Below, piece after piece: positions 1-64,000 of a stretch of 64,000 bases of DNA; the stretch's first letter is position 1, and each line of letters opens with the position of its first letter. The stretch is taken from positions 1 to 64,000 of IMG/VR virus record IMGVR_UViG_3300008627_000001; one strand, 5' to 3'. A program made the translations under genes and the position numbers. The notes below the pieces were generated by a model. The model did no database searches, had not been told where the DNA came from, and saw nothing but the letters and a program-made list of their open reading frames with translations. This DNA is from a virus.

Positions 1-2
1 AG

Positions 3-89
3 TTGAGCCTTAAGTATACGGACGATGTTAACCATGTGCAAGGCGATAATAACGCTCGTCTAATGGCGGCGGTTAAGGGTATATGGTAA
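3..89 (+). CDS. C-terminal fragment of an unidentified protein (truncated by window edge)
   Basis: An open frame enters from the left edge and ends in TAA at 87-89, giving a 28-residue tail that ends in AAVKGIW. Its stop overlaps the ATG of the following methyltransferase at 83, the tight coupling seen throughout this phage. Too little is present to assign a family. Confidence 0.5.
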   Translation: MSLKYTDDVNHVQGDNNARLMAAVKGIW

Positions 90-1366
90 ATCTGGAGATA
101 CTAAAAGCCCTGGAGAATCAGGCAACTTCTTCGGGGTTGCCTGTTTTTTCTACGAGTGAATGGCAGGAGTTTAAAGAGCACTACGAAAAGAAAGAAGCAA
201 TAGAAGCACTCGCTCATTATATCACAGAAAATAACATTCCATTTCCATTTCAAGATATAACTGAAAACGATGTAATAGAAAAGTTTAAAAAACTTAAAGG
301 AATGGACCATAACAAACTATTATATGGTTACACTACAAGCATCACAGATAAATTTAATGATTACAAATATTCCTGCCAAGACTATTGTAAAGACGTTATA
401 GACATTAATCATTATTATAATGACATTAGCAATTATTTTCAGCAACAGAACAGACTAAAATGTGGTGGCTGGTCACACAATAGTCCATTAGATATATGGA
501 GCAGTAAAGAAGCATTAAAATCCCTTAACTGGACATTTTGGCGTGATGGTGTTGTAAAGTTTGTAGATGAAAGCAAATACAGAGAAGCATTCAGACTCGG
601 TGCTTATGTTGCTACCCAATTTAAACCAACTGTAGCAAAATACATTTATAACAGATTTAATGCTAAAACAGTTTTGGATACTAGTTGTGGGTGGGGAGAT
701 AGATTAGCAGGCTTTTGGGCAAGTAATGCGGAAGTTTATGTAGGGTGTGATCCAAATCCTGATGTTTATAAAGCATATATGGAACAATGTAAGTTTTATG
801 ACAAGCATATTTTTAACAACGATGGACAGTTGATGCAGTTTAATGCCTGTAATGGATTAGAATGGTTTACCTACACAGGTGCAAAAACAGTAACCATTTT
901 CAATGCGCCTGCTGAAGATATAAAAGACTTCCCCAAACTAAACTATGATTTAGCATTTACTAGTCCGCCATATTATAATACAGAGCGTTACGCAGAGGGC
1001 ATTAAAGAGGAAACACAAAGTTGGTTTAAGTATAAAGAGTTTGACAGTTGGCTTAAAGACTTTTTATTTGTGACATTAGAAAATGTTAGTAATCTAATTA
1101 ATCCGCAAACAGGTGTTATAGCAGTAAATATAATAGATGCCAATATTAAAAACAAAAGACATTATGTTTGTGATCCAATGACAGACTTTATGGCTAGTGT
1201 TGGGATGCCGTTACAAGAAGTTATTGGTATGCGAATGAAACAGAGACCAAAAAATGAAGAAGGCGGCAATAAAGAGCATATGAAAGATTGTTTTATTGAG
1301 CCAATTTGGGTTTACAGTTCTTCCAATGACAATACTTTAACACAATTTGAGAGATTATTCGAATAA
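83..1366 (+). CDS. DNA amino-methyltransferase (N6-adenine or N4-cytosine type)
   Basis: This 427-residue protein probably transfers a methyl group from S-adenosylmethionine to an exocyclic amino group in DNA. The AdoMet-binding motif I is seen as VLDTSCGWGDRLAG near residues 197-210, followed by the acidic strand end VGCDPNP. The catalytic motif IV is TSPPYY at 293-298, the SPPY form typical of amino-methyltransferases. The N-terminal ~190 residues carry no motif I recognise and may bind DNA or the target base. The start overlaps the preceding stop, and the next gene begins three bases after its own stop, so it sits in an operon. No paired restriction enzyme is visible. In a phage, self-modification against host restriction or regulatory methylation are the usual roles. 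The family call is firm; target sequence and base are unknown. Confidence 0.85.
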   Translation: MVNLEILKALENQATSSGLPVFSTSEWQEFKEHYEKKEAIEALAHYITENNIPFPFQDITENDVIEKFKKLKGMDHNKLLYGYTTSITDKFNDYKYSCQDYCKDVIDINHYYNDISNYFQQQNRLKCGGWSHNSPLDIWSSKEALKSLNWTFWRDGVVKFVDESKYREAFRLGAYVATQFKPTVAKYIYNRFNAKTVLDTSCGWGDRLAGFWASNAEVYVGCDPNPDVYKAYMEQCKFYDKHIFNNDGQLMQFNACNGLEWFTYTGAKTVTIFNAPAEDIKDFPKLNYDLAFTSPPYYNTERYAEGIKEETQSWFKYKEFDSWLKDFLFVTLENVSNLINPQTGVIAVNIIDANIKNKRHYVCDPMTDFMASVGMPLQEVIGMRMKQRPKNEEGGNKEHMKDCFIEPIWVYSSSNDNTLTQFERLFE

Positions 1367-1368
1367 AC

Positions 1369-1590
1369 ATGAGTACTAAAAAACCTTATCAAACACTTGC
1401 ATGGATGAGTACTGCGATATTAATACTGGCGGCTACATTAGCGGCCTTTAATATACATCCGCAGTATGTTTGGATGTTTATTGTTGCTAATAGTATGTGG
1501 ACGCTCACAGGTATATTATGGAAGGAAACCAGCCTTGTAGTTCTTAACGCAGGTCTTACGCTGATATACGTTATTGGAATGTTATGGTAG
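1369..1590 (+). CDS. Small membrane protein, 73 aa
   Basis: A 73-residue, strongly hydrophobic protein with two or three likely membrane spans, roughly residues 10-27, 30-47 and 55-72. The short N-terminus has three lysines (KK at 4-5), which suggests a cytoplasmic N-terminus. It starts three bases after the methyltransferase stop and overlaps the next small ORF by seven bases. Size and hydrophobicity would fit a holin, antiholin or inner-membrane exclusion protein, but no family motif is seen, so function is left open. Confidence 0.6.
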   Translation: MSTKKPYQTLAWMSTAILILAATLAAFNIHPQYVWMFIVANSMWTLTGILWKETSLVVLNAGLTLIYVIGMLW

Positions 1591-1712
1591 ATAAAATAAA
1601 ACAGATCTGGAAACTTTTTAGCAATATTGAAAGGATTATTTTCTCTCTTGCAATATGTTTATTGACAGGTTCTGTACTATTTTTGCTATATATTATATAT
1701 GGGTCTATATAA
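1584..1712 (+). CDS. Tiny single-span membrane protein, 42 aa
   Basis: An ATG at 1584 lies inside the end of the 73-aa gene, and the frame runs to TAA at 1710-1712. The product has a basic N-terminal third (MVDKIKQIWK) and one hydrophobic segment at about residues 18-39. Its stop overlaps the ATG of the next gene at 1699, so the small ORF forms a chain of overlapping genes with both neighbours, which supports it being translated. Paired tiny membrane proteins in phages are sometimes lysis-timing or exclusion factors; that is only a possibility here. Confidence 0.5.
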   Translation: MVDKIKQIWKLFSNIERIIFSLAICLLTGSVLFLLYIIYGSI

Positions 1713-2079
1713 TACAAGAACGGTTAATCCACACAATGTTTTAAACACTAGAAAGTGTGAAAACATTCCACCTTATTTCACACCTGTAACAATTCCTATT
1801 AGATCTAAATCATTTGCCACAAAATTAGACCTAGTACAAGACATGGATAGATGGATTTATCTTACACTCAATGGACGCTACTGTATTACAAAAAAGGTTT
1901 TATTGGGCTTTGATACTAAAATATCACTTAATAAAACAATAGAAATAACCTCACCAATTAAGAATCAAACTAGTACATTTGATATGCTTTGGTCATTGGA
2001 ATGGGTAGTGGGGTTTGAAGAACCCAGTGAAGCAAGTTATTTTGTTTTAACATGCCCACTTTTAAATGAAATTAATTAA
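1699..2079 (+). CDS. Hypothetical protein, 126 aa
   Basis: A 126-residue protein with no family I recognise. It is soluble in composition and rich in Thr, Asn and Ile. The ATG at 1699 overlaps the stop of the upstream 42-aa ORF, suggesting translational coupling. Its 3' end overlaps the convergent minus-strand gene by eight bases. Confidence 0.6.
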   Translation: MGLYNTRTVNPHNVLNTRKCENIPPYFTPVTIPIRSKSFATKLDLVQDMDRWIYLTLNGRYCITKKVLLGFDTKISLNKTIEITSPIKNQTSTFDMLWSLEWVVGFEEPSEASYFVLTCPLLNEIN

Positions 2080-2575
2080 TAGCAGTTTCGCCCAAACCTT
2101 CTTTAATCCAGTTTCTGCACCATCTTACATATTCAAACGTTTCTATTATTTGTTTTCGAATTTGTATTGGATCCGTAACGTCGCGGCGATAATATAACTT
2201 TTCATAAGTTTTATCTCTGTTTTCATTAATAAACTCTGTTAATTGTTCTTCAGTAACATCTGGAATACTATCTAGATATCCAATTGTACTATAAACAAAT
2301 TGTTCAAACAATTCTATATTTTTACCTAGCCTTACATCAACATCATTTATTCTATCTGGCGCCATTACTTGAAATATTTCGTTAAATGACTTATATGTAT
2401 CCATTAATCGTATAAGTTCTTCGTTAGCGTATAAACATTCTAAACCTTCTTGAGCATATGTAAAGAATTTTAGTACTGTTTCTGTCGATGGTTGCTCTGG
2501 TTCAGAATTTTCTTGTGCTGATGATATAGTAATAAATACTAGTGAAAGGATTATAGTTAATATGGTTCTTTTCAT
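2072..2575 (-). CDS. Secreted/periplasmic hypothetical protein, 167 aa
   Basis: The start at 2575 gives a textbook signal peptide: basic MKR, a hydrophobic stretch (residues 4-17), then SSAQ where signal peptidase I would cut, leaving a ~146-residue acidic, helical mature protein. A longer upstream start exists but would bury the signal peptide and overlap the plus-strand gene at 2602, so I reject it. It is the only minus-strand gene among plus-strand genes between 83 and 7315. A phage-made periplasmic protein could act in superinfection exclusion or lysis control, but nothing in the sequence proves this. A weak host-type promoter (TTGTCC, 18 bases, GATAAT on the minus strand) ends about seven bases before the ATG. 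Confidence 0.65.
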   Translation of the reverse strand: MKRTILTIILSLVFITISSAQENSEPEQPSTETVLKFFTYAQEGLECLYANEELIRLMDTYKSFNEIFQVMAPDRINDVDVRLGKNIELFEQFVYSTIGYLDSIPDVTEEQLTEFINENRDKTYEKLYYRRDVTDPIQIRKQIIETFEYVRWCRNWIKEGLGETAIN

Positions 2576-2601
2576 ACAATTAATTATCAGGAGAAAAACT
2601 A

Positions 2602-2892
2602 ATGTCGGACAATACTGAAAATGCAACAGAAACCCCAGTAGATGTTCTTGATGGCACGTCACAAGCATCCCCTGATGCAGGACAAGCACCAGAATTTAAT
2701 CTTAAAGATTTGGCCGCTGTAAAGCAAATCATTGAAGTCGGAGCACGCCGTGGCGCATGGAATGCCGCAGAAATGACTGCTGTGGGTGTAACTTATGATA
2801 GACTAGTACTATTTTTAAGACATCATATTCCTACAACAGAACCAGCAGAACAAGAAGTACAAGCAGACGCACCAGACGCGACTGCTGAATAA
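2602..2892 (+). CDS. Small conserved phage protein, 96 aa
   Basis: This 96-residue acidic protein has a disordered N-terminus (about 30 residues rich in T, E, D and A), a compact helical centre (about residues 32-75, with LKDLAAVKQIIEVGARRG and a VGVTYDRL segment), and an acidic tail. I believe the central segment resembles a small protein conserved in T4-like marine phages, of unknown role; this is from memory and not checked. It has a clear Shine-Dalgarno (AGGAG, 2590-2594) and is followed by the 182-aa gene after 24 bases. Confidence 0.65.
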   Translation: MSDNTENATETPVDVLDGTSQASPDAGQAPEFNLKDLAAVKQIIEVGARRGAWNAAEMTAVGVTYDRLVLFLRHHIPTTEPAEQEVQADAPDATAE

Positions 2893-2916
2893 TCAATAAT
2901 ATAAACGGAGAAATAT

Positions 2917-3465
2917 ATGAAACACGTTGGCAAGCAAATTTCAACTAACGATAAAATCGTATTACTTTTTAGGGAAGTACCCGGCGAGCCAGATAATTGT
3001 TTGGTAGCGCGAACAGCATCATTATCTCAAGATGATCACGATTCTTTAATAACAGTTTTAGAAAGTGATGAAGGTCAACAAGCCAACACACTAGCAGAAG
3101 TATTACATACTAGAATGAATGGTGCAGGGAGACCAATTTTAGAAAGTTTGCATACAAGCGGACGAATTATGAAACTTCCAGCATCTGATGTTGCACTTAC
3201 GCCAGACACAAAAACTAGTATTGCTTTAAATGAAGTTAATGCCGCAATACGCGGACAGGAAGCCACAACTTCAGAAGATACGGACGGCGCCTTAACAGAC
3301 GAAAATATTGCGTCTGATTTGCGTAGGCAAGCCGCAGGACTACAAGCAGAAGCAGAAAGATTACTTACTAAAGCAGAAGAACTTTCACCTACTAAGAAAG
3401 CAAAAAAGACAACTAAAAAGAAAACTTCCAAGAAGAAGGCTACCAAGGCCCGTGTCTCAGCATAA
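2917..3465 (+). CDS. Conserved phage protein with Lys-rich histone-H1-like tail, 182 aa
   Basis: The 182-residue product has a globular N-terminal part (about 1-110), an alanine/glutamate-rich helix that could form a coiled coil (about 130-157), and a strongly basic tail (about 158-182) of repeated K-K-T/A-K-K units resembling histone H1-like bacterial and phage tails that bind nucleic acid nonspecifically. The ribosome site GGAG lies at 2906-2909. Its last 14 bases overlap the next gene, which starts at a GTG in another frame. Its role is unknown; the tail suggests contact with DNA, RNA or membrane. Confidence 0.65.
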   Translation: MKHVGKQISTNDKIVLLFREVPGEPDNCLVARTASLSQDDHDSLITVLESDEGQQANTLAEVLHTRMNGAGRPILESLHTSGRIMKLPASDVALTPDTKTSIALNEVNAAIRGQEATTSEDTDGALTDENIASDLRRQAAGLQAEAERLLTKAEELSPTKKAKKTTKKKTSKKKATKARVSA

Positions 3466-3769
3466 CGAAGTTTTCTTAACCGAATCTTTCAAAAAGCGAT
3501 GGGAAAACATTATTGAAAACATTAATATCACTAATGTTCCCATCGAATATATTGATCACTTAATATTACACGACGAAAAAGGCAAGGAATTTGTGGTTAG
3601 TGTGATAGATCTCCTAGCAGAAGGAGTAGATCCGCGTGATTTAGAAGAAGAACTTACACACCGCATAGAAAGTTATGATGGTGTACTTTCAATTGACTAT
3701 GTTTTAAACATTGAAAAAGTTACTACAGATATACAATCATCAACAAATAAAGTTTTAAAAAACTTATAA
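3452..3769 (+). CDS. Hypothetical acidic phage protein, 105 aa
   Basis: I chose the GTG at 3452, giving a protein that begins MSQHNEVF. Upstream extension in this frame only reads the Lys-rich coding sequence of the previous gene and yields implausible low-complexity sequence. The product is a small acidic helical protein with a DPRDLEEEL segment near residue 63. It overlaps the previous gene by 14 bases and precedes the thyX promoter. No family recognised. Confidence 0.6.
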   Translation: MSQHNEVFLTESFKKRWENIIENINITNVPIEYIDHLILHDEKGKEFVVSVIDLLAEGVDPRDLEEELTHRIESYDGVLSIDYVLNIEKVTTDIQSSTNKVLKNL

Positions 3770-3776
3770 TATTGCA

Positions 3777-3805
3777 TTGACAAAAATCAATTATAATCAT
3801 ATAAT
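3777..3805 (+). promoter_or_regulatory. Consensus sigma-70 promoter for thyX operon
   Basis: A perfect TTGACA (3777-3782) and perfect TATAAT (3800-3805) are separated by exactly 17 bases, eight bases after the previous stop codon. The expected transcription start, seven bases after the -10, is base 3812, the A of the thyX ATG. The mRNA would therefore be leaderless, and no Shine-Dalgarno is present. Confidence 0.85.
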
Positions 3806-3811
3806 ATTAAT

Positions 3812-4723
3812 ATGACAAAAATTTCAGACATTAATTTTGAAAAAGATGAAAACTATGTAAAGTATTTGGACTATGGTTTTGTAGGACTCGTTGACACTAT
3901 GGGTTCAGACGAAGCAATTGTCCAAGCTGCAAGAGTATCATATGGTAATGGTACCAAAGGTACTCGTAACGACAGGGCACTTATCAGATATCTAGTTAAG
4001 CACCGACACACATCACCGCTCGAGATGTGTGAGGTTAAATTCCATTTGAAAATGCCCATTTTTGTTATGAGGCAACACGTAAGACACAGAACGGCAAACT
4101 TGAATGAATATTCTGGCAGATATAGTATTATGTCAGATGAGTTTTATGTTCCTGATAAAGCAAACCTTAAACCACAAAGTGTCATCAATAAGCAAGGTAG
4201 GGACGGTACGTTAATTCCCATTGAAGAAACTATGTGCCATAACACTATTAAGCGAATTGGAAGAGAGAACTATAAAGATTATTTGTCTCTATTAGGGGAG
4301 AATCCCAATGACAATTATAATATTGATAGTGATCTTAGGCAAGGATTATCAAGAGAGTTGGCCCGTGCGGTGTTGCCTCTCAACAACTATACAGAATTAT
4401 ATTGGAAAATAGATTTAAACAACTTTTTTCATTATGTAAAACTAAGAGCAGACTACCATGCACAATGGGAGATACAAGAACTAGCAAAAGCAATGTATGG
4501 TTTAATTGTAAATAAGTTTCCATTGGCGTGTGAGGCATATGAAGATTATATTGAAAACGCAACTACTGTGAGTCGCATGGAAAAAAGTCTTATTAAACGT
4601 ATTATGTCAGGTAAACGCTGGTTTGATATTTTAGAAGATTATAGATCTGAAGAACTTCTCGCGAAACACTTTGATATGAGCAAGCGTGAACTTTCTGAAT
4701 TTAAAGACAAGTGGGAATTATGA
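3812..4723 (+). CDS. thyX: Flavin-dependent thymidylate synthase ThyX
   Basis: ThyX makes dTMP from dUMP using methylene-tetrahydrofolate, FAD and NADPH, supplying thymidine for the AT-rich phage genome. The ThyX signature is seen at residues 91-105 as RHRTANLNEYSGRYS. The canonical RHRxxS serine position is Asn here, a variation I recall in some alphaproteobacterial and phage ThyX proteins. A QGLSRELARAVLPL segment near residue 180 matches the conserved C-terminal active-site helix. The 303-residue length is slightly longer than typical bacterial ThyX. It is the first gene downstream of a perfect host-type promoter and its stop overlaps the start of the PIG-L gene (ATGA), so nucleotide and sugar genes are co-transcribed early. 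Confidence 0.95.
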   Translation: MTKISDINFEKDENYVKYLDYGFVGLVDTMGSDEAIVQAARVSYGNGTKGTRNDRALIRYLVKHRHTSPLEMCEVKFHLKMPIFVMRQHVRHRTANLNEYSGRYSIMSDEFYVPDKANLKPQSVINKQGRDGTLIPIEETMCHNTIKRIGRENYKDYLSLLGENPNDNYNIDSDLRQGLSRELARAVLPLNNYTELYWKIDLNNFFHYVKLRADYHAQWEIQELAKAMYGLIVNKFPLACEAYEDYIENATTVSRMEKSLIKRIMSGKRWFDILEDYRSEELLAKHFDMSKRELSEFKDKWEL

Positions 4724-5292
4724 AAACTATCTTAGCTCTTAGTCCGCACCCAGATGATGTAGAGTTAGGAGCCGGCGGATTTTTGTTAAGCGAACTTAGC
4801 AATAATAGTTTTGTTAAAATTGTTTATTTTTATAAGGAAAAAGAAGAATCGGTTGACATTAATTCTTTTAATTTAAAATATGAATATGAATTTTTTGACG
4901 ATGTCCAAAGACCCTTCTTTAGTAGTGATAGTATTTCTAGACTAGACGATATATTATACAATAATAATTACGATTATTTGTTAATACCTCATTACGGCGA
5001 CAGCCATCAAGACCATCAAACTGTAAATCAACTAGCATTAGCAAGTAGTAGAAAATTTTCTGGCATTATATTGCAATATGAAGTTACTGCTTATGTAAAC
5101 AATAATAAATCATTTAATCCAAATGTGTTTTTTGGAATGAATACTATACAAGATAAGTTAGATTGGTGCTCATCATTTATTGATGTAAGTGATGAATTAT
5201 TAGAACAAACTCGTGCTCTTGCTATATTACGGGGGACATCTACGAAAAATCCTTATGCGGAGAGTTTTGAACTAGTTAAATGGACGATGTAA
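4720..5292 (+). CDS. PIG-L/LmbE-family de-N-acetylase
   Basis: This zinc-dependent family removes N-acetyl groups from GlcNAc-type sugars or related conjugates. The metal-binding motif HPDDVE is at residues 10-15 and a second motif, HYGDSHQDHQ, at about 98-107; together they hold the family's His/Asp/His set. I start at the ATG at 4720, which overlaps the thyX stop; a GTG nine bases upstream is the alternative. The product is about 190 residues. It overlaps the following DegT aminotransferase gene by 13 bases. The context (deacetylase, aminotransferase, epimerase) points to amino-sugar remodelling, with the exact substrate unknown. Confidence 0.88.
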   Translation: MKTILALSPHPDDVELGAGGFLLSELSNNSFVKIVYFYKEKEESVDINSFNLKYEYEFFDDVQRPFFSSDSISRLDDILYNNNYDYLLIPHYGDSHQDHQTVNQLALASSRKFSGIILQYEVTAYVNNNKSFNPNVFFGMNTIQDKLDWCSSFIDVSDELLEQTRALAILRGTSTKNPYAESFELVKWTM

Positions 5293-6338
5293 AAGTATTT
5301 AATCTTGATAGACTTTGGAATGAAATAGGGTCTAATGTTAAGCAAGATATAGATTCAGTTTTGTCTACCGGAGTATGTCAGGGTGGAGATATAACTAAAC
5401 AAGTCGAAAATAAAATATCTTTTTTAATTAATACAAAAAATACAACATTGTTCCATAGTTGTACAGACGCCCTTGTACAAGGTTTACGCAATCTAAATTT
5501 ACCTAGCAATAGCGAAGTAATTGTTCCTGCTTATACGTTTATTGCAACAGCATCTAGCATTTTACTTGCGGGACTAAAACCCGTGTTTGTAGATGTTGGG
5601 GATGATTATCATCTAGATTTAACTAAAGCAAAAGAAAAAATCACTAACAACACAAAGGTATTATTATATGTTACATTATGGGGAAGCCCCGCAAATAAAC
5701 TAGTTGAAACGTTTTGTAATGATAATAACTTATTACTAGTCGAAGACGCGGCGCAAAGTCTAGGAGCACCATTAAGTAATTCTGCGTTTAGTGTGCTAAG
5801 TTTTAGTCCTACCAAGCCCTGTACTACATTAGGAAGCGGCGGCGCATTAGTTACTAATAGCGATAACTTTGCTAAGTTAGCAACTCTAGGAAGATTACAC
5901 GGAAAAATAAACAATTCTACTCCTAGTGAAGTTTTAGGAATGAATAGCATGATTAGTACCACAGAATCTGTGGTATTAAATAACACGTTAGATTTATTAA
6001 CAGAACATAAAAATAAAAGACGATATATTGCTAAACTATATACCACAGAAATAGGCAACAAGTATGAACTTCCTGTATATAAAGAAGATTGTACCTATAG
6101 TAAATTTGTAATTAAGTGCGAAAGCAGAGATAAATTAATAAAACATCTTAAATCTAATGGTATATTAACACAAATACATTATAGTATTTTACCTATACAA
6201 GAAAAACTGTTCAATATTAATATAAAAGAATATAATAATAGTTTAAGTTTACAACAAACTAGTCTAACAATACCCAATTGTCCTTATATGACAAATAATG
6301 AAATAGAAAGAGTTATACAATGTCTAAAAGAATTTTAA
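5280..6338 (+). CDS. DegT/DnrJ/EryC1/StrS-family sugar aminotransferase
   Basis: A PLP-dependent enzyme of the fold-type I family that aminates keto-sugar nucleotides, usually with glutamate as amino donor. Visible landmarks are the PLP-phosphate region around FHSCTDAL (58-65), the PLP-pyridine Asp in VEDAAQS (Asp156), and the Schiff-base lysine in SFSPTKP (Lys179). The 352-residue length is normal for the family. It overlaps both its neighbours (PIG-L upstream, the SDR gene downstream by 19 bases), so all three are very likely produced together for one sugar pathway. Family assignment is firm; the sugar is not known. Confidence 0.92.
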   Translation: MDDVKVFNLDRLWNEIGSNVKQDIDSVLSTGVCQGGDITKQVENKISFLINTKNTTLFHSCTDALVQGLRNLNLPSNSEVIVPAYTFIATASSILLAGLKPVFVDVGDDYHLDLTKAKEKITNNTKVLLYVTLWGSPANKLVETFCNDNNLLLVEDAAQSLGAPLSNSAFSVLSFSPTKPCTTLGSGGALVTNSDNFAKLATLGRLHGKINNSTPSEVLGMNSMISTTESVVLNNTLDLLTEHKNKRRYIAKLYTTEIGNKYELPVYKEDCTYSKFVIKCESRDKLIKHLKSNGILTQIHYSILPIQEKLFNINIKEYNNSLSLQQTSLTIPNCPYMTNNEIERVIQCLKEF

Positions 6339-7315
6339 TATTAGGTGGCCACGGTTTTATTGGATCGCATACTAGCGACATACTACGTAAACAAGGTCAC
6401 GAAATAGCGGTAGTAGACTGTTACCACCAGTATTATATTTTTCCAGACGATGAATACTTTTGTATATTGCAACAACGACAAGAACTTGCTTGTGCTGATC
6501 ATATGTTTCAAGGAAAAATAGAAGATACAGAGTTTATGTCCGGTGTTTTTTCTACTTTTAAACCAAATATAGTAATACATCTAGCAACATATCCAAACGC
6601 TTACATGGTAAAACGCAATGTTGTTGATGCTACCAACAATATGATTACAGCAACAGCAACAACACTAGATTTATGTACAGAATATAACGTAGAAAAGATT
6701 GTGTTTTCTAGCAGTAGTATGGTTTATGGTAATTTTGAAAGTGAAGCGCCAGATGAAACAAGCAAGACAGATCCTAAAACATTGTACGGGAGTTATAAAC
6801 TACAAGGCGAACGTATGTGCGAAATATGGCATAGAGAAAAAAGATTAAACTATGCTATACTTCGACCTAGTGCTTTGTATGGCACAAGAGATATGATAGT
6901 TAGAGTAATTAGTAAAATGGCAGAATCTGCGTTAACTACAGGAAAAATACATGTCCACGGCGCAGAAAATAAATTAGATTTTAGTTGGGTAGAAGATGTC
7001 GCTAGTGCATTTGCTGTCTGTGCTATAAATGAAAACACCACTAACGAAATTTTTAATTGCACCCGTGGTAATGGAAAAACTATTTTAGAAGCAGCCATGC
7101 GGGTACAAGAAAGATTAGGTGGAGATATGGAAATATTGCCACATGACAGTTTTTATCCTAATAGAGACACATTAAACAGCAACAAACTAAAAGAATATAC
7201 AGACTGGAATCCTACAATGGATATTGAGATAGGAATTCCTACTTATTTAAATTGGTTTTTAGAACAACCATTTGTTAAAACTCTTCCTCGGTATCAAGAG
7301 GTAATGGGTTGCTAA
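6320..7315 (+). CDS. Extended-SDR NAD-dependent sugar epimerase/dehydratase
   Basis: This 331-residue protein has the N-terminal Rossmann motif GGHGFIG (residues 9-15) and the catalytic YGSYK (Tyr156, Lys160), preceded by the SSSSMVYG stretch expected of UDP-/GDP-sugar epimerases and dehydratases. It would oxidise and epimerise, dehydrate or reduce a nucleotide sugar, in line with the neighbouring aminotransferase. It starts inside the preceding gene. Its last 41 bases overlap, on the opposite strand, the end of the 1224-aa repeat gene; no terminator hairpin is evident between the two convergent transcripts. Confidence 0.9.
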   Translation: MSKRILILGGHGFIGSHTSDILRKQGHEIAVVDCYHQYYIFPDDEYFCILQQRQELACADHMFQGKIEDTEFMSGVFSTFKPNIVIHLATYPNAYMVKRNVVDATNNMITATATTLDLCTEYNVEKIVFSSSSMVYGNFESEAPDETSKTDPKTLYGSYKLQGERMCEIWHREKRLNYAILRPSALYGTRDMIVRVISKMAESALTTGKIHVHGAENKLDFSWVEDVASAFAVCAINENTTNEIFNCTRGNGKTILEAAMRVQERLGGDMEILPHDSFYPNRDTLNSNKLKEYTDWNPTMDIEIGIPTYLNWFLEQPFVKTLPRYQEVMGC

Positions 7316-10300
7316 TATTAGAATAACGTTCTTCGAAAAAGGCTTTTAACCATGGCCAATCATAACTGTTTAACAATGCGTTATAATCACCATTTTCTTG
7401 TTCGTAATACTCTAATGCATCATTTGCTCCTGCCAAGCACCATTCCGCGTTCTGCCCTTCTGCAATAGTACACCATACTTTAAGTCTATATGCAATTTCT
7501 GGTCTAGGATCACCTAAATCTACTTCACGTTTAAGTTTTAATACTTCTCTAAATGCACTTCTCCAAGTTACCCATGGATCTTCATTGAATCTACTAATAC
7601 TAGCAACAATAGGAATAGTGTCGTGATTGCTACTTAAAGTAAAGTCTAATCCGGGCTTAGTATCTAAAGTTAACTGTCTATTATACATGTTAATATTCAT
7701 AGCACCATATTCTAATCCGTTAAGAGGATTACGACTGTGTAACATATAATGTTTTGTTTCTTCTAAATAATTAGGAACTAGGTCAAATTTAAAATCTGGC
7801 ATCACTTCTGTTTTTGCAAATACAGCATAAAACCATTCTGTTCTGCTAAGATTCGCGGCCGCTTGATATGCCTGTGTTCTACCATTCACGCCGCTACTTC
7901 TTAATAGTGTATTTGTACAGTTGTTATTCTTATATACTTCTACTAAGTGATCCCAATTTTTATTGGCGTTTTTTTCTCCATTGGAAATAAACACAATATC
8001 TAGTGGTTTATCTTCGCATTTGAACCCCGAATGGCGCAATATATGCGGGTAGTCATATAATTGTGTTCGAAATTCCCTTTTACAGTCACGGGGTACTAAG
8101 GACACGCTACCACTCCTGTTAAAAACGTGAAGTTCTGGCGTTTTCCAGAAAGGAGGATCATAATCTATAGTCTTTTGATTGTTGTGTAAAATCCATCCAT
8201 ATAATGTATCTAGTTCATGTATATTATTAACTATAGGCCAACTACAACGCGAAACATTAATATCTTTAACATAGTTAACTGTATCAAACCAACCCAATAC
8301 TTTTAAATTACTAGATTGTTCTTTAAACTTTTTAACAGGTACATAAAAAGTGTCGCCTTCAAGTTGCTTATTACTAGGAAATACATGAAGCATGTCTTGT
8401 TGCCATGGCTCAGGTTCCCAGCCGAAGTCAAATGATGAATAATCACATATACTCCCGCATACCCATATATAATCTTCGTCTGTTCTTTCTACAATACGTG
8501 TTAATGTTTCTAACCAATTACCAAAGAATCTTGCTTTATTATATTCTAGTAATGGCGCAAAATCTACGTTGTTACCAAAATCAACATACCATATTTCTCT
8601 ATTGTCGTCGTACAATTGTACCTGTTGATCTTCTACAAAATTTAAATTATAAACATCTTCAATATTTTCTGCCCAGTCAAAGGTGCGAATAAAATCATCA
8701 GCATTTACTAAAAACGTGTTACTCCACTTGTTCCACTTACTGCCAAATACATGTAGCATTCCATTTTGCCATGGTTCGCAATGCCAATCAAAGTTAAAAC
8801 TGTCATAATTGTTCTCGCTCGAAATCGCCCAGAATCGCCCTGTATTGGATTTTTTAGCACACCGTAGTAGTGTATCACGTATATTCCCAAAGAACCGTGT
8901 CTTGACCATCTGTGGGTGTCTTAGAAGCAGTGATTTAAAGCGTTCTGCGCTATTTTCTCCTCCCTTGTCGATATAGAAGATATCCAGGGTGCTATTCGCT
9001 ACTACCTTCTGATCTCCCACAAAATTTAAGTGGGTATTGCCTTTTAAGTAGGCAGGAGCATTTACGTAGAATGTTTGGCTATGCTTTTGCCATTGAGACC
9101 CAAACACGTGAACATAATCCATTTGGCTTGCGTCTGGGTGCCAACTAAAGTCAAACTCTTCATAATCCATTTCTGAATTCAACGCCCAAAAGCGTTCAGT
9201 AGGATGATCGTTTATTAAATCCTCTAGTGTTGTTTCAATATTATAACGAGGCAATGTGTCGCTTTTACTTGTTACACGTTGGTCTGTTACATAGTTTATT
9301 TTTGGATTAGAATTATTGCCATTGTAGTAAAACGTCTTACTAGTCTTTTGCCATTGTGATCCAAACACATGTTTAAAGTCTTTTTGTGACTCTTCTGGAT
9401 GCCAGCTAAAATCAAATGTGCTATAGTCTGTTTCACTATCTGTATGCCAATGTTCTGTAGTGGGCAATGCTTTTGCTCTTGGTTCATCAATATAATTTAT
9501 TTTAGTCGCACCTTCTACTTCATATATAGGTCCACCATCTTCCTGCCATTGTGTACCAAAAACATATATGTATGGGGGATCATCTGGATCAGGCATCCAA
9601 CTAAAATCAAAACTATCTTCGTCTATATTACTAGGAATAATCCAATCTTCTTTTTTAGGTAGTGGTCTAATAACCTGGTCGCTTACGTATTTCTTTGGTG
9701 CACCTTCTTTTGTAGTATAACAAACATTGCTATTACGTTGCCATAATGAAGGAAATACATATGTGTAGTCGCCGTGCGAGGGATCAGGATGCCAACTAAA
9801 GTCAAACTCACTTGTGTCTATATTGTCTGGCAATTCCCAATTATCTAGACAGTTGGTACGTTTTGTTACTTGGTCGCTAATATACTTTTTAGGCGAATCG
9901 AGGGCAGTTACATAATATGTGCCGCCATCACGTTGCCATTGCGAAGGGAAAACATACGTGTAGTTACCATATGATGGGTCAGGATGCCAGCTAAAATCGA
10001 AATTAGTATAGTCAGTATATTTGTTGAGACTCCAATTATCTTTATTTGGTATTCTTTTTGTTACCTGATCACTAACATACTTACGCGGTGCATTAGGACT
10101 TGTAACATAGTATGTACCGCCATCTCTTTGCCATTGTGAAGGAAACACATAAGTAAAATCTCCGTGTGATGGATCAGGATGCCAACTAAAGTCAAAGTTA
10201 CTGTAGTCTGTATCTTCATGTAGTTTCCAACCGTGTTTAATATCGCTAGTATGTTTAATATTATCTGCAGACACAACACTAGTATCGGAACTAACAGGAA

Positions 10301-10949
10301 CATCTCTTATTGTTGTTTGGTCATTAGCGTACTTACGCGGTGCGCCGGGTTCTGTAATATAGTGTGTTCCACTATCACGTTGCCATTGCGAAGCGAAAAC
10401 ATACGTGTAAGGTTTTTCAGCAGGATCGGGGTGCCAACTAAAGTCGAACTCAGTTGTGTCTACATTCGGTAGTTTCCAGTTATCCAAACAGTTTGTGCGT
10501 TTTGTTACCTGATCACTAACATACTTCTTAGGCGCGCCAGGCTCTGTAACATAGTACGTGCCACCATCTCTTTGCCACTGCGAAGGAAAGACGTATGTAA
10601 AATCGTCATCCAAATTGTCAGGATGCCAACTGAAGTCGAAGTTACTGTAATCAGTATCGTCATTGAGAATCCAATTTCTTTTCGTAGATTCTCGTGGAAC
10701 AACATTACTATTATGTAATTTTATTTGTTCTTCGGGATGTTGCTTATTGACTAATCTTATTCCGCCGTCACGTTGCCATTTGCTTGGGAAGATATGTACA
10801 AACTCGGATTCCCATGGTACAGGAACCCAATTGAAATCAAACCCAGTACAATCAACACCATGATCAACGTACCAAAAATATCTCGTTTTGCATTTGGCGG
10901 CCGCCTCGTGAATGTCATCGATGTCATCCCTGCTTATTATGTCATACAT
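7275..10949 (-). CDS. Giant repeat protein with degenerate glycosyltransferase-like units and C-terminal GT-like domain, 1224 aa
   Basis: The first ~845 residues contain eleven units centred on FDFxW (residues 37, 104, 168, 252, 317, 382, 447, 512, 599, 718, 840). Each typically continues as SWHPDP, about ten residues, then YVFPSQWQRDGG and YYVT; the middle copies are 64-67 residues apart. Units 1 and 9-11 are preceded by a stretch of the form A-(x)n-T-x-x-x-W that mirrors the region before the DxD in a neighbouring GT-like protein (29707-30633). The C-terminal part (about 985-1140) also resembles that protein (NGRTQAYQAA, TEWFYAVFAKTEVMPDF, then TWRSAFRE versus HAWRAGFRE). No clear DxD is seen in the repeats. 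It may be a multi-domain glycosyltransferase, a glycan-binding scaffold, or a fibre-like protein. It is the last gene of the cassette. Confidence 0.75.
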   Translation of the reverse strand: MYDIISRDDIDDIHEAAAKCKTRYFWYVDHGVDCTGFDFNWVPVPWESEFVHIFPSKWQRDGGIRLVNKQHPEEQIKLHNSNVVPRESTKRNWILNDDTDYSNFDFSWHPDNLDDDFTYVFPSQWQRDGGTYYVTEPGAPKKYVSDQVTKRTNCLDNWKLPNVDTTEFDFSWHPDPAEKPYTYVFASQWQRDSGTHYITEPGAPRKYANDQTTIRDVPVSSDTSVVSADNIKHTSDIKHGWKLHEDTDYSNFDFSWHPDPSHGDFTYVFPSQWQRDGGTYYVTSPNAPRKYVSDQVTKRIPNKDNWSLNKYTDYTNFDFSWHPDPSYGNYTYVFPSQWQRDGGTYYVTALDSPKKYISDQVTKRTNCLDNWELPDNIDTSEFDFSWHPDPSHGDYTYVFPSLWQRNSNVCYTTKEGAPKKYVSDQVIRPLPKKEDWIIPSNIDEDSFDFSWMPDPDDPPYIYVFGTQWQEDGGPIYEVEGATKINYIDEPRAKALPTTEHWHTDSETDYSTFDFSWHPEESQKDFKHVFGSQWQKTSKTFYYNGNNSNPKINYVTDQRVTSKSDTLPRYNIETTLEDLINDHPTERFWALNSEMDYEEFDFSWHPDASQMDYVHVFGSQWQKHSQTFYVNAPAYLKGNTHLNFVGDQKVVANSTLDIFYIDKGGENSAERFKSLLLRHPQMVKTRFFGNIRDTLLRCAKKSNTGRFWAISSENNYDSFNFDWHCEPWQNGMLHVFGSKWNKWSNTFLVNADDFIRTFDWAENIEDVYNLNFVEDQQVQLYDDNREIWYVDFGNNVDFAPLLEYNKARFFGNWLETLTRIVERTDEDYIWVCGSICDYSSFDFGWEPEPWQQDMLHVFPSNKQLEGDTFYVPVKKFKEQSSNLKVLGWFDTVNYVKDINVSRCSWPIVNNIHELDTLYGWILHNNQKTIDYDPPFWKTPELHVFNRSGSVSLVPRDCKREFRTQLYDYPHILRHSGFKCEDKPLDIVFISNGEKNANKNWDHLVEVYKNNNCTNTLLRSSGVNGRTQAYQAAANLSRTEWFYAVFAKTEVMPDFKFDLVPNYLEETKHYMLHSRNPLNGLEYGAMNINMYNRQLTLDTKPGLDFTLSSNHDTIPIVASISRFNEDPWVTWRSAFREVLKLKREVDLGDPRPEIAYRLKVWCTIAEGQNAEWCLAGANDALEYYEQENGDYNALLNSYDWPWLKAFFEERYSNISNPLPLDTEEEF
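8418..10841 (-). repeat. Eleven in-gene FDFxW repeats, about 65-residue period
   Basis: Within the 1224-aa gene, units 2-7 are close enough at DNA level that stretches encoding the SWHPDPSHGDYTYVFPSQWQ segment and the KYVSDQVTKR segment recur nearly unchanged. Spacing between successive FDFxW cores is 67, 64, 84, 65, 65, 65, 65, 87, 119 and 122 residues. The later units are longer and more diverged. The homogeneous middle block suggests recent duplication and could change copy number by recombination. Confidence 0.85.
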
Positions 10950-10997
10950 GTGGGAAATCTTACTGTATATAATATTTAATTTTGTTAATAGAATTTA

Positions 10998-11924
10998 CTA
11001 CAATTCTTGAATCAATAAATCTGAATTATGATAATTATGATAATCATCTACAATATAGTTTATTTTACCAAGCGGAATGCCACACATTCTAGGATCATAT
11101 TCTAAGTTATATTGTTGCAACCATTTGTAAAATATTTTGTTTTTGCAAAAATCTACTGGCGTTTTGTTAGGATAAAGTACAAACATACCAGTATAATTAT
11201 TTAAATATTGTATATCCCATTCAGTAGGATTATCATGATTTATAAATCCTGTTATGTAATCTTTGCCTAGTAAATCTACTTTTAGCCACACATTCCAATT
11301 ATTACTATCATCTGCCGCACTTAAACATTCTTCGGGTGTAATAGGACAATGAACACTTTCTGACAGATACATGTTTTCATTATATAAATGATACTGTATA
11401 CTGAAATAATCTAAAATAGGAATACTTTGCAAATGGGGAGTTCTTGTATAACTATCTAAGTCATGAACTGCTTGGTTGATTTCTTGTATTCTGTTAATCC
11501 AATTGGATGTATCCTCTTCTTTTTTAATCATTCCATTTTTTAATAAATCTCTTCCATGAGGTTCGCGAATACCATTAGTAAAATGCCTATGGAATGTGTT
11601 TAAATATTGCTGTGCTTCTAATCCATTTTCTAAGAAAATATCATAACTTGGAAAATTATCTGAATCATATGGGAATATATGTGTATTTGTAATAGAGTTT
11701 AGGTATAACCCCGCGTCTCTAATAGAATCAATTGATTTTTTAACTATGTCTATAGACGGTGCTGGCTTCCACGAATTTGTTGGATATAGATAATTTAGCG
11801 TATATGCTTGGAAATTAGAGTTTATATATTTCCAATGTTCGAACCATTTGTTAACAAATGGATGATTCCGAAACTCAATAACTGCCAAAGAACGCCCTTG
11901 GCTAACTAGTTCAATCCTGTTCAT
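10998..11924 (-). CDS. Hypothetical cassette protein, 308 aa, related to the 368-aa protein at 17164-18270
   Basis: I use the ATG at 11924, which has AGGA nine bases upstream; a TTG just before it is the alternative. No named family is recognised. It appears related in layout to the 368-residue product at 17164-18270. Both have an N-terminal FVNKWFEHW or LHRWFEEL segment, a central RHF motif followed by a helical IRQLN/INQAVHDLD region, a W-x-V/E-F/L-x-D strand, and a C-terminal WLxxxxLxxDPxxxxxPxG segment. It lies between the sulfotransferase and the 1224-aa repeat gene. A 130-base AT-rich leader containing a T4-type late promoter lies upstream. Confidence 0.65.
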   Translation of the reverse strand: MNRIELVSQGRSLAVIEFRNHPFVNKWFEHWKYINSNFQAYTLNYLYPTNSWKPAPSIDIVKKSIDSIRDAGLYLNSITNTHIFPYDSDNFPSYDIFLENGLEAQQYLNTFHRHFTNGIREPHGRDLLKNGMIKKEEDTSNWINRIQEINQAVHDLDSYTRTPHLQSIPILDYFSIQYHLYNENMYLSESVHCPITPEECLSAADDSNNWNVWLKVDLLGKDYITGFINHDNPTEWDIQYLNNYTGMFVLYPNKTPVDFCKNKIFYKWLQQYNLEYDPRMCGIPLGKINYIVDDYHNYHNSDLLIQEL

Positions 11925-12041
11925 CAAATGTTTTCCTAATCGAAAAACTATTTGATCGAATTTAATTATTAATTAATTGAAAATATTATTTGATTGAACT
12001 TGTTTATATTAATTTTATAGAAATTTTTATAGTATTAATTA

Positions 12042-12049
12042 TATTTATA
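12042..12049 (-). promoter_or_regulatory. T4-type late promoter TATAAATA
   Basis: The minus strand reads TATAAATA exactly, the sequence recognised by gp55-type late sigma factors. The expected start is about six bases downstream, giving a leader of about 110 bases before the 308-aa gene. It lies in the largest gap of the cassette (11925-12054), which otherwise holds only AT-rich sequence with imperfect ATTTGAT(C/T)GAA repeats. This suggests that the last two genes of the cassette can also be made late. Confidence 0.6.
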
Positions 12050-12054
12050 TTATG

Positions 12055-12627
12055 TCATACATTTGCTAATTCAGGATAAAAAACTGTTTGTTGAAGATTA
12101 AACGCTCGCCATATTTTTAAACAATATTCTTCTATGTCGCTTCTATTAAGCACATCTAAAATACCATCATAATTTAAGATTGCTTTTTTATAATATTCTA
12201 GATCGCGTTTTGTGTATATACTGTTTAAATTTTTCTGTGCTATGGTATCATATAATATGAACTGGTATGGGCGAGTTGCTATAAGCGGTACCATGGTATC
12301 TGTAAAATCTTTAAGGTATTGGCATGCTGAACCAACAACTTGATATGGTATTTCTTGCGGAGATAAATCTGTTAATGGTCGATTTTTTGTGCCCACGCTA
12401 TACCCATCTTTATCAGCATTAAACATACTATAAGAGTTAGATATAATTTGGTCTCTAGGATTACGCACTAAAACTATTAGATGTTTTCCTTTTTCATCAT
12501 ATAATTTTTTAGCGTAATCTGCTTCATGTCTAAATTCGCACTCATGCCCTTGGTTTTTAAAATAACTTTGCAAATAATGATTACCACTCCTTTTTGCGCC
12601 ATATATTACTATTGTATTTTTATCCAT
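12055..12627 (-). CDS. Sulfotransferase-family protein
   Basis: This 190-residue protein shows the two PAPS-binding signatures of cytosolic-type sulfotransferases. The 5'-phosphosulfate loop is IYGAKRSGNHYL near residues 8-19, and the 3'-phosphate motif is VLVRNPRDQIISNSY near 52-66. It would transfer sulfate from PAPS to a hydroxyl or amino group, most likely on a glycan given its neighbours. It is shorter than typical bacterial sulfotransferases (about 250-300 residues) but has both motifs. A GAGG ribosome site lies upstream, and it follows the carbamoyltransferase by four bases. Confidence 0.82.
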   Translation of the reverse strand: MDKNTIVIYGAKRSGNHYLQSYFKNQGHECEFRHEADYAKKLYDEKGKHLIVLVRNPRDQIISNSYSMFNADKDGYSVGTKNRPLTDLSPQEIPYQVVGSACQYLKDFTDTMVPLIATRPYQFILYDTIAQKNLNSIYTKRDLEYYKKAILNYDGILDVLNRSDIEEYCLKIWRAFNLQQTVFYPELANV

Positions 12628-12631
12628 TATA

Positions 12632-14299
12632 TTAAAACCTCACATGCCTACCCATGGTAACTGCACCGGCGGCAGTATATACAGGAATGCCATATTTTTT
12701 AGTAAATCTTATAGCATCGGCAACATCATTTACCATTGGCTCACCTCTAATATTTAAACTGGTATTTAATAACATTGGACAACCTGTATAGTATTCCCAC
12801 ATTTTAAGTAAATTTCTTACATTTGGATTATCATTTGGGCCTACTGTTTGCACTCTACTTGTTCCGTCTGCATGTACAATAGCCGGGAACTCTTTTGGCT
12901 TCTTACATTTGGCTACAAACTGCATATAAGGAGATGCTAATTTCCTTTTATTGCGATGTAGTATTACGCCATGTTTGTTTGCATAATCTGCTCTAGTTGC
13001 TGTTTCAAACAATAAAGTATCTGGCATATCAAAATACTCATGTGCTCTTTCTTCTAATATCATTGGCGCAAATGGACGAAACTTTTGTCTGCGTTTTATT
13101 TCATTTACTTTATCTTTAATATCATCACCGCGTGGATCTGCTAATAAACTTCTATTGCCTAATGCTCTTGGACCAAACTCTGCTTTACCGTTAGCAACAC
13201 CCACGATGTTTCCTTCTAACAACTCTTTTATAATCTCTGCTTCTGGATATTGGCCACTAATATCATAGCCGAGATATGGATGCTCCCAATTTAATTTTTT
13301 ACCATATGTTAATGCGGCGGCACCTAAACTGCTACCAGCATCTCCTGGATTAGGCATAATCCAAATATTATTCCAGTTATTTGCTACTTTTGTATTTGCA
13401 ACGCAATTTAATGCAACGCCGCCCATATAAACTAAATTTGTAGATTTGCAATGTTTTTTAGCGTGAGTCATAATATGGCCTACCATAAACTCTAAAACTT
13501 GTTGCGAAGATGCCGCAATGTCATAATTATCTTGATCTTCCATTTCTGCCAAGTAATTGGCCGCGAGCCGTGCGCCGTACCGAAGTTCATTACTTCGCCA
13601 ATTTGTACCAGCGTGTAAGTTCTCTTTTAGTTTAAAAACTATTTTATTTAAGTTATTTGTTTCCCAAAAGGTATCAATTAAGTCTCGCGAATATATTGGA
13701 AATCCATATGCGGCCATTCCCATTAAAATGTATTCTTCATCTAGTGGGCGTAGGCCTACGCGATCAGTCATAGCACTATAAAACAAACCAATACTATTTG
13801 GATATTTTGCACCCCAAACTTTTTCGTATTTTGCATAACCATTGTGATTGTATTGTGCATTCCATATTGTAATAGTATCCCATTCTCCTATCGCGTCAAT
13901 AACTACTATAGTTGCATCATTAAATGGACTTGTTTGAAAGCCCGCGGCGGCATGGGATAAATGGTGATTATGATAATTAAAATGTTTGGTAAAATTCCAA
14001 CTTAATTCAGTTTGCTTAACAAGCATTTTTTTAATGGAAAGATTTTTTAAACTTAATGCATCTTTCCATTGTCCGGAATATGCTTGGCGAGTTTTTTTAA
14101 TCCATGGATTTTCGTAATACGAAACAACTTCGGGAAATCCATGTTTAAGTGCGTCAATTATTAATTCATAATTTAAGTTATTGTCGTGTTTTTGCTTACT
14201 ATATCTTTCCGCGTGTCCAGCAAAAAGTATATTTCCAGAATCGTCTATTAAACTGGCGGCAGCGTCATGAAACCCGCAACTTATTCCTAATATTTTCAT
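12632..14299 (-). CDS. O-carbamoyltransferase, NodU/CmcH/TobZ family
   Basis: Enzymes of this family use carbamoyl phosphate and ATP, via carbamoyl-adenylate, to put a carbamoyl group on a sugar or antibiotic hydroxyl. The 555-residue protein has both domains: an N-terminal Kae1/HSP70-like domain (GISCGFHDAAAS at 5-16, HHLSHAAAGF at 112-121, and a second ATP-site segment with YMGGVALNC) and the C-terminal YrdC-like part beginning about residue 368 with GKAEFGPRALGNRSLL. The conserved NTSLNIRGEPMV is near the C-terminus. Length is normal and the enzyme looks intact. Neighbouring SGNH and sulfotransferase genes suggest carbamoylation of a glycan. Confidence 0.93.
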   Translation of the reverse strand: MKILGISCGFHDAAASLIDDSGNILFAGHAERYSKQKHDNNLNYELIIDALKHGFPEVVSYYENPWIKKTRQAYSGQWKDALSLKNLSIKKMLVKQTELSWNFTKHFNYHNHHLSHAAAGFQTSPFNDATIVVIDAIGEWDTITIWNAQYNHNGYAKYEKVWGAKYPNSIGLFYSAMTDRVGLRPLDEEYILMGMAAYGFPIYSRDLIDTFWETNNLNKIVFKLKENLHAGTNWRSNELRYGARLAANYLAEMEDQDNYDIAASSQQVLEFMVGHIMTHAKKHCKSTNLVYMGGVALNCVANTKVANNWNNIWIMPNPGDAGSSLGAAALTYGKKLNWEHPYLGYDISGQYPEAEIIKELLEGNIVGVANGKAEFGPRALGNRSLLADPRGDDIKDKVNEIKRRQKFRPFAPMILEERAHEYFDMPDTLLFETATRADYANKHGVILHRNKRKLASPYMQFVAKCKKPKEFPAIVHADGTSRVQTVGPNDNPNVRNLLKMWEYYTGCPMLLNTSLNIRGEPMVNDVADAIRFTKKYGIPVYTAAGAVTMGRHVRF

Positions 14300-14912
14300 A
14301 GATAATCTCTGCTATTTCAGCATGTGCCAATTTTCCTGGATGGCCTTTAGGACCGTGATCCATACCATACACCCAATTAACTATTGCTTGGTTTGGCCAC
14401 CCTATAAAATACTTATCGTCAACTAGGTCTTTAAACTCAGAATTACATTGTGGTATTACTTTTTCATTATCAAAAGCATTAAGCATCAAATAAGGTATAC
14501 GTCTAGACTCGAAAAAATCCTGTAATTCTCTTATTTGTACAAAAAAATTATCTAATAGATAATTTTTTTCATTCTCTCCTAACACAATATTCTTTGGTAT
14601 AGTTTCGTTTGGCCCCAATCGAATATACGAAGTCCATTGTATTACAGCACATTCTATTTCAGTTACTGAATTCAATGATTTCCTTTTACCAGTATTAAAA
14701 ACAGATAGTCTGGCCAAATCGTTAAAAAAGTTTTTGGTAGTTTCTACTATACGATTATTTGCGGCACCGGAACGTGCAAAATTAACTACTTGAAGTCTAG
14801 TTATTTCACCCAACTTGGCTGGCCAACATTCAGAAAACGGATGTTCTAACTCATCCCCAAACGTAAAACTATCACCGTTTGTGAATATTATTTTTTCTTG
14901 ACTAATATCCAT
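14265..14912 (-). CDS. SGNH/GDSL-like hydrolase
   Basis: With the ATG at 14912 the protein is 215 residues; a GTG twelve bases upstream would add four residues. The SGNH block I appears as NGDSFTFG (nucleophile Ser about 15), block II as ARSGAANN (about 46-53), and the C-terminal His block as GHPGKLAHAEIAE near the end. Such enzymes are esterases or deacetylases, and in polysaccharide clusters often act on O-acetyl groups. It overlaps the carbamoyltransferase start by 35 bases and the Smr gene by 25. A second SGNH protein lies at 16328-17155 and shares the same C-terminal HP-x5-H-x2-A/D-A-E-I-I-Y-E signature. Confidence 0.8.
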   Translation of the reverse strand: MDISQEKIIFTNGDSFTFGDELEHPFSECWPAKLGEITRLQVVNFARSGAANNRIVETTKNFFNDLARLSVFNTGKRKSLNSVTEIECAVIQWTSYIRLGPNETIPKNIVLGENEKNYLLDNFFVQIRELQDFFESRRIPYLMLNAFDNEKVIPQCNSEFKDLVDDKYFIGWPNQAIVNWVYGMDHGPKGHPGKLAHAEIAEIIYENIRNKLRVS

Positions 14913-15121
14913 AGGTAAAAGCACCCGCCGTCGTCGCTTTGTTCTATTTTTCTTACTAGTGGGCTACATTCGATCCACAGTGGGAATTCTTGGCAAATAC
15001 TTCCTTTGCCTGTAATTATTTTTATTTTTTTAATTCTTTCTTCATGGCATTCTTTAATAGTAGCAATAATGTCATCATATGCTTCTTGTATGGAATAGCC
15101 GTGGTAGTCGATTACTATCAT
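14888..15121 (-). CDS. Smr (small MutS-related) domain protein
   Basis: A 77-residue stand-alone Smr domain. The family's HG motif is seen as DYHGYSIQEA (about 5-14) and the glycine motif as IITGKGS (about 35-41). Smr domains of MutS2 and related proteins are nucleases acting on branched DNA or on RNA and colliding ribosomes. In this cassette it is flanked by a radical SAM gene and an SGNH gene, which says little about function; it may be a hitchhiker. It overlaps the preceding gene by four bases. Confidence 0.8.
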   Translation of the reverse strand: MIVIDYHGYSIQEAYDDIIATIKECHEERIKKIKIITGKGSICQEFPLWIECSPLVRKIEQSDDGGCFYLWILVKKK

Positions 15122-16188
15122 ATATTAATTAATGAACCCTTTAATGTTATATATCCATTTTTATAATGTTGGTGATTTTTAAGTTTGTTTAACATGTTTA
15201 TGCAATCACTGTACAATGAATTGTTTGGCAAAAAAACTGCTTGCTCTAAAAATAAGTTGGTATTGTAATTGTTAACCCACCAAGAACCCCAATCTTCTAT
15301 ACTACTAATAGTGGCACCAACATTGTACTTTTGACATAGGTTTGCAAAATTTATAACATCCCTATAATTATTTTTTTGTAATACGAATGATAAATGAAAA
15401 TAACGATTGTTCTCTTTCAAAAAGTCTAGACTATCAATAACAGTACTCCAGTTACCTGGGTAACGCACTTTTCTATATACTTCTTCACTTCCTGCATCAA
15501 TACTAACTGCAAAAGATGTTACTTGATCCATAACTTTTGAATTTAAAAGCTTTTTATAATTTATGCGTGTGGCGTTTGACCGAATTGTAAATTTATGATT
15601 TTTTCTAGGAATATAATTATAGATTATATCACCATAAATTCCACTAGCAAATGGTTCTCCGTCGCCTCCCAATTCTATTAAAGACGCGTGTTCAAAGTTT
15701 GACACCAAATCTAAAAAATGCATTGCATAACTTTTTCTTAACTCAAATTCAGGACCCTTATTAATAAACCTAAATTCTGGCCGGCAACTTGGACATTGTA
15801 AATTGCAACTATCATCAATAGCAAATATAAATGAATACCTTTGAGGGAAATCACCGAATCGTATAGGCCCGGTGCATTTTGCTGTATTACAAAACTTAAA
15901 ACTGCTTCCTGCTGAAGTATGTTCTTGTAGTTTTTTAGCAATTGAATTGTTCCATATTTCTTCTATAGTGTTAAAATCTTTTATATTACCAATTAGATAA
16001 GGTAAATGACCATGGCATGAACAGATGAATACGTGGCCAAGTTTGTTAACAAGAATTGAACTGCTTGGCATTATACAATAAACATCTTCTTTAAAAGGAT
16101 GTAATTGGTTATCTCCCAATTTATACTTGTGTCTAATAGAACTTATTGAAGGTGTGCTTCTTATATAACGTAAGTAATCAACTTTCAT
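15118..16188 (-). CDS. Radical SAM protein with N-terminal twitch/SPASM-like module (type B), 356 aa
   Basis: The [4Fe-4S]/AdoMet motif CNLQCPSC supplies Cys128, Cys132 and Cys135, followed by LGGDGEPFAS, the GGE-like AdoMet amino-group motif (here GGDGE). Before the core lies a cysteine module (Cys38, the pair in ICSCHG at 56/58, then EEIWN, Cys100, Cys105) that looks like a SPASM/twitch auxiliary cluster moved to the N-terminus. It closely resembles the product of 20871-22007 over its whole length (shared KKLQE-T-AGS-FKFC and CNLQCPSCR). It begins within a perfect 30-base AT palindrome and lacks a clear ribosome site. Reaction and substrate unknown. Confidence 0.85.
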   Translation of the reverse strand: MKVDYLRYIRSTPSISSIRHKYKLGDNQLHPFKEDVYCIMPSSSILVNKLGHVFICSCHGHLPYLIGNIKDFNTIEEIWNNSIAKKLQEHTSAGSSFKFCNTAKCTGPIRFGDFPQRYSFIFAIDDSCNLQCPSCRPEFRFINKGPEFELRKSYAMHFLDLVSNFEHASLIELGGDGEPFASGIYGDIIYNYIPRKNHKFTIRSNATRINYKKLLNSKVMDQVTSFAVSIDAGSEEVYRKVRYPGNWSTVIDSLDFLKENNRYFHLSFVLQKNNYRDVINFANLCQKYNVGATISSIEDWGSWWVNNYNTNLFLEQAVFLPNNSLYSDCINMLNKLKNHQHYKNGYITLKGSLINI

Positions 16189-16216
16189 TTAAATATTTAT
16201 TAATAAATATTTAAAT
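16187..16216. repeat. Perfect 30-base AT-only palindrome overlapping a start codon
   Basis: Bases 16187-16216 read identically on both strands and contain no G or C. The right half carries AATAAATA and the left half its complement, so late-promoter-like motifs face both ways. On the minus strand the motif next to the gene ends five bases before the ATG of the 356-aa radical SAM gene, and the palindrome includes the first two bases of that ATG. It could be a late promoter, a regulator-binding site, or a weak hairpin hiding the start codon. Confidence 0.8.
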
Positions 16217-16218
16217 AT

Positions 16219-16353
16219 TTATTTGTATATAAATGGATCTCTCTTTTTAAGTTCTTTTAAACGCTTTCTATATCGTATCTCACGCTTAATTGCGTTAATA
16301 GGACGCATAGCTTGATACTTTGCTTTTTTATAGTATTTTTTTAATGTGTTCAT
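16219..16353 (-). CDS. Very basic 44-aa protein
   Basis: A short frame from ATG 16353 to TAA 16219-16221 encodes a 44-residue protein that is about 40 percent Lys plus Arg, with several Tyr and no Cys. It overlaps the end of the upstream SGNH gene by 26 bases and fills what would otherwise be a 139-base gap. Strong charge suggests nucleic-acid or membrane-surface binding. It was considered as a possible peptide substrate for the radical SAM enzymes, but nothing specific supports that. Confidence 0.5.
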   Translation of the reverse strand: MNTLKKYYKKAKYQAMRPINAIKREIRYRKRLKELKKRDPFIYK

Positions 16354-17155
16354 AAATTATCTCTGCCGCGTCTTCGTGTGCTTTCTCTAAAGGATGCGAA
16401 GTTGCAAATTCATAATTATTTATAAGTGCCCAGTCATTGAATCCCAAATACTTACTTGTTGGCCATGCTCCGGGAAAATGAAACCATACATCTTTATCAA
16501 TTAATGTTCTTAAATTAATAGTATATTGATTAGTATGATCTTCAAATAATTGCGAAGGCGTATGATGTCCTACGTATGTGAATAAGTATTTAATATTTTT
16601 ACTATTCAAAAATTCTTGAAGTAATAATATTTCTTTTAAACTGGTATATACATCGTCTTCATCGCTTACAGTATAATACCATGCTTTTGCTAAGTCTACA
16701 ATGCCTGCTTCTTTATATATATTATATTTTCTTTCTAAAGTGGCTTTAGTACTTTCGTAATTGGGAGCATCAGAACTAACCTTTTTAAACCATTCAGATT
16801 TTACTTCATTGGTTGCGGCATAAGGATCTAACGATAACCACTCTGAATCTACTTTATACATTTGGTCATTCAATGTTCCATTTATTAATTTGAACTCGCG
16901 CCTTGCAATAAATGTATACATGACTTGTACAAAAACATCTTCAGGATCATACTTCTTTAAGAATTCAATAGTATAATATAACACTCGCCGTGCCATAAAT
17001 GCATTGCCTCTTCCACTAGCTGCCGTGTTTATGTGCTTGGCTCCTAGTTTATTAGATACTAAATTACTCCAAGCATATTTACTAGGTCCAATACTATCAT
17101 TTGGTAATTCAGCACCATAAGTAAAACTATCTCCGGATGAGATGCATATTTTCAT
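16328..17155 (-). CDS. SGNH/GDSL-like hydrolase, 275 aa
   Basis: Block I is SSGDSFTYG with the likely nucleophile Ser10, block II the glycine/asparagine segment TAASGRGNAF (about 58-67), and the catalytic His region is SHPLEKAHEDAAEIIYEHI at the C-terminus (about 252-270). It probably hydrolyses or transfers an ester (for example an O-acetyl or acyl group) on a glycan. It is longer than the second cassette SGNH protein (14265-14912) but shares its start and end signatures, so the two are probably old paralogues. There is no signal peptide, so both act in the cytoplasm. Confidence 0.8.
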   Translation of the reverse strand: MKICISSGDSFTYGAELPNDSIGPSKYAWSNLVSNKLGAKHINTAASGRGNAFMARRVLYYTIEFLKKYDPEDVFVQVMYTFIARREFKLINGTLNDQMYKVDSEWLSLDPYAATNEVKSEWFKKVSSDAPNYESTKATLERKYNIYKEAGIVDLAKAWYYTVSDEDDVYTSLKEILLLQEFLNSKNIKYLFTYVGHHTPSQLFEDHTNQYTINLRTLIDKDVWFHFPGAWPTSKYLGFNDWALINNYEFATSHPLEKAHEDAAEIIYEHIKKIL

Positions 17156-17163
17156 ATTCTTAT

Positions 17164-18270
17164 TTAACGTATTTGATCTATTTGTAATTGTTTAAAGTTA
17201 CTATCGTGCCAAAAATAATCGAATGTAGCACTTGCGTCAGATGTTTGTAACTTATAAACATCTAAATAGTCATTCATAATATACCAAGTTAGATAAGGTA
17301 TGTCAGTATTAAAAGACTTTTGTAAGTTAACTTGTCCTACCTGTGGATGCCCCAATGTTAATGTTGGATCATCAGGATCTAATCCGTTTTGCCTTAACCA
17401 ATTTATAAATTCATTAATTCGTTCATTATGATGTGGGAAATCTGACTTCCTTGACCAACTAATATCAAAATCACCTGCGGCTTTTGTTTGTGATCGGCAT
17501 GCAATAGTAATTTCACCCAATGTCATTGTATTGCCACCACTGATATCTAATGCACCACCTTCATCTATAAAAACTTCCCAATGCGTTTTACCAACTGCTT
17601 TATTAACACCTACATAAACACCGCCAAACACTTTGTCTAAGCTACCAATTCCAAACCCTTCGAAGTCTGATTCATCTACTAAATCAAAGCGTGGTGCATT
17701 TAACCAACACATTAATTGTGACTTCTGCATCCACTCAGGCGCCTGTACTAACTTACGATTAGTTAATGCCCATGTTTCAAACTCGTGACATAACAAATTA
17801 AGTTGCCTTATATGATACTTTTCTTCAGGTGTGGCGTTTTTAAAATGCCGAGACATTGACGTTGACGTATCACCTGTATCAATGCCTTGTAATTCTTCAA
17901 ACCATCTATGTAACCAATTAAACTTTTCATGTTTAATGGATAGTCCTGGATGGCCAAACCCTACTTCACCATAATTAATACAATTTTCTAATGTATATGG
18001 CGCTGTTTCTATATTATAGTTTAATGAACTACTGTTAATAAAGTCTATCGTATCGTTGATTTCATCAAGAATCAATTGCCCTGATCGTTTTCCGTTTACA
18101 AAACCCAAAAAGCAATAGTTTTTTTCAAGTATTAAATTGTCGTTAAGTATTCCGTTTAACGCTGTAAGCCATTTGCGACTTAACCCTGTATCATATACGT
18201 CAATATAGACATCCATAGTACTATGATATCTTGTTCTTAACGTCATTACAATTTCATCTAATTTTTTCAT
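17164..18270 (-). CDS. Hypothetical cassette protein, 368 aa
   Basis: I do not recognise a family. Visible features are an N-terminal part with an LHRWFEEL segment (about residue 120), a SRHFKNAT motif and helical region (about 140-165), a WEVFIDEGGALDISGGNTM segment (about 230-250), and a C-terminal NWLRQNGLDPDDPTL. The last three have weaker counterparts in the 308-aa protein at 10998-11924. It overlaps the 2OG-dioxygenase gene by 17 bases, so the two may act together. The dioxygenase and this protein could be enzyme and adaptor, but that is conjecture. Confidence 0.6.
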   Translation of the reverse strand: MKKLDEIVMTLRTRYHSTMDVYIDVYDTGLSRKWLTALNGILNDNLILEKNYCFLGFVNGKRSGQLILDEINDTIDFINSSSLNYNIETAPYTLENCINYGEVGFGHPGLSIKHEKFNWLHRWFEELQGIDTGDTSTSMSRHFKNATPEEKYHIRQLNLLCHEFETWALTNRKLVQAPEWMQKSQLMCWLNAPRFDLVDESDFEGFGIGSLDKVFGGVYVGVNKAVGKTHWEVFIDEGGALDISGGNTMTLGEITIACRSQTKAAGDFDISWSRKSDFPHHNERINEFINWLRQNGLDPDDPTLTLGHPQVGQVNLQKSFNTDIPYLTWYIMNDYLDVYKLQTSDASATFDYFWHDSNFKQLQIDQIR

Positions 18271-19030
18271 TGATTAGTTTCTCCTTTACTTCTTCAAATG
18301 TTTTACCATATAGGCATACTCTAAGCGTAAGTCTTTCATTTGGTGTTGCTTCTACACGATGTTCTATACCACTATTAATTAACGCTACCTTGTAGGTATC
18401 TACTTTATAATAATTGTCACCTTCTCTAAACTCTGTTGCTCCACGTTTACTAGTTTCGCTATCTAAGTTAATAGCTATAACAATAGGTGTAAAAGTAATG
18501 TTATTAGACTTTAACAATCTATCCGGAACTGTTATAACATTATCCACATGCCAGTCGATGCAAGTATTTTTTGCTGACCATACGTAATTTACATCATAAT
18601 CTAAAATAAAGTCTTGCAAATTTAAATGTTCAATTAATTGTTTTCCTATTTCTTGCATGTATTTTTTATTATCAGTAAACTCTTTAATATTGTGTTGGTC
18701 CTCAAGAACATTAAAACGAGAGTACAACGGATTATCTGCTTGCCCTACTAATATAACTCCTTCTGTTCCTTTTTTGTCAGTAACTAGTGGGCGAATTTTT
18801 TCCATATCTATAGAATCATAATAATCTTTGTTTTTTACTATTAGATCTAAGACTTTTTTCAGTGCTTTAGATTTATCTTTTTCCTCAACTGAATAATATG
18901 TTTCTCTATATTTTCTAAGTATAGAAAAAACTTCTCTTAACTTAGCAATATCAAACATGTCATATTTGTCGTTAAAATCAATGTGTTGTGAACCAACCCA
19001 TGGTTCAGATTTGTCTAATATCTTATCCAT
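18254..19030 (-). CDS. 2-oxoglutarate/Fe(II)-dependent dioxygenase
   Basis: The iron-binding facial triad is visible as His161 and Asp163 in DWHVDN and His224 in GIEHRVEA, with Arg237 in RLTLRV a likely binder of the 2-oxoglutarate carboxylate. The His-to-Arg spacing and the RVEATPNERLTLR stretch resemble aspartyl/asparaginyl beta-hydroxylase-like enzymes and related phage dioxygenases. Length is 258 residues, with a helical N-terminus of about 90 residues outside the core. It would hydroxylate or desaturate a substrate using O2. It lies two bases from the flavin split-barrel gene and overlaps the 368-aa gene. Confidence 0.8.
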   Translation of the reverse strand: MDKILDKSEPWVGSQHIDFNDKYDMFDIAKLREVFSILRKYRETYYSVEEKDKSKALKKVLDLIVKNKDYYDSIDMEKIRPLVTDKKGTEGVILVGQADNPLYSRFNVLEDQHNIKEFTDNKKYMQEIGKQLIEHLNLQDFILDYDVNYVWSAKNTCIDWHVDNVITVPDRLLKSNNITFTPIVIAINLDSETSKRGATEFREGDNYYKVDTYKVALINSGIEHRVEATPNERLTLRVCLYGKTFEEVKEKLINEKIR

Positions 19031-19031
19031 T

Positions 19032-19580
19032 TTATATTCCTCCTATTGTTGTAGTATCAAACTTTAGAAATTCTTGTTCATCAATACTGGTGCGTATCCA
19101 AGCTGCCTTAGCAAATCCTCCATTTAACCTAATAGACTCGACATTGAGTCTATACATATTAAAGTCTAAAAAGTCAAAAAATCCTCTTGCTTTCTTATGC
19201 TTTTCTAAAAACTTTGATTTGTGTTCATTCTTGTCTACTAATTCTACTCTGCCTATAAAAGTGGCTCTGGGACTATTCATTCTCATACGTCCATGTAAAC
19301 TACCGTCAATTGTGCCATCTAATAATAAAGATATCTTTTTGTATGTTTGAATATTTTTACTATGGTCTGACAAATCTGATATAAAAATATAAGGAACTTT
19401 TCTAATAAAGCATGACTGAACCAAACTTACATATGGATGAGTTTGTAATGCATCATGACCATTTCCTAATGAAGTGGCCATATACATAAAACCACTATCA
19501 GCAGTTATTAAATTTTCAACAATATGTATTGCGTCTACTGTAGTAAAATTTGTTTCTAAACTTTTATCGTCTTCCACCAT
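19032..19580 (-). CDS. HugZ/pyridoxamine-phosphate-oxidase-like flavin split-barrel protein
   Basis: The 182-residue sequence follows the HugZ pattern: HPYVSLV (about 48-54), VPYIFISDLSDHSKNI (about 62-77), SLLLDG, RATFIGRVELV (about 105-115), a FLEKHKKARGFFDFLDF helix, then YRLNVESIRLNGGFAKAAWI (about 143-162). In that family the barrel binds FMN and/or heme, and HugZ proteins degrade heme. The C-terminal extension that supplies the heme-ligand His in H. pylori HugZ is not seen, so heme degradation is uncertain. It could be a flavin reductase serving the neighbouring iron-sulfur enzymes. It overlaps the 437-aa radical SAM gene by 25 bases. Confidence 0.8.
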   Translation of the reverse strand: MVEDDKSLETNFTTVDAIHIVENLITADSGFMYMATSLGNGHDALQTHPYVSLVQSCFIRKVPYIFISDLSDHSKNIQTYKKISLLLDGTIDGSLHGRMRMNSPRATFIGRVELVDKNEHKSKFLEKHKKARGFFDFLDFNMYRLNVESIRLNGGFAKAAWIRTSIDEQEFLKFDTTTIGGI

Positions 19581-20869
19581 TCTAAAATCTCGCCATTCAA
19601 AATATTATCTATAGTATAACTGGTTTTACGCAGATTGTCAATTTTTGCCATGCGTTGTTTGCCTTTCAAGATGCCTTGTTCGTACTCGTCGGACCACTCT
19701 TCTTGGAAAGTTGGTCTTTCTTTTAGATTTTTTAATACATCTATTAGCGGTTGTTGTTTCCATGTTGCCTCCTTACATTCTTCTAATAATTGATCTACTT
19801 TGTCGTTTAATAAGTTACGTGGTAAACACAATGGACTCATTATAATGTCCGGTGTAAAAGCAAAAGTAACTTTTGCTAATAACATCGTATCTAACTCCTT
19901 ACTTAATTCAAACATATTTTTTACTTCATATAATCCAGGTAAGGTTAAAGTAAAGTCTAAACGCATTTGGTTTGGATGCTTTTGTGCCGCCATACCTTGT
20001 TTATAATAGTGTAAAAACTTACTCCAATCTAAACCATCGCGTATGTATTCTCCTATAGCACCTGTACCATCAATTGATGCACATATTTGCCAGTCGCGTA
20101 TATTGTCTAGTATATTTCTAAACAAATGCGTTCCTTTATACTCTATACGAGATAAGTTTGTATTATATCTTGCGTATACTTTACTTCCGTGTCCTTGTTC
20201 TATAATTTGTTTCATATACTTCCAATGTTCTTCAAACATTAGAGGTTCGCCACCTACCCAGTATATCTCTTCTACTTTGCCATTTGCTACTGCATCAGCA
20301 AATTCTTTTTCTACTACTTGCGATTGAACCTCGCTTATTTGTTTTCTTACAGTTGGGTCCATCCAATTATTTTTTGGATTACTGTAATCAATCATGTTGT
20401 TGTTACGTTGTTCTGTTTCCCAACTACTACTTAACATATCGCCACACATACGACATTTAAAATTACATAAATTACTAAAGCGATAATCCCAACTTACTGG
20501 CTTCATTGTAGTGTAGCCTGTTTCGTCTGTACTTGCTATCACTTCGTCGTATTTGTGTTTAAATAAATTCCAAAAATAATCTCTATATACGTCAGTGTTT
20601 AGTAATTTTTTATTACATACTTGGCAAGCATCTATTTCTTCTCCCGCCATGTGTGCTCTACGTACACTTTTCATATATTCACTATTCCAATGTTCTTCTA
20701 ATGATATTGGATTATATTCACCTGTGCCGGCTTCAGTGTCTATATATTGCTTAAAGCTTTGTGCAGGCTCGCGTGAAGCGCAACACAATCTACGTTCTGT
20801 TTGTGGACTTAGGTAAGTATGCACCCACGGTGCCATACACATTGTTTCTGGTTTTTGTATTTTTTTCAT
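19556..20869 (-). CDS. Radical SAM protein with N-terminal twitch/SPASM-like module (type A), 437 aa
   Basis: The radical SAM motif is CNFKCRMC (Cys135, 139, 142), followed by GGEPLMFEEHW (about residue 206) for AdoMet binding and by SIDGTGAIGEYIRDG, a common substrate-side segment. The N-terminal module has CMAPWVH (Cys11), a CC pair (29-30), then a LEEHWNSEYM stretch and CQVC (82, 85): the ingredients of an auxiliary iron-sulfur domain, placed before rather than after the core. The product of any such reaction is unknown. It lacks the C-terminal ETFPEL tail present in four sister proteins. The next gene, for the flavin protein, overlaps its end. Confidence 0.85.
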   Translation of the reverse strand: MKKIQKPETMCMAPWVHTYLSPQTERRLCCASREPAQSFKQYIDTEAGTGEYNPISLEEHWNSEYMKSVRRAHMAGEEIDACQVCNKKLLNTDVYRDYFWNLFKHKYDEVIASTDETGYTTMKPVSWDYRFSNLCNFKCRMCGDMLSSSWETEQRNNNMIDYSNPKNNWMDPTVRKQISEVQSQVVEKEFADAVANGKVEEIYWVGGEPLMFEEHWKYMKQIIEQGHGSKVYARYNTNLSRIEYKGTHLFRNILDNIRDWQICASIDGTGAIGEYIRDGLDWSKFLHYYKQGMAAQKHPNQMRLDFTLTLPGLYEVKNMFELSKELDTMLLAKVTFAFTPDIIMSPLCLPRNLLNDKVDQLLEECKEATWKQQPLIDVLKNLKERPTFQEEWSDEYEQGILKGKQRMAKIDNLRKTSYTIDNILNGEILEWWKTIKV

Positions 20870-20870
20870 T

Positions 20871-22007
20871 TTATTTTTTGGGTATTAATAATGAATCTTT
20901 ACTAATGCTTATATTTCTGTTGAAAGTGATCGGAGGTACTTCCGGAGCGTGAAACCACGGATGTGTTATGATATTATTATAGATTTTAACCCATTCATCA
21001 TATAATTCGTGGTCAGGCATGAATACTTGTTGTCTTTTAAAATTTGTGTAGCGGTCTGCTTCCGTCAAGCCGTTATTCTGATCTACCACTGGCCATGTTA
21101 TGCCCCACGCCGTGCCCCAATCGTGTACAGGGTTAAGAAATCCTTTAACTTCAAACTTTTCGCAAAGATTTATAAAATTTATAATATCTTTAAAATTATT
21201 TTTTTGCACAACAAAAGTCATATGAAATACATAATTATTATCTTTCAAAAATTGTAAATTATCTAGAACAGTTTCCCATTTGCCAGGAGGTCTAACAATG
21301 TTATATACGTCCTTAGTGCCTGCATCAATGCTTATTGAAAATTCTTGTATATTATTTTTTAACATAGTAGATGTTTCAAACTTGGATTGATCTATTAATG
21401 TTGCATTTGATCTAATTGTAAAACGATGTTTTGGATTTGGTTTATAATTATATATAATTTCACTATATATTTTACTAGCAAAAGGTTCACCGCCGGCGAA
21501 TTCTATAAGTACTGATCCTTTATATTTGTCCAAAAGTTCTAAGAATTTTTTTACATAACTTTTTTTCTTTTCAAACTGTTTTCCAGATTTATAATACATC
21601 AGTTCATTTCTGCAACTAGGGCACTGTAAATTGCAACTATCATCCGTTGTTATATTAATTGTAAAATCATGAAATGGATCCTCCTCCTCAAAAGGACCAT
21701 GACAATGTTTTAGATCACAAAATTTAAATGTTGATCCTGCTTTTGTGTTTTCTTGTAGTTTTTTAGCAACTGGGTTGTTCCATATATCATGCAATCTATA
21801 AAAATCAAAAATATGGCCAACAGGATAAGGTAAGAATCCTTCACAACTACATATAAAAATATATCCATCTTTATCCATCGTCATGTTGGTTTCAGGAAGA
21901 ATACATGTAAAATTTTTAGCAGATAAGTCGACTTTATTTCTATACTTATTTTTTAAGGAGAAATTACCGCCGGTTTTTCGAACAAGGGTTAAATATTTTG
22001 TATCCAT
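20871..22007 (-). CDS. Radical SAM protein with N-terminal twitch/SPASM-like module (type B), 378 aa
   Basis: Closest in the window to the 356-aa protein at 15118-16188. The core motif is CNLQCPSC (Cys125, 129, 132), with EFAGGEPFAS about 45 residues on. The N-terminal module shows Cys35, the CSC of ICSCEG at 53/55, HDIWNNPVAKKLQE, then Cys97 and Cys102. The two type-B proteins differ from type A in CSC rather than CC and in the spacing of the last cysteine pair (C-x4-C rather than C-x2-C). It overlaps the preceding type-A gene by 19 bases. No substrate can be read. Confidence 0.85.
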   Translation of the reverse strand: MDTKYLTLVRKTGGNFSLKNKYRNKVDLSAKNFTCILPETNMTMDKDGYIFICSCEGFLPYPVGHIFDFYRLHDIWNNPVAKKLQENTKAGSTFKFCDLKHCHGPFEEEDPFHDFTINITTDDSCNLQCPSCRNELMYYKSGKQFEKKKSYVKKFLELLDKYKGSVLIEFAGGEPFASKIYSEIIYNYKPNPKHRFTIRSNATLIDQSKFETSTMLKNNIQEFSISIDAGTKDVYNIVRPPGKWETVLDNLQFLKDNNYVFHMTFVVQKNNFKDIINFINLCEKFEVKGFLNPVHDWGTAWGITWPVVDQNNGLTEADRYTNFKRQQVFMPDHELYDEWVKIYNNIITHPWFHAPEVPPITFNRNISISKDSLLIPKK

Positions 22008-23335
22008 TTTTTATAGTCATAATTTATGAATTCTGCTAACACAGAATCAACATCATTTAAAGTTTTGCTTCTTACACTATCTACTTTACAGATAATGGTA
22101 TGTAACATGGTGTCTAGATATTCTTCACCATCTTTTTCCTTTCTAAGATCTTCACTATACATATAAGAAATTAAAGACTCTACTTCTTTTACGTTATCAA
22201 AGTTTTTATCTATTAACTCTTGCCAATTATATGCTCTTAACTTATTTGCAATAATATCTTTTACTTCAGGTGAATGCATTTGTATATTAAAATGTTTGGG
22301 ATAATGCATTAAATTTAGATACCAAGAATCTAAGTCTTTAATTTCTTTAACCCAGTCTGCAACATCTGTTATGTTATGGAAATTAAACAAGTTAAATGTA
22401 GTGCATATTTCTGTTTCCATGTTACTGGTTTTGTTCTCAGAAATATACAGTATATTACTGTTTACTTCATCCCATTTTGCACCATAACGTTGGTATTCAA
22501 ATTTATCGCCAATATCATCTACACTAAAAGATATTCTACAATGTTTAAAATGTGGTAAAATATCATGAAATTCATCTTTTGGCAACTGAGTGCCATTTGT
22601 ATTATAATGAATATTTATATTTTTTGCGTGTCCGGATTCAATTAATGTTTCTAATACTGTAAAGTGTTCTTTAATCATCCAGGGTTCACCGCCTGTAAAC
22701 TCTAAATGCTTTACGTTAGGCAATATTTCCTTTAGGTCTTCCCAAAATTGCGGACTTTTGCGTGGCCATTCGCCTTGCTTTAGATAGTAATATGCTGATG
22801 ATTTTTTTGCATCTTCTTTTTTAAGTCCATGGAACTTTATATCTAATTCTATTTCTTCTTGCGCCCATTTGCTACTACTCCATGATCCGCATATTCTACA
22901 TTTTAAATTACAAATAGTTCCTAACTTTAAGTCTAAATATGCAATATCATTTTCTGTAATATCTTTACTAAAAATATCACGCATTTCAGGCAAGTGATGT
23001 GTAAAGTAGTGTGCCCAATTTATACGTTTACTTTCCAATCCAGCGTCTTCCTCATCCCAACACTTTTTGCAAATCTCAGGCTTTTTGCCGTCTAAGAAGT
23101 CTTGTCGTAACTTTTGCATATCAGGACTATTAAACGCATTTGTAATATTGTCGCCATTGTTTAAATTATACGGCTCATTTGTTCCTTCTTTACGCACAGG
23201 CCCTTCTGTCATACAACAAGGTTTAAGCCATCCTTTAGCATCTGCTTCCATATGCATAAAGGGCAAGTAGCATAGTGTAGGTGTTTCCTTAAAAGAGTCT
23301 ACTTTATGTATAACAGTTTTTAGTTTTTCATTCAT
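21989..23335 (-). CDS. Radical SAM protein with N-terminal twitch/SPASM-like module (type A), 448 aa
   Basis: Core motif CNLKCRIC (Cys142, 146, 149) is followed by EFTGGEPWMIKEHF. The N-terminal module consists of LCYLPFMHME (Cys22), a CC pair at 40-41, a PDMQKLRQDFLDGKKPE helix, and CKKC (89, 92). The C-terminal half probably completes the barrel and caps the active site. It ends with a lysine/aspartate-rich helix instead of the ETFPEL tail. It overlaps its upstream and downstream neighbours by 4 and 19 bases, so it is translated as part of the radical SAM run. Confidence 0.85.
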   Translation of the reverse strand: MNEKLKTVIHKVDSFKETPTLCYLPFMHMEADAKGWLKPCCMTEGPVRKEGTNEPYNLNNGDNITNAFNSPDMQKLRQDFLDGKKPEICKKCWDEEDAGLESKRINWAHYFTHHLPEMRDIFSKDITENDIAYLDLKLGTICNLKCRICGSWSSSKWAQEEIELDIKFHGLKKEDAKKSSAYYYLKQGEWPRKSPQFWEDLKEILPNVKHLEFTGGEPWMIKEHFTVLETLIESGHAKNINIHYNTNGTQLPKDEFHDILPHFKHCRISFSVDDIGDKFEYQRYGAKWDEVNSNILYISENKTSNMETEICTTFNLFNFHNITDVADWVKEIKDLDSWYLNLMHYPKHFNIQMHSPEVKDIIANKLRAYNWQELIDKNFDNVKEVESLISYMYSEDLRKEKDGEEYLDTMLHTIICKVDSVRSKTLNDVDSVLAEFINYDYKKWIQNI

Positions 23336-24585
23336 AGTTCACTCAACTCTGGAAATGTTTCTTTAAAGTTTTCATTTCTTACATCGTCTACTTGGTTGGT
23401 TAGTTTTAAAAAGTCTTGTAGCAATTGTTCGTTGGCAGGTTGATTAATAAAGTTAATAGCACTTTCATAACCGTTTGTTGCTCGTTGCAAGCCGTCCAAC
23501 GGTCTAATATATTCAATATGCTCTTTGTATTTAGCGATTAGTTTTTCTTTAAGATTATTTGGTAGATTGTCTATGCGATAGTGTGGTGGATTCATTAATA
23601 TGTTTATGTTAAAGTCTTGTGCTTGTATTAAACCTCTATCCATCCAATCACGATGAAAGTCTGGCATATGGAAACTGTTCATTATGCTTAACGTGCAACT
23701 AATATAAAAATCCACGTTAGGACAAATTTCTAACATTTCAAATCTATTTTGTTCAGTCTCTTTCCAAATAGTTCCTTTACGTATATACTCGGCACGTTTG
23801 CCCATGCCATCCAAACTTGCGCCGACACTAACACTATCAAAATGTTTCCACATTTCAAAAATACTTTTTCCTTTAAACTTCATTTCGCTCATATTAGTGT
23901 TGTAAATAAGTTTTACATCAAAACGCTCTTGTCGTATAAGTTCTTCTAAAATTTTCCAATGCTCAACCATTGTAAGTGGTTCACCACCCGCAAAATAAAA
24001 TTGCTCAATGTATGGCATATGTCGCTTTGCTTCTTCATAAAAGTCTTTGTCATCACCACATCGTATTACTTTGGGATGATTTGGCGTTTGTCCTAACTTA
24101 ACGGCATCACTATACCAATTAGAACTAAACAGTGGTCCGCAAGTGCGACAACGGAAGTTACACATATTACTAAAGCGAACGTCCCAATACACAATTTCAA
24201 AATTTGGATCAACGTTATGTGATTTTGTTTTATTAATATGATGTCCAAAATGTTTATTTGCACTTACTCTACCACTCATGAATCCGTTTTTATCTTGTTC
24301 ATAGCATTTACTACATTCTTTAAGGTGCAATCCTTTAAACATTCTATCACGTATATTTTGCATTTTCTCGCCGTGCCAAATCTCTTCCAAAGTATTATCT
24401 TTTAAATCACCAACTGGCATATTCATATCTGACATACAGCAAAGATGCACAGAGGAATCAGGATAAGCATGTATATGAGTCCAGGGATAGATACAAAACG
24501 TAGGATTTTCTAAGAGATTGAATTGTTCTTGTGGTGATAGATCCTCAAGTTGAACTTTCAACGGCTTTTTTTCATTATAATCCAT
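23332..24585 (-). CDS. Radical SAM protein with N-terminal twitch/SPASM-like module (type A), 417 aa
   Basis: Core motif CNFRCRTC (Cys142, 146, 149), then YFAGGEPLTMVEHW and a GASLDGMGKRAEYIRKG segment. The N-terminal module is the clearest SPASM-like one: CIYPWTH (Cys31), CC at 49-50, VGDLKDNTLEEIWHGEKM, and CSKC (91, 94). It is highly similar to the 437-aa protein encoded just upstream (24575-25888), sharing the order of motifs and the C-terminal R-N-E-N/D-F/M-x-E-x-FPEL tail, so the two are tandem duplicates. It overlaps both neighbours. Confidence 0.87.
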   Translation of the reverse strand: MDYNEKKPLKVQLEDLSPQEQFNLLENPTFCIYPWTHIHAYPDSSVHLCCMSDMNMPVGDLKDNTLEEIWHGEKMQNIRDRMFKGLHLKECSKCYEQDKNGFMSGRVSANKHFGHHINKTKSHNVDPNFEIVYWDVRFSNMCNFRCRTCGPLFSSNWYSDAVKLGQTPNHPKVIRCGDDKDFYEEAKRHMPYIEQFYFAGGEPLTMVEHWKILEELIRQERFDVKLIYNTNMSEMKFKGKSIFEMWKHFDSVSVGASLDGMGKRAEYIRKGTIWKETEQNRFEMLEICPNVDFYISCTLSIMNSFHMPDFHRDWMDRGLIQAQDFNINILMNPPHYRIDNLPNNLKEKLIAKYKEHIEYIRPLDGLQRATNGYESAINFINQPANEQLLQDFLKLTNQVDDVRNENFKETFPELSEL

Positions 24586-25888
24586 CCATTAACTCCTTTA
24601 ATTCTGGAAATACTTCTACCATATCTTCATTTCTAAATCTATCAAACTTATGTATTTCCTCTCTAAACTTTGGTAATAAGTCTGTTCTATCTTCGTTCTC
24701 TAAAAAGTGTATGGCGCCTTCAAATCCATTTGTAGCACGTTTGATATCATCTGCTTCGGCAATGTTTACTAAATGCTCTTTATATAATTTTATTACTTCT
24801 TCTCTCATATGTTGTGGCAAGATAGTTAGTCTATAATAGTCTGGTCCTTGTAATATATTAATATGAAAGTCATACGCCTTAATAAGGCCACGATGCATCC
24901 AATCATTATGGAAATCTACAATATGATATGCATTTAATACCTGCAGTGTAGCACTTGGAAAAAAGTCTACTGTAGGACATATATCCAACATTTCTTCTCT
25001 GTTGCGAACTATTTTATCCCAATTAGTTCCTTTGCGTATATACTCTGCTCTTGCACCTATCGCGTCTAAACTTGCACCTACTGATACTGTTTCAAACTCT
25101 TTCCATATTTCAAATACGTTTCTGCTTTTATACTTCGTTTCACTAAAGTTTGTGTTATACATTAACTCTACATTTGTTTTGCCGCGTTTTAATAGTTCAT
25201 CTATTAAGCGCCAGTGTTCTTCCATCATTAGCGGTTCTCCGCCAGCAAAGTATATTTTATGTAAGTTATCTATATATGGTTCTACCATTTCCCAATTTAA
25301 TTCTTTATTGCCACGTGTATATTCAATCTTTAAGTCTTGCCCATATATGCGATTAAACTCTTTAACCCAATTACTACTAAACTGCGGGCCACACATTCTA
25401 CAACTAAAATTACATAAATTATTAAACCGCATATCCCAATATATAATATTCGGATCAGCACTGCCATCTGTTTGTGTGCTATCTATATAATCTACAGCAT
25501 ACGCAAAGTTTCTATTGCTTTCATTACGCAAACTAAAAAAGCCATTGTCCTCTTTCTCATAACATTTTACGCATTGCTCGCTAGGTTTATCTTGTAGCAT
25601 ATTAAGACGCATTTGTCTCATGCTTTCACCGTTCCATACTTCTTCTAAAGTATTGTCGCGTAAATTTCCTACTGTTTCATTCATCTCTGCCATACAGCAA
25701 GGATATGCTTCGCCTTGTGACCAACCGTGTAAATGTATCCACGGCAGCATACAGAAGTGTTTACTATGTGCTAACAGTTCATACTGTAATTGCGTAAAAT
25801 CACTCTTTTGTAATCGTTGTTTGTTTCTATCAAGTAACAACGTCTTACTATCAAACGGATTATCTTCGTCTAAAAATCCTTTATCCAT
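24575..25888 (-). CDS. Radical SAM protein with N-terminal twitch/SPASM-like module (type A), 437 aa
   Basis: Core motif CNFSCRMC (Cys159, 163, 166), followed by YFAGGEPLMMEEHW and GASLDAIGARAEYIRKG. N-terminal cysteines are CMLPWIH (Cys46), CC at 64-65, then VGNLRDNTLEEVWNGESM and CVKC (106, 109). The motif order is that of a SPASM protein cut and rejoined, with the auxiliary-cluster part at the front. It forms a tandem pair with 23332-24585, and its last residues keep the RNEDMVEVFPELKEL tail. The two might act as a heterodimer or on successive positions of one substrate; neither can be shown here. Confidence 0.87.
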   Translation of the reverse strand: MDKGFLDEDNPFDSKTLLLDRNKQRLQKSDFTQLQYELLAHSKHFCMLPWIHLHGWSQGEAYPCCMAEMNETVGNLRDNTLEEVWNGESMRQMRLNMLQDKPSEQCVKCYEKEDNGFFSLRNESNRNFAYAVDYIDSTQTDGSADPNIIYWDMRFNNLCNFSCRMCGPQFSSNWVKEFNRIYGQDLKIEYTRGNKELNWEMVEPYIDNLHKIYFAGGEPLMMEEHWRLIDELLKRGKTNVELMYNTNFSETKYKSRNVFEIWKEFETVSVGASLDAIGARAEYIRKGTNWDKIVRNREEMLDICPTVDFFPSATLQVLNAYHIVDFHNDWMHRGLIKAYDFHINILQGPDYYRLTILPQHMREEVIKLYKEHLVNIAEADDIKRATNGFEGAIHFLENEDRTDLLPKFREEIHKFDRFRNEDMVEVFPELKELMDGL

Positions 25889-27248
25889 TTAAACTATTAT
25901 ACCAATCTGCTAGGCGTGGAAACGTTTCTACAAAATTCTTTCTTCTACGCTCATCATATTGTTTGTAGAAATGATAAAAATCATTATGCAATGCTGGTTT
26001 TTCAAATGTATCGCTGTGCGGTGTTTCTACCACATCTAAATAATCTATTAAACGCTCTACGTGATTGCGTTCCATTTCATGCATCAACTTATTTTTCTTT
26101 GCTTTTCTATACCAACCTTGTATATCCCCTCTAAACTCCGCAAGTATTTCTTTCGGCAATACCAACGGAGATTGGAAACTTGGAAAACGTAAAATATTTA
26201 ATGTAAATGTTGGAAAGCTCGATCCGTACTCTTCTTTAAATTCCAATTGTTGCTGTAAAAATTGTGGAAGAGAGTTTAAACACAATGCGTTAATTGTACA
26301 CATCATATGAAAACCTTCAAGGTTTCCTTCGGTACAGGCTCTGTGGCAATTACTCACCCATCTATTCCACTCTAATCCATCACGTATATATTCTGCTTGT
26401 ACGCCCATCGCTTCACAACTTGTATATAAATGCAAGTGCGGAACATGCTGTGCATTTTCAATAAATCTATCTAATAGTTCGTCTTTGGCACCCAGATTAC
26501 TGTTAATAGCAAAACGCATATTTGTTTGCCTGTCACTATTTTTAAACCATTCAAATAGTTTCCATATGTCGTCAGACATCAATGGTTCGCCACCAGTAAT
26601 ACGAAGTTCATCAAGTGTTTCGTGTAATTCCTCATCCCACCACTTCCAGAACGCTTCAACATAAGGATTAGTTTCATCCTTTTTGTATAATTGAGCAGAA
26701 GGGTGGGTATGAGTAAAATGATTACGACCGTCGCTAATTAGATTTTCGTACGGTCCATCTTTTTTGATATCCTTTACCCAGGAACTACTAAAAGCAGGAT
26801 TACAGTAAGAACAGCTAAAGTTGCAAGTCCGATCAAAGGCGGTCTCAAGAGTGCGAAGTGCAAAATTTTCTGTCGGTAATTTGTCTTTGACATAATTAAC
26901 ATCCTCCTCGTCATAAATGACTGATTTATGGACACGATCCGAAATAGCATCGGGCCCAATATCTTCAATCTTCCAACAATACTCACAGCCAGCAGGACGT
27001 TGTCCCATTAGCATATTGTGTCGATCTTTCTTTTTTTGGAATGTGTTATGGATAGCGGCTGGATTGGATTGAAGTTCTGTTACATCTATTTCGTGGGCAG
27101 GCGGGTGATGACAACTTGTTGTCATTCCACTTCCTAACCATATTGTAGCGTTCCTCCATTTTGCCATACAAAAAGATGGACTTATAGTATTATTTAGCCA
27201 TTTTTTGACCTCTAAATCGGTCTCTCTACCCGGTTTTCTTAGTGTCAT
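25881..27248 (-). CDS. Radical SAM protein with N-terminal cysteine module (type C), 455 aa
   Basis: Core motif CNFSCSYC (Cys142, 146, 149), then RITGGEPLMSDDIW. The N-terminal module differs from types A and B: PSFCMAKWRN (Cys27), SCHHPPAHEID (Cys46), and CEYC (88, 91), so the CC pair is replaced by a single Cys followed by HHPP. This pattern is shared with 28265-29707, making the two a second sub-pair. The C-terminus keeps RRKNFVETFPRL. It has no overlap with the 339-aa radical SAM gene but lies directly next to it. Confidence 0.86.
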   Translation of the reverse strand: MTLRKPGRETDLEVKKWLNNTISPSFCMAKWRNATIWLGSGMTTSCHHPPAHEIDVTELQSNPAAIHNTFQKKKDRHNMLMGQRPAGCEYCWKIEDIGPDAISDRVHKSVIYDEEDVNYVKDKLPTENFALRTLETAFDRTCNFSCSYCNPAFSSSWVKDIKKDGPYENLISDGRNHFTHTHPSAQLYKKDETNPYVEAFWKWWDEELHETLDELRITGGEPLMSDDIWKLFEWFKNSDRQTNMRFAINSNLGAKDELLDRFIENAQHVPHLHLYTSCEAMGVQAEYIRDGLEWNRWVSNCHRACTEGNLEGFHMMCTINALCLNSLPQFLQQQLEFKEEYGSSFPTFTLNILRFPSFQSPLVLPKEILAEFRGDIQGWYRKAKKNKLMHEMERNHVERLIDYLDVVETPHSDTFEKPALHNDFYHFYKQYDERRRKNFVETFPRLADWYNSLNG

Positions 27249-28268
27249 TTAAAACCTCATTACTGTTTCTTTATTAACCTCAGTTGATTTACATTTTAAA
27301 TTACATATATCCAACTTAGGTATGTTTTCTATAAATTCTTTCCAACAAGGATTGTTTAATACTGATTCTAACCCACGTTGTTTTATGTTCTTGTCATGCG
27401 TCAACCAGTTTTTATATGCCTCATCATTATATCTATTAATAATCCAGCAACACGGATAAAAATATCCTCTGCTATCAATGAATAACCCTTTTGTACCTAT
27501 AAAGCAATAAGGTATTAAATCACCCACCAAAGATTGCTTTTTATATAACTGTACTGCTGTCTTAAAACTATCATCGTATATTTTCCTTTTTGTAAGACGT
27601 ATGGTATTACTTTCGTATCTACCAGATTTACTAATGTAATCTTCTATAGGATCTAAAGAATTATCATAGTGTTGATAATAAAAATTAAACTTATTACTTT
27701 TAGTTTGTCTTATAGCATCAAAATTTAGTTCCTTTGCAAGTGCTATCATATGATCTTCATGTTTATAATTAAAAGAAAAATATATCATATCCCATACTAA
27801 TCTAACAGGTTTTTTTCTTAATGCATTTACGCCTTCCATTATACTATTCCAATCACAATTTATTCTATATTTCTCATTACTTTCTTGATCATAACCATCC
27901 AAACTAAAATGCACCTGATCGTATTTGTTTAATACTTTAGCCAATCTTTCCCACCATACTACTGGTTTGTAACTACCATTGGTAACAATACTTAACTCTA
28001 TTTTAGGATTAATAGTTTTAAAATATTCACAAATCTCTATAAATTCTCTATTGTAAATTGGATCACCGTCGTAGCCACACAATGTAATTCTTTTTATTTG
28101 TGTTAAGATATCCTTAGTAAAGTTTTTTGTAAAAAAGCCTAATGTTAAATTATCTCTTTCTAATGTTTGTGGTTTTTCTGTTCTAGAACATCTAGGACAT
28201 TTTAACGTACATAAACTACTAAGTTCAATATGCCAATGCCACAGTGGCCAGTTAAATTCATTTTTCAC
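27249..28268 (-). CDS. Radical SAM protein of conventional layout with C-terminal SPASM/twitch-like cysteines, 339 aa
   Basis: The core motif CTLKCPRC is at the very start (Cys20, 24, 27), as in ordinary radical SAM/SPASM enzymes, and auxiliary cysteines follow at the C-terminus (YCFIG, then YPCCWI, then a final CNLKC). It is the only one of the nine cassette radical SAM proteins with this order. A HFSLDGYDQESNEKYR segment marks the usual barrel strand. It sits between the two type-C proteins, overlapping one by four bases. It may be the catalyst that differs in chemistry from the eight permuted proteins. Confidence 0.85.
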   Translation of the reverse strand: MKNEFNWPLWHWHIELSSLCTLKCPRCSRTEKPQTLERDNLTLGFFTKNFTKDILTQIKRITLCGYDGDPIYNREFIEICEYFKTINPKIELSIVTNGSYKPVVWWERLAKVLNKYDQVHFSLDGYDQESNEKYRINCDWNSIMEGVNALRKKPVRLVWDMIYFSFNYKHEDHMIALAKELNFDAIRQTKSNKFNFYYQHYDNSLDPIEDYISKSGRYESNTIRLTKRKIYDDSFKTAVQLYKKQSLVGDLIPYCFIGTKGLFIDSRGYFYPCCWIINRYNDEAYKNWLTHDKNIKQRGLESVLNNPCWKEFIENIPKLDICNLKCKSTEVNKETVMRF

Positions 28269-29707
28269 GATTGCGCCAACCTCTTACATTCTTCCCACCA
28301 ATCTATCATTTCGGGGAAAGTTTCGAGGAAGTTTGTTCCTCGGCGTTTATCGTGTTCGTTAAAAAACCTATAAAAATCTGCTTTACAGTCTTTTACATAG
28401 TGCTCGTCTAAATTACTACCTTCTTGCCACCACGCCAAGTCACGTTGCATACGTTGAACTTCATAATCTTTAAATCCCTTAAAGCGTGTTTTTTCGTCTT
28501 CCATATTATCCAACATCCAACAAATGTTGTCGTCATGTATCATTTGGTATGCTTCGGGCAATAATTGTATGCTTTGCCAACGTGGTTGTCTCAACAGTGG
28601 AGTATCAAACCACACTCGTTGGTAAGTCTCGCTATATATTTGTCTTAAACCATGTATAGCGGCTAACAGTTTATCCATGCCTGTTACACTTAAATTATTA
28701 TATGTAATAATAAACGTAACGCTGTTTCTATATGGAACTTCTGTTAAAAATCTATTAACGTTGTCCCACATTCTATTAAAATCTAATCCATTGCGTATAT
28801 ATTCCGCTTGCTCCATCCACGTGTCAACGCTAACATATTGCATAAAGTGTTCTACTTTTTCATCTAAGCAAATAGGTTTAATTGCTTCAATATATTTGTT
28901 AAACAGTTTATCCTCTACTGAGAAGTTACTCGTTACGTTAAGATGTAAATCGCTTTTTGGATGCTCATTAATGTAATCAAATACTTTGTAAGTATTTTTA
29001 TCCATCATTGGTTCGCCGCCAGTCATTCTAAAGTGTTTTAAATCTTTATATAAGTCGGGCCACCATTTCCAAAATGCTTCTACATGTGGATTATAATGAC
29101 TATGTGGAATACATGCTCTGTCGCCAGTAAAATGTTCAGGTGCGTTATGTGGTGTTTTTGTGGGCCATGCACCATACTGCTTCATTTCCTTTTCCCACGA
29201 TGTGCTAAACTGTGGTGAACAGTAACTACACTTTAGATTGCAATTATGATTAAAGTTAACTTCAACATAGCGTGGGTTTTTGTCTGCATTCCACGGAGCA
29301 TTAAGTATAGTTTCAAAGTCCATGTGTGCCCATGGCTCGCCACTTCTATAATGCCTGTCGCTCATATGCCCAGTATCTTCAATGTTCCAACAATACTGGC
29401 ATTCTTTTGGACGTTCTCCTTCTAGCATTAACTTACGCATTTGTTTCTTGTGTTGCGTATTATGTAAAGCAGATGGATTTTGTTTAACTTCTTCTGCGTC
29501 TATTTTGTGTAGTGGTGGGTGGTAGCAACTGTTGTTTAATCCAGTTGGTAAATGTAAACTAACTTGATTCCATTTAGCAAGGCAAAAGGACGGTGATACA
29601 GAGTCTAATTGCTCTGTAATATTTTCTGCGCTTTTGTAAAAGTCCGATTTAAATTTCCCATCTTCAACTTCTACTTTATCGCCCTTATTGTCCTTGTATA
29701 GTTCCAT
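28265..29707 (-). CDS. Radical SAM protein with N-terminal cysteine module (type C), 480 aa
   Basis: Core motif CNLKCSYC (Cys156, 160, 163), then RMTGGEPMMDKNTY. The N-terminal module is PSFCLAKWNQ (Cys42), SCYHPPLHKID (Cys61), then CQYC (103, 106), matching 25881-27248. The C-terminus ends in RRGTNFLETFPEM, the tail shared by four of the nine proteins. It is the first radical SAM gene of the run. Its ATG overlaps the stop of the GT-like gene upstream by one base, so glycosyl-transfer and radical SAM genes are translationally linked. Confidence 0.86.
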   Translation of the reverse strand: MELYKDNKGDKVEVEDGKFKSDFYKSAENITEQLDSVSPSFCLAKWNQVSLHLPTGLNNSCYHPPLHKIDAEEVKQNPSALHNTQHKKQMRKLMLEGERPKECQYCWNIEDTGHMSDRHYRSGEPWAHMDFETILNAPWNADKNPRYVEVNFNHNCNLKCSYCSPQFSTSWEKEMKQYGAWPTKTPHNAPEHFTGDRACIPHSHYNPHVEAFWKWWPDLYKDLKHFRMTGGEPMMDKNTYKVFDYINEHPKSDLHLNVTSNFSVEDKLFNKYIEAIKPICLDEKVEHFMQYVSVDTWMEQAEYIRNGLDFNRMWDNVNRFLTEVPYRNSVTFIITYNNLSVTGMDKLLAAIHGLRQIYSETYQRVWFDTPLLRQPRWQSIQLLPEAYQMIHDDNICWMLDNMEDEKTRFKGFKDYEVQRMQRDLAWWQEGSNLDEHYVKDCKADFYRFFNEHDKRRGTNFLETFPEMIDWWEECKRLAQS

Positions 29708-30633
29708 TACCAGCCTTCAATTTGGCGTATTACATCTAACTCCTGGATCATGATATCATAGTTTTTGTGTGTGCTATAGTGCTCTTTAAAAAACTTACTT
29801 GATTCAGCATCCATTTCGCATATAGGCATACCTAATTTGTTTTGTAGTATTTCGCCCAACCTTCTTGCTTCTGCTTCTGGATCTTTGTCTGCGTGTTCCG
29901 CATTAAACAATTCTGTAAGATACTTAAAGTCTCTTACATTTATATAATCCCAATCTGCAAGCATGGTTAAAAACGTGCCTAAACGTGCTCCATATATTGC
30001 CCAAATGCCGTGTTCAACATCGCGTCCTACTGTTTGCCAAATACATAGATTATCGTAATTACGAGCATGTATTTGTTTCTCAAATGTATCGAGACTGGGG
30101 CGGGATCCTTTATCCAGCACCATCTTGACGCCTTCTCTAAAGCCTGCCCTCCACGCATGAAGTTCGGATCCATTTGGATATGTTGTACTGTAGCAGTTAT
30201 GCATTGCTCTATATTTGTCATCAAAACAAAATTCAACCAATGTTTCATCTCTGCCATCAGTGTTTTCATGTGATTTCATGTTCATTACAAACTCAACTGG
30301 CCAACAACTTAAACCACCATTGCCGTACATTAGTCCGTTTATAACATTACGTCCCTTCCATCTAAAAACGCAATCTTTTGTATCGTTATCTAATGTAATT
30401 TGAAGGTTAAAGAACTCCGGGTCAGGCATATTGTCTCCGTCAATCAAAACAAACCGTTCTGTGTCACTTGCTTCTGCCGCCGCTTTATGTGCCGCATCAG
30501 AACCATAAACACCGTCAACGTGTTTTGCCCACGGAACCATATTAAGTATCTTTGCCCAAAACTCATCCTTTTGTGGTTCATCGTATGTTAGATATATGCA
30601 GTCTAAGTCCGCAATGTCGATGATTTCAGTCAT
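29707..30633 (-). CDS. GT-A-like glycosyltransferase-related protein, 308 aa
   Basis: The N-terminal half has the feel of a GT-A fold: AEASDTERFVLIDGDNMPD (about 53-71) carries the DGD (65-67) expected to bind a metal and sugar nucleotide. The region around HAWRAGFRE (about 165-175) and the preceding YGNGGLS segment match the C-terminal domain of the 1224-aa protein. It may be a functional transferase, while the large protein's copies lack an obvious DxD. Three overlapping bases link it to the 75-aa gene upstream. Confidence 0.7.
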   Translation of the reverse strand: MTEIIDIADLDCIYLTYDEPQKDEFWAKILNMVPWAKHVDGVYGSDAAHKAAAEASDTERFVLIDGDNMPDPEFFNLQITLDNDTKDCVFRWKGRNVINGLMYGNGGLSCWPVEFVMNMKSHENTDGRDETLVEFCFDDKYRAMHNCYSTTYPNGSELHAWRAGFREGVKMVLDKGSRPSLDTFEKQIHARNYDNLCIWQTVGRDVEHGIWAIYGARLGTFLTMLADWDYINVRDFKYLTELFNAEHADKDPEAEARRLGEILQNKLGMPICEMDAESSKFFKEHYSTHKNYDIMIQELDVIRQIEGW

Positions 30634-30857
30634 GAGTTAAAGTGTTCTTCAAATAATGATGCTTCTGTTGGGCGTTTAAAATCTACCCTTACGCCGTGGG
30701 CATAAACTCGGTCGTCGACTTTATATTCACCCTTACAGTTTGATTCACACCATACTTTTACACTTTTATATATTTTAACTGCCTCTTTAAACTCTTGATT
30801 TTTAATTACGTCTCCCTTTTCAACTTTCCACGGAAACTTTGCATGTGATGTCACCAT
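30630..30857 (-). CDS. Hypothetical protein, 75 aa
   Basis: A small soluble protein with a VKVWCESNCKGEYKVDDRVY centre containing two cysteines four residues apart. No family recognised. The stop overlaps the following gene start (ATGA), and AGGAGG lies upstream of its ATG, supporting translation. Confidence 0.6.
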   Translation of the reverse strand: MVTSHAKFPWKVEKGDVIKNQEFKEAVKIYKSVKVWCESNCKGEYKVDDRVYAHGVRVDFKRPTEASLFEEHFNS

Positions 30858-30865
30858 TTTTCCTC

Positions 30866-31255
30866 CTATTGTAATTGGTAATAACTTTCATCTTTAATAA
30901 ATTTGACTTGGTCTGGATTAATAACACGTTTAATTAACCTATGATCTTTATTAGTAACTAATACAGGACGAGTATGGTCTAACTCTGAAGCATGTGTTAT
31001 TTGTTTATATTTTGATATTGCGCTATTATATTTTTCTATAGGCTTTAACTTACCATCTTCAACAGTCCAATCTGTAATAAAGTTATCGTTTGGCCAGTTC
31101 CATGGAACTTTTATATAACTTAATCCTTCTCGTTCTTCTGTTGATGCTTCGTATATTCTGCCTGAGTCATCATAATATAAACAATAATCTGGCTTTTCCT
31201 TTTCACTATAGTTAAAGCCTTCTAATGCTTCTAAAAACTCATTAAGTCCTTTCAT
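30866..31255 (-). CDS. Hypothetical protein, 129 aa
   Basis: A 129-residue acidic protein with an N-terminal helix and YCLYYDDSGRIYEAST, which looks like a beta-hairpin. It overlaps the 287-aa GT-like gene by 14 bases. I recognise no family; it might be a structural or chaperone protein that has joined the cassette. Confidence 0.55.
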   Translation of the reverse strand: MKGLNEFLEALEGFNYSEKEKPDYCLYYDDSGRIYEASTEEREGLSYIKVPWNWPNDNFITDWTVEDGKLKPIEKYNSAISKYKQITHASELDHTRPVLVTNKDHRLIKRVINPDQVKFIKDESYYQLQ

Positions 31256-32105
31256 AGTACTCTATTGTTTTATCAGCCAAGTATTCTTTACAATCAGCAC
31301 CATGTACTGGGTATAACTGTGGCTCAACACCAATAAGTAATCCCACATCATCACTATAACTTATATTAACAACATCCTCTATTTTGTGTTGCTCTGGCCA
31401 TTCTAGAATGCTTGGTTTTAAATGTACAAATGTTGGGTAATCTATAATTTTATTTGTATATGTATATTCTTGCTCTTGCAATACTAACGCAATAGCTAAC
31501 GCAACATCTGTTGTGGGTTTATTATCTCTACAGTTTTTAATATTCTCTGTTACTGTATTCCAGTTTTTGTAAACCCATTTGAGTGTTTTAAACAGTTTTA
31601 AACTTTCCTCACCGTAACGAAAATACATAAACCCACTATATACGTTTGGTAAATTATTTTCATCAAATACACTTCTATATTTGCGTGATGTGGCAATGTG
31701 TCCATTTAATTTACGTACATTCGTCGCAATTAGTATTTCTTGCTCTCGCATAAATGTCCACCAATGGTCAACGTTTCTGGTAAACACCATATCACAGTCT
31801 AATTTAACTGTTTCTTTAAATGGTGTTATTGCCCACGCCTTCCATTCGTTGCCTAACTTCCAACTATCTTCTTCGCTATCATCTCCCCACGGTATATCTA
31901 TAACATAATCAAATACTTTATAATGTTTGTCTTCCAAACATTCTTTAGTTGCTTCGTCTACTGCTATAGCAAACTTGTTTATGCTTTGTGTTGCCTTTAA
32001 ACTTAAACCACACGCATACGCAAGTTTTAAATAGTCTGTTGTTTCATTGTTTTGAACAAATGTAAAGTAACCTAATTGCTCACTGTGATCATTGATTCGC
32101 TTCAT
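31242..32105 (-). CDS. Glycosyltransferase-like protein (GT-A, DxD), 287 aa
   Basis: The KLDCDMVF segment (Asp103, Asp105) is a DxD motif in the setting of a GT8/GT-A enzyme: a hydrophobic strand before it, and WKAWAITPFKETV just upstream as in phage-type transferases. The HxG-like C-terminal stretch YPVHGADCKEYL (about 264-275) would complete the metal site. It partners the related 280-aa protein upstream, with a 17-base overlap between them. Both would add sugars to a glycan or protein in the cytoplasm. Confidence 0.72.
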   Translation of the reverse strand: MKRINDHSEQLGYFTFVQNNETTDYLKLAYACGLSLKATQSINKFAIAVDEATKECLEDKHYKVFDYVIDIPWGDDSEEDSWKLGNEWKAWAITPFKETVKLDCDMVFTRNVDHWWTFMREQEILIATNVRKLNGHIATSRKYRSVFDENNLPNVYSGFMYFRYGEESLKLFKTLKWVYKNWNTVTENIKNCRDNKPTTDVALAIALVLQEQEYTYTNKIIDYPTFVHLKPSILEWPEQHKIEDVVNISYSDDVGLLIGVEPQLYPVHGADCKEYLADKTIEYYERT

Positions 32106-32931
32106 GTGCTGTGTGGATTAAAGTAGGTTGTGTTGCGTATCGTATAATATTATTTGCATTTTCTAATATACTGTGCTTGTTCATAATGTGTAAATTAGCA
32201 TTTGTTATTGTTGATAAACAATTATCAAACTCATACACTACCGTACCATCTTCTCTAACATCACTAACAATATATTGAGAAGGTAAGGTAAGGAGGGAGT
32301 TGTCGAAGTAACCTTCTAAGCTTAGAAGGTTATATGCAATACTTATAGCATAGTCGTTTCTGTATGGGCCTTTCTTGAAATTATATAGATTATAATAATA
32401 CATATAATTTTCTTGTATCATTTTCATTAAATCGAAAAATGCTTTAGCAGTTTCTCCTTTAGTAAAATATAATACAGTTGCCCACAGCATCGGTATGCTA
32501 CTCCAATGCAATAACTTATCATCAATAAAACTATGATTTTCTGTTATATCAAACACATCTTTATGACATATTAGTTCTTCTTGTGTTTGAAATATCCCTT
32601 GCAACGAATTATTAAACATAAGATAATCTACATCTAATAATAAAGTTTTGTGGAATGGAGAAATATCGTATGCTAAGGGTCTAGTTTTATTGTGCCATGT
32701 AAGTTCTTCGAGTTCTCCCTCCGGGCCTCTAAATGTTCTTCTTCCGCTGTTCCCAGCGTCAACGTGTATAATATGATCGAAGGGGCCATCGACAGGATTG
32801 TTAGTAACTAACGCTATTCCTGTTCCTGGTAAGTGTTTGCGTACTAATAAAGCACAAATAATGGCGAGATTTGTGTAACTTATTGATTCGTTATCATACG
32901 CAAATAATAATACGCCTTTTTCATCTGGCAT
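32089..32931 (-). CDS. Glycosyltransferase-like protein (GT-A, DxD), 280 aa
   Basis: A DVDYLMF segment (Asp100, Asp102) follows AYDISPFHKTLLL, the same arrangement as in the neighbouring 287-aa protein, so the two are divergent paralogues of a GT-A family. Family-level assignment is by motif only; sugar donor and acceptor are unknown. It overlaps the small protein upstream by one base and the GT-like gene downstream by 17, placing both transferases at the promoter-proximal end of the cassette. Confidence 0.72.
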   Translation of the reverse strand: MPDEKGVLLFAYDNESISYTNLAIICALLVRKHLPGTGIALVTNNPVDGPFDHIIHVDAGNSGRRTFRGPEGELEELTWHNKTRPLAYDISPFHKTLLLDVDYLMFNNSLQGIFQTQEELICHKDVFDITENHSFIDDKLLHWSSIPMLWATVLYFTKGETAKAFFDLMKMIQENYMYYYNLYNFKKGPYRNDYAISIAYNLLSLEGYFDNSLLTLPSQYIVSDVREDGTVVYEFDNCLSTITNANLHIMNKHSILENANNIIRYATQPTLIHTAHEANQ

Positions 32932-33281
32932 TAAATTTGGTCTGGTTTTCTAATTTGTCGAATTTTTTCTAGTTCGGCATAGTATTCGTTTGTTACTTCG
33001 TAATACCGTTGCCATAACTTCTGTGTAAAATCTACTGGATCCTCAATTAAAATTGGGTTTTCAAATGAATCTAAAACTACTGTTGGATTTGCATCTAAGT
33101 CATTTTGTGTGGCTATTTGGTGTCTTAAAGACATTAATTCACCAAAACTTATTAACTCCTGTGTTACTTTAAATAAGCCACCGTTATAAGGAAGGGAAAG
33201 TAAACCTAGGGTGGTCTCACGCTTTGTTGCATGAGCCACCTTTTGGTTAAACTTTTTCTTTACTACTTCTTTTGCACTCAT
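32931..33281 (-). CDS. First gene of the cassette, hypothetical protein, 116 aa
   Basis: I start at the ATG at 33281 (MSAKEVVKKKF) rather than an ATG six bases further upstream, because the upstream one lies only one base beyond the promoter -10 hexamer and could not be transcribed from it. The product has a basic N-terminus and a long C-terminal helical region. No family recognised; its composition recalls small virion-associated or assembly proteins of T4-like marine phages. Confidence 0.6.
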   Translation of the reverse strand: MSAKEVVKKKFNQKVAHATKRETTLGLLSLPYNGGLFKVTQELISFGELMSLRHQIATQNDLDANPTVVLDSFENPILIEDPVDFTQKLWQRYYEVTNEYYAELEKIRQIRKPDQI

Positions 33282-33288
33282 ATACATT

Positions 33289-33317
33289 ATTATATATTAA
33301 ATGCTTTTAATTGTCAA
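33289..33317 (-). promoter_or_regulatory. Consensus sigma-70 promoter for the 26-kb cassette
   Basis: On the minus strand TTGACA (33317-33312) and TATAAT (33294-33289) are perfect and 17 bases apart. The expected start is base 33282, one base before the ATG at 33281, so the message would be leaderless. A second TTGACA occurs 13 bases upstream without a matching -10. This indicates the cassette is read by host RNA polymerase rather than only as late genes. Confidence 0.85.
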
Positions 33318-33331
33318 TTTAAATTGTCAAG

Positions 33332-34243
33332 TTATGATTGTGCGAAACTTGAACTAGCATACGTAGGCGCGCCAGTCCAACTCGCATTGTTTAATTGAGT
33401 TGTGTTTGGTGTTCTATGTGTAACAGTATTAGTTACTGTACCGTCTACTGTATCATCAAAGTCATCTGCGGCCGCGTCAGCCCAAGTAATAGTAAATGTT
33501 AAAACACTACCTTTGTCGCTGTTTGAACCTTGTGTACCATTTGACTTTGCCTGTACAGAAATATAGTTAGATGTGTAAGGACTATCGCCTTCATACTGTC
33601 TAAATATTAACTGGTTGCTTGTTGACATGTCATGATAACCAATTGTTGTTGCTTCTGTATCTACTGTACCAGATCCGCCTGACTTGGTTGTGCCTTGTGC
33701 GGCAAAAATAACTGTGCCACATGCAGTTGCCAAGTTTGCCCATTCTGTATTTTTTGTATGTGATGTACCGCCTGATCTACTAAACGTAAGACGGGTGCTA
33801 CCACCTGCATTATAATAATATCTTGCTTCGTCGCCACTTGACCATGTTAATGTAAACTCGTCAACAGTACTTGTTGTCCAGCTAGCTGATCCACTACCAG
33901 TGCTAGTAGTATCATCATAGTTAGGTGAAGTAATGTTTAACTTGCTTGTATCAATTGTGCCAATGTTTGTTGATAGAGCGGCGTATGCGCTAATTGTATC
34001 ACCTGCACTTGGTGTTGAAATAGCGGTAATTGAACTGCCTTGATGGGACGCGGCTGAAGAAATTCTTGCTAACAACGTTGCCCACTGGGTTGCTGTTACT
34101 GTGTCAGATGCGCTTACGGTTGAAATTACATTACTTTGACCATAACCATCGTCACCACCGCCTGTTCCCCAGATGGTGTTAACACTAGTCACAAAGCCAT
34201 TATAGTGTGTAGCGAGAATTGTATCACCGGTTGAATATGCCAT
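33332..34243 (-). CDS. Putative virion/tail-fibre protein, 303 aa
   Basis: A Ser/Thr/Gly-rich, beta-strand-like sequence with no cysteine-rich or enzymatic motif beyond two scattered Cys, typical of phage fibre or decoration proteins. The N-terminal MAYSTGDTILATHYNGFV segment (about 1-18) recalls conserved starts of such proteins in T4-like marine phages. It is the last late gene before the modification cassette and has a strong ribosome site (AAGGAG). Its leader contains a late promoter and a stable hairpin. Confidence 0.65.
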   Translation of the reverse strand: MAYSTGDTILATHYNGFVTSVNTIWGTGGGDDGYGQSNVISTVSASDTVTATQWATLLARISSAASHQGSSITAISTPSAGDTISAYAALSTNIGTIDTSKLNITSPNYDDTTSTGSGSASWTTSTVDEFTLTWSSGDEARYYYNAGGSTRLTFSRSGGTSHTKNTEWANLATACGTVIFAAQGTTKSGGSGTVDTEATTIGYHDMSTSNQLIFRQYEGDSPYTSNYISVQAKSNGTQGSNSDKGSVLTFTITWADAAADDFDDTVDGTVTNTVTHRTPNTTQLNNASWTGAPTYASSSFAQS

Positions 34244-34298
34244 CTTTTTTAATTCTCCTTAAGGATTTTTCGTTTTTAAACTCGAGTTTTAACTCACT

Positions 34299-34330
34299 AT
34301 TCTCCCCCTACTGTTAGGAAGGGAGAGAAT
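34299..34330 (-). promoter_or_regulatory. Stable 5'-leader hairpin
   Basis: On the minus strand a ten-base stem (ATTCTCTCCC against GGGGGAGAAT, closed fully if one U-G wobble is allowed) flanks a 12-base loop. It lies between the late promoter at 34350-34357 and the start at 34243. There is no U-run after it, so it is not a classic terminator; a 5'-end stabiliser or processing site fits better. A second 12-base palindrome, AAACTCGAGTTT, is at 34278-34289. Confidence 0.6.
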
Positions 34331-34349
34331 ATATAGTTATATATATACT

Positions 34350-34357
34350 TATTTATA
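34350..34357 (-). promoter_or_regulatory. T4-type late promoter TATAAATA
   Basis: The minus strand has an exact TATAAATA between the 513-aa and 303-aa genes. The expected start, about 34344, gives a leader of roughly 100 bases to the 303-aa gene, including the hairpin at 34299-34330. Confidence 0.75.
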
Positions 34358-34368
34358 TCGTTTGTAAC

Positions 34369-35910
34369 TTAGACTGCTCGAACAATACAAAGAACTAACT
34401 TTTCATCTTCATCAGAATTGCTTTCAAGGGCCCTTCCAATAACGTTAAATGCAGTCATTTCTTTTCTTGTTGCCTTTCTAGCAGTTCCGTTGCCAGCGGC
34501 CACAATCCTGTCACCTTTTGCAATAGAACCAGTAATTTTAACTGCAACTCTGCCTGCTAATGCTATTTGAACACCATCTTCTTGATCACTATTCATCAAG
34601 TACGCCGGATATGAACTTACAACGCCCAATACATCTTCAGATGCGCTTGTTTCACACATTGTAACTTCACATTCGCCACCAATTTGAACAACAGTACCTG
34701 CATCGTAGTCATAGTCTGCTACAAACTTTTCTGCCAAGTCAGCGTATTGTGCTGATGTTGCTAGACCGGTTAAGGTTCCACAATGAATATTGGCATAACT
34801 ATCAATTGTTACATCACCTGATGTACTACCTGTTTCTGCTGTAACGACAGCCGCCCATTCAGTACCTGATCGATCCCAAATAAATCCAACATTTGAAGTA
34901 GATCCTCTTTCTACTATTAAGCCTGCGTCCGGATGCGGGCCCGCGCCTGTTACGTTCTTAGAAAGAACAATTAACGGATCTTCTACCAACAAGTTGTTAG
35001 TATTAATTGTTGTAGTAGTTCCACCAACTGATAAATCGCCCGCGATTGTTACAGCGGTTGTTGAACCATCAACAGTAATAGCGTTTGTTGGAGTACCGCC
35101 TTGATTAACATTAATGTATACATTACCATTACTTGTATTGTTCTTAAGTGATACATCATCACCTGCTACTGTTGCGCTAAAATCAGAATCAACACCAACT
35201 ACTATACCATTGTCATTTAAAATACTAATTGATCCTGATGTAGATTCATTAGTATCTGAACGCATGTAGCTAGCGGCCGCAACACTTCCTAATTTATCTG
35301 AGTTTGTTGCGGTTCCGTGCCATTTAGCACCTGCTACTGTTGTACTTAAATTGTATCCTGGTTCAACTGTTGCAAAACCAGAAATAGCAACGTTTGGTGT
35401 AAAGGACGTATCTTTAGATATAATAGAAACTCTTGAATTTCCTACATACATTGTAATTACAGTATGATCAACTGCCAATGTATCAGTAATTGTTTCTATA
35501 ACGGGTCCCGTTTTAACACCACCTGCATACAATGGACCAACAAGAATCCATGAACCACCGTCGTATGCAAATAGTTGATCATTTACTGTATCAAACCACA
35601 ATTCACCTTCTGAAGGACCGGATGGTGCTGATGCCCTAATTGTTATTCCACCTGCACCTTTCCAATTTGATCCAGTGTAAACATTCAATAACGTATTGGC
35701 AGTGTCCCACCAAAGTTGACCCGCCACCGGTGAACTTGGTGCTGAAGTATTTGCAAAATTTTCTAGCATAAAGACAAAATTTTCATTTTGAATCTCGCCA
35801 TATCCAGCATAATTCTTACCAATAAGCGTCAGGTCGGTTGTTGTATCCAGCGTTGAGTCTGCAACCGTAGTTAAGACTGAACCGTCTGTTTTATTAACTG
35901 TATATGCCAC
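34369..35910 (-). CDS. Tail-fibre-like virion protein with C-terminal peptidase-G2-like region, 513 aa
   Basis: The start is a GTG at 35910 with GGAG upstream. The N-terminal half contains two similar GQLWWDT / GELWFDT units (about residues 64 and 101), a short repeat typical of tail-fibre proteins. The middle is Gly/Thr/Ser-rich beta structure. The C-terminal ~130 residues (from YADLAEKFVADYDY) resemble the intramolecular-chaperone/peptidase-G2 type domain that helps fold and then cleaves some fibres. Role in adsorption is inferred from composition and place. Two tandem late promoters precede it. Confidence 0.7.
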   Translation of the reverse strand: MAYTVNKTDGSVLTTVADSTLDTTTDLTLIGKNYAGYGEIQNENFVFMLENFANTSAPSSPVAGQLWWDTANTLLNVYTGSNWKGAGGITIRASAPSGPSEGELWFDTVNDQLFAYDGGSWILVGPLYAGGVKTGPVIETITDTLAVDHTVITMYVGNSRVSIISKDTSFTPNVAISGFATVEPGYNLSTTVAGAKWHGTATNSDKLGSVAAASYMRSDTNESTSGSISILNDNGIVVGVDSDFSATVAGDDVSLKNNTSNGNVYINVNQGGTPTNAITVDGSTTAVTIAGDLSVGGTTTTINTNNLLVEDPLIVLSKNVTGAGPHPDAGLIVERGSTSNVGFIWDRSGTEWAAVVTAETGSTSGDVTIDSYANIHCGTLTGLATSAQYADLAEKFVADYDYDAGTVVQIGGECEVTMCETSASEDVLGVVSSYPAYLMNSDQEDGVQIALAGRVAVKITGSIAKGDRIVAAGNGTARKATRKEMTAFNVIGRALESNSDEDEKLVLCIVRAV

Positions 35911-36000
35911 TTTTATTTCTCCATGTATAATCGATTATGTGTTTGCCGCGGCTATTATTGCCGTAATTGATTTGGCATTACATATATAATATGCTACTAT

Positions 36001-36019
36001 TATTTATATTCTATTTATA
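36001..36019 (-). promoter_or_regulatory. Tandem T4-type late promoters
   Basis: Two exact TATAAATA octamers on the minus strand, at 36001-36008 and 36012-36019, lie 11 bases apart, about one helical turn, upstream of the 513-aa fibre gene. The gap 35911-36063 holds no gene. Two close late promoters could raise output of an abundant virion protein. Confidence 0.75.
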
Positions 36020-36063
36020 GTAATGTGGAATAATAGAGCAGAAAAAGTGGTTTTTTAGGGCCC

Positions 36064-36729
36064 TTATGTAGCAGAACTTAGGTTTGTAAGCGTTTGAATA
36101 CGTATTGTGTAGTCAATTTGAATCAAACGGTTTAATGACTTCTGTACAGGGTGGAAAACTACGTGTGTAAGCAAATTGCCTTCACCAATTGTGCCTTCCC
36201 AACTCTTTAAGCCTAGTTCGTCAAATACATATGTACCGTCTAGTGAAGCGGAGTTATCAAATGCTTCTTGACCTGCAGGTTCACCGTAATCTAACAAACA
36301 TGTAACTAGGATATCAGAATAAACTGTGCCAGCAGTATGGCCCACTGTCATTTTGTTACGAATTGGATCTGGATTAGAACTACTTGTATCATCAATAACT
36401 TTGTAGTAGGTTTTGTTATATAAATCTGCAGAACTACCTGAGTTATTTGCAGGCAAGTAAGTGATAATACCAGTAGTTGATACTGAAGTACCGCCGTTGC
36501 CAAAATGCATTTCGTGAATAAATCCTGTTGTTTTATTAGCAACACTTTTCGCTAATGCCAAAGAAAAGTTTTCATAATGAATAGCGTTACGCTTATCTAC
36601 AAAAACTTCATCTGTTTCAGGATCAAAGATTTTAATGTGGCCTTCGATATGCACATTAGGAATTTCATTAGGTTGTTTCACTTCCATATCTTTTTGTTCT
36701 TCACTGTTGTTGATTTGTTCGTTTTCCAT
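36064..36729 (-). CDS. Putative baseplate/virion structural protein, 221 aa
   Basis: An acidic Asn/Gln/Glu-rich N-terminal tail (about 30 residues) is followed by a HIKIFDPETDEVFVDKRNAI segment and a beta-rich domain. I believe related proteins occur beside the large wedge/fibre protein in T4-like marine phages, but cannot name a T4 counterpart. It is 17 bases from the giant gene. GATAAATA at 36736-36743 (minus) ends six bases before its ATG and could be a late promoter that gives an almost leaderless message. Confidence 0.6.
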   Translation of the reverse strand: MENEQINNSEEQKDMEVKQPNEIPNVHIEGHIKIFDPETDEVFVDKRNAIHYENFSLALAKSVANKTTGFIHEMHFGNGGTSVSTTGIITYLPANNSGSSADLYNKTYYKVIDDTSSSNPDPIRNKMTVGHTAGTVYSDILVTCLLDYGEPAGQEAFDNSASLDGTYVFDELGLKSWEGTIGEGNLLTHVVFHPVQKSLNRLIQIDYTIRIQTLTNLSSAT

Positions 36730-36735
36730 CTTGTA

Positions 36736-36743
36736 TATTTATC
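36736..36743 (-). promoter_or_regulatory. Late-promoter-like GATAAATA
   Basis: Seven of eight bases match TATAAATA on the minus strand, with the expected start one base before the ATG of the 221-aa gene. It lies in the 17-base gap after the giant gene. Match and position are suggestive only. Confidence 0.4.
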
Positions 36744-36746
36744 CTA

Positions 36747-39700
36747 TTAATATGCCTTTGGAATAGTTAACGGCCCTTCTTTTAAGAATTTTACTTGTTG
36801 TGTGGTTGCCATTCCCAACCCTAATCCATTTGTTGCTGTGCTTGTTCCTTGGTCATACCATACCTTTGTATGTGAGTCTGACCCGCCCGGAACAATTTGT
36901 TGCTTACTGCTATCTACTACTTCTGTACCTGACGCATGTGTAGTAACAACACCTGTGCCCCATGTACCTCTGCGAATTCTTTTTAGTTTGTTGCTATCAA
37001 TTTCCCAATACTCAATACGTTCACCACCAATGAATATAACACCTGGTATGCCATCACTTGGATTAGGCGTTAATAATTTAGAAGCGTCTGTTACATGAAT
37101 TTCTAAATCAGTATATTCAAGTGTATCAGCAAGCGTAGTAATATTGTCTGTTGCAATTCTATAATAAGCAATTTGGTCGAACATATCTTTCCAAATTCTA
37201 AATCCAATGCTTTGTTCTTGTTCTGCTTCAGCACCGCGCATAGTCGATACTGTAATTTTATCTGTCGCTAGAATTACTCCAGTGCGAGGAGTCATAACTA
37301 AATAACCATCATCTGTAATATAATAATCATGGTTAGCAATCTGATAAACGCCATTTAACCATACCCAAGCATAGTTGGTATTATATTCTTCTTGTAATAA
37401 TCTAATATCATAAACCGGCGTAGCAATGCTAACACTTACATCGCCTGCGTATCCGGAAGTATCATAAATTATAGCGTCAAATCTTTCTAATGAAGTAGAT
37501 GTTGCTATTGACGAACCTTCAATAGTTATGGTTTTCCCTTGGCTATACGTTTGGTTAGCAAATGATTGTACAAACACCTTGTCTCCATTAACTGCACCGG
37601 CATCCGTTGACAATCCACTACCATTTTCTAATATAACCTGTTGATTGTTTGCAATCCAATATTTTCCGTTTCTAACTGTAATGGCAACTTCTGCACCATC
37701 TGCAGGAGCCGTTACGAATGTTACTTCTGCGCGAGAAGGGGTTCCTGTAAACGTATAATCTGATGTGAGTGTTTTTAATTCACCAGCAACATGCACTTGT
37801 ATATCTGCATCTGTGGCTGAAGCATAATTAACCGTTGGATTAGTTGGACTTGCATATACTGTTGTTGTGCCATCACCGGTGTAGTATTCTGTATCGGGCG
37901 GAATTAAACGTGTGCCATTTAGATAAACAAATGCTTTGGCCATATCTGGGCCCTGTTCCTCAAATAAACTCGGATAAGTAATAGTATAATCACTTGGCCA
38001 TGATGGTGAGCCTGGCAATGAAAGTGTAAATTCCTCCGAGTCAATTCTAATATATGGAGATGGTACAGCAATTTTATCATCATATACTTGCGCGGTTGCT
38101 GTTGCTGTGACTCCTGAAGCAGGAGGAGCAATAGTAACTGTTGGTGCTGTCGTATATCCTGTTCCTAAGTTTGTAATAATAAAGCCTTCTACTTCGCCAT
38201 TATCATTAACTATAGCATCGGCGGCCGCGTTTGATCCTACTCCCGTAATAGTCACAGTTGGTGGACTTGCTTTACTATATCCTGATCCTGGGTTAACCAA
38301 TGTTAATCCAGACATATTAAACGTATGCACTCTTATTCTACTATTAGCGCCGGGCGCGGATGAAAATGTAACTTTTGTCTTTTTGTAATAACTAGATGCT
38401 GTATATGTAGCATCCCCACCGTTGACTGTTACATACAAATTTTGTGCATATTGATAAGGAATATTAACAATAAATTGAGTTGTTGACCCGTCACCTGTAA
38501 AGTCTTGTTTAAAGGCGCTAATATTTTCGCCACCTGTTTCAACAAGAACAACGTGTACTAATTGCCCCGGGTTTGCAGGAGTGTTCAAGTTAACTGTGTT
38601 TATCTCATAATTTAATGTAAAATCAGTACCACGTATTTTTAAAACATTATCAATATACACTTCTGCACCATAGTCTGTTGTAGGCAATCCACCTACACTA
38701 CTGAAATCATAACTAGTAGTTGAACCGTTACCATAGTAAGTATATTTTTTAACCGTTACTCCCGAATTCCTAGGTGAAGGCATTTCATATACTTTCATAT
38801 CTAATGTATCAAACATTCTGCCAGGAATCTGTTCTTCCGGAGCGTGTGATGTATATACGGTTACAAAGCCATCGCCATCTACTACAACATTAGCAGGATC
38901 AATACCTCCTGATGTACTAAAATCACCACCACTTAAATCAGTGTCGACACTTGCTATAACTCTAATACCTTCTTCTGTTACAGCATAATCATCAAAAGCG
39001 TTTTTAGCATACGCCGCTCTGTCATAACCGGGTTCTAAACTAAATTCTGCACCTAACACTTTATTTGCTTTGTATTCTAAACCAGATTCTGAAATAATTG
39101 ATTCATAATTGGGCAAATCTATTAATTCATTTTTCCAATTCTTATTACTATTTGTGCCTGTTTGCCCGCCTGCATAATAAAGAGTTAATCTATCACTATG
39201 TTTTTTACTTGTTAATTCATGATCAGGCTCTAATCTATTATAAGATGAATACGTAACTGTTGCTGTTGCTGTAGCACTACTACCACCTCCTCCACTAATA
39301 ACAACGGTAGGAGCCGTTTGATATCCTTTACCCTGCTCAGTTACTGTAATACTTGTTACTGCTCCCCCTGAGATGGATGCTATAGCCTGTGCTCCGTTAC
39401 CCCCCAATCCTGTGTTTATTGCTGATGCATGTGCCTTTTTTGTTGGATTAGGATCTGCAGGACTATTTTTAATAAATTGTACAAATGGTTTATTAATATA
39501 TCCACTGCCTTGTTCTGTTATAGTAACAGAAGCAATTGAACCATCTACATCTAGTGTTAATGATGCGGTTGCTTGTGTACCATTTAACTCATCTGGCGCA
39601 GAAATAAGCACTTTTGGCGCTACTGTATATCCTAAACCTTTTTCAGTTATCGTGATAGTATCAACGACGCCGGCCAATGATATATTTGGTATAGAAGTAT

Positions 39701-42700
39701 ACCCGGAACCACCGTCAGTTACTGCAACTGTTTCTACATGTCGAGGGCCATCAACACGGTCAAACTTAATTGTTTCTAAAATATCTCTCACTTTAAAGTT
39801 TTCTAGATTAGCATATGCTATAGCGCCAGTACCTGCACCACCTTCTATTATTACTTTTGGTGTAGTTACATATCCTGTACCACCGTTGGTAACTGTAATA
39901 GACGCTACTGAATCTAAACCAGGTGTGGTCATTACAGGAACAGCGGTTGCGCCTGAACCATCTCTATGTGTTCCATCTTCTAGTGCAGAGAATCTAAAGA
40001 CCCCTCTTGTGGCGTTACTTGCATCTGTTTGTGTAAAGGTATATGTTGAACCTCTATACAATATTAAATTAGGACGCTCTACACCATCAATATAAAAATC
40101 TGGATTGCCTTCGCCATCAACTACTACAGTAACAGCAAATGTTTTTGATTCTGGAGTATTTAATGCTGGTTTTATTCTCACTTTCCAACCCATGTCTTTT
40201 ATGTCACTACTATAATACCATAGCGTATCTGGACTATGTTCTGGAACCACAAGAACTGCTTGTGCGCCTGCTTCGCCTGGGTCGGTGTCGCTAGTATAAC
40301 TATAGCCAAGTTCCCATTGTGCTCCGCTTTCAATAAAGACAACCGGAGGCGTTGTTGATACGGCTGCCCCATCATATTTTGTGGTATCATATGCAGATTC
40401 TGCATATTCATCAATATCACTATTACCATAACCACTGCCACCTTCAGTAACTGTAATAGATTCTACGTGTTTTGTATAATGGTTAAACCAGTTAACCCAT
40501 GGCCCTGTTTGCATACGCTGATCATCATCTGCCTCGTATACATTTGGTGAGCGGAATATCTGTTGTGTCTCGTCCCAATAACCTGGTAAATCAAAATCTG
40601 TTACTGCATTGTGAGATATTTCAAGATATGGATATCTATAGATATATTCTCTTAAATTTGTTCTATATGGCTTTGCTTCTTCAATGTAACTTTCTATACT
40701 ATCCTGAACATCATAACTATAATTAACAATTTCAGAAAGTTCTCTTACTGTTTGATTTACTCCTACGAAACTAGTTTTAAACGCCCAATCGACCTGTAAA
40801 TTTTGATCAACTAATGCATATTGGACCAATTGAAACCAGATTTTATTAAAATGTTCTTCTAATGAATTAATAAACAAATCATCTTTTAATGCATCAATAA
40901 TATATCTTATTTCTTCTAATGGCCCAGGTAAAGTATATAATTCTGTTTTTAAAGATATACTTGCGTTTTCTTCACCTATTAATTCGTAAGGGTTTGTTTT
41001 TTCATAAAGTTCCCAACGACCTTGCCCATTGTCAAGAACTTTGACAATATCACCCGTGCTGGTAGTTAATTTATCTAAATCATTTCTAGTGGCAACAGTA
41101 TAATTAATAACAGTGTTAACACTATATCCGGTCTTATACCAATCACTATAATCCCAATATTTAGATGTATCATATTTTTGTTTTTTATCAAAAGCCCAAA
41201 GTTGTGTAGCTGTTGACCAAGAGTATTGTGTCCAATAATTACCTCTTGTTTCATCTTTTTTAACTACCACTGTATATCCATTAGAAATTGTTGCGGTGTT
41301 TATATAAGTTAATTCAGCATATGTTTCTACAACTTCATCAAAGCCATCTATTGGCAATGCTTCTGCAGTCTGTAGTTTACTTAAACTATATTCTATTGCC
41401 ATTCTGTTTTCAACAAATACTGAATTACTATAATTAACTAAGACTTTAATAGCATCGTTTTTGTTGACAAACATTGTTTGCCTTGGATAGTTTAAAATAC
41501 CATATTTTGATCCTGGTTGTAATGTAGGATCCGGTACGGATCGATTTTTAGAATCAAGACCCACTAAACTATCTGCTAGTTTAGTTACTAGGTATTGGTT
41601 TGGTTTTGATAATTTATTATTCTTTTGCACCAATTGCCATTCAGTATGCAATGGTATATTATTTTTCTTAGTATCATAATTAATACTAAGTACAATGTTA
41701 TCGTTAACCAAATTTTTATTTAGATTATATCCAACAATAGCATTTTGATCTACTAATCCAATATATTTTAACCCATAACCTGCAGGATCTTTAATAATAT
41801 TTGCTACTGTGTCAGCCGGAAGTTTTCTTGTTGCGGCCGGAATAAAACTATTCAACTCAATTTCTTTACCTCGCGATGTAAATCTAATTTGGCCAGCTGC
41901 ATTCAAATATGTTCTAGGTATAGGCGGCACAGTAGTTTTATTAGCAACCCAATAATAGTATACTGGTTCTAATAGTCCAGTTGCTTCATCTTTTCTAACA
42001 TATTCAACATATGCACTATCATCAACAAATTTAGGATTCCCATCACCTAACAATGATACATAATTTGATGGTAACGTATCACTCTCAACCCATTCATAAA
42101 TATTGATTTGTGTTCCTGGAAATAGCTTACCCCAATTATTTTTTCTATATTCCAGATCACCCTGCTCATAATCAACATATTTTGTATTTGTTAAATCCCA
42201 CCACAATGTGCCAACTTCGTTTGGCCCCCAATGGTGTTTAGAATTAGTTGTCACTAGTAGGTTTGAAGCAGTATTATAAACAGCAGGATCATAAAACGTT
42301 TTGAAACTAATTTCTTGATCTGCTATTCCTGGTATCTTTCCTTTAACAGGATCTAAAACTTCCACATACTCTATAAACTTATTATTTTTATGATCATATG
42401 TAAACACTTGGTTAATGTTATCAATATCAATTTTATTAGTTTCTTGTCGTTTAATAGTCCAAGCGTCCTTGTCTCCCGTGTTTATTGCTTCTATAACTGA
42501 CCCTGTATTAGATGTATACTTGTAAATTTTAATGGTGTATGCAACTGGAGCAGTATCAAATGTAATAGTACTGTTAGGTGAAGCGTTGTCACTAGTAAAG
42601 CCTGTTAGAATTTTTTTATTATTAATAAAAATTTCAATTTTATCTGTACTATATTGACCGGTAATTGCAAACGCTGTAGTTACTCCATCGCCGGTCTTTT

Positions 42701-45700
42701 CTTCAATTTCAAAATAATCATCGCCAGGAGCACCTATAAAAGCTGTATTATTTGTTAGACCAATACCTGTGCCATATTTGTCATATTGTCTACGTTCTTT
42801 CCAATCTAATCGTTGCAATAGTGAATACGACATATCACTATTAATATCATATATTAACGCAGATCCTGATTCTAATTGTTCATCACTTATAAGTGTATTT
42901 CCTTGGTCAAACGTTGTTAAAGAATTGTCCATATTAAGATCAACAATTGAATTTGATACAGGACTACTAATTAAAATATTAGAGGCGTCTTCATTAAATT
43001 TAATTCGCTCACCATAAAATGCATTCTGAAAACCATCAGGATGAACTAACGATGCTTTAAATTCATAAGGTGTAATTCCTAGTGCTGTAAACACTGCTAC
43101 ACCATTTGTATTACCTACTGTAACAGCAAGTTTATTATTTGTAGTGGTGCTGGTGCTAGTAATTTTTAATTTATTATCTGATGTGCTTTCCGCAGTAACA
43201 AAATACATACCAGCATCATTAATATCTTGCACTACATCGGCCAACGCAGTGCCTGTAAATGTAACTTGTGTTCCATTTATAACAATTTGATCGCCTATAC
43301 TAACCGTTGGATTAGCCACAGTGCCGGTAAGTGTGCCGGACACTCTAGCATAATCAATAAAGTAATCTACTTCACCTGTGTTAACAGCAAGTTTAGCTGT
43401 TTCATTTATATATGCATAATCAGCGCCGGTAGCACCAACAGCAACAATATGCCCGAATGCGCCTGCTTCTACTTGTTTTCCAAAAAATTCAAGTTCAGAT
43501 GTTACGCCACTGGTCAATTCTTGGACTTCATTAAATGAATCATTCGGTGACTTTCCGTATACCTTAGTAGAACCTACTTGCAAGTTTCCGCTTTTCTCTA
43601 TATTTGGTTGGCCAACAAATACGTATGCGCCATCATCAGTTATAGCAACACTTCTACCAAAGTCTGTTCCGCTAACACCCGATAATGTTTGTATCAAATT
43701 ATAGTAATTTCCCTTACGCATTTCTACATTGTTAGAACCAATTGGCGGGAATCCACTTATAAAAGTAATACTGCCAGGTGCTAATGTGTAATCCAAACCT
43801 TGAATTTTAATATGGCCATCCACATAAACAGTGATTTCTTTATCGTCACCATATGATATTGTTGTAGCAAATGTAGGTGTGGCGCCTGTACCGTTAAAGA
43901 ACTCACTAGAAGAAGTTATTCCTGTTACTAATTTGTAAACATAGGATTTTAATTCTCCCGGCGCACCAACTACTAGATATCCATTATTACTAATAGAAAC
44001 ATCATATCCAAAAAAGCCGCTAGTTGTAGGCGACGGTGATCGCAATACGTCAAACGCTTCATATGTTTTATCATCTTTTTGTTTTAAGATAATCGCATAG
44101 CCTTCTTTAGAATTACTACCTGGTGCAGAAGTAACTAAGTAATCATGTTCTTTCGTGTTGTCAAACTGCCACCCCAACAAACCACTGTTATAAAGTTTAG
44201 TGCCATCTACTATATTACTATCAAAAGTAAAGTTGGTAGGTGCAATATTAATTGTTTGTGTGTTACTTCCTCCTGGATCACTAGGCACTGTGTCTGTTTC
44301 TAAAACAGGTTGTTCTTTAAATGTAGGTCCTACGATATAAGGATATACAGGAGTTCCGTCTACTTTTATAGTTAAAAAGTATGCATAGGTGCCATCAGGA
44401 TAATCAGGGGTTACACAATAACGACCATTGTGTTTGTCTAAAGTTCCGACACCATCTAAATAATAATGATCTTCTATAAATGAACCAACAGGATAAACTG
44501 TATAATTGTATCCTCTTTCACTTAACGGTGATGAGTGTGTACGATAAGAAGATGTCATACGTACAGGTGTTGTTGTAGAATTTCCAGGAGTTTGGTAACC
44601 GAATGGTCCATAAATTGGATAACCGTCGTATGCGTAGCCTATAATCTTAGAGTGTCCATCTGCATGTCTCCAATGGTCTCCGCTGTAATTCGTGTTATTA
44701 TAATAATTATTTTCTGTATAGACTCCGCTATTCCATTGGCTTAAAAACTTACCACTATGGTAATGATACTCACCATCTTCTTGTGGGTGGCCGTCACTCG
44801 CGTCTAATCCCAAATTTGTTCTGTTTACTATCGCGTTCCATTTCCAATTGCCTGGTGCTACGCCTTTTGCTGGCCCTGTGTCGTTTGTCAAATTCCCGTC
44901 AATAATTGGACTTACAAAAGTTACACCATTGGCTGCAATGCCAATGCCGCCTAGACCAATTTCTTTTGGGGAGCTTGTAGTAGTATTTGTACCAACACGT
45001 ATATTAAACGTATGTTCAAAAGTTTTACTATTAATTCTATTAGGATTAGCATCACTAGGAAATACACCAAATGGTGCAGGCTTAGGTAAACCATCTGTAT
45101 TAATTGTTAATAAAAATCCTGATTCACTTAAATGTCCTGATGTTAGTGAGCCATCTCCACTTACAAAAATACTTGTTACATCAAAGACTGTTTTAATAGT
45201 TCTTGTCCATTGTTCAATATTACCGGCTGACGTGCCGTCATGTACAGATCCAACCAACAGCGTAGATGTATCCTTGTTGGTTGAGATAGCCTGACCAAAT
45301 CCAGTATTAGCCGGCTTGCCGGTAGGATAAAGTTGTTCTCTCAACGTAAATGGATTCTTCTTTTCAAGTACTGCCCATTTTCCTGTATCGTTATAGTCAT
45401 CAATCCAAGCCAAATCCCCATCTAACCATCCATATCTAGGTCCGGCATCGCTATATAAATCACTAGAACTAGCATAACGAGAATTTGTTAATAATAAAAT
45501 TTCACCGCGAGTCGGAGTCGGTGCTAAAGAATCTCCCAACCCGTTTAACGGTCCCACAGACGTGTTTGCGTGTAATTTTAAAGTATATGTTCTAGAAGAA
45601 AGTAAATTTTCTTTAACTTTATAAACACCACTGAAGTCAATTGACTGGTCTGCTGTGTTATAAAATTTTCTTAGAATAATATAATCACCTTCAAGAATTT

Positions 45701-48700
45701 TTCCAATTGGGTATGTAAATGTGACAGTTAATTCATTATTATTATCTTTAGCCACTGCTATAGGTGAATTATTTGCATTAGTAATCCTATACATTGCCCA
45801 ATCTTTTGAATCTTCTTCAAATTGTGGCGGGTAACTATCAGCATTTGCTACCCAAATTTTGTCACCAATTTTTAAAGAATTTAAAAATTCTGTTTTTTCG
45901 GTAAGTTGTATTGATTCGCCTACACCGGATACTACAAAATTCTTACCTTTATAACTAGACGGCGTAATCTGTGAACTACTAAAGAATACTACGGAACCAT
46001 TATATAATTGTACAGAATCATTAGTTGTATAGCTTTTTCTTCCGAGTAGTTCTGTTTGTATATCGATAGATTCTGTTATTGTTATTATGTTAGATGAAAC
46101 CCAATCAGAAAGTGTTAATACAGAGTGCTCGGAGTCATCAGTTCTTACATGGCCCGCTGTAGGCAATGTTAGTCTGTTACTAATATTATCTGTTTTATGT
46201 TTAAATATATTTTTGCTATAATATAAAGGTTCTTGTGGTCGTTGATGCAAATCTTCAGGACGAACAGTGATGTGAATATCTTTATATTGCTCATCTGAGT
46301 TAATGAGTTCAATTAAATCAGGACTTTCTTTAAATTTATTTTCTTCTAAATATAGATCAATTGTCTGTGTACTGTCTACTGAACCATATTCACCAATTCT
46401 AAATGCCCATTCTTCATATAAGTCAATTGTTGTATCTAAAGCAGGAACTTTTGCTCTTAATAGTTTATTAACTACAGAACTTGTACCTTTTTCTTTAAGA
46501 AAACCTTGGTAAAATTTCTTTTGCGCCGTGTCGTCAATTTGTAAGTTTTCTAAATATCTTCTACTTTGATATCCTATTAGATTAGTGGATAACTTGTCTA
46601 GACTAGACATTCTAGCATCTTCTTCAACTTCATAAAAGCTTCTAAATTGGTCTGCTTTAGTATCTAAGTTAGGCAGTAGTCCTGTTTCTACTTTATCTAA
46701 AAGTTTCCATTTGCTAAAATCAAACTTACCCAATTCTGTTAGATCTGTAGGAGAATGACTTACGTTAGTGGCGTAAAATTTATTTTTAAATTTTATAATA
46801 TCTCCTATCTGATAAGAATAATTAACATTCCAAACTTCTACGCTATCGTCTAGTAATATATAACCCGGTAATTGCTGTGTACCATCCCACAATCTTGTTT
46901 TATATCCAACTAACTTAATTCTGTTCTGTCTACTGCCTGTTGTTAAATTCCAAATAACATCCTTGAATACTGTTTCATTTTCAAGAATTAATAAATGTTC
47001 TGTTTGTATTGGATTTAAAGTACAAGCAAATATGCCATCCACTTCTTCACTTGAACTTAGTTGGAACATGTTATCTTCTCTATAATAGAAAAGATCTTGT
47101 ATTGCTATTCTTTGTTTATTTTGGTTAATGACAGAAGAAGGTAAAATATTACTTACTAAATTGCTAACTTGTGTTTGGTTTAAGTTAAATTTGAAAGTAT
47201 TACTACCAGCACTCATTGTTATTAATGACCCTGGACCAAAGTTGGCCTGAGTCCAGAATAAGAATTCCCTTGCTGAATTGTCCCAGTCTTCAATTTGGCC
47301 AAAATCATCGCTAACATTATCAAATACTAGGCCAACAGATTCTAAATATCTTCCATAACTTATAATGAAATCATATACATCTTGTATAGTGTTATATTCT
47401 GTTTTATAAGGTACTTTTGTAGTGGTGCTTTGAAAATCATCATGATGAAGTACAGTGATTCCTCCTTGTGTAGGAACTGTTGGTGTACTAGTTAAATATT
47501 GTCTATCATCATCAAAATTATTTGTTGCTGTAAACTCAGCGTTAACAATATAGAAAGTATTTTGACCTACTTCCACAACTTGACCAATAGCATATTCTTT
47601 ACCTAGTTCATATGGAATTGAATCAAGTTGTATTCCTCCAACAGATACCTGTCTTGTATTACCAGATGTAGTAATACTTTTTAATATATTAAAATAAGGA
47701 GTATCAACTGAATAACCGTCAATAATGTATCCGGTGTGTGTTCTTTCAATTAACAAGCCTGAATAATTTATTTTTGCTAAGGGTTTGCCTTCAAGCAAGT
47801 ATAAAGAATAATCTTCTTGTGGCACAAAAATGTCATTAGAAGATCTAGTAGGTGAAATTTGTTCTAATATAATTTTTAATTTTTCTTTATCTGTGAATCC
47901 GGCTATCTTATAAGCCAAATTAAGACTTAAAGTATTTAAATTTGTGTTAAGTTTTACAGTATCACTACTTAAATATTTTGCATGATCAACTAACCAGTTG
48001 CCATAACCAAGAGTATAATCAATTGATTTATCTGTATTAACAAACCCGTTTGTCTTTACGGAATTGGGAACAAGGAATAACCCTGTATCTTTGTCTACAT
48101 AGTGCCCAACTAAATTTTTTGTTACGTTAGATACATCATACATCAATTCAAAATATTTTGCAGGTTTAGTTAATGCAAATAGTTTTTGCACTGCAAAGGG
48201 ATAACTACTAGATCTCTTCCACGCAGTTTCAGCCGGGCCATCGTCCCCCGCTTTCCAATCACTAGTGGTATCTGTATCAATTACACCTGTAAGGCCTATC
48301 TCACGTGGATTTAATAGCGCGCCTGATGAATCTACTGGAATATAATTTGCAACCATTCCGGTGCGTTTATATTTGTCATAAGTGCCGGCATCAGGACCAC
48401 TTACAATTTTACCATCTTCTAAATCTTGCCACAATATTAGGTTGTCTTTTGTATACGGTGCTGGCCCATACTCTTTCTCCCACCAACTCGGTTTCTCAAA
48501 AAAACCAAGCATTTCCCACGGATGAGAATGTGGGCGATCTGTATCATAAAAGTATTTGTAAATACCTCTCCAAGAACCTGGCAAAAATTCAGACGAGTTA
48601 AGTTTATTTTTTACTAAACTGTAATTCCACGTATAAGGATTTGATGAGTCATAATGTGTATTATCAGTATAGTTAACATTATTGCGGTATGCCCACTGTG

Positions 48701-51557
48701 ACAAAAACGCAGATGTAATAATATTAATATCGTCTAATGTGAATGGCAGTTTTCTTATATGACCTGGTATGATTTCAAATTTACTAAGTAAATCTTTATT
48801 ATATGTAGCCTTAATATTATTATAAATTTTCTTTTCTAATTCTAATAAAACGTCATCTTTGTAGTCCCCATACGCTGGAATAATAGAGCCATCGTGTCCT
48901 TGAATTGCCGATATCGATGTTACATAGGAATTATCTGTGTATTTTTTAGGAGTATATTTTGGATATAATCCTAACTTAGTTGGCGTTGGTGGTATGAAAT
49001 TGCCAAGTGTCGTATTATATTCTACTAATTTAATCTTATCATTCGCTACCAAAGTAACAGAATCTGTCAATGTTACAAATGGTGTTGTTGTAGAAAAAGT
49101 GTAATCTTGATCTTTAATTAATAGTACATCATTGTGATAAATTAAAACAGCTGTTTGGCCTGGTGTAGTGTCGTTATATGTTCTTTTAAGTTCAAACTTT
49201 TTATTATCAATATCAAAAACAACATAAGTTGTTTCTGTATTATCTGTTGAAAATGGTACCATATCACTATCGTAATAAGGCATTGTACTATTTTTACCAG
49301 CAAACATTGTAATTAAGATTAAATCAACAAATGTTGCTGGATTGTCATTATATTGCAATTTGTCAGCTGTTTGAAGGAATAAATTCTTAAATTTATTATA
49401 TTCTATTTCTGCGTGATCTATAGAAGCAAAGAAGTCATATTCGTTATTTGTTAAGATATAACCCGCCTTGGCCAAACTAGCAGAGTTTTGAATAATTTTT
49501 ACTCCTAACGTATTAATATCACCGATGTCACGCAAATTATTATAACCAAAAAACACTCCGTCAAAATCCAAACTATTTTCAACACATGTTCCTACATGGT
49601 CTCTAATCTGGCCAAGCGTAAATGTAGTTGTTGTATCTAAATTATTAAGTGGGTTATTGTTTAGGTTAATCGGAATAGTATATGTTTCTCCGTCTACTAA
49701 AGTTTCAATTAAATCATCTGTATAAGATTTTATTACGACAATGTCTTCTTTAACTAGATCTCTAGTAAAGTTTATAAACTGTACGCCATCATTTACTACA
49801 ATATAAAAATCTTTTGTAGTTTCAGAGTTATCACCTTTTACTTGTAATTTTCCATTAACCGTTACTATTAAATTTTTTGCAATTGTTTCTGCTTTTGGTG
49901 TTGTTGTAACTTTAAACTGCTTCAATTCAGTTCCGACAGAAATTGTTTGTTGGACAAATTGTCTACTTTCAAAAGGCGCCTTTGTCCAATTGTTAAGCAC
50001 GTTATATTGTGTAATACTGGTTGACTTATGCAAGAATCCCTTTGCCAATCTTATATTAGCAGAAATATTATTCAAAACATCTGATGTATACACAAAACTA
50101 TCTTTAATAATGTTATCGTGGAAAACAATATCTCCGATGTTATTAAAATTTCTATATGTTAACCCAAACCCTAACTCTGTATCCGCAACACCTGCCGAAT
50201 TTATAGCGTAACTAAAAACAGTTGTTCCAGCAAATTTACTATTAGTATATGTAGAAAAACTATTACCAGCATTATCAAACATATCAAACAATGGGGCTTG
50301 GTTTAATTTTGACTTTATTTGTCCTTTTATCCATGCGTTGTTTTTATAATACCATTGGCTCCCGGCATTATTGCCCAATTTAGCAATTAACGTATTCCCT
50401 TCAACAGGGTCAGCCACTGTGGTAATTTTCTCTAAATGAATAGTTTCAACGCCGCCGATAGTTACGATTTGTATTTCATATATAAAACCATTAACAAATG
50501 AATCTTCATCTTTTGTGAAAACAATTTTTTGGCCTGCTTCAACAGCAACGCCATCAATAAAGGTGCCTGCTTTAGCCGAACCTTCTAAATTAGAAAACGC
50601 ATCTGTAAAAAGAGTGTCAACAAGATCAACATTTGTTAACTTAGATACACCAAAATTATATAATTTTAGATCTTTATCAAATTCTATAATAGGGCGTTTT
50701 GCTCTTAAGGCTGAATTATACACTGGAACCGTTTTGTTATATTCCGCTGTTTTGGCAATGATATCTTCATGGAACCAGCGATTATTGTTACTCCACTGGT
50801 TTCCGTCAATTGATCCAGGTTTAATTGTGATATAATCCTTGCCTAAAGAATAGACATTACTTTCTGGTGTAATTAAACTATTCCATTCAATGAGTTCAAT
50901 ACTTTTACCTACATTTGCAACTATATATTCTTTATTATAATAAGTTGTGGGCTGGGTGTCTGCATGAGTAAATTTAACTTTCAACCCGTTAGTAAATTTT
51001 ATATTTCCAGTGGTAGTAGTAAAGTTCTTTTTACCTAACACTTCTGAATCAATATTTAATTTATCTGTAATTTCAACAACATCAGGGCCGTCCTGTAACC
51101 AAAAATATCTTGCGTAACTAGTAATTTTATCTAAGTCAATTGGAGGGGTCCAGACATAATATTCACTAGAAAATATTTTATCATGATCAAAACTATTGCC
51201 GCCTCTTGATTTTACTGCATTGATTAAATCAATATATGTTGCGGCGTAGTCATATGCAGATTGTCCAAGAACGTGACTAGTTCCGGAGTGCAATCGGTCC
51301 GTAAATCGAAGATTAGCTGCATCCTTTTTAATGGTAAATGCAGGTTCTAACTGATAATTTGTTCTATCAGCAGTTGATTCTAATAAGTAACTGTCAGTAG
51401 TTTTAAAATTATCAACATCACGTCTACCAACGAATCCATTAACGATATCCAATGTTCCCGGAGACAGTAATTGATCCAAGGTTGAATTTAAAAATTTCTT
51501 ATTAACTTCAGTTTGAAACTGATTTGGTAATAGATTAACAGTTTTTCTTATTGCCAT
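36747..51557 (-). CDS. Giant baseplate-wedge/fibre-type virion protein, 4936 aa
   Basis: At 14.8 kb this is by far the largest gene. The N-terminus (RKTVNLLPNQFQTEVNKKF, then VNGFVGRRD) matches large structural proteins encoded after gp6 in marine T4-like phages, the place of T4 gp7-gp8. Segments include several FG-GAP-like blades (about residues 2090, 2510, 2640, 2700, 2850, 2935), and between the first two a YHYH domain (YHYH about 2262, DGYPIYGPFGY about 2305). There are repeated TGDGSTT / YTVNG-type beta modules, and at least eight GxGYxxxP units (about 3700-4090 and 4420-4485). The C-terminus has a GxxFIGGERIEYW module. It is probably a long wedge or side-fibre protein, and no internal stop is visible. 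Confidence 0.8.
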   Translation of the reverse strand: MAIRKTVNLLPNQFQTEVNKKFLNSTLDQLLSPGTLDIVNGFVGRRDVDNFKTTDSYLLESTADRTNYQLEPAFTIKKDAANLRFTDRLHSGTSHVLGQSAYDYAATYIDLINAVKSRGGNSFDHDKIFSSEYYVWTPPIDLDKITSYARYFWLQDGPDVVEITDKLNIDSEVLGKKNFTTTTGNIKFTNGLKVKFTHADTQPTTYYNKEYIVANVGKSIELIEWNSLITPESNVYSLGKDYITIKPGSIDGNQWSNNNRWFHEDIIAKTAEYNKTVPVYNSALRAKRPIIEFDKDLKLYNFGVSKLTNVDLVDTLFTDAFSNLEGSAKAGTFIDGVAVEAGQKIVFTKDEDSFVNGFIYEIQIVTIGGVETIHLEKITTVADPVEGNTLIAKLGNNAGSQWYYKNNAWIKGQIKSKLNQAPLFDMFDNAGNSFSTYTNSKFAGTTVFSYAINSAGVADTELGFGLTYRNFNNIGDIVFHDNIIKDSFVYTSDVLNNISANIRLAKGFLHKSTSITQYNVLNNWTKAPFESRQFVQQTISVGTELKQFKVTTTPKAETIAKNLIVTVNGKLQVKGDNSETTKDFYIVVNDGVQFINFTRDLVKEDIVVIKSYTDDLIETLVDGETYTIPINLNNNPLNNLDTTTTFTLGQIRDHVGTCVENSLDFDGVFFGYNNLRDIGDINTLGVKIIQNSASLAKAGYILTNNEYDFFASIDHAEIEYNKFKNLFLQTADKLQYNDNPATFVDLILITMFAGKNSTMPYYDSDMVPFSTDNTETTYVVFDIDNKKFELKRTYNDTTPGQTAVLIYHNDVLLIKDQDYTFSTTTPFVTLTDSVTLVANDKIKLVEYNTTLGNFIPPTPTKLGLYPKYTPKKYTDNSYVTSISAIQGHDGSIIPAYGDYKDDVLLELEKKIYNNIKATYNKDLLSKFEIIPGHIRKLPFTLDDINIITSAFLSQWAYRNNVNYTDNTHYDSSNPYTWNYSLVKNKLNSSEFLPGSWRGIYKYFYDTDRPHSHPWEMLGFFEKPSWWEKEYGPAPYTKDNLILWQDLEDGKIVSGPDAGTYDKYKRTGMVANYIPVDSSGALLNPREIGLTGVIDTDTTSDWKAGDDGPAETAWKRSSSYPFAVQKLFALTKPAKYFELMYDVSNVTKNLVGHYVDKDTGLFLVPNSVKTNGFVNTDKSIDYTLGYGNWLVDHAKYLSSDTVKLNTNLNTLSLNLAYKIAGFTDKEKLKIILEQISPTRSSNDIFVPQEDYSLYLLEGKPLAKINYSGLLIERTHTGYIIDGYSVDTPYFNILKSITTSGNTRQVSVGGIQLDSIPYELGKEYAIGQVVEVGQNTFYIVNAEFTATNNFDDDRQYLTSTPTVPTQGGITVLHHDDFQSTTTKVPYKTEYNTIQDVYDFIISYGRYLESVGLVFDNVSDDFGQIEDWDNSAREFLFWTQANFGPGSLITMSAGSNTFKFNLNQTQVSNLVSNILPSSVINQNKQRIAIQDLFYYREDNMFQLSSSEEVDGIFACTLNPIQTEHLLILENETVFKDVIWNLTTGSRQNRIKLVGYKTRLWDGTQQLPGYILLDDSVEVWNVNYSYQIGDIIKFKNKFYATNVSHSPTDLTELGKFDFSKWKLLDKVETGLLPNLDTKADQFRSFYEVEEDARMSSLDKLSTNLIGYQSRRYLENLQIDDTAQKKFYQGFLKEKGTSSVVNKLLRAKVPALDTTIDLYEEWAFRIGEYGSVDSTQTIDLYLEENKFKESPDLIELINSDEQYKDIHITVRPEDLHQRPQEPLYYSKNIFKHKTDNISNRLTLPTAGHVRTDDSEHSVLTLSDWVSSNIITITESIDIQTELLGRKSYTTNDSVQLYNGSVVFFSSSQITPSSYKGKNFVVSGVGESIQLTEKTEFLNSLKIGDKIWVANADSYPPQFEEDSKDWAMYRITNANNSPIAVAKDNNNELTVTFTYPIGKILEGDYIILRKFYNTADQSIDFSGVYKVKENLLSSRTYTLKLHANTSVGPLNGLGDSLAPTPTRGEILLLTNSRYASSSDLYSDAGPRYGWLDGDLAWIDDYNDTGKWAVLEKKNPFTLREQLYPTGKPANTGFGQAISTNKDTSTLLVGSVHDGTSAGNIEQWTRTIKTVFDVTSIFVSGDGSLTSGHLSESGFLLTINTDGLPKPAPFGVFPSDANPNRINSKTFEHTFNIRVGTNTTTSSPKEIGLGGIGIAANGVTFVSPIIDGNLTNDTGPAKGVAPGNWKWNAIVNRTNLGLDASDGHPQEDGEYHYHSGKFLSQWNSGVYTENNYYNNTNYSGDHWRHADGHSKIIGYAYDGYPIYGPFGYQTPGNSTTTPVRMTSSYRTHSSPLSERGYNYTVYPVGSFIEDHYYLDGVGTLDKHNGRYCVTPDYPDGTYAYFLTIKVDGTPVYPYIVGPTFKEQPVLETDTVPSDPGGSNTQTINIAPTNFTFDSNIVDGTKLYNSGLLGWQFDNTKEHDYLVTSAPGSNSKEGYAIILKQKDDKTYEAFDVLRSPSPTTSGFFGYDVSISNNGYLVVGAPGELKSYVYKLVTGITSSSEFFNGTGATPTFATTISYGDDKEITVYVDGHIKIQGLDYTLAPGSITFISGFPPIGSNNVEMRKGNYYNLIQTLSGVSGTDFGRSVAITDDGAYVFVGQPNIEKSGNLQVGSTKVYGKSPNDSFNEVQELTSGVTSELEFFGKQVEAGAFGHIVAVGATGADYAYINETAKLAVNTGEVDYFIDYARVSGTLTGTVANPTVSIGDQIVINGTQVTFTGTALADVVQDINDAGMYFVTAESTSDNKLKITSTSTTTNNKLAVTVGNTNGVAVFTALGITPYEFKASLVHPDGFQNAFYGERIKFNEDASNILISSPVSNSIVDLNMDNSLTTFDQGNTLISDEQLESGSALIYDINSDMSYSLLQRLDWKERRQYDKYGTGIGLTNNTAFIGAPGDDYFEIEEKTGDGVTTAFAITGQYSTDKIEIFINNKKILTGFTSDNASPNSTITFDTAPVAYTIKIYKYTSNTGSVIEAINTGDKDAWTIKRQETNKIDIDNINQVFTYDHKNNKFIEYVEVLDPVKGKIPGIADQEISFKTFYDPAVYNTASNLLVTTNSKHHWGPNEVGTLWWDLTNTKYVDYEQGDLEYRKNNWGKLFPGTQINIYEWVESDTLPSNYVSLLGDGNPKFVDDSAYVEYVRKDEATGLLEPVYYYWVANKTTVPPIPRTYLNAAGQIRFTSRGKEIELNSFIPAATRKLPADTVANIIKDPAGYGLKYIGLVDQNAIVGYNLNKNLVNDNIVLSINYDTKKNNIPLHTEWQLVQKNNKLSKPNQYLVTKLADSLVGLDSKNRSVPDPTLQPGSKYGILNYPRQTMFVNKNDAIKVLVNYSNSVFVENRMAIEYSLSKLQTAEALPIDGFDEVVETYAELTYINTATISNGYTVVVKKDETRGNYWTQYSWSTATQLWAFDKKQKYDTSKYWDYSDWYKTGYSVNTVINYTVATRNDLDKLTTSTGDIVKVLDNGQGRWELYEKTNPYELIGEENASISLKTELYTLPGPLEEIRYIIDALKDDLFINSLEEHFNKIWFQLVQYALVDQNLQVDWAFKTSFVGVNQTVRELSEIVNYSYDVQDSIESYIEEAKPYRTNLREYIYRYPYLEISHNAVTDFDLPGYWDETQQIFRSPNVYEADDDQRMQTGPWVNWFNHYTKHVESITVTEGGSGYGNSDIDEYAESAYDTTKYDGAAVSTTPPVVFIESGAQWELGYSYTSDTDPGEAGAQAVLVVPEHSPDTLWYYSSDIKDMGWKVRIKPALNTPESKTFAVTVVVDGEGNPDFYIDGVERPNLILYRGSTYTFTQTDASNATRGVFRFSALEDGTHRDGSGATAVPVMTTPGLDSVASITVTNGGTGYVTTPKVIIEGGAGTGAIAYANLENFKVRDILETIKFDRVDGPRHVETVAVTDGGSGYTSIPNISLAGVVDTITITEKGLGYTVAPKVLISAPDELNGTQATASLTLDVDGSIASVTITEQGSGYINKPFVQFIKNSPADPNPTKKAHASAINTGLGGNGAQAIASISGGAVTSITVTEQGKGYQTAPTVVISGGGGSSATATATVTYSSYNRLEPDHELTSKKHSDRLTLYYAGGQTGTNSNKNWKNELIDLPNYESIISESGLEYKANKVLGAEFSLEPGYDRAAYAKNAFDDYAVTEEGIRVIASVDTDLSGGDFSTSGGIDPANVVVDGDGFVTVYTSHAPEEQIPGRMFDTLDMKVYEMPSPRNSGVTVKKYTYYGNGSTTSYDFSSVGGLPTTDYGAEVYIDNVLKIRGTDFTLNYEINTVNLNTPANPGQLVHVVLVETGGENISAFKQDFTGDGSTTQFIVNIPYQYAQNLYVTVNGGDATYTASSYYKKTKVTFSSAPGANSRIRVHTFNMSGLTLVNPGSGYSKASPPTVTITGVGSNAAADAIVNDNGEVEGFIITNLGTGYTTAPTVTIAPPASGVTATATAQVYDDKIAVPSPYIRIDSEEFTLSLPGSPSWPSDYTITYPSLFEEQGPDMAKAFVYLNGTRLIPPDTEYYTGDGTTTVYASPTNPTVNYASATDADIQVHVAGELKTLTSDYTFTGTPSRAEVTFVTAPADGAEVAITVRNGKYWIANNQQVILENGSGLSTDAGAVNGDKVFVQSFANQTYSQGKTITIEGSSIATSTSLERFDAIIYDTSGYAGDVSVSIATPVYDIRLLQEEYNTNYAWVWLNGVYQIANHDYYITDDGYLVMTPRTGVILATDKITVSTMRGAEAEQEQSIGFRIWKDMFDQIAYYRIATDNITTLADTLEYTDLEIHVTDASKLLTPNPSDGIPGVIFIGGERIEYWEIDSNKLKRIRRGTWGTGVVTTHASGTEVVDSSKQQIVPGGSDSHTKVWYDQGTSTATNGLGLGMATTQQVKFLKEGPLTIPKAY

Positions 51558-51565
51558 GGTATTTC

Positions 51566-54500
51566 CTATGCACTTGTTACAATTGTGCCACTTGCTCTAA
51601 TCTTAGATGCAGTGACAGCATCTATAATCTCAATATTATCTACTTTTACATCACTTATAAAAATTTCATCACTAGCACATTCAACTTCAAATAAACTACC
51701 AAAATTTTGGTTTGTGCCAGTAGGTACAATTAAAATGGTCGCTACGTGCGGCGCTAATTCATGATGAACAAACGCTGATAATTCTGTAAAATAAAAAGTA
51801 TCTCCAAAATCCCAATTTTCGTCTTCAAAATAATCAATGAATGCGTCTACAGTTCTTGTTTTTAATTCAGAATCAGTAATTGGAGAATTTGGATTTTTTA
51901 CTATTTTAAATTGTGCTTGTAAATTAGCATCTGCTTTACTACCAAATAATACCTTATATTTTACCGGATGAAAAATAATTTCATCACTCAACATTTTATA
52001 TTCTAATAAACTACCAAATTGTGTTGCCAATTCTGTTGTAGTACTTGTTTCTGGTTTAGTAACAACACCTGTATTATCTTGAATATACCGCACAAACTGA
52101 TCATTATATGATTGTGTTAAAATGTATAAATCAATAATATTACTCAGTCCTGGATTAATTCTTCTATCACTTGGTGAGTTGTGTTTATAATTAAAGTATA
52201 AGTCTTTTCTACCTACATATGTTAGATAATCTGTACTGTCTAAAAGAGTACTATCAGATGAATTATTAACTTTAAACTTCTTATCTAACGTCAAATATAT
52301 AACTTCACCATCTTTAAAAATTGATGTGTCGGATGGTAAATTTGTTTCTAAATCATAATCTAAATTAATTGTTTTTTTAGTTAATCTATATTGTTGGCCA
52401 CCGTCTGCTTCTGTAAATTTTTCAAAAAATACTAGTTTGTTATTTGGATTAACACTAGGATCAACAATAGATGTAAACTGATCAGGATTATCAGGTATAC
52501 CGTCGTCGTCACTATCTAAGAAAGTAACTAGAACTCTGCGTGTATTAGTATTGCCTGTAAATTCTGTATCCAGCCCATAAATTTGCCAGATGTAATCTTC
52601 TTCTAATGCGTCATTTGCATCAGGCTTACTGTTCATTTTAAATACATTAACATAATCTATTACTGTTTGTCCTGTACGAGAATCATAAATTTTAAGTGAG
52701 TCATCAAAATAAAATCTTGTTTCTAAATCACTTTCAAAACTATAGTTTAATCCTCTATAAGTTGCTGTATACATCACGCCAGTACTTTTAAAACGAATCA
52801 TCCAACTTGCGTCCTTACGCAATCCCGACGTGTCACCGGCATATCCAAATCCAAAGTTATCAGAAACGTTTAAATTTTCTGCTAATACAATATACCATTC
52901 TCTGTCGTTAAGATCAAAACGTAAACCAAATTCTTCGTGATTAAAGATTTTGTTTAACATTGCTGTTTCAATTGATGAAGACAAATCAGTGTCAAACTGT
53001 GGAATAATCTCTGCGACTTCTGCACCATCACCAATTTTCTCTGTTAACGTTACCGGGCCACTGCCATTTGACAAATTACCTACGCCACCATTCATACCGT
53101 CGCCTACAACATTTTTAATCATTGCCCATATAGAGCTAAATGTTCCTGGCGCGCTAACTGAGCCTGTATGCAAACTACCATCTGCTTTAAAGTATTTTCC
53201 AGATGGTGCATTAAACTTAACTAGTGAGTTATTTGTTAACCATTTTCTTGCATCAGGTGCTGATGACCCCAATGGCACAGGTGATCCAATATTATTTTTA
53301 AAATAACCTGTACTTAAATTGGTGCCGGTTGTTGATTGCTCCCACGTCGTGGTTGCAACTGTTATTCTAGAATATTTTTTATAATAGTATTGTTTACTAC
53401 CAACGTCACGTAAGATGGGTTCTATTCTATCACGAATAATTCGCAATATGTCCATCTCGTTTACAAACTCAAAATCAAAGTTATTAGTAAATATTTCTTC
53501 AAATAATATTCCATCTTCACAAAATACATTTGTAGATGAATATTTTGCAGACGGATCTACAACATCCAAATAACGTGATATACCGCTGGATGTTCTGTTA
53601 ACCGCTTTTGCTTTTATGATTTCATTTGTTGCCGTGACTGGGAATATATTATAATCTTCACCATTTACCATACGATTTTGTGTGTAATAGGCCTGCGGTG
53701 CATTTGTTCTAATATCTTCAATTGTTTCTCTTTCTGCCGCATTGTAAATCTGCTGTTGTAAATCAAATACCATGGTTAAGGTATGTGTTATATTATACTT
53801 GTTTAAATAAGTGACACTTAACGTAACACCTTGCATATCATCTGTATTAATATCATATGTTAATCCGTTACTTTGTCTAAAATAAGATCTAAAACCTCCC
53901 CGAGGCATATCTGAGAAGATACCATCTCCAAATATATATGAAATTTGATCCGCTTCGCGTGACGTTACACTGTATAATGTTCTTATATCTTTGGCCAAAC
54001 TATTATATATTACATTATTGCCGACCACACTAGGAACTTGTGTCCATAATCTATACAAATCATTATTGGAATCTAATTCATATAGCCATACATCATTATT
54101 ATTAACGTTACTGGTATTAATTAAAACTTGTCTATTAGGAATTGCTTGGTCAATATTGAAATCAGATGATCGTAGCGTACCTTGTTTGAAGTACGCAAAA
54201 AATCCCGTATTGTCACTGCCATTGCCCTTGCCATCACTCCTATATAGAAAACCAAAAGGCGCAACATTGCTAGGTGCTTTTTCATATATAAAATCTGCAT
54301 TTTGAAAAGTGGCACTAACTATTTCAAAATCTATGTTTACTCCATCAATATTAGTTGTGAATGGAAACACAGGGATAGTTCCAGATGGTATATTAATTTC
54401 ATATTCTTCTGTTAATATGCCGTTCAATGTTTTAGAACTGTTAGGGTTTCCTATTCTCTGAGAATTTACCATTGCGGCATTAAGTATTAAATTAATTTGT

Positions 54501-54961
54501 TCAGTATAATCTACATTGTTGGGGTCATTCCATTCAATTCTACTATTTGCTAGATTTTCACCATTGGAATCATAAACATCTTCTGTTGTAGAAATGCTTG
54601 ATAATTTTAATAATCCACTAGCATTTATACTACGCTTTGCGTTATAACTTACTAGTCTAGCAAGTCTTAAAATACTTTCTCTGCGACTTGCAGTTGCTAG
54701 GAAATTTTCTCTAGCATTTAAATCTACTCTGTAACTAATGTTTTGTGTTACATACGCAAGTAAGTCAATTAATGCTATAAATTCTGAACTTTCAATATAA
54801 TCATTAAAATCTTCAGGATGATATGTTTTGATATAATCAATCATTGACTTACGCAATGTTTGGAAATCATAACTTTCAAAATCAGCATTAATAAAAGATT
54901 GGTATAACACTTGCCAATCTTCTGCGCTATATATATTATTTTGTCGTGTTGTTAGTGCCAT
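51566..54961 (-). CDS. gp6: Baseplate wedge protein gp6
   Basis: The N-terminus carries the gp6 signature: DFQTLRKSMIDYIKTYHPED (about 33-52), then FIALIDLLAYVTQNISYRVD and ARENFLATASRRESILRLAR. gp6 forms the inner ring that joins baseplate wedges. At 1131 residues it is much longer than T4 gp6 (660), with added beta-rich and loop sequence in the second half. It is adjacent to gp25 (one-base overlap), the usual partner in the wedge core, and followed by the giant wedge protein. Confidence 0.9.
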   Translation of the reverse strand: MALTTRQNNIYSAEDWQVLYQSFINADFESYDFQTLRKSMIDYIKTYHPEDFNDYIESSEFIALIDLLAYVTQNISYRVDLNARENFLATASRRESILRLARLVSYNAKRSINASGLLKLSSISTTEDVYDSNGENLANSRIEWNDPNNVDYTEQINLILNAAMVNSQRIGNPNSSKTLNGILTEEYEINIPSGTIPVFPFTTNIDGVNIDFEIVSATFQNADFIYEKAPSNVAPFGFLYRSDGKGNGSDNTGFFAYFKQGTLRSSDFNIDQAIPNRQVLINTSNVNNNDVWLYELDSNNDLYRLWTQVPSVVGNNVIYNSLAKDIRTLYSVTSREADQISYIFGDGIFSDMPRGGFRSYFRQSNGLTYDINTDDMQGVTLSVTYLNKYNITHTLTMVFDLQQQIYNAAERETIEDIRTNAPQAYYTQNRMVNGEDYNIFPVTATNEIIKAKAVNRTSSGISRYLDVVDPSAKYSSTNVFCEDGILFEEIFTNNFDFEFVNEMDILRIIRDRIEPILRDVGSKQYYYKKYSRITVATTTWEQSTTGTNLSTGYFKNNIGSPVPLGSSAPDARKWLTNNSLVKFNAPSGKYFKADGSLHTGSVSAPGTFSSIWAMIKNVVGDGMNGGVGNLSNGSGPVTLTEKIGDGAEVAEIIPQFDTDLSSSIETAMLNKIFNHEEFGLRFDLNDREWYIVLAENLNVSDNFGFGYAGDTSGLRKDASWMIRFKSTGVMYTATYRGLNYSFESDLETRFYFDDSLKIYDSRTGQTVIDYVNVFKMNSKPDANDALEEDYIWQIYGLDTEFTGNTNTRRVLVTFLDSDDDGIPDNPDQFTSIVDPSVNPNNKLVFFEKFTEADGGQQYRLTKKTINLDYDLETNLPSDTSIFKDGEVIYLTLDKKFKVNNSSDSTLLDSTDYLTYVGRKDLYFNYKHNSPSDRRINPGLSNIIDLYILTQSYNDQFVRYIQDNTGVVTKPETSTTTELATQFGSLLEYKMLSDEIIFHPVKYKVLFGSKADANLQAQFKIVKNPNSPITDSELKTRTVDAFIDYFEDENWDFGDTFYFTELSAFVHHELAPHVATILIVPTGTNQNFGSLFEVECASDEIFISDVKVDNIEIIDAVTASKIRASGTIVTSA

Positions 54962-55350
54962 TATACTGTACTCAATGTAGCTCGGGTTGTTTCTGTATCA
55001 AACTCTATTAACAAATGTTCTATTATTTGGTCCGGAATAAATGTCAAATTTAATTCTATTATTAAACCCTGTTCAACTTGTCTGACTACAATATCATTTC
55101 CTTCTATTCTTGGATCATATGCCAGAATCGTTTGTATATCCTGTCTAATTGTTTCAATTGTAGTCTCATTCAAAGGCTCATAAATCATATCCCAAACTAT
55201 AGAGCCGAAATCAGGTAACTGTAATTTCTCTCCCTTTCTTATATTAAAATGGTTTGTAAGATCCTGTTTAGCAATATCAAACCCGGTTAATGTGAAAGAA
55301 TTAGAGAACTTTTTACCTTGTGTATTGAAGCCTTTGTATGTAATCGCCAT
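54961..55350 (-). CDS. gp25: Baseplate wedge protein gp25
   Basis: A 129-residue gp25-family (also called lysozyme-like baseplate) protein: the segments NHFNIRKGEKLQLPDFGS (about 31-48), VWDMIYEPLNE and DIQTILAYDPRI (about 69-80) match the family. gp25 joins gp6 to form the wedge centre and helps start sheath assembly. It overlaps gp6 by one base. ACTAAATA lies five bases upstream of the ATG and is a weak late-promoter candidate. Confidence 0.9.
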   Translation of the reverse strand: MAITYKGFNTQGKKFSNSFTLTGFDIAKQDLTNHFNIRKGEKLQLPDFGSIVWDMIYEPLNETTIETIRQDIQTILAYDPRIEGNDIVVRQVEQGLIIELNLTFIPDQIIEHLLIEFDTETTRATLSTV

Positions 55351-55398
55351 GCTAATATTTAGTGTTTTTAATAATATGCTACTATTAACCTAGGTAGA

Positions 55399-56949
55399 TT
55401 AATTACTACTATCAGCAATATGTGAGGTGGTTCCTGCTTTAGGTTCCTTTTTCTTTGATTGGTTAATTCTTGGATCTGGCTCGTGCATCGGAACACGTTG
55501 CATTGCGGTATAATAAGAGTAACTACCATCAACAGCATAGCGTTTACCGCCGTGTGTGTTGGATTCTCCCTTGTTTACCCAGTTATTTTCATATACAGGT
55601 ACCTTGGTTGGTTCTTCAGCAACGTTGCCTGCTTCTGTGTTGAGTTTTATAGGGTACTTAGCACCGCCGCCACTTTTAACATAGATACATGCTGTACTTG
55701 TAACACTGATTGCTTCTTTGCATGTAATGTTAAACCAACCTGTCGACGACATGTTAAATGTGCCGGCCGCATATGTTTTCATGTTACCATTGACATATAT
55801 ATGTGCGTGGCCCTTGCCTTCAACCCCGGCCGGATTTGTTTCAATTTTAAAATTATGGCCTGCTAAAATATTAACATCTTCACCTGCTTGTATATTAACA
55901 TCAACATCTGCTAACATATTAACATTTCCTTCTGCGTGAACGCTAATATCTCTAGCACTAAACACATCTACTGAGCCATCATTTCTTAATTCTGCCCAAG
56001 CACTGCCACTTGCAGTTCCTAAGTAAATTGTTCCACCGTCATCACTTAGTAAAACTTGGTGTCCTGTTCCTGTGCGTAGTCTAATAAGTTGGCTAAGGCC
56101 TTGTTGATCACCGTCGTCCATAACAAATGTATGTCCAGACTTTCTATTATAAGGCCAATCATATCCTGTACTATTTTCAGTAATTAAACCTTGTTTAATG
56201 GATCCATAATCATAGTCCAATGGTCCAGGTGTTGAAATACCAAATACGTTAGAAGGACTTTCACGCTGGGCACTTGACGTACTAATGCCTCTGACATAAT
56301 CTGCCTCCAATCCTTGTGCAAGCAATGTATCAAAAAGAGGATGCACCGGCTTTTCAACATTCTTCCAAGCAGTGGATTTATCAAAACTTTTTACTTGTAA
56401 CTTATTATACTCTGCAACAGGTACTTCAAAATTTGGTGATGTGATGCCTGCGTTCGTTGTAGACTTAGACTTTGCAAATGCCGGGGAGGCTGCTATACCT
56501 GGCACCATATGTAACATCAATGCATCAGGTATATAAGAAATAATATATCCATTTTCAAGTATTCCTTCTGCAAAGACCACCATAACTTGTGTATCAATAT
56601 CAGGAGTAGGCAACCACATACCATAAGATTTAGTGGTTGTTTCATATTGGCCTGCAGATCCTACATCTAAATTATTTGTTCTTCCGTAAAACGGCAAGGC
56701 TAATGAACATAATATTACATTACTTTCTTGTTCTGTTTTATCGTATTTAGAGTGGGGATTTGACGTCCGTTGTTCGGCCAATGCTGGAATATAAACACCA
56801 ATACGATTCATACCACTGTCGTCGCCATAGCCTTTTACTATTCCTATATAAGGACCTGGATCTACTTTTGCAGAATAATCACGAGAACTCGTTGGAAGGC
56901 CGGGTGTTGGCTTTTTTGGTTTATTATTATAATCTGATTGACCAGGCAT
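55399..56949 (-). CDS. gp5: Tail spike/hub protein gp5, lacking an obvious lysozyme domain
   Basis: The N-terminal OB-fold region (GPYIGIVKGYGDDSGMNRIGVYIP, about 31-54) and the C-terminal beta-helix with octad repeats (from about residue 325: VDVFSARDISVHAEGN..., successive V-x-I/M-x-A repeats) are typical of T4 gp5. T4 gp5 has a muramidase domain between them. No such domain is evident here, so host peptidoglycan digestion must come from elsewhere. Length 516. It has a clear AGGA ribosome site and a 15-base gap to the 1021-aa gene upstream. Confidence 0.82.
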   Translation of the reverse strand: MPGQSDYNNKPKKPTPGLPTSSRDYSAKVDPGPYIGIVKGYGDDSGMNRIGVYIPALAEQRTSNPHSKYDKTEQESNVILCSLALPFYGRTNNLDVGSAGQYETTTKSYGMWLPTPDIDTQVMVVFAEGILENGYIISYIPDALMLHMVPGIAASPAFAKSKSTTNAGITSPNFEVPVAEYNKLQVKSFDKSTAWKNVEKPVHPLFDTLLAQGLEADYVRGISTSSAQRESPSNVFGISTPGPLDYDYGSIKQGLITENSTGYDWPYNRKSGHTFVMDDGDQQGLSQLIRLRTGTGHQVLLSDDGGTIYLGTASGSAWAELRNDGSVDVFSARDISVHAEGNVNMLADVDVNIQAGEDVNILAGHNFKIETNPAGVEGKGHAHIYVNGNMKTYAAGTFNMSSTGWFNITCKEAISVTSTACIYVKSGGGAKYPIKLNTEAGNVAEEPTKVPVYENNWVNKGESNTHGGKRYAVDGSYSYYTAMQRVPMHEPDPRINQSKKKEPKAGTTSHIADSSN

Positions 56950-56964
56950 TGTGTTTTCCTGTTA

Positions 56965-59900
56965 TTAGAATCCGCCACCACCGCCGGTAGTCGTAGATTC
57001 TTTTTCTGAAATAATATCTAATAAGTAGCCAGTTTTTTTCCAACTTGGTACATTATTTCCATATTTATTGTGTATAACCTCATTTTTTTCACTTGCTGAG
57101 TTTCCGCGTTCCCAGGCGTGTGCCAATTGTGTGCCGCTTAGTACGGCGGCTGCGGCCGCAACACCTGCTCTAATAATTCTACCAGCCGGATGTAACGATG
57201 CAACGGCAAGAACCCCTGCTCCGGCGGCAAGGCCTGCATTAATGATTGTTTGTCTTTCTACACCCATTATTGTATCATTGTTTGCTACAGTAGTTTGATC
57301 CGATGTTTCATATGTACTAATATTAGGATGTCTATCTAATGCCACTGTTCCTACGGGATTTCCTTGAGGAGTCGGTAATACCGTGCCACCAGTGGTGGTC
57401 ACAAAGGACGGCGATGATCTATATTGTTCAACCGGTCCGCCAGCACTAAAGGATGGCGATGATCTATATGGTTCAGCAGGTGAACTATTACTAAATGTGA
57501 CAGGGCCAGAGGCATCTGCGGGATTAGGTCTAATTGGTGTTAATTCACTACCAGTAGTAGACAATTCTGATGCAAGTGTTCCTGATGATTGTGCTATGCT
57601 GGGAGATCCAAATCTACTTGCTTCAGATGCTCTAAATTCTGCCGCGGTTTGCGGCCTATTTTGTAACGCCGCTGTATTAAAATCTGCGTGGGGATTTACA
57701 AAGTTTTTGCTAGAACTTGTTTCTGTAACTGGAAATGGGCCTTCAATTCCCGCAAATTCATTGTTTACTTCTATTGCTTCTGCAGTTAATTGCCTATTCT
57801 TCATTTCTTCTTTTACTGTCAATGGAGTTCCTGCAAACTCATCTGCATCCATTGGTGTCGGTGCTACTCCAGTGCCGCCAAATGCATCTAAGCCTACGGC
57901 GGCTTCATTAGCAACTTCTGCAGAACCAGGTGTTATTAACTGATTAGCAGCTGCTTTAGCATCTTCAAAATCATAATTGTTTGCTTCATCATTAGACATT
58001 AATTCTGTATTCTTTTCAGGATTATCAATATTTTCACGCCATTGATTATAAATTCTTGTTGCTTCAATAGTTTGTGTAAATTCTCCACCTTGGAAAACAC
58101 TGTTAACCTCCCATACTCTATAATAACCAGATAACGTACTACCGCCGGCACTGCTACTAAAGTCTGCTAATCCGGTCGCTTCATCATAATCTCTAGGTGT
58201 TTTGAATAACAAATAAAAATGTGCATCATCTAAGTCACATAATATTGCACCATTCTTTGGATCATGGCCGTTTGTACCGCCTCCTGCTCCAGTTTTATTA
58301 GGAGTTGCCATTGACAATACACCATCCTGTTGAATATATCCCGGATCCCCTACTATTTCCATAGTTACCGACATCATGTCCGATCCTGGTGTTCTATATA
58401 AGTTTTCCATTAAGGTTGCGCCGGTTCTTTGTTTACTTGTTGCGTGTGGATCTTGAATAAACTTTTTAGACTTCGGTTTAATGTTTTGGCCACCTGCTAC
58501 TTTTGATTGTTGGTCTTGCCTATTCCCCGCATCTGGTGCAACATTCGACTCCTCCTCTGGTATTATAGCCTGATCAGCGGATGCATTGCCTGTTGCAACC
58601 CCTGCCATAGCTAATATAAAAGAATTATTAAAGGTTAAATCTAAATTTCTAATATCTAAATTTTGGCCACTGTAAATATAATCATAACTTCTTGCAACAT
58701 TGCGTACTCCATTTTGTCCTGGCTTAGCCTTGCCTCCGGTGACTTCTGGATCTACTACCTTATAGGGATCAATTTGTATAAGGGTGTGTCTAGCATATTT
58801 GTTACGTATGTTATCGAATTCTTTTAATATTTTAACATATGTAATCTTAAACCAATCTAATCCTTTGTTGGGATCCTTTAAAACTTCTTTTGCTTCAGAT
58901 ACTTTTCCTAATGGTTTATTATCTGCAAGTTGGTCGGTAATATATGTACTATCACGTATTACTTTTTCTACTAATGATAGCATAGATTGTCCTGGGGCAG
59001 ATATTTCTATTTTATAATCCGATCTTTCACCATAATATCGTAACGCAGAATCGTTCTTAAATTTTTCTTTTGGAGGCGTTTGCCTTCCCCTCTCGCCACG
59101 TGCGACTGTTTCATGACCGCTTGGAACCACTTTAAGTAACGTCTGCTTTGCTACATTAGGAGATATTTTTGCAGATTTTAATCTGTTAGCGGCCGGGCCG
59201 CCTCCTGTTCCTATTCTAAATTCTATACTGTCAGCAAACTCCTGTGTTTTAGGAGCCCAAGTTCCTGCTTCATTTGGTTTTATTCCTGCGGTAAAACTGC
59301 CGGTAGTTCTATCTGTTTGTTCTCTATTAAACTCTTTTTCTAGATGTTTAAAAATATCTTGAATTTGTTTTCCTTTTATTGTTTTTAAATTAAGACTTTG
59401 TGTTATCGGATTATTATCTGCTTCCAAAACCGCCATCATAATAAATTCAAGTGAATAATTTGTGCCTTCTGCAGTAATATTAAAATCTAAATTTGCTATT
59501 CTAACAGGAATCCAACGTGTAGCAGGTTTTATACGTACATTTTTGCCTTCCTCATCATAACCTAAAAAATCAATCTGAACTAACAACGGCTTTTCTGTCC
59601 AATTCCCTCCATCTTCAGTTAACACTTCATGAAATCTATCTAACAGTGTGGTTCCGGTTGGTTCAACTACAGCCATACTTAGATCCATAAGGTTAGTTGC
59701 TCTAGAATTAGAGTTCATACCCATTAATCCAGAAGTTGTCATTGATTCAATGTAAAAATCTAATTCAAACTTAGGATGCCTTGCCGGCAGAATTTCTGAA
59801 CCATCATTAAGTATACCACCTGAGGAAAATAATGTATAGCATATTTTAGGTATATTTGCATGTGCCCAGTCCCAACTGCCTTTCTCTGCTAAATCATTAT

Positions 59901-60030
59901 AATTCTGCACAGTTTTGAAACTTAATAAACTTATTTTATAAGTGTAGTTTGTAAACTGGTGTAAAATATTGTCAGGTGCTGGTACAGGTTTATCTGCTAC
60001 AACTTGTAGATTAGGATCACCATTTGTCAT
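56965..60030 (-). CDS. Large baseplate hub-associated virion protein, 1021 aa
   Basis: It lies between gp53 and gp5 in a pure baseplate block, so a hub or baseplate role is inferred. The N-terminal ~260 residues contain LLVQIDFLGYDEEGKNVRI and WIPVRIANLDFNITAEGTNY segments that look like a tail-hub beta domain. The C-terminal third is Ser/Pro/Thr-rich with two EPYRSSPSF / EQYRSSPSF copies, followed by an Ala/Gly-rich hydrophobic stretch (about 930-970) and a poly-Gly end. It could be the gp27 counterpart, but I cannot show that. Confidence 0.7.
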   Translation of the reverse strand: MTNGDPNLQVVADKPVPAPDNILHQFTNYTYKISLLSFKTVQNYNDLAEKGSWDWAHANIPKICYTLFSSGGILNDGSEILPARHPKFELDFYIESMTTSGLMGMNSNSRATNLMDLSMAVVEPTGTTLLDRFHEVLTEDGGNWTEKPLLVQIDFLGYDEEGKNVRIKPATRWIPVRIANLDFNITAEGTNYSLEFIMMAVLEADNNPITQSLNLKTIKGKQIQDIFKHLEKEFNREQTDRTTGSFTAGIKPNEAGTWAPKTQEFADSIEFRIGTGGGPAANRLKSAKISPNVAKQTLLKVVPSGHETVARGERGRQTPPKEKFKNDSALRYYGERSDYKIEISAPGQSMLSLVEKVIRDSTYITDQLADNKPLGKVSEAKEVLKDPNKGLDWFKITYVKILKEFDNIRNKYARHTLIQIDPYKVVDPEVTGGKAKPGQNGVRNVARSYDYIYSGQNLDIRNLDLTFNNSFILAMAGVATGNASADQAIIPEEESNVAPDAGNRQDQQSKVAGGQNIKPKSKKFIQDPHATSKQRTGATLMENLYRTPGSDMMSVTMEIVGDPGYIQQDGVLSMATPNKTGAGGGTNGHDPKNGAILCDLDDAHFYLLFKTPRDYDEATGLADFSSSAGGSTLSGYYRVWEVNSVFQGGEFTQTIEATRIYNQWRENIDNPEKNTELMSNDEANNYDFEDAKAAANQLITPGSAEVANEAAVGLDAFGGTGVAPTPMDADEFAGTPLTVKEEMKNRQLTAEAIEVNNEFAGIEGPFPVTETSSSKNFVNPHADFNTAALQNRPQTAAEFRASEASRFGSPSIAQSSGTLASELSTTGSELTPIRPNPADASGPVTFSNSSPAEPYRSSPSFSAGGPVEQYRSSPSFVTTTGGTVLPTPQGNPVGTVALDRHPNISTYETSDQTTVANNDTIMGVERQTIINAGLAAGAGVLAVASLHPAGRIIRAGVAAAAAVLSGTQLAHAWERGNSASEKNEVIHNKYGNNVPSWKKTGYLLDIISEKESTTTGGGGGF

Positions 60031-60034
60031 GGTA

Positions 60035-60340
60035 TTATAACTCCAATGATCTTCGCAACGTGGTTATTTTTGGAACAATAATAGTTACCCCTGCAATAAA
60101 ATCAAAAACTGGGTCAATTAGTGTATCTGGATTTCTTACTGCAAATACCCACCATAAGTTGGCATTATTATAAATTTCATGCGCCAACAAATCGGGTCTA
60201 TTAGCATACTTCTCTTCAATTCTATATTCTAAATCATCATCTTCAAAAGGAAAAGATCGCTTTCTCATTATTCCTAATTTATTATTAAATGATGTTGTTA
60301 GATAGTAAGGACTTTCTGACAAATAATTAACTTTTGGCAT
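60035..60340 (-). CDS. gp53: Baseplate wedge protein gp53
   Basis: A 101-residue protein with the gp53/LysM-like hallmark RPDLLAHEIYNNANLWWVFAVRN (about 48-70), where the paired WW and the preceding helix are conserved. It is half the length of T4 gp53 (196), like its marine relatives as I recall them. It overlaps the cap gene by one base and precedes the hub gene by four. Confidence 0.82.
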   Translation of the reverse strand: MPKVNYLSESPYYLTTSFNNKLGIMRKRSFPFEDDDLEYRIEEKYANRPDLLAHEIYNNANLWWVFAVRNPDTLIDPVFDFIAGVTIIVPKITTLRRSLEL

Positions 60341-61011
60341 TATATAAATCCTCCTTCACTATCACTTCCAAGTAGATCGCCGTTGGCAAAGCTCTTCAAT
60401 CCGAAACGTCGAGAAGTAGCTTTTCTTGTATATGTGGGTTTGGCTGTAATTGTTACAGTAGTACTAGCAGGCATCATTGTTTTACCATCTGTTGTTCTAA
60501 TATAATCAATTGTACCAGGTAGTTCCATTGTAAATGTCTCTATTACCACAGGAACGTTTGAAAATGCATAATCCCCAAATCCATTTAATTTCACAACTGG
60601 CGGTGGTGTGCCCGCAATTGGATCTTTATCTTGGCCAAAAAACATTTTAGTAACGGTTCTTAAAAAATGTAACACAGCTCTAAGATAGTCAGCTTCTGCT
60701 GAACTATTAGCTGTAAATTGTCCTGTAATTTGGATAGATCCAACTTGGTGGCTATCAAACGTAGGATGATCATAATTAGAATGTGTTAGTCCGGCCGCAC
60801 CGTACGAAGCATTATGCTGAACAAATACCGTAGGTGTATATGGAAATATTATTCCTTTAGACGATTGTAGGGGACCCAAAACTGGTCCGCCTAATAACTC
60901 AATACCAATAGTTATTTTTGTTCTCCAATCTTCTTTAGGGGAACTGTCGAAACCTACCTTAGGAAGAGTTGAACTACCAAATAACACGCCACCAAATGGA
61001 ATTGTTGCCAT
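60340..61011 (-). CDS. gp48: Baseplate tail-tube cap/initiator protein (gp48/gp54 type)
   Basis: The 223-residue protein has IIFPYTPTVFVQHNASYGA (about 54-72), SIQITGQFTANSSAEADYLR and FLRTVTKMFFGQDKDPIAGTPPPV segments that characterise the marine T4-like tail-tube cap family. The protein covers the hub and starts tube polymerisation. A good AGGA site lies upstream, and AAATAAATA at about 61037-61045 (minus) may be its late promoter. I cannot separate gp48 from gp54 by sequence, so the symbol is provisional. Confidence 0.8.
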   Translation of the reverse strand: MATIPFGGVLFGSSTLPKVGFDSSPKEDWRTKITIGIELLGGPVLGPLQSSKGIIFPYTPTVFVQHNASYGAAGLTHSNYDHPTFDSHQVGSIQITGQFTANSSAEADYLRAVLHFLRTVTKMFFGQDKDPIAGTPPPVVKLNGFGDYAFSNVPVVIETFTMELPGTIDYIRTTDGKTMMPASTTVTITAKPTYTRKATSRRFGLKSFANGDLLGSDSEGGFI

Positions 61012-61043
61012 AAAAATATTTCCTATTATATCTTTCTATTTAT

Positions 61044-61072
61044 TTGACTTTTTAATATGCGTGTATTATAAT
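61044..61072 (+). promoter_or_regulatory. Sigma-70-type promoter for gp55
   Basis: TTGACT (61044-61049) and TATAAT (61067-61072) are 17 bases apart in the 81-base gap between divergent late and early genes. The expected start at 61079 leaves a 14-base leader that contains GGAG (61084-61087), the one promoter of the four with a normal ribosome site. It fits early synthesis of the late sigma factor. Confidence 0.8.
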
Positions 61073-61092
61073 AAATATATTATGGAGCATTT

Positions 61093-61893
61093 ATGACAAA
61101 TACTAGAAACGTATACCTAAGAAACAAAGATATTTTAGAAGAAATACACAAATCAAAAAATAGTTATAGTAGTTACGTAACACCTGAAGATGCAGATTAC
61201 GATATTATCGTACTAGATATTAAAAAAATAAACATACGATCAGCCGCACAAGCAAAACGTAATAAAGCATCTAAAATTGCAAAAGAAAACCATGCAAAAG
61301 CAGTAGAAGAAAACACTACTCGTAAAAAACCTCGATTAATCGACTTTACTGTCAACTGGAAAAAGATTGCTAAGGAAGATCTCGTATTTAGAGTCATGAC
61401 CTTTGATCATATTCCTTTACAACATGGTAGAGTTAAAACACCCAAAACGGTAGCAGACCATTATGAAAAACTTACATTCCCTCCATATCAACACTTTCGT
61501 TATGATGAAACAGGCGAACTTGTCTGTGTGGGCAAAAGTCACTGGATTGGTGATCTAGAGAATGGTAAGTTTAGTAAGGACCATGGGCAAATGACTGATA
61601 ATCTTGGCCGCATGTTTATAAAACTTTGTGATCGCTATGGCACAAGATCTAACTGGCGAGGATACACATATAATGATGAAATGCGTGGCGCGGCTGTTTT
61701 ACAACTAATTCAAGTTGGATTACAGTTTGACGAGTGCAAAAGTCAAAATCCATTTGCATATTATACTGCGGTTATAACAAATTCATTTACTAAAATTCTC
61801 AATATGGAAAAGCGTAATCAAAACATACGTGATGATATTTTAGAGATGAATGATATGAATCCAAGTTATACAAGACAGAACGCAAGATCTTGA
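61093..61893 (+). CDS. gp55: Late-transcription sigma factor gp55
   Basis: gp55 directs RNA polymerase to TATAAATA late promoters, which are present in this window. The C-terminal half carries the conserved phage segment DRYGTRSNWRGYTYNDEMRG (about 179-198), then LQFDECKSQNPFAYYTAVITNSF (about 212-234) and the NMNPSYTRQ-like end. The N-terminal ~90 residues, rich in Lys, Ala and Glu, extend beyond T4 gp55 (185). It sits beside gp47/gp46, as in other marine T4-like phages. Confidence 0.93.
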   Translation: MTNTRNVYLRNKDILEEIHKSKNSYSSYVTPEDADYDIIVLDIKKINIRSAAQAKRNKASKIAKENHAKAVEENTTRKKPRLIDFTVNWKKIAKEDLVFRVMTFDHIPLQHGRVKTPKTVADHYEKLTFPPYQHFRYDETGELVCVGKSHWIGDLENGKFSKDHGQMTDNLGRMFIKLCDRYGTRSNWRGYTYNDEMRGAAVLQLIQVGLQFDECKSQNPFAYYTAVITNSFTKILNMEKRNQNIRDDILEMNDMNPSYTRQNARS

Positions 61894-61918
61894 CAAATTA
61901 CTTTAAGTTTAGTATACT
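61890..61918 (+). promoter_or_regulatory. Sigma-70-type promoter for gp47-gp46
   Basis: TTGACA (61890-61895) includes the TGA stop codon of gp55, and TATACT (61913-61918) follows after 17 bases. The expected start, 61925, lies five bases before the gp47 ATG, with no Shine-Dalgarno, so the transcript is nearly leaderless. Confidence 0.75.
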
Positions 61919-61929
61919 AATAAGAATGT

Positions 61930-62955
61930 ATGAGTAACGAAAATCTATTTAAAAAAGTAGCAGTTTGTACAGATATACACTTCGGAAATAAAAGCAATTC
62001 AACTATACACAATCAAGATTGTGAGGATTTTGTTGACTGGTTTATAGACACGGCGCATAAGAACGACTGCGAGACTTGCCTATTCTTAGGCGATTGGCAT
62101 CATCAACGAGCAAGTATTAACGTCCATACGTTAAACTATAGCCTACGTAGTTTGGAAAAGTTAGGCAAGTCTTTTGAGAAGTTTTATTTTATTACAGGCA
62201 ATCATGATCTGTACTACAGAGATCGTCGTGATCTAAACAGTGTTGAATTTGCTAGTAGATTTCCTGGAATTTCCATCGTAAATCAAACAATTAACGAGGG
62301 CAATGTTGCTATTGTTCCGTGGTTAGTGGGCGATGACTTTAAGAAAATTAAAAAACTTAAAGCAAAATATATCTTTGGACACTTTGAACTGCCACACTTT
62401 TATATGAACGCTATGGTACAAATGCCAGACCATGGCGAACTTTATGCTGACGACATGTCGCAAGCAGAGTATGTGTTTAGTGGACACTTCCATAAGAGGC
62501 AACAACAAAAGAACGTAATTTACATTGGTAACTGCTTTCCACACAACTATGCTGATGCTTGGGACGATGAGCGTGGTATGATGATGTTAGAATGGAATGG
62601 TGAACCAGAGTTTGTAAGTTGGCCCAATGCTCCTTCATATAAAACATTAAAACTATCGCAACTGTTGGAAAATCCCACACAGTATTTAGACAATAAAACA
62701 TACGCAAGAGTAACAATGGACATTGATATTAGTTATGAAGAGGCAAACTTTATTAAAGAAACATTTACTAGAGATCACAATGTTCGTGAGTTAAGTTTAT
62801 TGCCAAACAAAGAGAAGCAGGACCTTGATATTATTGACGAGGATATTGAACTTAACTTTGATAGTATTGACTCTATTGTTATTGATCAATTATCAAACAT
62901 TGAAAGCGAATATTATAATCCACAAACGTTGTTAGAAATTTATAGGAACATTTAG
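61930..62955 (+). CDS. gp47: Recombination endonuclease subunit gp47 (Mre11-like)
   Basis: This nuclease works with gp46 to resect DNA ends for recombination-dependent replication and to degrade host DNA. The calcineurin-like phosphoesterase motifs are seen: CTDIHFG (about 12-18), FLGDWHH (about 51-57), FITGNHD (about 92-98), FGHFE (about 149) and FSGHFHKR (about 178-185). Length 341 matches T4 gp47 (339). It is followed two bases later by gp46. Confidence 0.95.
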   Translation: MSNENLFKKVAVCTDIHFGNKSNSTIHNQDCEDFVDWFIDTAHKNDCETCLFLGDWHHQRASINVHTLNYSLRSLEKLGKSFEKFYFITGNHDLYYRDRRDLNSVEFASRFPGISIVNQTINEGNVAIVPWLVGDDFKKIKKLKAKYIFGHFELPHFYMNAMVQMPDHGELYADDMSQAEYVFSGHFHKRQQQKNVIYIGNCFPHNYADAWDDERGMMMLEWNGEPEFVSWPNAPSYKTLKLSQLLENPTQYLDNKTYARVTMDIDISYEEANFIKETFTRDHNVRELSLLPNKEKQDLDIIDEDIELNFDSIDSIVIDQLSNIESEYYNPQTLLEIYRNI

Positions 62956-62956
62956 T

Positions 62957-64000
62957 GTGTTAAAACTGACTTCCCTAACAGTAAAGAATTTTATGAGTGT
63001 GGGTAACCAAACTCAAGCGGTTGCTTTGGACAGACAAGACCTCACACTTGTTTTGGGTGAAAACTTAGACTTGGGTGGTGATGACGCAGGTGCTCGTAAT
63101 GGCACGGGTAAAACTACTATTGTAAATGCTTTGAGTTATGTGCTGTATGGGCAAGCACTAACTAATATTCGCAAAGATAATTTGATAAACAAAACAAATG
63201 CCAAAGGTATGTTAGTCACTATTGAGTTTGAAAAAGATGGTATGCGTCATCGTATTGAGCGTGGTAGAAAGCCAGGCGTGTTAAAATATTATACGAATGA
63301 TGACGACGACAACTTAGCACAAGGCGAGAATAAAGAAACGCAAGAAGCAATAGAGAAAGCAATTGGTATGTCGCATACAATGTTTAAGCACGTTGTGGCA
63401 CTTAACACATATACTGAACCGTTTCTTGCTATGCGTGTTTCGGATCAGCGTGAAGTTATTGAGCAGTTACTTGGTATTACATTACTATCCGAAAAAGCAG
63501 AAAGACTTAAAGAGATCGTAAAGCAGACTAAAGATTTTATTACTGAAGAAGAATACGCAATTAAGGGTAAACAGCAAGCAAACGAGAATATTGAAAATAC
63601 TATTAAAAGTTTGCGTATGAAACAAAAAGCGTGGGTAAAATCTCGCAACAAAGATGTTGAAAAACTAGACAACGCTGTTAAGGAACTTGAATCAGTTAAT
63701 ATCGAAGAGGAAATAGCACTACACACTAAAAAATCAAATGTAGAGCAGTTAGAGTCTAAATTACGTGGCTACAATAGAGAAAAATCCACCTCTGAAAACT
63801 TATTATCCAAATATAACAAAGAGTTAGCACGTTTTGAAAGTAATATATCCAAGACAGAAGATAAAAAATGCCATACTTGCGGGCAGGCGTTGCATGATGA
63901 AATACATCAAAAAATGCTTGCAGATTTGGAAGAACAAATAAATGAACATAAAGAATCTATCAAAAGCGAAGAAGGTAACTTAGCAACTATAAACAAAAAG
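62957..64000 (+). CDS. gp46: Recombination endonuclease subunit gp46 (Rad50/SMC-like), truncated by window edge
   Basis: The reading frame begins at GTG 62957 (AGGA at 62944-62947) and stays open to the end of the window (348 codons). Walker A is seen as GARNGTGKTT (45-54), followed by a VVALNTYTEPFLAMR segment of the ATPase, a long coiled-coil region rich in Lys and Glu, and the zinc-hook CHTC (Cys305, Cys308). T4 gp46 is 560 residues, so roughly 60 percent is present. With gp47 it forms the Mre11/Rad50-type complex. Confidence 0.93.
   Translation, partial: MLKLTSLTVKNFMSVGNQTQAVALDRQDLTLVLGENLDLGGDDAGARNGTGKTTIVNALSYVLYGQALTNIRKDNLINKTNAKGMLVTIEFEKDGMRHRIERGRKPGVLKYYTNDDDDNLAQGENKETQEAIEKAIGMSHTMFKHVVALNTYTEPFLAMRVSDQREVIEQLLGITLLSEKAERLKEIVKQTKDFITEEEYAIKGKQQANENIENTIKSLRMKQKAWVKSRNKDVEKLDNAVKELESVNIEEEIALHTKKSNVEQLESKLRGYNREKSTSENLLSKYNKELARFESNISKTEDKKCHTCGQALHDEIHQKMLADLEEQINEHKESIKSEEGNLATINKK

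What the first reader, a model, noticed from the sequence alone, without database searches (positions are those of the whole stretch)
15118..29707. Run of nine radical SAM genes in one phage operon
Seen: nine CxxxCxxC radical SAM cores, eight of them in near-continuous overlapping order from 29707 down to 19556 with one more at 15118-16188. Known: radical SAM/SPASM proteins tailor peptides, sugars and cofactors, and phages rarely carry more than a few. Inference: a dedicated multi-step pathway whose substrate is not visible. The nearby GTs, sulfotransferase, carbamoyltransferase, SGNH hydrolases and dioxygenase suggest glycan or glycoconjugate modification. The chosen substrate could equally be a phage or host peptide. 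This is my main candidate for an undescribed system.
Basis: partly seen in the sequence, partly recalled or inferred. Interest (0 to 1): 0.92.

Follow-up and report, generated by a model that had tools for sequence, protein, structure and literature searches.

The report
Ordered radical SAM operon in phages
A large T4-like bacterial virus carries nine radical-chemistry enzyme genes in one stretch, and the core of that stretch turns out to be a gene set kept in nearly the same order, beside sugar-transfer and fibre-like genes, in many uncultured viruses; what it makes is unknown, most likely an unusual sugar coat.

Summary
Confirmed: nine intact radical SAM (rSAM) genes, each with CX3CX2C, lie on the minus strand where stated; eight form one run. 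Six of nine pass the NCBIfam cut-off for N-terminal-twitch rSAMs (NF033640); three do not. In 124 related viral loci plus the window the run resolves into five paralogous slots in order I-G-E-D-B (in the window E is doubled and H, C and A are extra): 538 of 589 slot pairs are in order in 69 dereplicated loci, shuffled maximum 60%. Two non-rSAM genes prove array-bound when used as independent seeds: a GT-A-fold gene before slot I (53 of 54 dereplicated loci with room carry an rSAM) and an unknown 368-aa protein, F10, after slot B (46 of 46). Upstream lie fibre-like and two GT8-like genes, downstream often SGNH-like and carbamoyltransferase genes. Best reading: successive radical steps on a glycan made in the host-recognition island, probably expressed late. 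The substrate is unproven. A conserved 33-aa peptide that looked like a RiPP precursor was tested and rejected: it goes with the carbamoyltransferase, also without rSAMs. Phages with many rSAMs are already in print; the conserved ordered operon I did not find there.

The parts
28265..29707 (-). rSAM slot I, first of the array
   Evidence: NF033640 327.8 bits; next rSAM after the GT-A gene in 75 of 80 GT-A-seeded loci
27249..28268 (-). rSAM H, accessory, C-terminal SPASM type, outside NF033640
25881..27248 (-). rSAM slot G
   Evidence: NF033640 309.5 bits; clade support 0.933
24575..25888 (-). rSAM slot E, first copy (F); structure modelled
   Evidence: NF033640 406.5 bits; model pLDDT 89.3
23332..24585 (-). 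rSAM slot E, second copy (E), 46% identical to F
   Evidence: NF033640 399.2 bits
21989..23335 (-). rSAM slot D
   Evidence: NF033640 352.2 bits
20871..22007 (-). rSAM C, accessory, 44% identical to A, below the NF033640 cut-off
19556..20869 (-). rSAM slot B, last of the core array
   Evidence: NF033640 289.8 bits; previous rSAM before F10 in 67 of 80 F10-seeded loci
15118..16188 (-). rSAM A, apart from the run, sister of C
17164..18270 (-). F10, unknown 368-aa protein, array-bound
   Evidence: 46 of 46 dereplicated F10-seeded loci with room have 3 or more rSAMs; no Pfam or NCBIfam match
29707..30633 (-). GT-A-fold protein, array-bound, before slot I
   Evidence: 53 of 54 dereplicated loci with room have an rSAM; fold match Z up to 9.6 over about 140 residues; no Pfam match
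31242..32105 (-). GT8-like protein
   Evidence: 52 of 69 loci have this family; profile matches glycogenin at 8e-9
32089..32931 (-). GT8-like protein
   Evidence: same family
30866..31255 (-). 129-aa protein of a family upstream of the array
   Evidence: 30 of 69 loci
32931..33287 (-). 118-aa protein of a family upstream of the array
   Evidence: 49 of 69 loci
33332..34243 (-). fibre-like protein (by eye) heading the run
   Evidence: 45 of 69 loci; TATAAATA at 34350, 107 bp upstream; no Pfam match
34369..35910 (-). fibre-like protein with a weak Peptidase_G2 match
   Evidence: below cut-off; 36 of 69 loci; TATAAATA at 36001 and 36012
12632..14299 (-). NodU-type carbamoyltransferase, exchangeable accessory
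   Evidence: Pfam 1.3e-52 and 2.6e-39; 32 of 69 loci
16219..16353 (-). 44-aa peptide; partner of the carbamoyltransferase family, not rSAM-specific
14265..14924 (-). SGNH-like protein, accessory
   Evidence: DUF6071 below cut-off; superfamily in 29 of 69 loci
16328..17155 (-). SGNH-like protein, accessory
   Evidence: DUF6071 27.4 bits, cut-off 27

Best explanation
The run is the local copy of a conserved operon in the fibre/host-recognition island of T4-like viruses: [fibre-like genes] - 118 aa - GT8-like - GT8-like - 129 aa - GT-A fold - rSAM I - (H) - G - E(E) - D - (C) - B - F10, followed by exchangeable SGNH-like, carbamoyltransferase and other genes. Shown: the slots, their order, the linkage, the kept cysteines. 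Inferred: the operon is transcribed late by read-through from the fibre-gene promoters; the five twitch rSAM enzymes, each with one auxiliary cluster, act in turn on sugar residues (oxidation, dehydration, epimerisation or carbon-skeleton change, the kind of chemistry recalled for BtrN, DesII and BlsE) while the neighbouring transferases build the chain and carbamoyl/acyl transferases cap it. The product is an unusual glycan on the host envelope (changing phage receptors late in infection) or on the virion's own fibres; I think the envelope somewhat likelier.
For: Order: 538 of 589 slot pairs in I<G<E<D<B order in 69 dereplicated loci, label shuffles mean 0.50, largest of 2000 0.60. Strand: 355 of 360 rSAMs on the locus's majority strand. 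Independent seeds: GT-A family, 53 of 54 dereplicated loci with 8 kb room have an rSAM and 48 have 3 or more; F10, 46 of 46 have 3 or more. Slots form clades (I 0.996, G 0.933, E 0.998, D 0.856, B 1.0) in a tree of 138 rSAMs from 28 loci. Sugar context in 69 loci: GT-A superfamily 59, GT8-like 52, carbamoyltransferase 32, SGNH-like 29. In Vibrio phage K566 four rSAMs matching the slot profiles (118-171 bits) interleave with two Pfam GT8 genes; LpxC (Pfam 1.3e-40) lies a few kb away. TATAAATA: 4 of 6 copies in the window fall in its 2.6% intergenic sequence, 91-115 bp before minus-strand genes, three of them before the two fibre-like genes at the head of the run; no gap over 60 bp from 34243 down to 16328.
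Against: No substrate, product or activity is known. The slot E model is as close to peptide-acting enzymes (anSME, SkfB, SuiB) as to sugar-acting ones (BlsE, DesII), all within about 1 Z. Sugar genes nearby do not prove that the rSAMs act on sugar; of genes with a recognised sugar link only the GT-A and GT8-like families reach half of the 69 loci, and Pfam does not recognise them as such (0 of 25 and 1 of 24 members match a transferase model); representatives of six further families that I had loosely labelled GT match no Pfam model. In the tree of all 360 rSAMs support for D, B and E is weak (0.375, 0.39, 0.08); the smaller tree's loci were chosen by labels that come from sequence, so it is partly circular. 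TATAAATA is rarer in the window than expected by chance (6 against 15.4), and CTAAATA shows no enrichment. K566's PagP annotation has no Pfam support.
Confidence: 0.47

Rival explanations
1. The array modifies a protein: several rSAM enzymes install cross-links, epimerised or otherwise altered residues in the fibre or another virion protein co-transcribed with them.
For: The array stands behind fibre-like genes, always upstream and on the same strand where found (48 of 48 members of that family). Closest folds include peptide-acting enzymes. The GT-A model's best Foldseek match is a peptide S-glycosyltransferase (SunS, 4.3e-4).
Against: No RRE-like domain by Pfam in the nine or F10. The only small ORF cluster present in more than four of 69 loci belongs to the carbamoyltransferase. 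K566's array lies among GT8 genes.
Confidence: 0.2
2. The rSAM genes serve general host metabolism or Fe-S economy during infection (boosting, cofactor supply), without a common substrate.
For: Proposed in print for other many-rSAM phages (PMC2853527, PMC5332604; passages). An A-type Fe-S carrier is in 7 of 26 array records.
Against: Fixed order and two array-bound non-rSAM partners. The carrier is absent from 19 of 26 records, the own record included (records may be fragments); Fer2 ferredoxin in 1 of 26.
Confidence: 0.12
3. Loose accumulation: tandem duplication in a hypervariable island, with paralogues kept by drift or for varied minor roles.
For: E is doubled in the window; other loci carry extra or missing slots; rSAM cassettes differ between close pelagimyophages (PMC7029224, passage).
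Against: Slots are old and ordered; every slot keeps both sets of cysteines.
Confidence: 0.13
4. Viperin-like antiviral or superinfection nucleotides made by rSAM enzymes.
For: Viperin is among the fold neighbours (Z 12.7).
Against: Viperin model NF038283 scores at most 33 bits against a cut-off of 180 in the nine; no nucleotide-pathway neighbours were noticed.
Confidence: 0.03

Closest known systems
NCBIfam NF033640, twitch domain-containing radical SAM protein
   Same: Six of nine proteins pass its cut-off over nearly the full profile
   Different: An architecture label (kind: subfamily) whose description gives no function; A, C and H fall outside; the five-slot order is not part of the model
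T4-like virus TARA_ERS488813_N000010 with 12 rSAM genes (PMC5332604, passages read)
   Same: Many rSAM genes in one uncultured T4-like genome
   Different: Reported for its Fe-S genes; the passages I read mention no order or GT linkage; its sequence was not compared here
Host recognition cluster of pelagimyophages (PMC7029224, passages read)
   Same: Fibre genes, GT8 genes and rSAM cassettes in one hypervariable island
   Different: There rSAMs are optional cassettes; here a fixed array with two array-bound partners. GT-A and F10 have no relative, slot I only a remote one, in 50,697 phage records
Campylobacter phages CP220/CPt10 (PMC2853527, passages read; regions fetched)
   Same: Five rSAMs in an exchangeable module; its amidinotransferase is related (26% identity, 5e-20) to one in 8 of 69 loci here
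   Different: The six CPt10 rSAMs examined are 193-319 aa and reach at most 48 bits with the slot profiles: not the same array
BtrN-type twitch rSAM enzymes
   Same: Profile of the six weakly matches BtrN's auxiliary domain (4m7t, E 0.0035, query 29-105 to chain 189-262)
   Different: Here that domain is N-terminal, in BtrN C-terminal: swapped domain order
Vibrio phages K566/K567
   Same: Named phage records with a run of related rSAMs between GT8 genes
   Different: About 24% identity, four rSAMs on two strands; no relative of F10 or GT-A among the 13 genes compared

Membership tests
NF033640 N-terminal twitch rSAM | whole-protein score above 170 bits | tested here: met
   B, D, E, F, G, I (6 of 9)
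NF033640 N-terminal twitch rSAM (A, C, H) | whole-protein score above 170 bits | tested here: not met
   A 44.7 and C 65.1 bits, H no match at E<=0.01
Radical SAM superfamily | CX3CX2C motif and core domain | tested here: met
   motif in 9 of 9; PF04055 at E<=0.01 in 9 of 9, above gathering score in 6; slot E model matches rSAM folds up to Z 13.7
Twitch/SPASM enzymes | auxiliary-cluster cysteines outside the core | tested here: met
   four or five conserved extra Cys in slots G, E, D, B and four in I; cluster binding itself was not tested
RiPP biosynthesis cluster | precursor peptide specific to the rSAM cluster | tested here: not met
   the one recurrent small ORF also follows carbamoyltransferases without rSAMs; peptides under 20 aa or very variable ones would be missed
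RiPP biosynthesis cluster | RRE recognition domain | tested here: inconclusive
   no Pfam match in the nine or F10; a divergent RRE would be missed
Viperin family (NF038283) | score above 180 bits | tested here: not met
   at most 33.1 bits in the nine
Pelagimyophage-type host recognition cluster | variable island with fibre genes and GT8-type transferases in the structural region | tested here: inconclusive
   fibre-like and GT8-like genes are there, but the island's borders (VrlC, gp14) were not checked
LPS/O-antigen modification system | array-dependent change of an envelope glycan | not testable with these tools
   needs glycan analysis of infected cells
Fe-S supply module with many rSAMs (PMC5332604) | A-type carrier or IscU in the same genome | tested here: inconclusive
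   PF01521 not found in the own record, found in 7 of 26; records may be fragments; IscU not tested

The most novel reading that the evidence does not exclude
The GT-A - I - G - E - D - B - F10 operon is one radical-SAM assembly line: about five successive radical steps, more than in any single pathway I can recall, making one conserved product (a new type of sugar or glycan head) shared by diverse uncultured T4-like viruses and nearly absent from named phage records.
Probability: 0.35. Interest if true: 0.85.

Novelty: new variant of a known kind. Interest (0 to 1): 0.62.

Why it matters
A fixed five-enzyme radical SAM array in viruses would be an unusual amount of radical chemistry aimed at one product, encoded by the invader and placed with fibre-like genes. 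It gives a concrete case for how uncultured T4-like viruses may remodel surfaces, names two array-bound partners of unknown activity (a GT-A-fold protein and F10) that can be expressed now, and points to Vibrio phages K566/K567 as a possible genetic model.

Tried and rejected
Peptide substrate. A small-ORF screen found a 33-aa family with a near-invariant C-terminal end. It looked ideal: alternative codons for the commonest residue at each of the last 20 positions; present in 76 of 80 F10-seeded loci; more often where slot B is present (26 of 29 loci against 4 of 16, Fisher 2e-5); used as seed, 80 of 80 loci had F10 upstream and 73 of 73 with 6 kb room had 3 or more rSAMs. One slot E rSAM (L067 9980-11242) ends in the same motif, the only one of 6,317 frames of 150 aa or more. 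A counter-seed with the carbamoyltransferase refuted it: the peptide is within 1.5 kb upstream of that gene in 59 of 80 loci (50 of 59 at the same 4-bp overlap), and of 54 loci with 9 kb room 28 have the peptide and no rSAM. The peptide seed had been drawn from array loci, which hid this; the counter-seed's first row came from L071, has F10 in 0 of 80 loci and so samples another branch. Precedent for small partners of an O-carbamoyltransferase: SxtJ and SxtK with SxtI (PMC2679770, passages).

Structure comparison did not choose a substrate. PDB sequence searches with GT-A and F10 gave nothing with E below 0.1. The viral scans stopped at 600 candidate rows and kept the best 80, so counts describe the best-matching loci, not all of IMG/VR. 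One search (GT8-like seed) gave 13 near relatives only and is not used for linkage. The one genome scan found 1 bacterial relative, by short exact peptide patterns. In the Bacteroidota sample NF033640 passes its cut-off in 2 of 296 genomes, F10 gives one weak partial match in 296; other phyla were not sampled. Up/down labels are wrong for genes overlapping the array end by under 50 bp (F10), so F10's place is taken. Searches of print for the array; for the peptide motif: (open-licence PMC only). (mycofactocin) served the rejected peptide idea; listing only.
Full report
What is there. Eight (B to I) form one head-to-tail run on the minus strand, 19556-29707; A lies apart at 15118-16188. Six pass the cut-off of NF033640, a family with an N-terminal twitch domain. 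A and C are sisters (44% identity), E and F a tandem pair (46%), H is a different, C-terminal SPASM type. The window belongs to a 124,451-bp IMG/VR virus record; its T4-type baseplate and recombination genes were recognised by eye (recalled motifs), and its terminase is 53% identical to that of large Pseudomonas phages.

It is a conserved array, not one phage's oddity. The best 80 loci, 44 more seeded by slot I and the window were searched with profiles grown from the nine: 646 rSAM-like ORFs, 642 with the motif, 91 of 125 loci with five or more. After dereplication (loci sharing an rSAM of 85% identity joined) 69 remain, 50 with five or more. Slots I, G, E, D and B follow one order in 538 of 589 pairs, against at most 60% in 2000 label shuffles. 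29 of 69 contain the full ordered set, E or F counted as E; 192 of 286 neighbouring pairs overlap. In 27 loci with the plain I-G-E-D-B string plus the window each slot is one clade. Two cautions: that subset was picked by labels that come from sequence, and in the tree of all 360 sequences only I and G are well supported.

Independent seeds. Profiles of two non-rSAM neighbours were used to fetch loci without reference to rSAMs. GT-A-fold family (window 29707-30633): 78 of 80 loci have an rSAM, and the next rSAM downstream is slot I in 75 of 80; dereplicated and with 8 kb room, 53 of 54 have an rSAM and 48 have three or more. F10 (window 17164-18270): 74 of 80 loci have an rSAM, the previous one is slot B in 67 of 80, within 100 bp in 59; dereplicated with room, 46 of 46 have three or more. 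I take these two genes as parts of the system. The alignments used as seeds came from array loci, so divergent branches without an array could be missed, as happened with the peptide below. In the window F10 is separated from B by two genes, so the window is a somewhat rearranged copy.

Neighbourhood in the 69 loci: GT-A superfamily 59, GT8-like 52, 118-aa-type protein 49, fibre-like family 45, carbamoyltransferase 32, F10 30, SGNH-like 29, amidinotransferase 8; an unannotated group of families is in 39, and its six representatives scanned match no Pfam model. The GT8-like profile matches glycogenin (8e-9). The GT-A model (pLDDT 86) matches B4GALNT1 and other GT-A enzymes at Z up to 9.6 over about 140 residues, a fold-level statement only. 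From 34243 down to 16328 there is no gap over 60 bp; TATAAATA (the T4 late promoter motif, recalled) stands before the two fibre-like genes at the head of the run. Late read-through is inferred.

Chemistry. Each slot keeps CX3CX2C and four or five further cysteines in the N-terminal domain, which fits one auxiliary cluster. That domain weakly matches BtrN's C-terminal auxiliary domain, so the domain order is swapped. Slot E's model (pLDDT 89) is close to BlsE (Z 13.7), anSME (13.2), SkfB (13.0), viperin (12.7), DesII (12.7) and MoaA (12.6), which are close to ties, and its N-terminal part was barely tested. The fold gives no substrate.

Substrate. Glycan: linked and accessory genes with a recognisable role are mostly carbohydrate genes, and in Vibrio phage K566 four related rSAMs (two of three scanned pass NF033640) alternate with GT8 genes, with LpxC a few kb away. 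Protein: same operon as fibre-like genes, not tested. Ribosomal peptide: a promising 33-aa family was found and then shown to go with the carbamoyltransferase; details are under Tried and rejected.

Distribution. Among 50,697 phage records slot F finds three records, slot I two, and GT-A, F10 and rSAM C none by tblastn at 1e-5. In 25 virus records that I chose from the held loci, mostly long ones, 25 of 25 have NF033640 above its cut-off, with 1 to 21 matches each. In 296 Bacteroidota genomes 2 pass. PF01521 is in 7 of 26 virus records, Fer2 in 1, photosystem reaction-centre genes in 1, so cyanophage-type genes are the exception here; the window's host is unknown.

Prior work. Many rSAMs in phages is known: PMC5332604 (12 in a T4-like environmental genome), PMC2853527 (11 and 12 in Campylobacter phages, five in an exchangeable module), PMC3322345 (six), PMC7029224 (rSAM cassettes and GT8 genes in the pelagimyophage host-recognition island), PMC7150976 (rSAM gene prevalent in Tasman Sea viral samples). 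Of each I read passages only. Those passages do not describe the slot order or the two partners; my searches are listed under Tried and rejected and cover open-licence papers only. CPt10's rSAMs are not this array (at most 48 bits).

Verdict. Observation confirmed; interpretation partly supported. Its kind (rSAMs in a phage surface island) is known, its ordered operon form was not found in what I could search, and its product is open.

Noticed in passing
window 16219-16353 (-); e.g. L398, L405, L431 upstream of the carbamoyltransferase: A short peptide (33 aa in most array loci, 44 in the window) ending in or near RKRDPFIYK precedes a NodU-type carbamoyltransferase, usually overlapping it by 4 bp, in 59 of 80 seeded viral loci; no match in Pfam, PHROGs, 50,697 phage or 72,556 plasmid records. 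Probably a small partner of the enzyme.
   Followed up: partly
L067 9980-11242 (+): A slot E rSAM whose last residues are RKQDPFIYE, like the carbamoyltransferase peptide; the only such frame of 6,317 of 150 aa or more.
   Followed up: partly
window 7275-10949 (-): 1,224-aa protein with repeats such as FDFSWHPD...YVFPSQWQRDGGTYYV; its family groups by profile with the GT-A-fold family of 29707-30633. The repeats may be degenerate copies of a GT-A segment (by eye).
   Followed up: partly
window 10998-11927 (-): 309-aa protein that by eye shares motifs with F10 (17164-18270); no Pfam or NCBIfam match.
   Followed up: no
window 19032-19580 (-): CREG/PNPOx-type protein (Pfam 2.2e-11; HutZ-like below cut-off) between F10's neighbour and slot B; its family was seen in 1 of 69 loci.
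   Followed up: no
window 36747-51557 (-): A single 4,936-aa open frame, probably a giant structural protein.
   Followed up: no
L127 2716-3669 and 1045-1932 (+), outside the window in the same record: An H-type rSAM (232 bits with the H profile) and a weak rSAM-like gene.
   Followed up: no
L128 9959-11248 (+): Single N-terminal-twitch rSAM in a Persicobacter-labelled metagenome genome, above the NF033640 cut-off.
   Followed up: partly
L143 23978-25244 (+): Vibrio phage K566 carries LpxC (Pfam) and a gene annotated PagP (no Pfam match) near its rSAM/GT8 run.
   Followed up: partly
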